Virus record (IMG/VR): IMGVR_UViG_3300012211_000008
Coordinates: 1 to 29,718 of that record
DNA from: a virus
Reading direction: 5' to 3' (one strand)
DNA: 29,718 nt
The notes beneath the pieces were generated by a model. The model did no database searches and was not told the origin of the DNA. It saw nothing but the letters and a program-made list of their open reading frames with translations. Positions 1 through 29,718 of the stretch are shown here, piece by piece; position 1 is the stretch's first letter; each line of letters starts with the position of its first letter. The position numbers and the translations under genes are program-made.

Positions 1-30
1 ATTTTCAGTAAAAGAACAGTAAGAAGTTTA

Positions 31-104
31 CCTGCTTTGATGTATCGGTCGCATCCTCGCCTGAAGAGCGAGTCGAGCTAGTTCGATTCTAGCAGGCAGG
101 ACCA
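31..104 (+). tRNA. tRNA-Phe (GAA)
   Basis: A full cloverleaf is visible: acceptor 31-37/94-100, anticodon stem 56-60/68-72 with loop CTGAAGA, and T-arm 77-93 with a TTCGATT loop. The discriminator is A and CCA is encoded. It is the first complete tRNA in the window. Confidence 0.95.
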
Positions 105-110
105 AGTTTT

Positions 111-198
111 GCGTCTGTGGATGGAATTGGCAGACACGTCGCTCTCAAAAAGCGATGCCCTAAACGGCGTGGGAGTTCGAGTCTCCCCGGACGCACCA
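111..198 (+). tRNA. tRNA-Leu (CAA)
   Basis: This is a type II tRNA with acceptor 111-117/188-194, anticodon loop CTCAAAA (144-150), a long variable arm after 155, discriminator A and encoded CCA. It follows tRNA-Phe by 6 nt. Confidence 0.95.
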
Positions 199-206
199 AG
201 ATTGAA

Positions 207-301
207 ATCGTGAGCACAGCGGAAGCGTCAACTTCTCGGGTGCTTGTTCATTTACAGCGTTGACGCGCTCATGTGAATAAGGGTTCGATTCCCTCACGGA
301 T
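207..301 (+). other. tRNA-like structured element ISR-a (degenerate)
   Basis: The 3' end carries a T-arm-like hairpin (GGG/CCC around a TTCGATT loop, about 282-293). It is followed by six bases that pair with 208-213, as in an acceptor stem. There is no CCA, and the centre is a perfect 8-bp stem 225-232/259-266 instead of D and anticodon arms. The next tRNA begins after an AGATTT linker. It could be a decayed tRNA or a tRNA-mimicking RNA; I see no protein gene in 199-310. Confidence 0.4.
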
Positions 302-310
302 ATTAGATTT

Positions 311-402
311 AGTCTCATAGCACAACGGCAGTGCAGCGGCCTTATACACCGTAAGCTCCGGATTGGAGCGTGATGTAGGTTCGAATCCTACTGAGACTAC
401 CA
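311..402 (+). tRNA. type II tRNA with UAU anticodon
   Basis: The cloverleaf is complete: acceptor AGTCTCA/TGAGACT, D-arm 320-334, T-arm 375-391, discriminator A and encoded CCA. The anticodon loop is CTTATAC (341-347), giving UAU, which would read the Ile codon AUA. The variable region (353-374) forms a 5-bp arm GCTCC/GGAGC, typical of Leu, Ser or bacterial Tyr tRNAs and not of Ile. The amino acid it carries is therefore uncertain. The last anticodon-stem pair (340/348) is a C-A mismatch. Confidence 0.85.
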
Positions 403-407
403 GTTTT

Positions 408-494
408 GTGGCTGTGATGGAATAGGCAGACAGCAATCACTTAAAACGATTGGCTCGAAAGAGCGTAGGGGTTCAAGTCCCTTCAGCCACACCA
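408..494 (+). tRNA. tRNA-Leu (TAA)
   Basis: Type II tRNA: acceptor 408-414/484-490, anticodon loop CTTAAAA giving UAA, long variable arm, TTCAAGT T-loop, discriminator A, encoded CCA. The last anticodon-stem pair (439/447) is A-C. Confidence 0.93.
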
Positions 495-500
495 AGTTTC

Positions 501-575
501 GCGCTTCAAGTGTTACGATAGCACAGCGGGCTCTTAACCCGTCGAGACTCAGTTTAATTCTGAGGAGGCGCACCA
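501..575 (+). tRNA. tRNA-Lys (CTT)
   Basis: Acceptor 501-507/565-571, anticodon loop CTCTTAA (531-537), T-stem CTCAG/CTGAG, discriminator A, encoded CCA. The T-loop is TTTAATT, so the usual C56 is replaced by U. Confidence 0.93.
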
Positions 576-584
576 AGTTTCGGG

Positions 585-645
585 TTCTCACTTCGTTGTT
601 CGGGTGAGGTAATTGGCGAACGGATACGTAGCCGATTCCTGAGAA
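585..645 (+). other. structured non-tRNA element ISR-b
   Basis: This segment lies between tRNA-Lys(CTT) and tRNA-Lys(TTT) and has no open reading frame of note. Six-base arms TTCTCA (585-590) and TGAGAA (640-645) enclose it. A competing 5-bp stem 587-591/604-608 and a second hairpin (612-617 with 631-636, one wobble) can also form. It is flanked by the same AGTTT linkers as the tRNAs. Confidence 0.3.
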
Positions 646-651
646 AGTTTT

Positions 652-727
652 GGACTGCTACGTCAAAGGCAAGACTACGCGCCTTTTAAGCGCTGGAATC
701 TCCGTTCGAGTCGGAGGCGGTCCACCA
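652..727 (+). tRNA. tRNA-Lys (TTT)
   Basis: Acceptor GGACTGC/GCGGTCC, anticodon loop CTTTTAA (683-689), T-arm 700-716 with TTCGAGT, discriminator A, encoded CCA. Confidence 0.94.
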
Positions 728-731
728 AATT

Positions 732-822
732 TCCCATCGGTGTGAGAACGCACCGTTCGCTTTCAAGGCAGAAGCGGCGTCATTCCGTTCGACTCGGATT
801 CGCGGCGAAGTTCACGATGGGA
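732..822 (+). other. cloverleaf-like structured element ISR-c
   Basis: A perfect 8-bp closing stem (732-739/815-822) encloses a D-arm-like hairpin near 740-753, a 6-bp hairpin with a 7-nt loop (758-763/771-776, loop CAAGGCA) and a T-arm-like hairpin TCCG/CGGA around TTCGACT (784-798). A fourth small hairpin TTCG/CGAA follows. There is no CCA, and the 7-nt loop lacks U33. It resembles a tRNA that has gained an extra arm, but it is not a working tRNA by sequence. It is flanked by linkers like those of the tRNAs. Confidence 0.45.
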
Positions 823-832
823 TTAAGTTTCA

Positions 833-927
833 TGGGAATACAGTTCGGAATTACATCGAACAGTCGTCGGGAAGACTAGTCAGTACCGCCGAAAGGACGG
901 GGCGAGAAACCCCGGGTTCCCAGACCA
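833..927 (+). other. tRNA-like structured element ISR-d ending in ACCA
   Basis: Six outer pairs TGGGAA/TTCCCA (833-838/917-922) enclose a 5-bp hairpin GTTCG/CGAAC, a hairpin AGTC/GACT with loop GTCGGGAA, a GAAA-tetraloop hairpin (886-900) and a 5-bp arm CGGGG/CCCCG with 7-nt loop CGAGAAA (898-914). The element ends GACCA. The general plan is tRNA-like, but the T-loop consensus is missing. A 12-nt stretch (879-890) is identical to part of the T-arm of tRNA-Glu(CTC). Confidence 0.4.
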
Positions 928-929
928 TT

Positions 930-1067
930 ATGTATATTGATTACGAAAGTTTTTCTGCTGAATCTCTCGCCGAGGATCGGGAAAAGATGTGGCAAGATAT
1001 TGTAGATGAACTTTATGAAAAGTTAAACGGAGAGGTTGGGGCAACAGGTCGCCCTACTCGGCTGTAA
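930..1067 (+). CDS. small acidic protein inside the tRNA array
   Basis: A 45-residue ORF starts MYIDYESFSAESLAED and is rich in Asp and Glu, with a likely amphipathic helix. It begins 2 nt after element ISR-d. Its last third runs into tRNA-Tyr, with the stop codon lying in the anticodon loop of that tRNA. No clear ribosome binding site is seen. Product unknown; the overlap with a tRNA makes it uncertain. Confidence 0.35.
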   Translation: MYIDYESFSAESLAEDREKMWQDIVDELYEKLNGEVGATGRPTRL

Positions 1068-1117
1068 CCCGAGAGTCCCTTGGGACGTTATAGGTTCGAA
1101 TCCTATTCTCTCCACCA
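1029..1117 (+). tRNA. tRNA-Tyr (GTA)
   Basis: Type II tRNA: acceptor GGAGAGG/TCTCTCC, anticodon stem CTCGG/CCGAG with loop CTGTAAC, variable arm GTCCC/GGGAC, TTCGAAT T-loop, discriminator A, encoded CCA. The long variable arm is usual for bacterial tRNA-Tyr. Confidence 0.95.
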
Positions 1118-1118
1118 T

Positions 1119-1192
1119 ATTCGACTCGTTCAACGGTAGGACCCGCGTCCGATTAACGCGGTATCAAGGTTCGAATCCTTGGTCGAATACCA
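1119..1192 (+). tRNA. tRNA with GAU anticodon and C33 (Ile-like)
   Basis: Perfect acceptor ATTCGAC/GTCGAAT, T-stem CAAGG/CCTTG with TTCGAAT, discriminator A and encoded CCA. The anticodon stem CGCGT/ACGCG encloses CCGATTA, so position 33 is C rather than the near-universal U. The anticodon reads GAU (Ile) with U at position 37. Isoacceptor assignment rests only on the position-based reading. Confidence 0.8.
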
Positions 1193-1195
1193 ATT

Positions 1196-1324
1196 ATGAC
1201 GTACGAAGAAAAAGCAGAAGCATTGAATAAACATGCTGACTCGTGTCCGCAATGTAACCTATCACGGAAGTGTAGTGATACTCGCGGATGCTGTGAAGAA
1301 GGTAAAAAGATTTTGGGCTGTTAG
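1196..1324 (+). CDS. small Cys-rich protein
   Basis: A 42-residue ORF begins MTYEEKAEALNKHADSC. It carries CPQC, a single Cys and a CC pair, ending GC, which resembles a small zinc-binding knuckle. It starts 3 nt after the preceding tRNA and its stop lies inside the D-region of tRNA-Ala. No strong ribosome binding site is visible. Function unknown. Confidence 0.4.
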   Translation: MTYEEKAEALNKHADSCPQCNLSRKCSDTRGCCEEGKKILGC

Positions 1325-1388
1325 TTAAGTGGGATAACGGTTGCCTTGCACGCATCAGTCGGGAGTTCGACTCTCCCACGGTCCACCA
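1315..1388 (+). tRNA. tRNA-Ala (TGC)
   Basis: Acceptor GGGCTGT/ACGGTCC (two wobbles), anticodon loop CTTGCAC, T-stem GGGAG/CTCCC with TTCGACT, discriminator A, encoded CCA. Its 5' end overlaps the end of the small Cys-rich ORF by 10 nt. Confidence 0.93.
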
Positions 1389-1396
1389 ATTTCAAT

Positions 1397-1471
1397 ATGC
1401 TGCTGGCAGATCGGCAGATGCACTCGGTTTACACCCGAGACAGCGGGGTTCAACTCCTCGGCGGCATACCA
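1397..1471 (+). tRNA. tRNA-Val (TAC)
   Basis: Acceptor ATGCTGC/GCGGCAT, anticodon stem CTCGG/CCGAG with loop TTTACAC, TTCAACT T-loop, discriminator A, encoded CCA. Confidence 0.94.
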
Positions 1472-1480
1472 GTTTAATGA

Positions 1481-1545
1481 TCGTCTTGCTGTAGACCGGA
1501 AATAAGCAGCCTCCGTTTCGGGAGTAGCGCAAACTCCTCCATATT
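1481..1545 (+). other. structured non-tRNA spacer ISR-e
   Basis: Two alternative hairpins share one strand. CTCC/GGAG encloses GTTTCG, and GGAGT/ACTCC encloses the 7-nt loop AGCGCAA. No acceptor stem or open reading frame is apparent in 1472-1547. Confidence 0.25.
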
Positions 1546-1547
1546 TT

Positions 1548-1623
1548 GGGCTTGTCATCTAACAGGACAAGGTTCAGGTCTACGAAACCTGCAATTACGG
1601 TTCGAGTCCGTACAGGCCCACCA
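1548..1623 (+). tRNA. tRNA-Arg (ACG)
   Basis: Acceptor GGGCTTG/CAGGCCC, anticodon stem CAGGT/ACCTG with loop CTACGAA, TTCGAGT T-loop, discriminator A, encoded CCA. An A34 Arg tRNA normally depends on A-to-I editing by host TadA. Confidence 0.95.
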
Positions 1624-1628
1624 AGTTC

Positions 1629-1703
1629 GGACTGTTCGTTCAATGGATAGGACACCGCGCTTCGAACGCGGCTATAGGGGTTCGAATCCTCTACGGTCTA
1701 CCA
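1629..1703 (+). tRNA. tRNA-Arg (TCG)
   Basis: Acceptor GGACTGT/ACGGTCT, anticodon stem CCGCG/CGCGG with loop CTTCGAA, TTCGAAT T-loop, discriminator A, encoded CCA. Confidence 0.94.
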
Positions 1704-1733
1704 AGTTTATGTAGTGCGATGCGTTGGCCCTAA

Positions 1734-1853
1734 GTGCGGTTGACAGGGGCATCTGGCCCAGATTATTACGCCTGACGAAGCGAAAGCAGAAACTCGAAAG
1801 AGTCGCGTGGAGTCCTCCCATCTGGGAAATAAATGAGGACCTAAAGACCGCAC
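1734..1853 (+). ncRNA. structured RNA element ISR-f with alternative pairings
   Basis: A perfect 7-bp closing stem (1734-1740/1847-1853) encloses a multibranch segment. It contains a GGGC/GCCC hairpin (1747-1759), hairpins GC-GAAA-GC and CTC-GAAA-GAG, and a 6-bp stem GTCCTC/GAGGAC (1812-1817/1835-1840). The strand CCCAGAT (1757-1763) can pair perfectly either locally or with ATCTGGG (1820-1826). A 72-codon frame runs through here and into tRNA-Asn, but it looks accidental. I recognise no Rfam family; an RNA role is inferred from structure alone. Confidence 0.5.
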
Positions 1854-1862
1854 AAATTTTAT

Positions 1863-1937
1863 TGGTGGTTCGTCTAATGGTAAGACGCTCGGCTGTTAAC
1901 CGTGAAGATGAAGGTTCGAATCCTTTGCCACCAGCCA
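1863..1937 (+). tRNA. tRNA-Asn (GTT)
   Basis: Acceptor TGGTGGT/GCCACCA, anticodon loop CTGTTAA (1893-1899), TTCGAAT T-loop, discriminator G as expected for Asn, encoded CCA. Confidence 0.95.
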
Positions 1938-1942
1938 TTTAA

Positions 1943-2016
1943 GCCGAATTAGTATAGTGGTAGTACGTCGAGCTTGTACCTCGAAAGTGAGCGTCCGATT
2001 CGTTCATTCGGCTCCA
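1943..2016 (+). tRNA. tRNA-Thr (TGT)
   Basis: Acceptor GCCGAAT/ATTCGGC, anticodon stem TCGAG/CTCGA with loop CTTGTAC, discriminator T, encoded CCA. The T-loop is TCCGATT, so position 55 is C instead of U. Confidence 0.93.
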
Positions 2017-2024
2017 GTCTCTCA

Positions 2025-2160
2025 GTTGTGCGGATAGTATCGTGCGATAGTTGGCCGAAGTGATGTGAGAGCATCCTCGGATACATCCCTCACGCTGGCT
2101 ACCATCCAATGACGGTAGGCACCGTTGCTTTCGAGTAACGAGTAACGCCAGTCGCACAAC
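2025..2160 (+). ncRNA. structured RNA element ISR-g with a probable pseudoknot
   Basis: A perfect 8-bp stem GTTGTGCG/CGCACAAC (2025-2032/2153-2160) closes a 136-nt segment with no useful ORF. Inside is a hairpin made of CCGA/TCGG and GATG/CATC whose loop TGAGAG is complementary to CCCTCA about 25 nt downstream, an H-type pseudoknot arrangement. A further hairpin CGTTGC/GTAACG (one wobble) lies near the 3' side. It begins right after tRNA-Thr and ends before the linker of the next tRNA. Confidence 0.5.
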
Positions 2161-2170
2161 AAAGATTTTT

Positions 2171-2244
2171 GCACTTATGATCTAATGGTATGATGCCGCT
2201 TTCGTAAAGCGGACGTGGTGGTCCGATTCCATCTAGGTGCTCCA
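2171..2244 (+). tRNA. tRNA-Thr (CGT)
   Basis: Acceptor GCACTTA/TAGGTGC, anticodon stem CCGCT/AGCGG with loop TTCGTAA, discriminator T, encoded CCA. T-loop is TCCGATT (C55). Confidence 0.93.
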
Positions 2245-2257
2245 GTTTAGGAGTAAG

Positions 2258-2419
2258 ATGATTGACAAGATTATTTTTGGATTACAAGCAGGAAGCTTCT
2301 CTTTGATGCTGGTCCTGTTAATCTTTTTCAAAGCGTCTTACGGTTTGATGATTTCGACTTTTGGTTTGCATGCTCTTGCTGATACATTGTTCGTACTACG
2401 CAGTAAAGGAGTACTATGA
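2258..2419 (+). CDS. small membrane protein A
   Basis: This 53-residue protein starts MIDKIIFGLQAGSFSLML. It is mostly hydrophobic, with one or two membrane segments (roughly residues 5-25 and 29-46) and a basic C-terminus. The start is chosen at 2258 because TAGGAG lies a few bases upstream; an in-frame ATG at 2237 falls inside tRNA-Thr. Its stop overlaps the start of the next gene by 4 nt (ATGA), so the two are translationally coupled. A holin-like or superinfection role is conceivable but not shown. Confidence 0.65.
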   Translation: MIDKIIFGLQAGSFSLMLVLLIFFKASYGLMISTFGLHALADTLFVLRSKGVL

Positions 2420-2604
2420 ACCTATCAACGATTCTGAGTTCTGTAGACAAGTACATTAAGATCAAGTCCTGGCTTCAGTTTGTTGGTTACATGTTAGCGT
2501 TCGGCGGATTGGTATTCATCGAACACCCGCTCGCAAAGATAGTAGCGTACGTCGGTTTAGGCGTCAGCATGGCAGGATTTTTGTACGACATGATTTATCC
2601 TTAA
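2416..2604 (+). CDS. small membrane protein B
   Basis: This 62-residue protein starts MNLSTILSSVDKYIKIKS and has two predicted membrane segments (about residues 20-37 and 42-58). It is preceded by AAAGGAG and overlaps the previous membrane protein by 4 nt, so the pair is probably made together. Two coupled tiny membrane proteins recall holin/antiholin or immunity pairs, but no family is recognised. Confidence 0.65.
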   Translation: MNLSTILSSVDKYIKIKSWLQFVGYMLAFGGLVFIEHPLAKIVAYVGLGVSMAGFLYDMIYP

Positions 2605-2611
2605 GAGTTTC

Positions 2612-2671
2612 GCGGTCGCAGTGGCTATTCCGGCGCTGTGCTAAGTGGGAAGTCCGATGCCTTCTAACCGC
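2612..2671 (+). other. structured non-tRNA spacer ISR-h
   Basis: Arms GCGGT/ACCGC (2612-2616/2667-2671) enclose a 5-bp hairpin CAGTG/CGCTG (one wobble, 2619-2623/2634-2638). There is also a T-arm-like hairpin whose loop begins TCCGATG, like the C55 T-loops of neighbouring tRNAs. CCAGTA follows directly. It may be a decayed tRNA. Confidence 0.3.
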
Positions 2672-2679
2672 CAGTATTC

Positions 2680-2753
2680 GCTTCGATGGTTCAATGGTAG
2701 AACGGGTCCTTGGTAAGGATCAGACTACAGTCCGATTCTGTATCGAAGCTCCA
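2680..2753 (+). tRNA. tRNA-Thr (GGT)
   Basis: Perfect acceptor GCTTCGA/TCGAAGC, anticodon stem GGTCC/GGATC with loop TTGGTAA, discriminator T, encoded CCA. T-loop TCCGATT (C55). It is the third Thr tRNA of the array. Confidence 0.93.
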
Positions 2754-2758
2754 GTAAC

Positions 2759-2851
2759 TTGTCCGAAAGGGCATAGGAAGTTTTAAACAGTTAGACGCGC
2801 AAGCGGACCTTACAGTCGAAAGACGGGACGGACCCTTAGTAAGGAACTTCC
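2759..2851 (+). ncRNA. structured RNA element ISR-i with GNRA hairpins
   Basis: The 7-bp stem GGAAGTT/AACTTCC (2776-2782/2845-2851) stacks directly on the 6-bp stem CCTTAC/GTAAGG (2808-2813/2839-2844). GNRA tetraloop hairpins lie at 2760-2773 (GAAA), 2794-2806 (CGC-GCAA-GCG) and 2815-2824 (GTC-GAAA-GAC). No coding potential is seen. The ordered stacking and tetraloops argue for a folded RNA; family unknown. Confidence 0.5.
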
Positions 2852-2865
2852 GAGCATTTAGTTTT

Positions 2866-2940
2866 GGTGCTAGGGTCAGTTGGTAACGACGAGCCCCTGT
2901 CACGGGTTAAGTCCGGGTCCGATTCCCGGTAGCACCGCCA
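2866..2940 (+). tRNA. tRNA-Asp (GTC)
   Basis: Acceptor GGTGCTA/TAGCACC, anticodon loop CTGTCAC (2897-2903), discriminator G as expected for Asp, encoded CCA. T-loop TCCGATT (C55). Confidence 0.94.
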
Positions 2941-2953
2941 GTTTAGGAGACTT

Positions 2954-3034
2954 ATGATTATAGGAATTCTCATAGGTGTCATAGCATTAGTTGTGTTCTT
3001 GTACATGATAAAAGGTATGGGATACAAAGAGTAA
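2954..3034 (+). CDS. 26-residue single-pass membrane peptide
   Basis: The ORF begins MIIGILIGVIALVVF and is almost wholly a single hydrophobic helix, ending with a short charged tail. TAGGAG stands at 2944-2949, a good spacing for the ATG. It sits between tRNA-Asp and tRNA-Glu. Function unknown; the ribosome binding site is the main support. Confidence 0.55.
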   Translation: MIIGILIGVIALVVFLYMIKGMGYKE

Positions 3035-3038
3035 TTAC

Positions 3039-3112
3039 GGCCCTGTCGTCTAAAGGCAGGACATTTGCTTCTCAAGCAAGCGACGGCGGGTCAGTACCGC
3101 CCAGGGCCTCCA
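3039..3112 (+). tRNA. tRNA-Glu (CTC), atypical T-loop
   Basis: Perfect acceptor GGCCCTG/CAGGGCC, anticodon loop TTCTCAA (3069-3075), T-stem GGCGG/CCGCC, discriminator T, encoded CCA. The T-loop is GTCAGTA, which departs from the TTCRA consensus. Confidence 0.9.
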
Positions 3113-3151
3113 ATTTAAATTTCATATCAATTGACCGGAGGGTCTAAGTAT

Positions 3152-3574
3152 ATGAGTAGTTCAGATAACGATAGGAACAGACGCAGGAGTGACTTCTTAG
3201 GTGTGTCGTTTAGTACGGCCACATTTAAATTAAGAAAGAAAATTTTATTCCATCTTCTTAAAAAGCACCAAGAAGATGTTTGCTCTCAGTGCGGTAAAAA
3301 GATTGAGACGATAGAAGAATTGAGTATTGAGCATTTAAAGCCGTGGGAAGGAATTTCTGTTGACCTGTTTTGGGATATCGAAAACATAGCGTTTTCTCAT
3401 ATTCGTTGTAATGTACCGCATAAATACAATAACGGTCAATTAAAGCCCAGGCCCGACGGAGCAGACTGGTGCGGCCCAGGGCAGCATTTCGCTCCCGTTG
3501 AAGATTTTTACAAGAGCAAATGGTATCATACAGGAAGGCAGAAGTGGTGTAAAATTCACCGTCCTGCTAGATAA
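3152..3574 (+). CDS. HNH endonuclease (tRNA-array copy)
   Basis: This 140-residue protein is probably a free-standing HNH nuclease. A CSQC pair starts a zinc-stabilised HNH module at about residues 44-47. It is followed by an EH-L-P segment (the metal-binding His region) and an ENIAFSHIRCN stretch that supplies the Asn/His and a closing Cys. Further Cys residues lie near the C-terminus (DWCGP, KWCKIH). I start at 3152 because GGAGGG lies about 10 nt upstream; an in-frame TTG at 3131 precedes that site. It is an isolated protein gene among tRNAs, consistent with a mobile homing-type gene. Its target is unknown. Confidence 0.8.
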   Translation: MSSSDNDRNRRRSDFLGVSFSTATFKLRKKILFHLLKKHQEDVCSQCGKKIETIEELSIEHLKPWEGISVDLFWDIENIAFSHIRCNVPHKYNNGQLKPRPDGADWCGPGQHFAPVEDFYKSKWYHTGRQKWCKIHRPAR

Positions 3575-3582
3575 TTTTGAGT

Positions 3583-3668
3583 TTGCACGTTACTGTTTTG
3601 GCTTCAGCATGCGTTGAGAGTCAAGGCGTCAACTGAGACCGTCTACCGCATGTAGAACGGGAGTGCAA
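3583..3668 (+). ncRNA. structured RNA element ISR-j with a pseudoknot
   Basis: Outer arms TTGCAC/GTGCAA (3583-3588/3663-3668) enclose an 8-bp hairpin (3639-3646 with 3652-3660, one bulged A). Its 5-nt loop CGCAT (3647-3651) is perfectly complementary to ATGCG at 3609-3613, which gives a compact pseudoknot. It lies between the HNH gene and tRNA-Glu(TTC). No matching family is recognised. Confidence 0.5.
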
Positions 3669-3675
3669 TTAATAT

Positions 3676-3750
3676 GGCGATATCGTCCAGTGGCTAGGAC
3701 GGGTGACTTTCAATCACCAAACCAGGGTCCGATTCCCTGTATCGCTACCA
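3676..3750 (+). tRNA. tRNA-Glu (TTC)
   Basis: Acceptor GGCGATA/TATCGCT, anticodon stem GGTGA/TCACC with loop CTTTCAA, discriminator A, encoded CCA. T-loop TCCGATT (C55). Confidence 0.94.
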
Positions 3751-3760
3751 ATATGTTTCA

Positions 3761-3786
3761 CTATACGGACACATGTGTCTTTATAG
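3761..3786 (+). other. hairpin between tRNAs
   Basis: CTATA/TATAG arms enclose a perfect 12-nt palindrome GACACATGTGTC (3768-3779). It has no T tract and may be a processing or protein-binding site. Confidence 0.3.
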
Positions 3787-3799
3787 CGAGATAAGTAAT

Positions 3800-3884
3800 G
3801 CGCTAGTGGTGGAACGGCAGACACGCCAGTCTTAGAAACTGGTTCTGAAAACGAGTGGGGGTTCAAATCCCTCCTGGCGCACCA
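3800..3884 (+). tRNA. tRNA-Leu (TAG)
   Basis: Type II tRNA: acceptor GCGCTAG/CTGGCGC, anticodon stem CCAGT/ACTGG with loop CTTAGAA, variable arm, TTCAAAT T-loop, discriminator A, encoded CCA. Confidence 0.95.
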
Positions 3885-3893
3885 AATTTCTGT

Positions 3894-3968
3894 TGCGGTG
3901 TATAGTTCTGGTGAACTTCGAGGTCTCATAAGCCTTGCAGGAAAGTTCGATTCTTTTCGCCGCTACCA
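3894..3968 (+). tRNA. tRNA-Met (CAT), unpaired 1:72
   Basis: The acceptor pairs at positions 2-7 but 1:72 is a T-T mismatch, a feature otherwise typical of initiator tRNAs. Anticodon loop CTCATAA, TTCGATT T-loop, discriminator A, encoded CCA. The anticodon stem (GAGGT/GCCTT) lacks the three G-C pairs of initiators. It could be initiator, elongator or a lysidine-modified Ile tRNA. Confidence 0.88.
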
Positions 3969-3973
3969 ATTTA

Positions 3974-4051
3974 CGCTGAGAGGTCCACCGGAAAGTGGAC
4001 GGCGGTCTCATAAACCGTAACAGGTTGGTTCGACTCCAACTTCAGCGACCA
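3974..4051 (+). tRNA. tRNA-Met (CAT), second copy
   Basis: Acceptor CGCTGAG/TTCAGCG with a paired 1:72, D-stem GTCC/GGAC, anticodon loop CTCATAA, TTCGACT T-loop, discriminator A, encoded CCA. Elongator Met or a CAU-type Ile tRNA; the sequence alone does not decide. Confidence 0.9.
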
Positions 4052-4057
4052 ATTCGA

Positions 4058-4131
4058 GCGGCTGTGGTTCAGTGGTAGAATTCGTCCTTGCCAAGGATGA
4101 GATACGGGTCCGATTCCCGTCAGCCGCTCCA
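4058..4131 (+). tRNA. tRNA-Gly (GCC)
   Basis: Perfect acceptor GCGGCTG/CAGCCGC, anticodon loop TTGCCAA, discriminator T, encoded CCA. T-loop TCCGATT (C55). Confidence 0.94.
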
Positions 4132-4147
4132 AGTTCACGCGCCTGTC

Positions 4148-4208
4148 AAGGCATTGGGGTCGCCCCAGAATACTGACCTTCCGACTAGTAAGCCCGCGAG
4201 GGGACTAG
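4148..4208 (+). other. structured non-tRNA element ISR-k
   Basis: Hairpin TGGGG-TCG-CCCCA (4155-4167) sits inside AAGG/CCTT. A second hairpin CTAG/CTAG encloses CCC-GCGA-GGG (4193-4202), a GNRA tetraloop. No tRNA features. Confidence 0.35.
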
Positions 4209-4218
4209 CAAAAATTTT

Positions 4219-4317
4219 ATGAGCAAAGAAAAAGAATGTTTAGATTGTAAAGTTCCAGTACGTGAGTCCTCAGAAGGACTTCGAAACGAAGACGGAACTT
4301 TTCATATCTGTAAATAA
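4219..4317 (+). CDS. 32-residue Cys-containing peptide
   Basis: The ORF starts MSKEKECLDCKVPVRES and ends HICK. The CLDC pair plus a terminal H-I-C suggest a small zinc knuckle. A weak purine-rich site lies about 17 nt upstream, so translation is uncertain. It sits just before tRNA-Gly(TCC). Confidence 0.4.
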   Translation: MSKEKECLDCKVPVRESSEGLRNEDGTFHICK

Positions 4318-4322
4318 GTTTT

Positions 4323-4396
4323 GCGGGTGTGGTATATAGGTTGTGCCCTGGCCTTCCAAGTCAGAGAAACGAGTCCGAGTCTCGTCACCCGCTCCA
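4323..4396 (+). tRNA. tRNA-Gly (TCC)
   Basis: Perfect acceptor GCGGGTG/CACCCGC, anticodon loop CTTCCAA, discriminator T, encoded CCA. T-loop TCCGAGT (C55). Confidence 0.94.
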
Positions 4397-4401
4397 AGTT
4401 T

Positions 4402-4475
4402 AGGCTGTTAGGACAATGGTAGTCTACTCGCCTCCAAATCGAGTGATGGGAGTTCAATTCTCTCACGGCCTGCCA
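4402..4475 (+). tRNA. tRNA-Trp (CCA)
   Basis: Acceptor AGGCTGT/ACGGCCT, anticodon loop CTCCAAA (4432-4438), TTCAATT T-loop, discriminator G as expected for Trp, encoded CCA. Confidence 0.94.
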
Positions 4476-4485
4476 AATTTGCAAA

Positions 4486-4564
4486 CGCTGCTGGTCAGCG
4501 GTGTTAGCGGGGTTAGCGCCCCGATGACCTATTTCGGTAACTTCCGAGCGCCTTATGCCGGGCG
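4486..4564 (+). other. structured non-tRNA element ISR-l
   Basis: Three hairpins stand in a row: CGCTG-CTGGT-CAGCG (4486-4500), CGGGG-TTAGCG-CCCCG (4508-4523) and CGCC/GGCG (4549-4564). The 3' part up to 4590 has TGGCTTG/CAAGGCT-type complementarity. No tRNA or ORF is apparent in 4476-4596. Confidence 0.35.
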
Positions 4565-4596
4565 AGATGGCTTGAAACCCAAGGCTATAATTTTAT

Positions 4597-4672
4597 GGTC
4601 CCGTGGTCTAACGGAAAAGGCAACAGCCTTCTAAGCTGAAAGATGAGTGTTCGATTCACTCCGGGACTACCA
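4597..4672 (+). tRNA. tRNA-Arg (TCT)
   Basis: Acceptor GGTCCCG/CGGGACT, anticodon loop CTTCTAA, TTCGATT T-loop, discriminator A, encoded CCA. Confidence 0.94.
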
Positions 4673-4677
4673 GTTTT

Positions 4678-4753
4678 GGTTCTGTAGCTCAAACGGAAAG
4701 AGCATCTGCCTCCTAAGCGGGAGATGACGATTCGAGTTCGTCCAGGACCACCA
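4678..4753 (+). tRNA. tRNA-Arg (CCT)
   Basis: Acceptor GGTTCTG/CAGGACC, anticodon loop CTCCTAA, TTCGAGT T-loop, discriminator A, encoded CCA. It is the fourth Arg tRNA; the set reads CGN (ACG, TCG) and AGR (TCT, CCT) codons. Confidence 0.94.
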
Positions 4754-4756
4754 GTT

Positions 4757-5063
4757 TTATTTTGGTAAGCCAGACTGTCGCGGGAAACCGAGGAACTTCT
4801 GGACATCACTAGACAGAGAGCCGTGGAAGTTGCGGGCCGAGTAATCGGACGGGTAAGGCTTCGTATGTAAGCGAGCGCTGACATTGCAAAATGTCATCGA
4901 GCGCTGACATCATTCAAGCGAAGGCACTCCACTCTCGATGCAATCTCAAATAGGGCTGGAGCGCGTCTAGCGTTATGATAGCCGGGTTGAGAGCAAAGAC
5001 GGATGACAGTCAGGTTGACACCTAACAGTGGCGACCGACAGAATCCAGGGTATCGGCTAACCA
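4757..5063 (+). ncRNA. long structured non-tRNA segment ISR-m
   Basis: This is the longest gap between tRNAs (about 320 nt), with no plausible ORF. The first half has CGG-GAAA-CCG (4781-4790), a 6-bp stem AACTTC/GAAGTT (4794-4799/4826-4831) and CCGA-GTAA-TCGG (4837-4848). The second half has a perfect 7-bp hairpin closed by a GCAA loop (4879-4896), arms TCTCAA/TTGAGA and AGGT-TGAC-ACCT. Three of the loops are GNRA. It may be two or more RNAs; no family is recognised. Confidence 0.45.
4872..4910 (+). repeat. 13-bp direct repeat around a GNRA hairpin
   Basis: CGAGCGCTGACAT occurs at 4872-4884 and again at 4898-4910. The strand between them folds back on the first copy (TGACATT-GCAA-AATGTCA), so the second copy can compete for the same pairing strand. 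Confidence 0.7.
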
Positions 5064-5072
5064 AAGCATTAC

Positions 5073-5159
5073 GGAGAAGTGGCGAAATGGTAGACGCAAC
5101 GGTTTGCTAAACCGTCGTACCGAAAGGACGTGGGAGTTCAAGTCTCTCCTTCTCCGCCA
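5073..5159 (+). tRNA. tRNA-Ser (GCT)
   Basis: Type II tRNA: perfect acceptor GGAGAAG/CTTCTCC, anticodon stem ACGGT/ACCGT with loop TTGCTAA, variable arm, TTCAAGT T-loop, discriminator G as expected for Ser, encoded CCA. Confidence 0.95.
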
Positions 5160-5166
5160 ATTTAAT

Positions 5167-5257
5167 GGAGCGCAGTCGGCAATGGTGCCCCACTGTCTTG
5201 AAAACAGTACTATCCCTTATAAAGGATAACGGAGTTCGATTCTCTGGCGCTCCTCCA
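5167..5257 (+). tRNA. tRNA-Ser (TGA)
   Basis: Type II tRNA: perfect acceptor GGAGCGC/GCGCTCC, anticodon stem ACTGT/ACAGT with loop CTTGAAA, long variable arm TATCC/GGATA, TTCGATT T-loop. The discriminator is T rather than the usual G of Ser tRNAs; CCA is encoded. Confidence 0.93.
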
Positions 5258-5263
5258 TTTAAT

Positions 5264-5340
5264 GTCTCAGATGCTGAAGCGGTCGAAGCGGAAGTCTGCA
5301 AAACTTCTCTTAGTCAGTTCGAGTCTGACCTGGGACTCCA
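5264..5340 (+). tRNA. tRNA-Cys (GCA)
   Basis: Acceptor GTCTCAG/CTGGGAC, anticodon stem GAAGT/ACTTC with loop CTGCAAA, TTCGAGT T-loop, discriminator T as expected for Cys, encoded CCA. Confidence 0.95.
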
Positions 5341-5347
5341 ATTTTAT

Positions 5348-5422
5348 TGGCTTGTCGTCTAATCGGTAGGACGAAGGACTTTGAATCCTTCTATCCAGGT
5401 TCGAGTCCTGGTGAGCCAACCA
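5348..5422 (+). tRNA. tRNA-Gln (TTG)
   Basis: Acceptor TGGCTTG/TGAGCCA, anticodon loop CTTTGAA, TTCGAGT T-loop, discriminator A, encoded CCA. Confidence 0.94.
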
Positions 5423-5429
5423 TTTCAAT

Positions 5430-5504
5430 TGCCCGATCATCTAATTGGTAGGATAGCGGACTCTGAATCCGCGCATCTAGGTTCGAGTCCTAGTTGGGCA
5501 GCCA
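5430..5504 (+). tRNA. tRNA-Gln (CTG)
   Basis: Acceptor TGCCCGA/TTGGGCA, anticodon stem GCGGA/TCCGC with loop CTCTGAA, TTCGAGT T-loop, discriminator G, encoded CCA. Confidence 0.94.
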
Positions 5505-5514
5505 ATTTAGCAAC

Positions 5515-5551
5515 ACACTGAACAGAGGCTTCGCTAATCCCGAAACAGTGT
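5515..5551 (+). other. hairpin between tRNA-Gln and the protease gene
   Basis: Perfect arms ACACTG (5515-5520) and CAGTGT (5546-5551) enclose a 25-nt loop. It may separate tRNA processing from the protease message. Confidence 0.3.
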
Positions 5552-5596
5552 ACATCCTTGTAAGTGCTCTGCCAAGTATCAAGGATGAGGTGCAAG

Positions 5597-6352
5597 ATGA
5601 GAAAATTTCTTGCGTTGTTCACATTAGCTACTTTACTTGTCCTGGGCGGTCTTCTTGTAAAGCCCTGGAATTCATACGAGCCCGAAGCACGACTCGCATC
5701 TGGTGCGATGTTTTCAGGCAGCGACCGTAGTTTTCACTGTTCTGGCACTGAGATCGGCGCTACAGCAGACGGCGGTGGGATATTCCTGACCGCACGTCAC
5801 TGTGTAGCCGACCCACAGACAAATAAGCTTAACGAGCACTTCGCCGTCTCATTCACAGATAACCAGGGTGGTCCGTTTTATGACGCCACGCCTATTGCGC
5901 TATCTTTGAGCGACGACCTGGCTCTGCTCTACGTAAAGAATGGCGCTGGTATTCCACAGGTCCGAATTAAGGACGAGCGCAGTCTCCGTAGTGGCGACCC
6001 GATATTCAACGTCTCGTTCCCATTGGGCACGGGCAAGGAACTGTTCCACGGCGAGTACATGCGTGCGAGCTTCCCGACGTTCCCTAGTATCATAGCAAGT
6101 TATCCGCAGTGGCTGTACGCTATGCCGATGAACATGACTATCGCGCACGGTTCAAGCGGAAGCGGCGTGTTCAGTAATAAGCAGCGTGCTCTTATTGGAG
6201 TTGCCGTAGGAACCTTCGAAGAGGGAACTTACAATATCGCAATTCCAGCAGACCGTGTCCTGGACTTTCTAAACGATTTGAAAGACAACACGGTGGAGAA
6301 GTTTAAGTATGCTTTTCCAGAAAAAGAACCTAACGAATTCATGATGTTTTAA
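5597..6352 (+). CDS. membrane-anchored V8/trypsin-like serine protease
   Basis: This 251-residue protein has a short basic N-terminus and a hydrophobic stretch (about residues 4-21), a signal peptide or membrane anchor. The body matches the trypsin/glutamyl-endopeptidase fold. The catalytic His is H68 in FLTARHC, the Asp is D106 or D107 in LSDDLALL, and the Ser is in HGSSGSGVFS (S187 by alignment with GNSGSP of V8 enzymes). All three are present, so activity is likely, outside the cytoplasm. Start 5597 follows GAGG by 5 nt; upstream in-frame ATGs exist. It lies between tRNA-Gln and tRNA-Pro. Substrate and role in infection are unknown. Confidence 0.85.
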   Translation: MRKFLALFTLATLLVLGGLLVKPWNSYEPEARLASGAMFSGSDRSFHCSGTEIGATADGGGIFLTARHCVADPQTNKLNEHFAVSFTDNQGGPFYDATPIALSLSDDLALLYVKNGAGIPQVRIKDERSLRSGDPIFNVSFPLGTGKELFHGEYMRASFPTFPSIIASYPQWLYAMPMNMTIAHGSSGSGVFSNKQRALIGVAVGTFEEGTYNIAIPADRVLDFLNDLKDNTVEKFKYAFPEKEPNEFMMF

Positions 6353-6358
6353 TTTTAT

Positions 6359-6447
6359 CGGGGTGTAGTTCCGTAATCTGGCAGCGGTCTCGCTTTGGAA
6401 GCGAGTGGTTAATACCCTTGGAGGTTCAATTCCTCTCACCCCGACCA
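6359..6447 (+). tRNA. tRNA-Pro (TGG), long variable region
   Basis: Perfect acceptor CGGGGTG/CACCCCG, anticodon stem CTCGC/GCGAG with loop TTTGGAA, TTCAATT T-loop, discriminator A, encoded CCA. The variable region (6406-6419) is 14 nt with a GGT/ACC mini-stem, longer than usual for Pro. Confidence 0.93.
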
Positions 6448-6494
6448 TTTTGTTCGAAGAAGTATAGTACTTGGAGTGTAGTATAGGAGCGCAA

Positions 6495-6779
6495 ATGAAC
6501 GTTATATCTATGGTAGCTAATCTTGTCAAAGAACGAGATTACTACAAAGAATCATTCATAGAGTGTCAAGCTATCATTAAACAGTTAGCTGAAGGTCCTG
6601 GCGATATCGAATACATTCATCCATTTGATATGTATGATATTCTTAACTCAACGGACGCTAGTGAATTCATCGATGTTTACACGGGTCCGAAGGATGAAAG
6701 AACTTTTACGTTAGGTAAATCTGGAAAGAAATACAAGCAATCTCAGTTCATTCCAGCAAAGTCGAAAAATTTTAAGTAA
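6495..6779 (+). CDS. hypothetical protein, 94 residues
   Basis: The protein begins MNVISMVANLVKERDYYKES. It has a helical, charged N-terminal half, an acidic middle and a Lys-rich tail. I start at 6495, preceded by TAGGAG, rather than at the earlier in-frame ATG (6471), which has no such site. The stop is 1 nt before tRNA-Pro(CGG), so message and tRNA must be on one transcript. No family recognised. Confidence 0.6.
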   Translation: MNVISMVANLVKERDYYKESFIECQAIIKQLAEGPGDIEYIHPFDMYDILNSTDASEFIDVYTGPKDERTFTLGKSGKKYKQSQFIPAKSKNFK

Positions 6780-6780
6780 T

Positions 6781-6859
6781 CGAGAAATAGAGGAGCCTGG
6801 CTTATCTCGCCCCGTTCGGAACGGGGAGCACGCTGGTCCGAATCCAGCTTTCTCGACCA
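6781..6859 (+). tRNA. tRNA-Pro (CGG)
   Basis: Perfect acceptor CGAGAAA/TTTCTCG, anticodon stem CCCCG/CGGGG with loop TTCGGAA, T-loop TCCGAAT (C55), discriminator A, encoded CCA. It is the last tRNA of the array. Confidence 0.94.
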
Positions 6860-6865
6860 TATTAT

Positions 6866-6891
6866 AGCCGCCTGATACTTGGGCGGCTTTT
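6866..6891 (+). terminator. intrinsic terminator closing the tRNA array
   Basis: Perfect 7-bp stem AGCCGCC (6866-6872)/GGCGGCT (6882-6888) followed by TTT. It stands directly after the last tRNA and before the lipoprotein gene. Confidence 0.88.
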
Positions 6892-6906
6892 GCATTTCAG
6901 GGGCAT

Positions 6907-7368
6907 ATGAAGGTATTCCCAATCCTACTATCGCTGCTACTGGGCTGTTCGCCTGTGCATCGTAAAATTTATGGCGGACCCCCGACCTACCCTAAGCATG
7001 CAAGTCCAGCCGCACAAGGTTTGATAATCGAAGTTTACGGCTCTGAGCGGTACCAGCAAGAGCGGGTCCGTCGCTTAGCAACACACCTGAACTTTACAGG
7101 ACAGCCGATGCCTGGTTGGTGGCGCATCGTAATCCTCAGTCGAGCAGACTGGGACGATGCCCTGATTAGATATCACCTCGAAGGCAGAACAGCAAGTGCC
7201 TTCACGGTAATGAATCAGGACGAAACGTTCGTTAGCGAAGAGTATCTGTTCTTTGCAACGGATGACCGAGTCCAGTTCACTCTAGGACACGAAGCAGGAC
7301 ATTTAATTTGTAGTTGTAGTTCAGAAGACCGAGCAAATCAAATTGCTAGGATTCTGACCAGGCGGTAA
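6907..7368 (+). CDS. putative HExxH metallopeptidase lipoprotein
   Basis: A 153-residue protein begins MKVFPILLSLLLGCSPVH. The basic start, hydrophobic run and LLGC lipobox (Cys14) predict a lipid-anchored envelope protein. Near the C-terminus GHEAGHLICSC carries the zinc-binding HExxH motif (128-132), with acidic residues at 140-141 that could provide the third ligand. The length suits a minimal metallopeptidase fold. It lies just after the tRNA terminator, with AGGGG upstream of the start, and leads into the virion genes. Roles in lysis or envelope modification are possible. An inactive spanin-like protein is the main alternative. Confidence 0.65.
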   Translation: MKVFPILLSLLLGCSPVHRKIYGGPPTYPKHASPAAQGLIIEVYGSERYQQERVRRLATHLNFTGQPMPGWWRIVILSRADWDDALIRYHLEGRTASAFTVMNQDETFVSEEYLFFATDDRVQFTLGHEAGHLICSCSSEDRANQIARILTRR

Positions 7369-7422
7369 AGCACGATTGGTTTGATTGAGCGGGGCCGACG
7401 TGTTCTTTAGTACAGGAGATTT

Positions 7423-7860
7423 ATGACAATCGGAGTACCAACACTATCAGCAAGAACGCAGTATCTCGACTTAGGCGAAAACCTTGATGTTTATCAAGTA
7501 GTCGGAGTCGGTGGCGCAGTTCTTAGCGCAGAAAACATAACAGGTGTATCTTACGGAACCTTGATGGCTAAGGACGCGCAGACAGCACACGCTGGCGGTG
7601 GTCAGGCTAACGGAGTAGTTATCGTAGCGCCTATCACACGATTTTCTGTCGTAGCTTCGGCTGGAGATTCAGCAACACTTCCTCATGCTCTACCGGGCAT
7701 GACTATCACTATAATCAATACCACAGCTACATCTATGAATGTTTTCCCTGCACTAGGAGAAACCATTCAAGGTGGAGCGGCTAACGCGCAGCAAGCTGTT
7801 CCAGCAACCACAGCAACTATTTTCTATGCAGTAGCAGCTAACGCATGGTGGATTAAGTAA
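7423..7860 (+). CDS. probable virion protein, 145 residues
   Basis: The protein begins MTIGVPTLSARTQYLDLGEN and is rich in Gly, Ala, Thr and Val with few charges, as in beta-rich phage appendage or decoration proteins. AGGAG lies 7 nt before the start. A terminator follows the gene. The C-terminal half (ATLPHALPGMTITIINTT onward) resembles short repeats in phage fibre heads, but I assign no specific role. Confidence 0.6.
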   Translation: MTIGVPTLSARTQYLDLGENLDVYQVVGVGGAVLSAENITGVSYGTLMAKDAQTAHAGGGQANGVVIVAPITRFSVVASAGDSATLPHALPGMTITIINTTATSMNVFPALGETIQGGAANAQQAVPATTATIFYAVAANAWWIK

Positions 7861-7864
7861 TTCT

Positions 7865-7896
7865 GCGGGGCATTCTTAATTGAGTGCCCCGCTTTT
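7865..7896 (+). terminator. intrinsic terminator
   Basis: Perfect 8-bp stem GCGGGGCA (7865-7872)/TGCCCCGC (7885-7892) followed by TTTT, 5 nt after the stop of the preceding virion gene. Confidence 0.9.
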
Positions 7897-7918
7897 CTTG
7901 TTTCTGGTGGTTTGAGGT

Positions 7919-8017
7919 ACGCATACGTGGACTCGCTTCTGTGCTCGATGCGGTTGTTGGTTGCAGAAAAATACAGGTGAAGTGAAGGTCTGCTCGTGCG
8001 GTTGGATTTGGAGATAA
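7919..8017 (+). other. zinc-ribbon-like frame without a usual start codon
   Basis: An open frame encodes FCARCGCWLQKNTGEV followed by KVCSCGWIWR and ends 1 nt before the ATG of the next gene. The CxxC and CSC pairs with a CGW signature look like a compact zinc ribbon. No ATG, GTG or TTG occurs in frame between the preceding TGA (7913) and the Cys cluster, although GAGG lies at 7914-7917. It could use a rare start, be reached by frameshift, or be a relic. Confidence 0.35.
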
Positions 8018-8018
8018 T

Positions 8019-8366
8019 ATGTCAATAGGATTGAGACCACAAGTAAAAACATTACCGATAGCCATTACGGGCGCAGGTGATAATGTTGTCATCGCTGCGG
8101 TAGCTGGAAAACTTATTACTGTAGTCGGAATGATACTAGTCAACGGCGCGGCAACAGCAAATAGCGTTACAGTCAAGGATGGTACAGTTAATTTATTGAG
8201 CGGTCCTATGCCGTTGGGTATAGCGCCGTCTCCTCCATTCATTTTCTCGGATAACGGATCAGAAAATTTTGATTGGTATCAGACAACAAGTGGAGCAAAT
8301 AGTTTTATTTTGAATCTTTCCGCAGCCACCCCAGTCGGCGGAACAGTTTGGTATATACAGAATTAA
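8019..8366 (+). CDS. small virion protein, 115 residues
   Basis: The protein starts MSIGLRPQVKTLPIAITGAG. It is beta-rich with low charge and a C-terminal GGTVWYIQN. GGAGATA immediately precedes the ATG. Similar short proteins stand beside tail-fibre genes in many phages; exact role unknown. Confidence 0.55.
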   Translation: MSIGLRPQVKTLPIAITGAGDNVVIAAVAGKLITVVGMILVNGAATANSVTVKDGTVNLLSGPMPLGIAPSPPFIFSDNGSENFDWYQTTSGANSFILNLSAATPVGGTVWYIQN

Positions 8367-8388
8367 ATCGTTAGAATAGGAGACAGCT

Positions 8389-11076
8389 ATGGCGATTCTT
8401 CAATATCAGAACCCATCGTCTGTTGATGCTGTTCTCGATTCAGTAAATTTAGGCGGCTCACCCGAAGTTCGTAGAGAAATTCTTGTCCTGGGTGATAGCA
8501 CGGGCGCGAATGTTACACTAGTCTCAGGGCGAGTCCCGGTAGACGGAAGTGGAGTAACGCAGCCAGTCTCTATTTCAGGGTCGGTACCAGTAACAGGAAC
8601 TGTTGCTGTTACGCAGTCAACCTCCCCGTGGATCGTATCGCTCGCTTCAACTACTATTACAGGAACGGTCGCTGAGAACCTTACGCAGGTCGGCGGGTCC
8701 GCAGTTACACTCGGGGCGAAGACAAGTGCGAATTCTATTCCAGTGGTGCTGGCGTCTGATGAAGCGACTCTGCCTGTTAGCATTGCTGGCACTGTTAATG
8801 TTAGCGTTCAGAATGCGGCTCTCGCGGTCACACAGAGCACGTCACCGTGGGTAGTACAAGATACAGCAGCAGAAGCGTCCTTGGTTACGGCGGTTAGCGA
8901 ATTAGGAATTCTTCCGCAGGCATTGACATTTATTCAAGCTGTGGCATCCAGTGCCGGAACAGGCATCTCTACATTGGACAAGGTATTTGCCACTCCTGTC
9001 ACAAAGGGTAACGTTCTTTTGTTGATGGCGATGGAATCAGGCGCAGCCGTTCCAACCTGGGCTAAGAGTGCCGGAACAGCAACTGTTCAGTCACTAGGAG
9101 TTATAAAGAGTTCTGCCACAGCCCCTGCATTCTCTTTACAAGCATGGTTCGTCTTAGCAACTGGAACCTTAACTATGACCGCCACGTCTGGTGGTGGTGC
9201 ATCAGTTGACATGGCTGCGTATGCTACGGAAATTCAGGGAGCGTTTCCTACTGGCGTAGGAACTACAAGCATACCGTGGTGGGACGCCATTCAGGTTTCA
9301 CAAGGAACCGCAGCTAGTTTTGCTTTTACTCCGTTCTACACAGAAACTATCGGTGAGTTGCCTTTCTTGTTCGTAGGCATCGGCAGTGCGGCCACGCTAA
9401 CGGCTGAAAGTCTTGGCGACTTGGCAATAGTTAATAACGCATCAAACGCAACAACGGGCGGCGCAGGCAACCTTCAATTGTTTTCGGCGGATCGCCCAGT
9501 CAACGCAGCACCTTATCTAAAGATGGGAAATTTATCTCCCACGGTTACATTCTCTGGGTCTACTCTCTACACTGCGGTTTATATTTCTCTTAGACCATAC
9601 ATGCTTCCGATAGCGGGAAGCGTGACATCTAACCTGAACCGAGTCGGCGGAAATTTAGTTACTACAGCCGCATCAGGAACCCAATTAGTGGGGAATGCGG
9701 ATGGAGTTGGGAATCCGCTCACTTCAAATAGCATAACGCCAACTGCTAAGTTTGCATTAGATTCAAACATTACAAGCATTCTCGGAACAGCACCAACGAC
9801 CGTTGGTAAGCTAGACGTAAAGGGTGCGGACGGCGATGTGTTCGTCCGACAAACCACCGCAGCGAATCTAAACGCGACGGTTGTCGGTACAGGAACCTTT
9901 GCGGTTCAAGACTCCGCAGCAGAAGCATCCCTTGTTCAAATTCAACAAGAGTTAAGACAGCAAAGTGCGTTTCCAAACCTTGTTCAGGTCGCCCCGTTTC
10001 AATCCAGCGCGTCTGCTACGTCGTTAACGTTGACCTTTGCAAGCGCTACAATTACGAACCACCTTTTAGTTATGGCAATGTCCAGCACGACGACCGTGCC
10101 TACGTTTGCGATAACAGGCGGTACAGGAACAGGAGTAATACAACAGATTTACAAGACATCAACAACATCTCCTGCTTTTGAATTGGCCGGGTTCCGAGTT
10201 GTAACTTCGGGAACCTTCATAATCACGGTGACTTTTGCATCCGGTGCTTGCGCAGCAATCGGCTATGAATTAAGCGGTTTGCCTCTGTCCGGAAGTTTGC
10301 CCAACAGTCAGCCTAATTTTGACACCTTGCAAGTTAGCCAAGGAACAGCAACAAGCGCAACTTTGAGTTCGTTCTTTACTCTTCTACCTGGCGAACTTCC
10401 TTTTATGTTCGTTGGTTTAGGCGCAAATACTAATGTCAGTTCAAGCAGTCCCGGCACAACGAGACTCGCCAACTTTACAGTAGACGGAACGAACGTAGCG
10501 CAGAACGTAACGACTTCTGGAAACTTGCAGACATTCTTTGCTGGTAGAATTTCCGGTGGTCCGTTAGAAGACATGACGAGCATGACCCCATCTGCTACTT
10601 TCTCTGGGTCGTCTTTATTCACTTGCGTATACATTAGCTTCAAACCTGTGTCTATGCCTATGGGTGGAACAGTCGCAAGCATATTGACGCAAATATCTGG
10701 AAATGTGGTCGTATCGGCAGCCCCAGGCGTTCAACAAGTAGGTATCGTCGGCGGAACGGGTCTTTCACTTGAGACTACCGCAGGCGTACTTGATTTGAAT
10801 TTGAAAAACATCGGCAACAGTCCAGTTGTTACAGGACTGGGGATTAGCGGATTAGGTATTCCTCGCGTGACGGTTAGTTCGGATTCATTCTCAGGACTGT
10901 CAACCGACGCAAACTTGATTTCAGGGAACGATACCCGTTCACAGATGATGTTAATTTTAGAGTCTACCAGACGAGCGATTGTTGCACTTGCTTGCGAAGG
11001 CGGACGTAACAGTCCAGTAGATTTCGATCCGAATACGATTGCTAAAGAAGAAGGCGCTGACGACTACGCTGACTAA
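8389..11076 (+). CDS. large virion protein with an internal duplication
   Basis: An 895-residue, Ser/Thr/Gly/Val-rich protein. The N-terminal 150 residues carry short repeats of the VTQSTSPW type (about 75 and 148) alternating with GTV-V units. Two copies of a roughly 260-residue domain follow (about 176-444 and 530-790). They share landmarks: VLLLMAM/LLVMAM, a VSQGTA segment, GELPF-FVG and TVTFSGSTLY/ATFSGSSLF. A VQD-AAEASLV linker precedes each copy. The C-terminus is helical and acidic. GGAG lies 8 nt before the start. A tail-fibre, tip or other surface appendage is likely. Confidence 0.7.
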   Translation: MAILQYQNPSSVDAVLDSVNLGGSPEVRREILVLGDSTGANVTLVSGRVPVDGSGVTQPVSISGSVPVTGTVAVTQSTSPWIVSLASTTITGTVAENLTQVGGSAVTLGAKTSANSIPVVLASDEATLPVSIAGTVNVSVQNAALAVTQSTSPWVVQDTAAEASLVTAVSELGILPQALTFIQAVASSAGTGISTLDKVFATPVTKGNVLLLMAMESGAAVPTWAKSAGTATVQSLGVIKSSATAPAFSLQAWFVLATGTLTMTATSGGGASVDMAAYATEIQGAFPTGVGTTSIPWWDAIQVSQGTAASFAFTPFYTETIGELPFLFVGIGSAATLTAESLGDLAIVNNASNATTGGAGNLQLFSADRPVNAAPYLKMGNLSPTVTFSGSTLYTAVYISLRPYMLPIAGSVTSNLNRVGGNLVTTAASGTQLVGNADGVGNPLTSNSITPTAKFALDSNITSILGTAPTTVGKLDVKGADGDVFVRQTTAANLNATVVGTGTFAVQDSAAEASLVQIQQELRQQSAFPNLVQVAPFQSSASATSLTLTFASATITNHLLVMAMSSTTTVPTFAITGGTGTGVIQQIYKTSTTSPAFELAGFRVVTSGTFIITVTFASGACAAIGYELSGLPLSGSLPNSQPNFDTLQVSQGTATSATLSSFFTLLPGELPFMFVGLGANTNVSSSSPGTTRLANFTVDGTNVAQNVTTSGNLQTFFAGRISGGPLEDMTSMTPSATFSGSSLFTCVYISFKPVSMPMGGTVASILTQISGNVVVSAAPGVQQVGIVGGTGLSLETTAGVLDLNLKNIGNSPVVTGLGISGLGIPRVTVSSDSFSGLSTDANLISGNDTRSQMMLILESTRRAIVALACEGGRNSPVDFDPNTIAKEEGADDYAD

Positions 11077-11084
11077 GGAATGAT

Positions 11085-11762
11085 ATGATTTTACAAGGAA
11101 ACCAGGGCCAGACGGGTAAACAGGTAGGGCAAAACATTACTGCGGGATTCGGAGAGTTTAGCGACGTTATAGTTAGCGAACTTCAGTCTCGCTTTTATGA
11201 GGCTAATTATCGCGGTACCTTGTATTCTACTGGTTCCAGCATTACTGCTTTGTCTGCTAACACCATCACATTGACGGCTACCACGACTCCTATTTTAGGT
11301 GTCTGGAATCCGTTGAATTCTTCAGTCAACTTGGTTATTTTGCAAGCATCTTTACAAGCTGTGATTAATACGTTCACCACTCCTGCTGGCGCTGGCGTCT
11401 TTGTGTGGGCGTCATCCACGAGCAACAACGCCATTTCAACAGGTTCGGCTCCTTTCAATCGTAAAACATTAGTTTCAGCAGGTTCGCTGACTAAGACGTT
11501 CCCTGGCGGAGTAGCACTTACGGGATTAACAAATAACCTTGTAATTTTCGAAGGCGCAGATTTTACGTCTCCAACAGGGCAGACTTACGGAACTATCGTA
11601 GCTCCCACATCTGGAACTACCTTGACAGGCTTCGGCGGGGTGCAGACCTTTGACGGTAGTTTGATTGTTCCTCCTGGCGGGGTTTTGGCGTTGTTGAACA
11701 CAACGTCTACAACTACTATGTCTGCCGCAGGCCGTTTGCTGTGGGCGGAAGTAGCTATCTAA
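11085..11762 (+). CDS. virion protein, 225 residues
   Basis: The protein begins MILQGNQGQTGKQVGQNITA. It has an extended Gln/Gly N-terminus followed by Thr/Ser/Gly-rich beta sequence with a TSPTGQTYGTIVAP patch. It lies 8 nt after the large duplicated protein, so the two are probably co-expressed. A structural role in the tail or fibre is likely from composition and position only. Confidence 0.6.
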   Translation: MILQGNQGQTGKQVGQNITAGFGEFSDVIVSELQSRFYEANYRGTLYSTGSSITALSANTITLTATTTPILGVWNPLNSSVNLVILQASLQAVINTFTTPAGAGVFVWASSTSNNAISTGSAPFNRKTLVSAGSLTKTFPGGVALTGLTNNLVIFEGADFTSPTGQTYGTIVAPTSGTTLTGFGGVQTFDGSLIVPPGGVLALLNTTSTTTMSAAGRLLWAEVAI

Positions 11763-11774
11763 TAGGAGATTAAA

Positions 11775-12074
11775 TTGTCTATTCAATTGTTTACGTCTGC
11801 GGTAATATATTTGGCAGGAGACGGAACATCCGTTTCGGTAGAAGTGAATCTTAGAAAATTGGGGGCCTCTCCTACGCAGTCTTTGCCGTTAACTAAGATA
11901 ATTTCTGTAACTCCGACTAGTGTTTCTCCAGCTAGAAATCTCCCTACAGCGTCGCTAAAGGGAGATGTAGTTACTTTTACTTTTGATTCACCTTTAGAAG
12001 CCCTTAGTAATCCCGCAGTTTCTTCCATAGGCGAGTACTCTTTAGGCATGTTTTTGACTTTTGATAGTGAATAA
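11775..12074 (+). CDS. small virion-associated protein, TTG start
   Basis: A 99-residue, beta-rich protein whose N-terminus reads MSIQLFTSAVIYLAGDGTSV. TAGGAGAT lies 6 nt upstream of a TTG codon and no ATG fits, so TTG is the chosen start. Function unknown. Confidence 0.6.
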   Translation: MSIQLFTSAVIYLAGDGTSVSVEVNLRKLGASPTQSLPLTKIISVTPTSVSPARNLPTASLKGDVVTFTFDSPLEALSNPAVSSIGEYSLGMFLTFDSE

Positions 12075-12095
12075 TTTTGAATTAAAAGGAATACA

Positions 12096-12242
12096 ATGGA
12101 TATCAATAAAATTTTTGCTGAACTAGGGCGAATGCATCTTGAAGTTATGCAATTACGTGAACAGTTGACGCAGGCTCAGGCACAGCTAGATCAGTACAGC
12201 GCAACAAACAACGCGAAGGTACCAGGCTCGCCTACGGAGTAA
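12096..12242 (+). CDS. 48-residue coiled-coil protein
   Basis: The ORF begins MDINKIFAELGRMHLEVMQL. Residues 5-38 form an amphipathic helix rich in Gln, Leu and Glu (LREQLTQAQAQLDQ), a probable coiled coil, followed by a short polar tail. AAAAGGA precedes the start. The stop is 1 nt before the next gene, so translation is coupled. A chaperone or oligomerisation adaptor for the neighbouring virion protein is possible. Confidence 0.65.
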   Translation: MDINKIFAELGRMHLEVMQLREQLTQAQAQLDQYSATNNAKVPGSPTE

Positions 12243-12243
12243 C

Positions 12244-12936
12244 ATGCCGACAGTAGGGGTTCTTCAGCAGACAAGACGCTGGTTTATATACCCTAGCCCG
12301 ACGCAGACTCCGCTAGTTATGGGCATAACCATGTTTGAGAATTATTTTTCTCAATCAGGTTCGTCTATAGCGATTCAGAGCGACCCAGTGTCCACGGCAT
12401 CCGTTTCGGTTCTTCAAGGTTCGTCAGCAGGAAACTTTCAGCCGATTACAATAGGCAGGCAAGTAACCAATTTCGGTGTATCTATTTCTAATCCAGCAGA
12501 GATAGACGGATTCTTTACGGGCACGCAGTTATTCTCCAGGTCGATTCCGCCTCCTAGAAGGAATGCATTCGGTACACCTGACGGTTGGGGCGATTTAGGA
12601 CAGCTAGTAATGGCTGGAGAACTTCTAATAGCACCTGGAAGCGGCTCTACGGACTTCGCGCACACGTATTACATCGTAGCTGGCGGGGATATAGTTATTC
12701 CTCCTTCTACAAAAGCGCTATGGTCAGTCATCTGTAAGCTGGCGCAGGGCGGTCAAAGCCACAATTCATTTCTTAGAGCGGATACATTGGTTAACGGGAA
12801 ATCTGTTAGCACCTTGTACTCTGCCCCGGACCCATCGGTGCCGTCAAAGCTACAACTCAGTTTAGGAATTAACTTTTCAGGCACTCAGTTCGGTACTCCT
12901 ATAGTGACGCTTCAGCAGTTTGAGATTCAAGAGTAA
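12244..12936 (+). CDS. virion protein, 230 residues
   Basis: The protein starts MPTVGVLQQTRRWFIYPSPT. It is Ser/Thr/Gly-rich with an Arg/Pro patch (SRSIPPPRR) and a long beta-rich C-terminal region. It begins 1 nt after the coiled-coil gene and ends 2 nt before the next gene. Structural role inferred from composition and position. Confidence 0.6.
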   Translation: MPTVGVLQQTRRWFIYPSPTQTPLVMGITMFENYFSQSGSSIAIQSDPVSTASVSVLQGSSAGNFQPITIGRQVTNFGVSISNPAEIDGFFTGTQLFSRSIPPPRRNAFGTPDGWGDLGQLVMAGELLIAPGSGSTDFAHTYYIVAGGDIVIPPSTKALWSVICKLAQGGQSHNSFLRADTLVNGKSVSTLYSAPDPSVPSKLQLSLGINFSGTQFGTPIVTLQQFEIQE

Positions 12937-12938
12937 AC

Positions 12939-13322
12939 ATGTCAATAAACATTTCTCTTTTAGGGACGATTACCGTAGCGGATAGTACGACTGGTTTGAC
13001 CAGTCTAACTAAGTCAGTATCTGGTGCGATGGTTATCGGGTCCGCGTTTACTCAGGTACAGAACCTTAACATCGGGACAGCAAGCACAACGCTTGCATTG
13101 CCCGTTAACCCCGTTCAGTTTGCCTACATCAAGAATTTGCACGCTAACCAGACGGTTGCGGTTACGTGGACGACACCAGTAGGCGGTTCAGTCCTGGCTA
13201 TAACGTTGGAACCAGGCGCAGTCATAATCTTCCAAGAAGCGCTTCCAGGCGCTGGCATCACAGCGATATCTTTGCAAGCAAGCGGAGCATCGACTCCGGT
13301 AGAATTTTTATTAGGCGGATAG
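12939..13322 (+). CDS. virion protein, 127 residues (paralogue type 1)
   Basis: The protein starts MSINISLLGTITVADSTTG and is small, beta-rich and nearly uncharged. It has the same length as the next gene product and a similar composition, suggesting related decoration or appendage subunits. Contains the stretch LEPGAVIIFQEALPGAG. Confidence 0.6.
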   Translation: MSINISLLGTITVADSTTGLTSLTKSVSGAMVIGSAFTQVQNLNIGTASTTLALPVNPVQFAYIKNLHANQTVAVTWTTPVGGSVLAITLEPGAVIIFQEALPGAGITAISLQASGASTPVEFLLGG

Positions 13323-13329
13323 GAGATTT

Positions 13330-13713
13330 ATGGCAATTTCAACAGTAAATATTAGCAGCCCGGCAATTGAGATTTTGTTCACGGATACCGCGCTAGGAAA
13401 CGTAGCGGATGGTATCAAGTCATCATCTACTAAGCTTTATAGCGTGACCGTTGATAATTCTGCCAACGGCGGAGCGGCAACTTACGTGAAGCTTTACAAT
13501 CTTGCTAGCGGCTCGGTCACTGTCGGAACGACTGTGCCCGATGATGTCATCCTCGCTCCAGCAGGCGCAATAGTCAACCGCACTTATTGGACAAGCGCTG
13601 CACCTGGTGTTACGTTCGGGACTGCTTTGAGTATGGCTGCGGTAACTACTGGCGGAACAGCCGGGGTAACGTCTCCCGCTTCTGCGGTGGTTTGCACAGT
13701 TAACTACGTTTAA
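13330..13713 (+). CDS. virion protein, 127 residues (paralogue type 2)
   Basis: The protein starts MAISTVNISSPAIEILFTD. It is beta-rich with LAPAGAIVNRTYW and a Gly/Thr-rich C-terminus. TAGGAG precedes the start by 6 nt. Likely a structural subunit like its neighbour. Confidence 0.6.
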   Translation: MAISTVNISSPAIEILFTDTALGNVADGIKSSSTKLYSVTVDNSANGGAATYVKLYNLASGSVTVGTTVPDDVILAPAGAIVNRTYWTSAAPGVTFGTALSMAAVTTGGTAGVTSPASAVVCTVNYV

Positions 13714-13738
13714 TTTTTGAGATTCATAGGAGATTCAA

Positions 13739-13981
13739 ATGGCGATGTCAACATCGAACAAGAAGGAAACACTCGGCGGTGTATCTAAGAAGAAGGCTGC
13801 AATGGGCAACTCTCAACCAGGTAGCACGTCTCACCCGGAAGAGTCTCTAGGCGGCAAGGCAAAGAAGAGAGTTCCTTCCCCGCACACCGGATTCCGCTCT
13901 ACTTCGCACCCCGAGGAAACGCTCGGTGGAATGCAGAAGAAGAGAGTCATGGCTGGCGGCGGTACGAACGACCATATCTAA
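13739..13981 (+). CDS. short basic repeat protein
   Basis: This 80-residue protein has three copies of a motif built as E-(T/S)-LGG followed by a KK(K/R) cluster, the last two preceded by STSHPE. It is strongly basic and lacks hydrophobic core residues, so it is probably extended or disordered. TAGGAG lies 6 nt upstream. It could bind DNA or acidic virion surfaces; no family recognised. The frame reopens after the TAA stop with a CPLCGW stretch (13982-14038). Confidence 0.6.
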   Translation: MAMSTSNKKETLGGVSKKKAAMGNSQPGSTSHPEESLGGKAKKRVPSPHTGFRSTSHPEETLGGMQKKRVMAGGGTNDHI

Positions 13982-14062
13982 ATTCTCTGTCCGCTCTGCG
14001 GATGGGAAAATCAACGGACTTTAAAACTGAGCGCCTAGTCCGTGCGCTGTTAAAGAGGAAAT

Positions 14063-14875
14063 ATGACACATAAGAAGAACTTCGTAGTTGCGGTAAAAGT
14101 GAACGGTAAAGTGCTCCGCGAATCTAGTGACCGCGTAGAACTGCCATTCGGCTCCGAGTACAGTATTCTCTTGAAGAACCTGGACTCCGTTCGCATGCAG
14201 GCACGCATCTCAGTTGACGGTGAAGACGCAACTGGCTGGCTTGTTATAAGCCCTAATTCGTCAATAGACGTACAGCGATTCGTAAAGGACTGGGACAGCG
14301 GCAATCGTTTCAAGTTTATTGAAATGACGGATAAGATTGAAGAGCATCGCGGAGTTAAGGCTGACGATGGTTTGATTCGTGTAGAGTTTAAGCGCGAGAA
14401 GGTTTTCAAGTTTCCGGAAACAGTAGTACACTATCACACTTATCCTTACCAGCACCCGTGGTATACGTATTACCCTGGTGGATGTACTCCGAACTATAGC
14501 ATCAATACGACGAGCAGTCAAACCGCAGGTGGCTTGATTACTAGAAGTTCGCACGTTAGCTTTAATAACTCTGCTAGCGCCTCGGCTGGACCCATCATGG
14601 CAATGAACATGATGTCTGCCCAGGCTAAAGTGAACGATGCAGGCATAACAGTTCCAGGTTCGATAAGCGATCAAAAGTTTGTATCAGTATCCGGTTTCGA
14701 GACAGAGCAATCCGAAGTGATTGTTCTGCATCTTGTCGGCAAGAAAGCTGGAGCGCCAGTGCAGGTTGCAAAGACCGTGCACATGATGCTTCAATGCGAA
14801 ACTTGCGGCAAGACAAGCAAGTCATCGGCGAAGTTCTGCAAGGAATGCGGAACAAGCCTAGAGAGGGCGATATGA
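14063..14875 (+). CDS. protein with C-terminal zinc ribbon
   Basis: A 270-residue protein. Residues 1-115 form a beta domain (MTHKKNFVVAVKVNGKVL) and 120-150 are rich in Tyr, His and Pro. The middle is Ser/Thr-rich. The last 35 residues hold a zinc ribbon with CETC and CKEC pairs. AGAGGAAA precedes the start, and its stop overlaps the next start (ATGA). Known phage zinc-ribbon proteins vary in role; a virion or assembly function is inferred. Confidence 0.6.
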   Translation: MTHKKNFVVAVKVNGKVLRESSDRVELPFGSEYSILLKNLDSVRMQARISVDGEDATGWLVISPNSSIDVQRFVKDWDSGNRFKFIEMTDKIEEHRGVKADDGLIRVEFKREKVFKFPETVVHYHTYPYQHPWYTYYPGGCTPNYSINTTSSQTAGGLITRSSHVSFNNSASASAGPIMAMNMMSAQAKVNDAGITVPGSISDQKFVSVSGFETEQSEVIVLHLVGKKAGAPVQVAKTVHMMLQCETCGKTSKSSAKFCKECGTSLERAI

Positions 14876-15588
14876 GCGATGGATGGCAACCAGCAGTAGA
14901 TAATTTGCAATCTCAAATCAATTCTATTAACTCTCAAATTAGTGTGCTGTCAGGAAAAGAAAATTCTGATGCAACGCAAATCACGCTTCTTTCAAGTCAA
15001 CTGTCGGCGCTTCAAACGGAAGTATCTGCTATTCAACAGCAAGTGGCTCAGGGAAATACTCTGGTTGATTTATCAGGAGCATCCGTAGTTCTTAGTAATC
15101 CTAGTACTGTTAGTCCAAACGGTGGAGCGTATACCGTGGCTTCTCTAAACGGAAGTCCAGCGGTGTTGTCAGTTCCTTCGTCACCAAGCATAGACGGAAA
15201 ATTATTTAGGCTAACTGTGGCGGCAAGAGTTTTAGACGACGGTGCCGCAGTGGAAACAGATTTTGGCGGGGCATTCGCACTCGGTGACGCATCTATTTTT
15301 CAATCCCCAACGCTAGGGCAGCATGAATTCGTCGGCATGAATGGAACAGGCATAGGAGAAGGAACCTGCTTCTTTGAGGTAGATTGTCTTTGGGACGCTT
15401 TATCGAAGTCATTGATATTTTCATCTTTGATTCAAGGCAGTCGAAGAATCGGAATAGGCGGTCCGTCTCAAACGTTATCCGGTATTGTGTCGCAAACGGA
15501 CATTAAAATTGTGTTCGGAGCGTTCTGGAATAACACATCAAATCCAGCGTCAGTAGTTTTGACTCAGTTTAAGTTAAGTTTGATTTAA
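14872..15588 (+). CDS. fibre-like protein with an N-terminal coiled coil
   Basis: A 238-residue protein starts MSDGWQPAVDNLQSQINSIN. Residues 9-65 show heptads of Leu/Ile with Gln and Ser, a coiled-coil stalk. A beta-rich domain follows with SPSIDGKLFRLTVAAR and a DGAAVETDFGG stretch, like globular heads of minor tail fibres. Start 14872 overlaps the preceding stop by 4 nt and follows GAGAGGG, so it is preferred to the longer frame from 14794. Confidence 0.65.
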   Translation: MSDGWQPAVDNLQSQINSINSQISVLSGKENSDATQITLLSSQLSALQTEVSAIQQQVAQGNTLVDLSGASVVLSNPSTVSPNGGAYTVASLNGSPAVLSVPSSPSIDGKLFRLTVAARVLDDGAAVETDFGGAFALGDASIFQSPTLGQHEFVGMNGTGIGEGTCFFEVDCLWDALSKSLIFSSLIQGSRRIGIGGPSQTLSGIVSQTDIKIVFGAFWNNTSNPASVVLTQFKLSLI

Positions 15589-15646
15589 TAAAAGTTTAGG
15601 GTTACGATTAACGTGACTCTATTAAAGCATCGTCAAGGGGTACGGG

Positions 15647-15662
15647 GCAAGGTAAATCTTGC
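15647..15662 (+). other. leader hairpin before the next virion gene
   Basis: Perfect stem GCAAG/CTTGC with loop GTAAAT in the 110-nt gap 15589-15698. The rest of the gap shows nothing definite apart from AAAGGAG before the next start. Confidence 0.4.
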
Positions 15663-15698
15663 AGCCTCTCCTCGGTGTACATAAAGGAGACATACAAC

Positions 15699-16361
15699 AT
15701 GTCAGTAATCGCACAGTATGAAGTAAGCGTAGCGGCTCCATCAACAGTCGGTGGAACCGGAATCGGCGCAATTAAGTATTTTTCTAGCAACCCTCCGCAA
15801 GCATTGTGGAACACCGGGTTTGCCGGAGTAAATACACCGCAGTCTAGCGCACAACTAGGAAATACCCCATCAGCAACTAGCGGTCTAGGCCAGATGATGA
15901 TTTATACCGCATCAGTAGGTGGGCAAGGTAAGCTTCTAGGAAATCGTTTTCGCGTGTACGCATCAGGAGTGGCATCTTCTGCTGTAACACCAACGTTTAC
16001 TCCTATCGTTCAAGTAAACAAGGGAACTGTATCATCTGTTTCTTATGTAACTTTGATGACCCCGGCAGCAGCTAACACACTGGTAGCAAATCAGCCAGTA
16101 GGTTGGTCATTAGCTGGCGATTTTCTTCTAGATCCGACTTCAGCTAGCATACACGGGTTTATGAAGACTCAATATCAGTCTACCGCTACTGGAAACTCTA
16201 ACGCGGTTGCCGAAGTATCCATCACGTTAATCAACGGGCTAACCTTGACCGGAGCAGCAGGCGCAGCAGGATTCGGATTGGTTGCAGGTGTTACTTTTGC
16301 GGGCACATCTGACGCATCTAACTCAGCAAGCTTGTACGAATTCAAGATCGTCCAGGACTAA
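15699..16361 (+). CDS. virion protein, 220 residues
   Basis: The protein starts MSVIAQYEVSVAAPSTVGG. It is Ala/Gly/Thr/Val-rich with few charges and ends in SLYEFKIVQD. AAAGGAG lies 9 nt before the ATG; an in-frame ATG at 15675 overlaps that site and is rejected. A terminator follows, so this gene closes the virion block. Confidence 0.65.
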   Translation: MSVIAQYEVSVAAPSTVGGTGIGAIKYFSSNPPQALWNTGFAGVNTPQSSAQLGNTPSATSGLGQMMIYTASVGGQGKLLGNRFRVYASGVASSAVTPTFTPIVQVNKGTVSSVSYVTLMTPAAANTLVANQPVGWSLAGDFLLDPTSASIHGFMKTQYQSTATGNSNAVAEVSITLINGLTLTGAAGAAGFGLVAGVTFAGTSDASNSASLYEFKIVQD

Positions 16362-16389
16362 GCTAATTAACCAATTCTAGGACAGTAAC

Positions 16390-16418
16390 GGGGCGCAACT
16401 ATTGAAGCGCCCCTTCTT
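16390..16418 (+). terminator. intrinsic terminator
   Basis: Perfect 7-bp stem GGGGCGC (16390-16396)/GCGCCCC (16407-16413) followed by TTCTT, 29 nt after the virion gene. Confidence 0.85.
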
Positions 16419-16484
16419 CCAGAACATCTGTGTAAATCAGGGCCTGTCCGGGTGTTAAAGTCACTGACAAATTTTAGGAATCCC

Positions 16485-16727
16485 ATGAACGGCGACACGT
16501 TAGAAGTAATGAAAGCTATCAGCGACTTCCGCCAAGAGTCATCGGAAGCCATAGCTCAGTTGCATTCGGAATTCTCTTCTTTTAAAGGCGGCATGGATGT
16601 TCGTGTTGCTGCTATCGAAAAGGACCAGGAAAAAGCCGACAAGAAACAGTGGGTTCACTCCTGCATAGTTTTTGCGGGCAGCATCCTGCACCACGACCTC
16701 GGAACTTGGTTGCATTTTAAGTTTTAA
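16485..16727 (+). CDS. coiled-coil protein with hydrophobic tail (XhlA-like layout)
   Basis: An 80-residue protein. Residues 1-55 form charged helices with a heptad pattern (VRVAAIEKDQEKADKK). Residues 57-78 are mainly hydrophobic and could insert in a membrane. This layout is shared by haemolysin/XhlA-type holin partners, but the tail here contains His and charged residues. TAGGA lies 8 nt before start 16485. The longer frame from 16452 lacks a site. Confidence 0.45.
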   Translation: MNGDTLEVMKAISDFRQESSEAIAQLHSEFSSFKGGMDVRVAAIEKDQEKADKKQWVHSCIVFAGSILHHDLGTWLHFKF

Positions 16728-16735
16728 TAATTTGC

Positions 16736-16772
16736 AGTAAGGTTGGGGCGGTGCCTTTATCACCGCCTCTTA
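16736..16772 (+). other. hairpin before the HNH gene
   Basis: GGCGGTG/CACCGCC with flanking GTAAG/CTTAC arms forms a long stem. It is followed by a T-poor stretch, so termination would be weak. Confidence 0.5.
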
Positions 16773-16792
16773 CTCTATAAAGGAGAGTAAAC

Positions 16793-17275
16793 ATGTCGTA
16801 TAAAACTGGAATAGAACTGCACGAGTATCATCAGAGAAAGTTTAAGAAGTGCCCATTTTGCATTAAAGAGTGTAAACGTAATATAGCAAACGGAAGAAAT
16901 AAGGGGCATTACAGGACCTGTGGTTCTATAGATTGTATAAGAGCAGCGAAAAACAGACCGGAAGTCGTTGCTAAGAAAACTCATCGAGGAAGTTCTAACC
17001 CTAATTGGATACACGATAGAACTAAAGTTAAATTTCAAAGAAGCAGAATAGAATTGAAGTGGTGGAGAGAAGAAATTTTTAGACGCGATAATTATGTTTG
17101 TCAAGAATGCGGTAAACGCGGAGGCCGTCTTCAGGCTCACCATAAGAAATCATATGCCTTGTTTCCTAATTTACGATTCGATATTTCGAACGGCGAAGCA
17201 TTGTGTGAAGACTGTCATAAGAAAACTTCCTCATATTGTAGGTCTCTAGAGGTGCAATTTGCCCGCAGTTTCTAA
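16793..17275 (+). CDS. HNH endonuclease with N-terminal zinc motif
   Basis: A 160-residue protein. The N-terminal half has CPFC and further Cys residues (KECKRN, RTCGSIDC), a probable zinc-binding DNA-recognition part. The C-terminal half is a standard HNH module: CQEC, then LQAHHKKSYAL with the metal-binding His pair, then NGEALCEDCHKK. AAAGGAGAG lies upstream. Its end overlaps the start of the next gene by 17 nt, consistent with insertion just upstream of that gene. Such free-standing nucleases usually act as homing elements. Confidence 0.85.
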   Translation: MSYKTGIELHEYHQRKFKKCPFCIKECKRNIANGRNKGHYRTCGSIDCIRAAKNRPEVVAKKTHRGSSNPNWIHDRTKVKFQRSRIELKWWREEIFRRDNYVCQECGKRGGRLQAHHKKSYALFPNLRFDISNGEALCEDCHKKTSSYCRSLEVQFARSF

Positions 17276-17447
17276 GAAGCAACAAATCGCTATGGCGATA
17301 GCCGAGCACGCACCTGAGAAGCTGCACGCCGAGAATAAGGGCCTCTTGGACATGTCTCACAAACAGCTTCATGAGTTTGCGTCTACCCCGCGTAAGCATC
17401 TCCCAACGTACGCGCACGCCAGGAAAGCACGTAAGGAATCGGAGTAA
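17259..17447 (+). CDS. small phage protein with MPAVSKKQQ start
   Basis: A 62-residue protein starting from TTG, preceded by AGAGG. The opening MPAVSKKQQIAMAIAEHAPE resembles that of small uncharacterised phage proteins of the DUF3008 type. The tail has KHLPTYAHARKARKE. It overlaps the HNH gene by 17 nt. Function unknown; position upstream of the terminase is common for such genes. Confidence 0.6.
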   Translation: MPAVSKKQQIAMAIAEHAPEKLHAENKGLLDMSHKQLHEFASTPRKHLPTYAHARKARKESE

Positions 17448-17449
17448 TC

Positions 17450-17677
17450 ATGCCAACTGAAGAACAGCGAGCAGCAGTAACTACAGAACGTGGTCGTCAG
17501 GCAGCACAGATGACAGACCAGGCAGAAAAGAAAGCGTACATTGCTGGTTCAGCAGGCGTGGATAAAGATTACGATGCAACCGCGCAGGCTACATCGGCTA
17601 AGGGAAATGAGCTTCAACGTAGAAGTATTTTAGGAAGTCAATACTCGGTGGCTAGAGATGCCAGAAAAAGCGCCTGA
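17450..17677 (+). CDS. small polar protein, 75 residues
   Basis: The protein begins MPTEEQRAAVTTERGRQAAQ. It is Ala/Gln/Arg-rich and probably helical. It starts 2 nt after the previous stop and overlaps the next gene by 20 nt, part of a tightly packed run. No family recognised. Confidence 0.55.
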   Translation: MPTEEQRAAVTTERGRQAAQMTDQAEKKAYIAGSAGVDKDYDATAQATSAKGNELQRRSILGSQYSVARDARKSA

Positions 17678-18020
17678 AAAGAGTTGGCTTAAGAAGATAG
17701 CCGCGCTAAAGAGACTGCTTCGGGAAGTAGGTCCGTTGTGGCCTAAGAGCACGAAGCTATCCGGGTATAGTGAGCAGGGACCGTATCATTGCGGAGATTG
17801 CGTCTACCTTAAAAAGAAAGATGGTGATGCCTTTAAAGACGCTGACGGAAAAGGTCGCTGTCTGCACTCCGTAGTCATGGCGGACGCTCAAGTTAAGAAA
17901 GATGAAAAGATGCTCCCTATTATCAATATCGAGCATGGTTGTTGCGAGTTTGTGGAATATGAAGAGGGACATGTAGAAGAGTCCCACGAGGAAAAAGAAA
18001 ATGGCGAAAAAGCATCATAA
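17658..18020 (+). CDS. Cys-rich protein (metal-site type)
   Basis: A 120-residue protein. A basic helical N-terminus is followed by YHCGDCVYLK, then GRCLHSVVM, then HGCCEFVEY. The CxxC, single Cys and CC pair are well placed for a zinc or iron-sulfur site. The C-terminal 25 residues are Glu/His-rich and acidic. It overlaps both neighbours by 20 nt. Function unknown. Confidence 0.6.
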   Translation: MPEKAPEKSWLKKIAALKRLLREVGPLWPKSTKLSGYSEQGPYHCGDCVYLKKKDGDAFKDADGKGRCLHSVVMADAQVKKDEKMLPIINIEHGCCEFVEYEEGHVEESHEEKENGEKAS

Positions 18021-18249
18021 ATATACACACAGCACGATTGAGCACCACGATGACGGAAGTCACACATCGACCCACCATCACGAAGACGGTAAGAGCCACA
18101 AGAAGTACGCCTCTGCCGATCATGACGCTATGTTGGATGGTATGATGGACCACACGTCTGCTCCGAACCCTGGTGAAGAGATGCCAGGCGCTCCCGCAGC
18201 ACCAGTTGCTGGCGCAGGCGCACCTCCGCTTCCTCCACAGGGGGCATAA
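18001..18249 (+). CDS. His-rich small protein
   Basis: An 82-residue protein starting MAKKHHKYTHSTIEHHDDGS. About a dozen His residues lie in the first half, followed by an acidic DHDAMLDGMMD segment and a Pro/Ala/Gly-rich tail. It may bind metal ions. It overlaps the Cys-rich gene by 20 nt and ends 1 nt before the next start, suggesting the genes work together. No enzyme motif. Confidence 0.6.
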   Translation: MAKKHHKYTHSTIEHHDDGSHTSTHHHEDGKSHKKYASADHDAMLDGMMDHTSAPNPGEEMPGAPAAPVAGAGAPPLPPQGA

Positions 18250-18250
18250 A

Positions 18251-18445
18251 ATGGCAAAAGCAAAGAACCCTTCACTTTATAGAGCGATGCATAATCTCCG
18301 CAAGGGCGGACTTCACCGCGCTCTAGGTGTTCCCGCAGGCGAGAAGATTCCCGCTGATAAGCTAGAATCGGCTCGTAACTCGGATAACGCGCACGTAAAG
18401 CACATGGCTAACTTCGCGCACACAATGTCAGGTTTCAAAAAGTAA
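18251..18445 (+). CDS. small basic phage protein
   Basis: A 64-residue protein starting MAKAKNPSLYRAMHNLRKGG with a LHRALGVPAGEKIP core and FAHTMSGFKK end. I recall similar short proteins next to packaging genes in other tailed phages, without a known role. Start 18251 follows AGGGGG; the longer frame from 18173 lies inside the His-rich gene and is rejected. Confidence 0.65.
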   Translation: MAKAKNPSLYRAMHNLRKGGLHRALGVPAGEKIPADKLESARNSDNAHVKHMANFAHTMSGFKK

Positions 18446-18651
18446 TGAAAGCGGACCAGATTTTAGATACCCTGATAAATAAGTTTCACATCATTTTAGG
18501 TAGCGCAGCCCAAGCAGCCATATTCGTTTACCACTTTAAAACTGGACACGATCTAGGCGCTGGAGTGCAGAATACCGTTTACGGATACTACGCATTCCTT
18601 GCAGGCCATGCCCTTACTTACCAGAAGTACCCAGACAAAGACGCACAATAG
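18445..18651 (+). CDS. small membrane protein C
   Basis: A 68-residue protein with hydrophobic segments at about 15-30 and 44-58 and His residues between them (YHFKTGHD). Its ATG overlaps the previous TAA by 1 nt. A holin-like topology is possible but unproven. Confidence 0.55.
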   Translation: MKADQILDTLINKFHIILGSAAQAAIFVYHFKTGHDLGAGVQNTVYGYYAFLAGHALTYQKYPDKDAQ

Positions 18652-18657
18652 GTTCCC

Positions 18658-18834
18658 ATGCTTGAAAAGGATTTGCTGAAGGTTATAGGTAAGCTCATGG
18701 TTCAGGTTGAAGAAGAGAGACGCCGACGCATAGAAGCTATACAGGCGTTGACTAGTCTTCCTTTACTGAAACCATTTTCTATTCATATTCCTACGGATGA
18801 GGAGATAGAGAGAAGAATTCAAGAATTATCATAG
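18658..18834 (+). CDS. 58-residue helical protein
   Basis: The ORF starts MLEKDLLKVIGKLMVQVEEE and has a strongly charged helix (EEERRRRIEAIQ), a Pro-rich turn and a second charged helix. It lies 6 nt after membrane protein C. A weak AGG site is present. Function unknown. Confidence 0.6.
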   Translation: MLEKDLLKVIGKLMVQVEEERRRRIEAIQALTSLPLLKPFSIHIPTDEEIERRIQELS

Positions 18835-18841
18835 GTGTAAT

Positions 18842-19492
18842 ATGGCTGGCGAAAACCCAAACGAACAAGTAATCTGTTACGTTTCACGTCACGGTACTAC
18901 TGACTGGAATGCGAATTCCGGGAACGGTGGCGGAAGATACAGAGGTCAAAAAGATATCCCGCTAGACGCTCAGGGAAGAGAAGATGCGAAAGAGGCTGCT
19001 AGGTTTCTTGCTAATATAAAATTCGGTCAAGCCTGGTCTAGTGATTTAAGCCGTTCAAAAGATACAGCTAAAGAGATATTAAAAGGGAAAGGCATCAAGG
19101 TCATCCCGCTAGCATCCCTAAAACCATTGGATTCGGGTAAGTTTACAGGCATGCAGAAAGACGACGCCAAAGAGGACATGAAGTACTATCAGGAACATAC
19201 AGATGTTCGAATTCCTGGCGGAGAGTCTATCGACGGAATGCATAAGCGAGTTCGTCCTCCTGTATTCAAAGCATTCAGGGCAGGGCTAAGAACAGGAAAG
19301 CCTAGCCTTCTTGCTGTACACTCAAGCGTAATTCACAGTATAGGTCACTTGCTTCATGACGACCACACTGCCGCTCTAGTCGAGCCTGGTGGAGTCATCG
19401 AAGTTATATTTGACGGAAAGAAGTTTCACGCAAAGCCGATTTTCAAGGCTAAGAATGATAAGGGTACGGGGGAAGCGCACTACGCTTCTTAG
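18842..19492 (+). CDS. histidine phosphatase family protein
   Basis: A 216-residue protein of the phosphoglycerate-mutase-like superfamily. RHGTTDWN (catalytic H17) stands at the N-terminus, SSDLSRSKDTA supplies the second Arg, PGGESIDGMHKRV follows, and AVHSSVIHS carries the second catalytic His. The usual E in the LxE-xxG region reads LKPLDSG here. These enzymes form a phospho-His and remove phosphate from small molecules or proteins. It stands directly before the terminase. Substrate unknown. Confidence 0.85.
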   Translation: MAGENPNEQVICYVSRHGTTDWNANSGNGGGRYRGQKDIPLDAQGREDAKEAARFLANIKFGQAWSSDLSRSKDTAKEILKGKGIKVIPLASLKPLDSGKFTGMQKDDAKEDMKYYQEHTDVRIPGGESIDGMHKRVRPPVFKAFRAGLRTGKPSLLAVHSSVIHSIGHLLHDDHTAALVEPGGVIEVIFDGKKFHAKPIFKAKNDKGTGEAHYAS

Positions 19493-19515
19493 TTTTACAA
19501 TAATAGAGGGACAAT

Positions 19516-21867
19516 ATGCTAGCGGGACAGGAAAAGAGGGATTGGGAGTTTGTAAGCTATCGAGCAAAGAAGCAGATGGCACTCTGGCCCAGGTTGGTCA
19601 GGGGAGAAGCCGAAGGACTCGATCTTTCTGGGGTAGACCCTGAAATTCTTGCTTGCTGCGTTGAGGGAAAAAACTTCCGAAGCGAAGGTCACGTTAGTCC
19701 TGTAGACGGAACGGGCCGTATAAAGTCTCCGATGGAAGAGATGTGGCTACTGTACATCGGCGTACAGAGCATATCTGAAGAAGACGAAGCACGCGGCAAG
19801 GATAAGCCTGAGTCCAAGACTAAGGCCAAATCTAAGCCTAAGAAGTCGAAGGATCGGGATGACGAAGCGATAGAGCCTATCAAGGCCCGTCGAGTAGTAG
19901 GTCATCAGATTATCGATAAGGATTCAAATCCTACGGATCAGTGGTCTTACGATTCCGTTCAGTGGATTAATGACAAAACAGGAAAGCCAACTGGGGGAAT
20001 TAACGCCTACGGCGGAATTCATTTCCACGATGACGGCTATCTTGATTTTTCAGCGTGGCTGTATGCTAGGGACCAGGCTCGAAAAGACCTTCTCTGGTTT
20101 AACGTCGCCGTACTGGGGAACACTAAAGTAAACAGAGCAACTCATCAAATTGTATGTAATCAATTCGTTCAGAAGAATTTTGATGGGGTGTATAGGCGTG
20201 GATATTCTTTGGACGTGGTCCAGGCATCTATCGGACGCCAAAATCGAATTCCTGTTCAGTGGAATCCGGTTATTAAGAATTACGAACCCATTCTAGAAGA
20301 AGCATCGATTCCAGAGAATTTAGAGTCGATGATGATTTTGCTGTACCCTCGTGGATTTTTCAAGTCCACTATCGGTCGTGCAGACGCGGTCCAATGGCTG
20401 TTGAATTGCCCTGACATATCTATGATGATTATGACTGCGGCCCGCGACCTAGCGGCCCAGTTCGTTTTGGATATAAAAAGGCAATTTTATTTAGCGAAAG
20501 GCGCAGACCCGAAAGCACTTCATTTACTATTCCCTGAGTATGTTCTTCGCGGAGTAGACGGAACTTCGGCTGAAGACTTAATTTGCCCTGCTCGCCGCCG
20601 TGAACGCATTTACCCAACTTTATGGGCTGATAGTATTGATTCTACACTTTCTGGGTGGCACTGCGATTTATTGAAGTTTGATGACGCGGTCTCAAACACT
20701 AACTGTCTTACAGACACGACCAGAGAAAAACTTCGTGGCAGTATCGATAACACCCTGAACTTATGCGATCCTTGGGGCAAAGTCGATATGCTAGGAACCA
20801 GATACTTCCCTGACGATTATTACGGAACCCGTTTTGATAAGTATATCGAAGAACCAGAGACGGCGGGATTGAAGTTTTTTGTTGGCGCAGCATGGTACGT
20901 TAAATCAGAGTTCATTCATATCGAGAGAAAAAGTCTCAGAGATTTGATGGAACATATGGTTATTCTGACGTTCCCAGAGCACGCCTCTTTTAAGTCTCTT
21001 CGCGGAAAACTGGTTAACAATGAGCAAGAATTTCGTTGCCAGCAGTTAAATCAACCTGTGTGGGGAGCAGGCAAGGTTGATCTTCCTCTTGCACTTCTAC
21101 AAGCCCACATGATGTTGCCTACAGAGGCTAAGGCTCTGAAAGGCGATGTCCTCATTATGGGCGACATGGCTAAAGAGGCCAAGAAAAACTCAGATTACTC
21201 CGCCTTCGTTGCCGTAAAGATTTTTCAGAGAATAGACCAAGCAACAAATACACCGATAGGTCCTGTCTCTGTTGTGGTTCTTGAAGTCGTTTACGGAAAG
21301 TGGAGTCAGTCAGAAACAGCAAACAGTCTTGCAGAACTAAATAAAAGATGGCTGCCGTGGCGTATTCAGATTGAGAATACAGGTGGTCTAGAGTCTTTTA
21401 TGACTTACGCCATACCGGATGCATTTAAGAAAACCAACTTGCCTTGGCATCATATTTATTGGGCTGCTGTTGAGCAAGGTTTCGATGCAAAGCGTAATCG
21501 TATTAAGGGTCTAGAAATTCTTCTCAAGGCAGAACGATTGTGGTTCTCTATGGGTCCTTGGAATGACGAAACTTTCTCCCAACTGAGTCAATACACGGGC
21601 GCAAAGAGTACTCGAAGCAGAAAAGATGATATACCAGATGCTATGGCATTCATTTCTAAATACCTGCCTAGCAGCACTCCGAAGACACCCGAAGAACAGG
21701 AACAGGAAGCAAATCAAGCCGAAAAAGAGATGATGGCAAAATTTCTGGCGGCGCAGCACGAAGCATATTTTGGCAATAGTAATCCCAACTTCGCACCACA
21801 ACAAATAGAGGAATCCCCGATATCTTCTCCGTATGACGACATTAAGAAGAAGTTTTTGGGAAGATAG
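19516..21867 (+). CDS. terL: terminase large subunit
   Basis: A 783-residue DNA-packaging motor. The ATPase part has a P-loop-like YPRGFFKSTI (about 276-285), degenerate compared with GxxxxGK(S/T), and a Walker B LLKFDD (about 386-391). The nuclease part has IMGDMAKEA (about 545) and a late DDIPDAM (about 703). Before the ATPase lies a Lys/Asp/Glu-rich insert (about 92-122), and the protein is longer than the common 450-600 residues. It starts after GAGGG. It cuts and pumps phage DNA into the prohead through the portal encoded next. No small terminase is recognised nearby. Confidence 0.88.
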   Translation: MLAGQEKRDWEFVSYRAKKQMALWPRLVRGEAEGLDLSGVDPEILACCVEGKNFRSEGHVSPVDGTGRIKSPMEEMWLLYIGVQSISEEDEARGKDKPESKTKAKSKPKKSKDRDDEAIEPIKARRVVGHQIIDKDSNPTDQWSYDSVQWINDKTGKPTGGINAYGGIHFHDDGYLDFSAWLYARDQARKDLLWFNVAVLGNTKVNRATHQIVCNQFVQKNFDGVYRRGYSLDVVQASIGRQNRIPVQWNPVIKNYEPILEEASIPENLESMMILLYPRGFFKSTIGRADAVQWLLNCPDISMMIMTAARDLAAQFVLDIKRQFYLAKGADPKALHLLFPEYVLRGVDGTSAEDLICPARRRERIYPTLWADSIDSTLSGWHCDLLKFDDAVSNTNCLTDTTREKLRGSIDNTLNLCDPWGKVDMLGTRYFPDDYYGTRFDKYIEEPETAGLKFFVGAAWYVKSEFIHIERKSLRDLMEHMVILTFPEHASFKSLRGKLVNNEQEFRCQQLNQPVWGAGKVDLPLALLQAHMMLPTEAKALKGDVLIMGDMAKEAKKNSDYSAFVAVKIFQRIDQATNTPIGPVSVVVLEVVYGKWSQSETANSLAELNKRWLPWRIQIENTGGLESFMTYAIPDAFKKTNLPWHHIYWAAVEQGFDAKRNRIKGLEILLKAERLWFSMGPWNDETFSQLSQYTGAKSTRSRKDDIPDAMAFISKYLPSSTPKTPEEQEQEANQAEKEMMAKFLAAQHEAYFGNSNPNFAPQQIEESPISSPYDDIKKKFLGR

Positions 21868-21876
21868 GAAACCTAA

Positions 21877-23997
21877 ATGACGGAATCGTTAAACCAGCAC
21901 GCGGCTGAAACTCTAGAGAGTAGGGCAGTCGATCCTGTAGGCGATATAACGTCAGAGAACATGAAGAAGGACCAGGATACTGGGACTTACATGTACGATG
22001 ACGGAGCAGCATTAAAACTAGTTATCGATGACGCTGCACGCGCCGATCAGTACGCAAACATAAACCAGTGGTCGAGCGCATGGACGGAATCCGATATTAT
22101 TTTGCAGAGCCCGCGTCAAGCTTCGGCTTTCGACGGTGGTAACGTAGCTCAGGCAAACGTTCCGAAGTTTACGCTTTCAAATCACATTAGTTCGATTGTT
22201 CCTAAAGTCATAGAGGGTTTGTTTTATGAAGACCCCCCGTTCATACTTCGTCCGCGCCCTGGCACAAAGCAAGAAGTAACACGGGCAAAGACCGCTCTGT
22301 TCTCCGCGCAACTTTGGGATATGAAGTTTCAAACCCAGTTGAGACGCGGCACAGAGCAGATGGCTCTTCTGGGCACCACGATATTCAAGTGGGGCTATCT
22401 TGAGCACGACGATCAAATCAAGAGGGCTCGTCGTAAAGCATCCCAGGTAACTCTTAATACAACGATTCCGGTTCCAGCAATCGATACCCCGGACTCTGAC
22501 GATTTCGAAACCTACGTTGAAGCAGTAAAGATTTCTCGTCCGTGGATTAGGTTCTGCGATATCCGTACAGTCCTTGTGGACCCTGGCTGTCGTGTTGGTG
22601 ATATCCGTGAAGCAAAGTGGGTCATCTATAGAGATTATGTAACGTACGATGATCTGAACAATCTGCGAGCAATTCCAGGCTACAACATCCTGAGCGAAGA
22701 AGACCTGAAAGCATTCTTCTTGTCTGGTCCAACAGTGGGCGCGGACAACATCAGCATGACTATCCCGGAAGGTATGCGCGGATACTTGCAGCATGCCCTT
22801 CCTAGAAGCTTCAAGACCAGTGCCGATCCTTTGCAGGCACCGATGGAACTTCTTGAACGTTGGGACAGAGATAAAGTTATCGTTATACTGTCTTTCAACG
22901 GTCAAAACATTTTACTTAGAAATGAACCTAACCCATACGGCAAGTTGCCGTTCCTTAGCGCAAACTGGAGAGACCTTCCAGATAGCTTTTACGGACAGGG
23001 CTTAGGACAACTTATCGGGGCAGAACAAATCGTTGAGCAAGGGATAACGAACCTAGCATTAGACCTACTTGCCTATGGTTTGCAGCCCACAGCAGTTCGA
23101 AAGAAGGGCTTCAACGTTCCTACTCAGATGACGCGCTGGAAGCAGGGCGGCATAATTGATGTGGACGATGACGTGGAGAAGGCATTCAAGTTTTTGACGA
23201 TGCCCCCGGTCCCAGGCGAAGCTTGGCAATTCTTACAACAGGCAAGAGCCGCCGCGCAAGAGACTTCAGGCGCAAACGAACAAGTTATGATGGGCGCTGG
23301 TTCTGCTGGCGTCAAGACAACAGGAATGCGTTCTGGTACGGGCGCAGCAGCCGTGGTACAGGCTAATGCATCTAGATTGGACGGCCCTAGCAGCCGCTTG
23401 GTAGAACAGGTTTTCGAACCCTGGATTTACCAGATGGACGAACTGAATAATCTGTTGCTTCCGACAAAAGTTCTACGCCGCATATTGGGCGAAGAATTGG
23501 GTATGGTTTACGAAGGGGATCATATCGAGTTTCGTAATGCGAAATTCGAATATGAGGTTCTGGCAGGAGCGCACTTGGGCGCAAAGAAGGAAATGGCCCA
23601 GGCTCTTCCAATCATAATTCAACTTTTGAATAATCCTACATTTACGAAACTTGTTAATGAGGCTCAATTCACATTTGATGCGGTCGCTATTTTCAAGGCA
23701 TTTACTGACGCAGCGGGCTGGAAGTTCAGTCAAGATTTCTTGCGCCAGATGACGCCAGATGAATCGCAACGCTATCAAGCCAACTCTCCCGCAGCCATGC
23801 AAGCGCAGCAATTGCAGGGGCAGAAGGATATGCAGGAACGAAAGTTCCAGCAAGATCGAATTCTTGAAGATGAGAAGTCGCTCGGAAAGGCTGGAGCAGA
23901 GGCACTTCGATCAGCAACTGAACATAGTTTGAGTATGGAGCAAACAGGGGAACCAAGTAGCAATCCTCAGTCCTTCGGATCAACAACAACGTTATAG
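21877..23997 (+). CDS. portal protein
   Basis: A 706-residue protein 9 nt after the terminase. Assignment rests on position, size and on features seen in large portals: an acidic N-terminus, a LEGLFYEDPP-like segment (here VIEGLFYEDPPFI), alternating alpha and beta parts, and a long C-terminal helical, Gln/Glu/Lys-rich barrel region (QGQKDMQERKFQQDR) with a flexible tail. It forms the ring through which DNA enters and to which the tail attaches. Confidence 0.8.
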   Translation: MTESLNQHAAETLESRAVDPVGDITSENMKKDQDTGTYMYDDGAALKLVIDDAARADQYANINQWSSAWTESDIILQSPRQASAFDGGNVAQANVPKFTLSNHISSIVPKVIEGLFYEDPPFILRPRPGTKQEVTRAKTALFSAQLWDMKFQTQLRRGTEQMALLGTTIFKWGYLEHDDQIKRARRKASQVTLNTTIPVPAIDTPDSDDFETYVEAVKISRPWIRFCDIRTVLVDPGCRVGDIREAKWVIYRDYVTYDDLNNLRAIPGYNILSEEDLKAFFLSGPTVGADNISMTIPEGMRGYLQHALPRSFKTSADPLQAPMELLERWDRDKVIVILSFNGQNILLRNEPNPYGKLPFLSANWRDLPDSFYGQGLGQLIGAEQIVEQGITNLALDLLAYGLQPTAVRKKGFNVPTQMTRWKQGGIIDVDDDVEKAFKFLTMPPVPGEAWQFLQQARAAAQETSGANEQVMMGAGSAGVKTTGMRSGTGAAAVVQANASRLDGPSSRLVEQVFEPWIYQMDELNNLLLPTKVLRRILGEELGMVYEGDHIEFRNAKFEYEVLAGAHLGAKKEMAQALPIIIQLLNNPTFTKLVNEAQFTFDAVAIFKAFTDAAGWKFSQDFLRQMTPDESQRYQANSPAAMQAQQLQGQKDMQERKFQQDRILEDEKSLGKAGAEALRSATEHSLSMEQTGEPSSNPQSFGSTTTL

Positions 23998-24024
23998 TAG
24001 TTCAATAGAACAATAAGGAATACA

Positions 24025-24351
24025 ATGGCAAATACCCCACTTTTGGCGAATGAACTTACAGATACTCAGCGGGTTTCTTTAGCATCGCTAAGGCAACATC
24101 CCGGGTTTTCTGTGTTAGAAGAATTACTGATGGCCGCATGTAGGAGAGCCACAGAAGAAGTTATCAAACTCGACCCAGTTGAAGAGGGTTATGAGCGTAA
24201 GCTCAAGGCTCTTCAGTCCCGGGCTCGGGAACGCAATGAATTTTCTTCTTTAGTCCTTAAGTCTATAGACTGGCAAGCCCAGGCTGTAGCGCCCAAGGAA
24301 GAAACGAAGAGTGAACCAGAATTCAATAGAATTGTAAAAGGATTGAAATAA
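24025..24351 (+). CDS. small head-module protein, 108 residues
   Basis: The protein starts MANTPLLANELTDTQRVSLA and is mainly helical, with charged helices and a Lys-rich tail. AAGGAA precedes the start. Its last base overlaps the start of the scaffold gene (TAATGA). Proteins of this size between portal and scaffold are common in phages; role unknown. Confidence 0.65.
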   Translation: MANTPLLANELTDTQRVSLASLRQHPGFSVLEELLMAACRRATEEVIKLDPVEEGYERKLKALQSRARERNEFSSLVLKSIDWQAQAVAPKEETKSEPEFNRIVKGLK

Positions 24352-25535
24352 TGAACACACAAATAACTCCTGAGACTCTCACGTTCGACCATATCAAATC
24401 GTGGACCCCGCAGGAAATGAAAGACCAGATGCGCCGTAGCCCCGAGATGCGAGAGGCTGTTTATAACATCGTAAAGGTTAAATCACAGGCGGATATTGAA
24501 GCGGCTCAAGCAGAGATGGAAGCTAACAGTGCGCCTGTTGTAGAAGAGCCCCCTGTACAGACTCCTGAAGAGTTAGCCGCAGTGGAAGCACAGCGGGTAG
24601 CTGCCGAACAAGCAGAGACTCAGCGTATCGCAGCGGAACAAGAAGCGGCTCGCGTAGCAGCGCTACCTAAGAAATTTGTAGCCGACTATCAGATTAAGGA
24701 TGAAGATGGCAACCCCATCGGTCGCCCTACTCACCTTGAAGCAGCATCAGAAGAAGAATTGCGCGGAAAGGTTATAGAAGCGCACGTTCAGGCGACCAGA
24801 GCATTTCATCGCTTGAAGAAACAGAAAGTCTCATTCAAGGAACAGCCACAACCCGTAGTTCCAACGCAGTCATCGGACGCGGAGTTGTTGGCATTCATGA
24901 AGGATTTGAAGTCAGATGACCCTCAGAAACAGCTTGACGCTGTTCGAAAGGTTCAAAAGCTTGATACGGATAGGTCAAAGGCCGAATCAGATCAGAAGCT
25001 CGCCGAAATTAACGAACTCAGACGCCAGGAACAGGTAAGCTATAAGTTCTTGACGCAGCATCAAAAAGACTTTAACAATTGTGAAGCGAACATCGCATTA
25101 GTCAAGGGATACTTCCAGGATAATGAACTTGCCTGGACATCCGATAATCTTGAAATCGCTTTCCATGCTTTGGAATCAGAACTGGCCCCAGTGGAGTCAG
25201 TCGCGGCTATCGTTCCGGCTAATCCGGTAGTAGTCGCACCCGTAACAGTAGTACCAGCAACGCCAGTGGTAGTTCAGCCAGTGGTGATTGCTCCAGTCGT
25301 GCCAGCGCTTCCGGCTAATCCGGTAGTGGCTGCTCCTCGACCGGGAGTCAACGGAAGTATAGTTCCAGGACAGAACTCAGGTTCTCGCCCTGTCGCTACG
25401 CCTACGAAAACTATAACAGCGGAAGAAATTAGATCATGGGACGGACCTACGATGCGTGCGAAGATGCGTAATCCCGTACTTCGAGCGCAAATTGAAGCTG
25501 TAGCAGCTTCTCGAAAACTTGGTCCCAGGGCATAA
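24351..25535 (+). CDS. capsid scaffold protein with repeated terminal motif
   Basis: A 394-residue acidic protein directly before the capsid gene, the usual place for a scaffold. Residues 58-105 are Ala/Glu/Gln-rich coiled coil and 170-260 a second helical region. Residues 285-330 are a Val/Pro/Ala-rich flexible stretch. A short helical motif near residues 6-43 (TFDHIKSWTPQEMKDQMR) recurs at the C-terminus (TAEEIRSWDGPTMRAKMR), so both ends may contact capsid subunits. It is presumably removed during maturation; no protease gene is visible beside it. Confidence 0.7.
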   Translation: MNTQITPETLTFDHIKSWTPQEMKDQMRRSPEMREAVYNIVKVKSQADIEAAQAEMEANSAPVVEEPPVQTPEELAAVEAQRVAAEQAETQRIAAEQEAARVAALPKKFVADYQIKDEDGNPIGRPTHLEAASEEELRGKVIEAHVQATRAFHRLKKQKVSFKEQPQPVVPTQSSDAELLAFMKDLKSDDPQKQLDAVRKVQKLDTDRSKAESDQKLAEINELRRQEQVSYKFLTQHQKDFNNCEANIALVKGYFQDNELAWTSDNLEIAFHALESELAPVESVAAIVPANPVVVAPVTVVPATPVVVQPVVIAPVVPALPANPVVAAPRPGVNGSIVPGQNSGSRPVATPTKTITAEEIRSWDGPTMRAKMRNPVLRAQIEAVAASRKLGPRA

Positions 25536-25573
25536 CAATCCGCGCTAGACATTGAACATAGGAGGGTACTGCT

Positions 25574-26777
25574 ATGGCAGGCTCACCCAACCCGGCAGCA
25601 GCAAACGTCGGGAATATACTTACCGCACAGAGCATTCTGTTCGATAAGGAACTAATTCCGAACCTCAATTAAGGGGTCACTCAGAAGTTGAGTGAGAATT
25701 TTCTCTAATGGACTTGAACCCTGAGACGGGAACAAGGCGGAAGCGAAAGCACCGTGAGAGACTAAACGAGAAAACGTCGAAAGACGATGCGATAGTCCGC
25801 TCTAACAGTAAATGAACTGTTAGTTAACATATGGCAAGGGCGAAACGGACGCCTTTCTAGCAGCGGCAGAACGCCGTGTGCAACCACTGAACGCTGGCAT
25901 CAACCGCCAGTTCTTTCAGTATAACACATTGACCGGGGATACAACCCAGGTCGGTGATGGTGTTATCGGCTCACCCGAGTTTATCGGACAGATCAGTTCT
26001 CCGGCTCAGGTTGGCGAATGGAACAACTACAGCAACTTCTCAAGCTTCGTCATTGCATCAGCATTGGATGACGTTGTTGGGAACAGCGCAGTTGAACTAG
26101 GATACCAATCTGGTCAGAGCATCTCCGAACTGTACAGCGCAGTTGCTGACGCAGCAGGAGCAGCATCTGTCGATTCTCAGGTTAACCAGAGCAGCTTGCT
26201 AACTTCACCTTTCGTTCTCGACTTGGGAACATTGCGTGAACTGAAGCAGCAGCTTGTTTCAAAGAACGTTCTGCCTTGCAAGGCAGGAAAGTTCATGGGC
26301 GCAGTAAGCCCGAACGTTCTAGGTGACATCTTTAACGCTACGACAGTGAACAACTCAATCGTAGACTTGTGGAAGCTTGGTAACATCGACAAGTTCGACA
26401 AGATCGCTGGTTCCGACCAGAAGATGGACATCGAACTCCCAGGCACAAACATAGTGCTTCGCCAGACCCCGTTCGTGACCACAACCGCAAACTACCAGTC
26501 ATCTGGAAAGATTGCATACCGCACATACGTGTTCGGTAACTACGCTATCATCGGCGTATGGTTGGAAGTCCCGGGCGACACCGACCTTCACGAAGGCGAC
26601 TGGCGCACGATTGACTGTAAGGTTGTTGACAATGCTCCCGCATCGTCATTCGATCCTACGGGAACAATCGGTGGATGGTGCTCTTACAAGTTCCACCAGA
26701 CGGTTTCATTGCCGCCTGCCCGTGGAGCAAACACGCAGAGAATGCGCTGGATTGACAGTGTCCCTGCAATTCAGTAA
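25574..26777 (+). CDS. major capsid protein, split by a group I intron
   Basis: Exon 1 (25574-25669) encodes 32 residues, MAGSPNPAAANVGNILTAQS to LIPNLN, after a strong AGGAGGG site. Without splicing the frame stops at 25670. Exon 2 (predicted from 25839) continues GETDAFLAAAERRVQPLNAG to the end, giving about 344 residues. The exact 3' junction is inferred from frame and the terminal-G rule. The body has features of HK97-fold capsid proteins (helical N-arm, long mixed core) and position after a scaffold. Downstream ORF starts such as GTG 25878 have no ribosome binding site, supporting splicing. Confidence 0.8.
25670..25838 (+). ncRNA. group I intron (169 nt) in the capsid gene
   Basis: P1 pairs exon end CTCAAT (25664-25669) with the guide GTTGAG (25687-25692), with the diagnostic U-G at 25669/25687. 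The catalytic core shows the R-like GAGAGACTAAACG (25756-25768) and S-like GATAGTCC (25791-25798); their GACT/AGTC form P7. P8 is CGTC-GAAA-GACG (25775-25786), a GC-GAAA-GC hairpin lies at 25743-25750, and P9 is an 8-bp hairpin (25802-25809/25816-25823). No endonuclease is encoded inside. The last base G25838 fits the omega-G rule. A 7-bp hairpin 25677-25683/25689-25695 competes with P1. Confidence 0.88.
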
Positions 26778-26786
26778 AGAAATCGC

Positions 26787-26815
26787 TTGACACGGGTTAC
26801 AACTTGTGCTAGGCT
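26787..26815 (+). promoter_or_regulatory. sigma-70-like promoter before the HNH gene
   Basis: TTGACA (26787-26792), a 17-nt spacer ending TGC, then TAGGCT (26810-26815). The -35 is perfect, the spacing ideal, and the TGn supplies an extended -10 that can offset the weak hexamer. Transcription would begin near 26822. Confidence 0.75.
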
Positions 26816-26824
26816 TTAGATTAG

Positions 26825-26849
26825 GGGAGTGTGCTATGAACATACTCCC
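26825..26849 (+). promoter_or_regulatory. 5' leader stem-loop
   Basis: A 9-bp stem GGGAGTGTG/CATACTCCC with one G-T pair and a 7-nt loop starts about 3 nt after the predicted start site. It may protect the 5' end of the HNH message or act as a weak terminator for the capsid gene; the T tract is poor. Confidence 0.6.
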
Positions 26850-26877
26850 TTAATCACTCTTTTCATAGGAGAGAACA

Positions 26878-27453
26878 ATGAGTCAATTGATTGATTTAAA
26901 GGGACGTGTTTTTGGCCGTCTCGCGGTTCAAAAAAGAATTGAAGACCACACTACAAGTGGCGGTAACGCTATTGTAATGTGGGAGTGTATCTGTTCTTGC
27001 GGAAAGTATGCCGATGTTTCGTCTAACTCTCTTTCTAGGGGTAAGACTAAATCTTGCGGGTGCCTGTTATCGGAACTAGCCGCTGTAAAAGGACGTTTAA
27101 ATAAAATTCATGGGGGGTATTCTCAGTCTTCCGACCCTAATGAACGAATTAAGTTCCAGGCATTAGTTAATATACGAGAAAGGTCAAAACATCGGGGATA
27201 CGAATCTGATTTAGAGGTGGCCGACCTCCCAACACTGACTGATTCATGCCCTGTTTTAGGTGTTAAATATTCTAAAGGTTCTTTGAAAAACAAAGATTTT
27301 GTCCCGTCAGTAGACCGTAAAAATTCGAATTTACCGTACTTGAAAAAGTACAAAAGTAATCTTATGTTCATATCTCATCGAGCTAATAGGATTAAATCCA
27401 ACGCGACAATAGATGAGTTGCAAAAGATTTTGCTATACCTTCAAACTAAATAA
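26878..27453 (+). CDS. HNH-type homing endonuclease after the capsid gene
   Basis: A 191-residue protein. The N-terminal domain (DLKGRVFGRLAVQKR, then WECICSCGKYADV and KTKSCGCL) is the zinc-binding module often joined to phage HNH or AP2 nucleases. The C-terminal part has DSCPVLG, PSVDRKNSNLPY and NLMFISHRANRIKSNAT, matching the Asp-Arg and Asn/His metal-site region of phage HNH nucleases. It has its own promoter and AGGAGAG. It follows the intron-bearing capsid gene and could drive homing of that intron in trans, which is inference. Confidence 0.8.
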   Translation: MSQLIDLKGRVFGRLAVQKRIEDHTTSGGNAIVMWECICSCGKYADVSSNSLSRGKTKSCGCLLSELAAVKGRLNKIHGGYSQSSDPNERIKFQALVNIRERSKHRGYESDLEVADLPTLTDSCPVLGVKYSKGSLKNKDFVPSVDRKNSNLPYLKKYKSNLMFISHRANRIKSNATIDELQKILLYLQTK

Positions 27454-27516
27454 TTTCCTACAAAATTTCTAGTACAGAATTCGAGGGCTTCATAGCCTGT
27501 CGAGTAAAGGACTGTC

Positions 27517-28173
27517 ATGGCTCAATACATAAAGCCGCCACTGCAAAATCTCGATAAGCCCTGGGGGGTTAATCGTGATTTGAAGACCACGCGAGATACA
27601 ATCAAAAAGATGCTCGCTGGTGGAACCCCTAATTGGTTCAAGTGGCCGAAGGACTACAAAGCGTTTGCCCAGGAATCGATACTCGCTGACAAAGAAGTGT
27701 CAGACAAGATGGCGTATCGGTACAAGATGGACGATCAAGAGTTGCTAATAAATGAATTAGCAAGAAAGGTCAATCCAATCCGTACCCGAGATTTCATCGA
27801 GAAGCTTCGAAATCATGGGATTAAATGCTACACCATTGATAACGGTTACCCGCCGTCAACAGTGGCATTGTGGGCCTTCAAACCAGGAACAGATCACGTC
27901 GTACCCGTGTGCTACCTCCAAGTGCCCGCGATGTATGAATGGTCTGTCTTGCGACTCGACAAGCGTGGATTGCCTAATGGAGAGGCATATCGCGGTTGGC
28001 GTACAGTCGAAGTCCAGTTGATCGAAAAAGGAATCGTCTCAGAGGCAAGAGCCCACGAGATATTCGGTCACCCCGTTGACGGCCCCGTCAGCAGGAGATT
28101 CCGAAAGAACCTGTTCTGGTACCGCAATCGGCGGGAATTAGCAGGAACTTCAACCTGGGTAGACCAGGACTAA
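27517..28173 (+). CDS. head-module protein, 218 residues
   Basis: The protein starts MAQYIKPPLQNLDKPWGVNR. It is a globular mixed protein with many Trp/Tyr/Arg residues and a C-terminal SRRFRKNLFWYRNRREL. It follows the endonuclease with AAAGGA upstream. Position suggests a head or head-tail role; no motif recognised. Confidence 0.6.
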   Translation: MAQYIKPPLQNLDKPWGVNRDLKTTRDTIKKMLAGGTPNWFKWPKDYKAFAQESILADKEVSDKMAYRYKMDDQELLINELARKVNPIRTRDFIEKLRNHGIKCYTIDNGYPPSTVALWAFKPGTDHVVPVCYLQVPAMYEWSVLRLDKRGLPNGEAYRGWRTVEVQLIEKGIVSEARAHEIFGHPVDGPVSRRFRKNLFWYRNRRELAGTSTWVDQD

Positions 28174-28227
28174 GAGGCAGTTTTAGCCTACACAAACCCA
28201 CCGAGGTTAATCGGTAAGCGAGAGAAC

Positions 28228-28740
28228 ATGACAGACCAAGTAAACCCCGGACAGGCGAAGCCTGCCCCGGAAGTGGCCTCTGATGCCACAACATTGCAGT
28301 TGCTAGTTCAGCTTCTATTGGCCGAGCGCCAGGAATCTTTGCTAGAGAGACAGGAAAAAGCACGAGCATTGGGAGCACGTAACGACCAAAGACGCAAGAA
28401 TGCTGACTACGTCGTAGCCGAGAAAAATAAAATTCAGGCTATGTGTACTCACAAGAAGGGCGGCAGAGGGTTGAAGTCACCGAAGACAGATTACGCGGTG
28501 TACTTCCACACGTTTACGGATGCTTCTAGCTATATTCGTTGCCAGATTTGCGGCATGAAATGGCGCAATCAGGATACAACCCAATTCATATTCCGTAGTG
28601 GCAACAAGATGGACAACCACACGGGAATCGGTTGGAAGGAAGCCTATGAAATGGTTTCCAACTCTACGAACACCGCAAGTGCATCAGAAGTTAAACTGTC
28701 TACGCAGCCTATTCAGACTAACGTAGCAGACCTGAATTAA
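28228..28740 (+). CDS. helical protein with a C/H zinc-site
   Basis: A 170-residue protein. Residues 20-70 form a Leu/Gln/Glu/Arg-rich coiled coil. A likely zinc site follows: MCTHKK (about 71-76) and RCQICGMKW (about 103-111), a C-x-H plus CxxC arrangement. The C-terminal third is polar. It sits between head genes and a terminator; AGAGAA precedes the start. Role unknown. Confidence 0.6.
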   Translation: MTDQVNPGQAKPAPEVASDATTLQLLVQLLLAERQESLLERQEKARALGARNDQRRKNADYVVAEKNKIQAMCTHKKGGRGLKSPKTDYAVYFHTFTDASSYIRCQICGMKWRNQDTTQFIFRSGNKMDNHTGIGWKEAYEMVSNSTNTASASEVKLSTQPIQTNVADLN

Positions 28741-28766
28741 GATTTATCCGGTACGGCGGATTACAT

Positions 28767-28795
28767 GTCCAGTCCCGTACAGACTGGACCTTTTT
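28767..28795 (+). terminator. intrinsic terminator
   Basis: Stem GTCCAGT (28767-28773)/ACTGGAC (28783-28789) followed by CTTTTT, shortly after the stop of the C/H protein. It closes the capsid transcription unit. Confidence 0.85.
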
Positions 28796-28806
28796 ATAGG
28801 AGAAGA

Positions 28807-28879
28807 CTCTGGTATACCATTCCTGATTACACCAACAGACTACGAAACGGGTCTGTAGGCCCGCCTTCCGTAGCCAGAG
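28807..28879 (+). other. possible structured leader of the last gene
   Basis: Arms CTCTGG (28807-28812) and CCAGAG (28874-28879) enclose a smaller hairpin CAGAC/GTCTG. The closing arm ends 6 nt before the next ATG, where a ribosome would bind. Confidence 0.35.
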
Positions 28880-28885
28880 CATCTT

Positions 28886-29718
28886 ATGGCTAATTCACAA
28901 AGTAAACTCACACTACAAAATATTCTCGATAAGGTTTGGCCCCTTGGCGATGTACAGCCAGTCCTAGCTAATGTTAGCGGCTCCCAACTAGAGCCCTTCG
29001 TTACTATCTGCACCGATGTTTATTCTGACATCGTTGGCGTTGCTTTTCCCCACAAGTGGAATGAAGTTAAGCTACCTGTATTTTACACCAACAGTTTTCA
29101 GCAGGACTATGCTTTACTGAACCCCGATGGCAGCAGCGTGTTCAACGTAGAATGGTTAGAGCGCGGCATCTGCGTAGATATGACCAGCAACTCTATCCCG
29201 AAGGCTTGGGGATACGTTGAGTGCGGTCGTCAACTGACTCAGGCAACAGGGACCTTCCTTCAAGTTACCACATGGCGCAATCCTACCTTCTTAGCGAACT
29301 GGTTCCCGAATTACATGCTGTATTACGGAACCTGGGGCGCAGCAAACTCTGGAAATCCTACAGTAGGAAACAACCCAGGTGCGGGCTCTATCTATACAAA
29401 TCCTTTGAGCGCAACAGCCAACACACAGCCGTCTAATCCCATGACGCAGATTATAGATACAAACGGGAATATTCAGGTTGTAACAACTTACGGAGTCTGC
29501 GGACTAACCCAACCTAATTGGCCTGCGGTAAATGCTCTACCAGGAACCAACACTACCGATGGAACGACTGTATGGACCGTGGCTGACCCGAACGGGATTG
29601 GCATCCGTATCCTCCCTGTTCCGTCACAGACAGGGGCTGTATTCCAATTTAATTTGATTGCTCAGAAGCCTTCGATACAGTTTACTAGTCTAAGTCAGAC
29701 CCTGGACCCGTTCCCGGA
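28886..29718 (+). CDS. virion protein, partial (runs off the window)
   Basis: An open frame of 277 complete codons without a stop begins MANSQSKLTLQNILDKVWPL. It is rich in Asn, Thr, Gly, Pro and aromatic residues, with VWPLGDVQPVL and a Gly/Asn-rich stretch (GNNPGAGS) near residue 180. Composition and position after the head genes suggest a neck, tail or tubular protein. The ribosome binding site is weak, which fits the structured leader in front. The C-terminus is missing. Confidence 0.65.
   Translation, partial: MANSQSKLTLQNILDKVWPLGDVQPVLANVSGSQLEPFVTICTDVYSDIVGVAFPHKWNEVKLPVFYTNSFQQDYALLNPDGSSVFNVEWLERGICVDMTSNSIPKAWGYVECGRQLTQATGTFLQVTTWRNPTFLANWFPNYMLYYGTWGAANSGNPTVGNNPGAGSIYTNPLSATANTQPSNPMTQIIDTNGNIQVVTTYGVCGLTQPNWPAVNALPGTNTTDGTTVWTVADPNGIGIRILPVPSQTGAVFQFNLIAQKPSIQFTSLSQTLDPFP

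Follow-up and report, generated by a model that had tools for sequence, protein, structure and literature searches.

What lies between the tRNA genes of a phage that carries dozens of them? The stretch of viral DNA analysed here (IMGVR_UViG_3300012211_000008; 29,718 nt, hereafter the window) raises this question through a long array in which ARAGORN recognized 32 tRNAs and Rfam alone a further 2. The array tRNAs encode CCA, and two phage hallmark genes follow on the same strand:

31-6859, + strand: tRNA array with 34 tRNAs, an RNase P RNA, other RNAs and a few small ORFs
501-575, + strand: tRNA-Lys (CTT), RF00005 46.7 bits, missed by ARAGORN
3039-3112, + strand: tRNA-Glu (CTC), RF00005 48.0 bits, missed by ARAGORN
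4678-4753, + strand: tRNA-Arg (CCT), upstream neighbour of the RNase P RNA, 8 nt away
5073-5159, + strand: tRNA-Ser (GCT), downstream neighbour of the RNase P RNA, 4 nt away
19516-21867, + strand: large terminase (phrog_38, E = 5e-37; Terminase_6C)
21877-23997, + strand: SU10-type portal protein (PF23899, E = 1.4e-18)

Genes similar to the tRNA-Lys (CTT) are found in records G004, G019 and G022. A preliminary description had placed structured segments between the tRNAs and proposed small RNAs, tRNA mimics or ribozymes. The segments are real, and their approximate coordinates, location on the tRNA strand and short linkers (AGTTTT or ATTTAAT, for example) hold. Weak Rfam matches to YrlA, plastid UTRs and mascRNA were positioned on tRNAs, far under threshold, and were discarded.

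The segment first listed as 4757-5063 proves to be an RNase P RNA of class A; a statement that the segments match nothing known is wrong for this one. Positions 4762-5068 match Rfam RF00010 over its full length (model 1-367) with 104.0 bits (E = 4.5e-31), which passes the gathering threshold of 100 bits. Its parts are as follows:

4762-5068, + strand: class A RNase P RNA, the catalytic subunit, with a 307-nt match, within the tRNA array
4790-4799, + strand: conserved region I, GAGGAACTTC (RF00010 alignment)
4799-4803, + strand: P4 helix 5' strand, CTGGA, pairing with 5044-5048
4809-4814, + strand: P6 pseudoknot 5' strand, CTAGAC, pairing with 4965-4970
4823-4833, + strand: GTGGAAGTTGC, P8 hairpin and signature of the phage clade, in the window, G004, G006 and G010
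4954-4983, + strand: kink-turn-like P15/P17, GGCTG-GA-GCGC ... GCGT-TAT-GA-TAGCC (motif search)
4965-4970, + strand: P6 pseudoknot 3' strand, GTCTAG (covariation)
5044-5048, + strand: P4 helix 3' strand, TCCAG, adjoining ACAGAA at 5038-5043 (conserved region V)

With bacterial class A RNase P RNA (RF00010; rnpB, M1 RNA) it shares the full-length match, the P4 and P6 pseudoknots and the motifs GAGGAA...UC, AAAUAGG, AGANGNAUG and ACAGAA; the conserved ACAGAA and AGANGAAUG segments of the class are both present. Unlike the bacterial RNA, the phage copy is situated in a tRNA array with no cognate protein gene found, and it has the GTGGAAGTTGC hairpin, a kink-turn-like P15/P17 and a CCA at the end of P1; in the RF00010 alignment it lacks P18 as well as some of the P12-P14 region.

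RNase P RNAs of the window type were found in 28 virus records that make up one phage group. The window, G004, G006 and G010 were found independently and the remaining records were selected via the GTGGAAGTTGC pattern; 7 of the 24 pattern-found relatives are also above the RF00010 gathering threshold. The RNA is encoded on the same strand as the tRNA array in 28/28 records, most arrays having 28-33 ARAGORN tRNAs, and terminase and portal genes are each present in 25/28. Linkers of 2-9 nt join the RNase P RNA to the adjoining tRNA in about half of the arrays, and in nine records the flanking tRNAs are Arg (CCT) and Ser (GCT).

Covariation was analysed at 83 pairs in 25 distinct sequences. Overall, 81.6% of cells are paired and 62 of the 83 pairs show compensatory change, giving a covariation of 0.420; shuffles reach 0.156 +/- 0.007 and slid controls 0.06-0.10. 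The P4 pseudoknot, which was not part of the search model, is paired in 25/25 sequences with 12 sequence combinations and compensation at 4/5 positions. The P6 pseudoknot with L17, a feature of class A and not of class B, is paired in 91.3% of cells, with 6/6 positions compensated. GAGGAA, which belonged to the search pattern, and the TC after it are invariant in 25/25. The catalytic core (P4, ACAGAA and the GANGNATG segment) is retained throughout the clade; ACAGAA has single-base variants in three of the 25 (ACAAAA or ACTGAA), and a few members have GGATG for GAATG. The 3' strand of P1 ends in CCA in 23/25.

The region rebuilt in this clade is P15/P17. Of the clade members, 21/25 have a kink-turn motif there, against 0/9 RNase P RNAs of bacteria and 0/5 of other viruses, when a mismatch beside the tandem GA pairs is allowed, bacteria being treated alike; a strict search, which undercounts because it tolerates no such mismatch, gives 9/25. 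In E. coli, this region contains the L15 GGU motif that reads the CCA end of the tRNA. We did not see this motif at P15/P17 of the phage RNAs, and since the same simple test also fails to find it in roughly half of the scored bacterial RNAs, its absence is compatible with class A membership. With no clear L15 GGU and a kink-turn in the rebuilt P15/P17, the phage RNA may differ in substrate recognition.

Could such an RNA be a passenger without function, namely an rnpB gene picked up from a bacterium by chance, host contamination or a chimeric assembly? Errors of this kind do occur, as the record 'Microcystis phage MaAM05' in the public collection gave a similar match and is plainly bacterial DNA. 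Small records such as G090, G092 and G099 may also be bacterial contamination. For the window group, we give this explanation hardly any credence: the 28 records are separate contigs with the same kind of array and phage genes, nine have Arg (CCT) and Ser (GCT) neighbours in common, and the strong compensatory change largely refutes it. The tree groups the window phage RNAs in a single clade (100% support) that is separate from the bacteria sampled. Bacterial contamination as the source of this group was rejected on the phage genes, the shared array and the tree.

RNase P RNA in phage arrays extends beyond this clade. Large virus records of a second and unrelated set carry bacterial-type RNase P RNA inside tRNA arrays; one is a 363-kb jumbo phage with adjacent terminase and portal genes. 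PF03237 and phrog_2 were negative or unspecific as hallmark tests on the large virus records. One group of large virus records falls among Actinobacteria in the tree, with the window clade apart. Because bacterial-type copies are located in unrelated arrays of the jumbo phage and other large records, phages have probably acquired RNase P RNA more than once.

Searches outside these sets returned little. A GTDB scan with GAGGAAN{22,29}GTGGAAGTTGC revealed no other RNase P motifs at 80 loci among the matches listed, which look like chance matches. A stricter bacterial-type pattern had zero matches, and this pattern would miss E. coli too. Blastn of a public phage collection with the window RNase P RNA gave no matching record, so phages rich in tRNAs seem usually to be without one. 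No published example of a phage RNase P RNA came to light, and we know of no virus that has been shown to encode one.

What, then, might the RNA do? Its most likely role is the maturation of phage tRNAs together with the host protein, and we think it probable that the array works as a cassette for making tRNAs, equipped with the catalytic RNA that processes them, by way of host RnpA. We infer that a single polycistronic transcript carries the ~34 tRNAs and the RNase P RNA, and that the RNA at 4762-5068 folds into an active class A ribozyme. It would recruit the host RNase P protein and remove the 5' leaders of phage tRNAs during infection, to the benefit of the phage where host RNase P is in short supply. 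An RNase P cut before the next tRNA, 4 nt downstream, would define the 3' end of the RNase P RNA itself, along with trimming back towards the conserved CCA with which P1 ends. Among the other segments, some, with 199-310 the best case, would be separate structured RNAs in the same cassette.

Bacterial class A RNase P RNAs act together with the protein RnpA. RnpA (PF00825) was absent from 28/28 virus records, whereas bacterial controls were positive; host RnpA may serve the phage RNA. An RNA encoded by a phage with no RnpA found, and altered in the region for CCA recognition, might instead be a decoy that binds the host RNase P protein or its substrates and slows host tRNA maturation, with translation relying on phage or pre-existing tRNAs. 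We regard this as unlikely, since a pure decoy would not need the catalytic core that is kept here (P4, ACAGAA, GANGNATG), and a site within an array of ~34 tRNAs that need RNase P points to use and not to blockade. The same lack of RnpA, along with the kink-turn motif in 21/25, would also suit an RNase P RNA that is active together with some other protein, phage-encoded or not, for instance one that binds kink-turns, or largely without protein. In archaea, RNase P makes use of L7Ae, a kink-turn protein. No L7Ae-family protein was found in the 28 records, many of them fragments, and class A RNAs of bacteria function with RnpA, which leaves this arrangement a small share of the probability.

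GOLLD and ROOL are large structured RNAs near phage tRNAs. The window segments had been described as unlike either, and neither was matched by Rfam in window 1-7400 up to E = 5; self-cleaving ribozymes, including HDV-like ones, and tmRNA also had no match over the same range. Dozens of tRNA genes per phage genome are likewise seen in phage tRNA arrays (PMC6409571) and in the tRNA sets of huge phages (PMC7162821), the latter paper making no mention of RNase P; the window array differs from these in including the processing ribozyme. Theta ribozymes of gut phages are structured RNAs beside tRNA genes with a proposed role in tRNA maturation; these are HDV-like and self-cut at the tRNA 3' end, and CCA is encoded in only 4.5% of their tRNAs (PMC10879173). 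In contrast, the window RNA is an RNase P that would act in trans at 5' ends, in an array whose tRNAs encode CCA.

The 12 non-tRNA segments other than 4762-5068 are distinguished as a set. Their minimum-energy folds contain 7 GNRA tetraloops against a mean of 0.53 in dinucleotide shuffles (0/150 reach 7), which with the 3 in 4762-5068 accounts for the 'about ten' first counted. The same segments have 6 closing stems of >=6 bp (2.7 in shuffles; 5/150) and a summed folding energy of z = -4.4, also by dinucleotide shuffles. Single segments are mostly unexceptional, with fold z from +0.2 to -2.3 (window coding DNA, -0.7 +/- 1.3). A 49-nt hairpin at 3751-3799, absent from the earlier list, has a fold z of -4.0. 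Six elements have homologues in related phage arrays:

206-306, + strand: tRNA-like pseudoknot RNA (segment 199-310) with closing stem, T arm (loop TTCGATT) and 7-bp pseudoknot
861-930, + strand: structured RNA element, a stretch 80% identical in the G055 array
1472-1511, + strand: conserved 40-nt element after tRNA-Val, 100% identical in G004, there too after tRNA-Val
2017-2161, + strand: structured RNA closed by GTTGTGCG/CGCACAAC, 95% identical copy in the G052 array, fold z -2.1
2754-2862, + strand: structured RNA bearing three GNRA hairpins, with homologues in G004 and G006, fold z -2.3
4137-4222, + strand: structured RNA element, a stretch 79% identical in the G027 array

The tRNA-like RNA ends in ATTA instead of CCA and has homologues in G004 and G056, across which 25 pairs are 100% paired and 8 are compensated (0/500 shuffles). 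It resembles tmRNA in having a pseudoknot together with a T arm and an acceptor-like stem. Identification as tmRNA was rejected: neither ARAGORN nor Rfam calls one, the end is not CCA, the length is ~100 nt and no tag reading frame was identified. The proposed check by covariation was run on three families (4762-5068, 199-310 and an array RNA missing from the window and present in eight phages) and found compensatory changes in each. The trio of small RNAs, tRNA mimics or ribozymes therefore survives in part: 4762-5068 is a ribozyme, as an RNase P RNA and not a new self-cleaver, 199-310 is tRNA-like, and five others have homologues and no assigned function. Because of these homologues in related phage arrays, the five are maintained elements. 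At 1472-1511, an H-type pseudoknot (GTCT/AGAC with TGCT/AGCA) is possible, and folding without a pseudoknot is not significant. Wider scans with the elements 199-310 and 829-930 brought up no records beyond those already identified. No convincing homologue was found for 585-645, 732-822, 1734-1853, 2610-2677, 3583-3668 and 4486-4564, so the case for these six is that of the folding statistics.

The segments other than RNase P could also be decaying tRNA genes, or spacers with stems that merely part the tRNAs. The weak folding of single segments fits this, as does 2610-2677, which ends in CCGCCA after the manner of a degraded tRNA and has a T-arm-like stretch. Against it are the excess of GNRA loops and stability at the set level, the compensatory changes in 199-310 and in the array RNA of eight phages, and the 95% conserved copy of 2017-2161 in G052; we hold decay or spacing to be a possible but doubtful account of these segments.

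RNase P RNA is usually seen as the cell's own ribozyme. Its place in this array suggests a virus that takes part in processing its own tRNAs, with other unexplained RNAs alongside. On balance we lean towards a history in which RNase P RNA was taken from bacteria more than once into phage tRNA arrays, giving self-processing cassettes; one clade would have been remodelled, with a kink-turn for the CCA-reading loop and P18 lost, into a divergent RNase P acting on its own tRNAs, beside further new RNA classes such as the tRNA-like pseudoknot RNA. The remaining conserved array RNAs are candidate new RNA families, and P15/P17 as rebuilt here amounts to a natural experiment in tRNA recognition by RNase P. 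A near-complete tRNA set with a processing ribozyme in a phage shifts the line between the translation parts that a phage supplies and those it borrows. With the phage RNase P RNA one can ask directly whether maturation of phage tRNAs has to be independent of the host, which could count if host RNase P is scarce or if host defences attack tRNAs.

The 29,718-base virus fragment from IMG/VR encodes a terminase and a portal and has at its left end an array in which ARAGORN called 32 tRNAs. Rfam adds two more, with anticodons read from the sequence:

Main features of the window
31-6859, + strand throughout: tRNA array, left end
501-575, + strand: additional tRNA-Lys (CTT)
3039-3112, + strand: additional tRNA-Glu (CTC)
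19516-21867: large terminase
21877-23997: SU10-type portal

These tRNAs cover all amino acids but His. In the relative G004, a His tRNA lies immediately upstream of the Phe tRNA, a position whose equivalent would be past the window edge. The window array also contains genes for an HNH endonuclease (3131-3574) and a trypsin-like protease (5600-6352). A histidine-phosphatase family protein (18842-19492) adjoins the terminase, and a similar-looking frame (64127-64753) lies beside the terminase of G004.

Segment 4757-5063, previously listed among possible small RNAs, tRNA mimics or ribozymes, is placed by Rfam in the bacterial class A family of RNase P RNAs (4762-5068), matching at full length with 104 bits, which exceeds the gathering score. 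For this RNA identity, genomic setting and conservation of the fold are shown by the analysis. Linkers of 8 and 4 nt separate it from tRNA-Arg(CCT) upstream and tRNA-Ser(GCT) downstream, respectively. The RF00010 alignment recovers the conserved stretches GAGGAA...UC, AAAUAGG, AGACGGAUG and ACAGAA, with P18 absent and the P12-P14 region shortened.

Among the first relatives, identified through their terminase or the array-encoded protease, RF00010 matched G010 at 81.7 bits and G004 at 72.7 bits; position and motifs revealed a divergent copy in G006. A pattern derived from these and the window copy, GAGGAAN{22,29}GTGGAAGTTGC, matched 51 IMG/VR stretches and gave 48 new records. Half of these (24/48) match RF00010 at 66-132 bits, all 24 with tRNA arrays; the remaining records lack an array of this kind in their vicinity and appear to be coincidental hits. 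Conservation of GAGGAA and GTGGAAGTTGC in pattern-found members results from selection by the search, and other conserved features are unselected. The RNA is thereby found in 28 records, always with tRNAs on the same strand (28/28), mostly 28-33 by ARAGORN; terminase and portal are each present in 25/28.

The 25 distinct sequences of this clade were aligned and compared on the structure obtained by matching the window to RF00010, with P4 and P6, the class A pseudoknots that a covariance model cannot hold, placed by inspection of the window. Both sides have changed in 62 of 83 pairs, and 81.6% of cells are paired. The alignment has a covariation score of 0.420, whereas shuffled versions give 0.156 +/- 0.007 and slid partners 0.06-0.10. 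P4, the catalytic core helix, pairs in all 25 sequences, using 12 distinct sequence combinations, and P6 is paired in 91% of cells with all six positions compensated. This covariation is strong evidence for selection on the RNase P fold.

The clade departs from bacterial RNase P RNA in several respects. Between P15 and P17, 21/25 members carry the two-strand pattern stem-GA-stem / stem-NNN-GA-stem, seen in 0/9 bacterial and 0/5 other viral RNase P RNAs scored, which from its sequence is a predicted kink-turn. In E. coli a loop with GGU pairs with the tRNA CCA; this loop has no evident counterpart in the clade. CCA occurs within the 3' strand of P1 in 23/25 members and is likewise encoded by almost all tRNAs of these arrays. 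Neither RnpA (PF00825; bacterial controls positive) nor L7Ae was found in the 28 records, several of which are 91-119 kb and all of which are possibly incomplete.

A bacterial-type 18-mer, GAGGAAAGTCCGGGCTCC, matched 15 IMG/VR stretches, and 14 of the records score 156-300 bits with RF00010. In G087, G088, G089/G093, G091, G094, G097 and G098 the RNA lies inside a many-tRNA array on the same strand. Terminase and portal genes are adjacent in G094 (363 kb), so a jumbo phage also carries RNase P RNA in a tRNA array. G087, G091, G097 and G098 are taken as phages mainly from their IMG/VR class, and plasmids could be among them. In a tree of the RNA core, members of the window clade form one monophyletic group (100) and G091/G097/G098 branch among Actinobacteria (85), deeper placements being uncertain owing to long branches; given these separate positions, the RNA was likely acquired at least twice. 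A phrog_850 RNA-binding protein, which could be of Ro60 type, is encoded near the arrays of G097 (L306:13251-14969) and G088 (L308:223-1887), large records that also carry the bacterial-type RNA. The 'Microcystis phage MaAM05' record (MW495066.1 109323-121473, L313) holds bacterial fliM, glyS and fabI with an rnpB-like stretch, and is therefore probably contaminated.

The other non-tRNA segments of the preliminary description exist in the window, and as a set they exceed chance in their degree of structure. For 12 segments, RNase P RNA excluded, the folds hold 7 GNRA tetraloops, a number that none of 150 shuffles reaches (0.53 expected), and 6 closing stems of 6 bp or more, reached in 5/150 shuffles (2.7 expected); the summed folding energy has z = -4.4. 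Singly, however, most lie within the spread of coding DNA, so homologues weigh more than folding energy. A 49-nt spacer between tRNA-Glu and tRNA-Leu (3751-3799) forms a near-perfect hairpin (z -4.0) with no T run downstream.

Compensatory change was borne out for 199-310, which has homologues in G004 and G056: 8 pairs are compensated, pairing is 100% in three sequences, and 0 shuffles reach the observed covariation score. Its closing stem, 5-bp stem, 7-bp pseudoknot, further stem and T arm resemble a tRNA with a pseudoknot in place of the D and anticodon arms, and its 3' end is ATTA, not CCA.

Window segments with homologues in related arrays
2754-2862: G004, G006
2017-2161: G052, 95%
861-930: G055
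1472-1511: G004, identical
4137-4222: G027

A structured RNA of ~90 nt, absent from the window, occurs in eight phage arrays (L103, L108, L109, L113, L122, L126, L017, L019; alignment A3), with 12/22 predicted pairs compensated. With these homologues and RNAs missing from the window, the arrays hold a varying set of structured RNAs. Recurrent elements of ~150 and ~180 nt (clusters 4 and 9; 10 and 7 genomes; e.g., L107:8685-8842, L017:12267-12459) are probably structured. Cluster 16 comprises tRNA-like genes with T loop GGCAGAG rather than TTCRANY (L103, L109, L119, L120; G012, G021, G050, G051), several with anticodon TGC and uncalled by ARAGORN, which may be unusual tRNAs or mimics. Inside the G006 array, and in 1/28 records, a 132-aa frame contains a release-factor domain of the GGQ kind (L019:800-988; PF00472, E 5e-21), probably acting in ribosome rescue. 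Virus tmRNA genes with tag ANDNSYASAAIAA (L043:3355-3766, L059:501-912, L067:4772-5182) are unconnected to the RNase P RNA.

A literature search spanning few subscription papers and no bioRxiv preprints turned up no description of RNase P RNA in a phage, and we claim no priority. RNase P is unmentioned in the huge-phage paper (PMC7162821), and theta ribozymes beside phage tRNAs are the closest concept (PMC10879173). For expression, catalysis and protein partner we infer a likely course: the array would be transcribed as a single unit, and the RNase P RNA would fold and then assemble with host RnpA. This enzyme would cut the 5' ends of the phage tRNAs, and 5' processing of the next tRNA would release the ribozyme's own 3' end.
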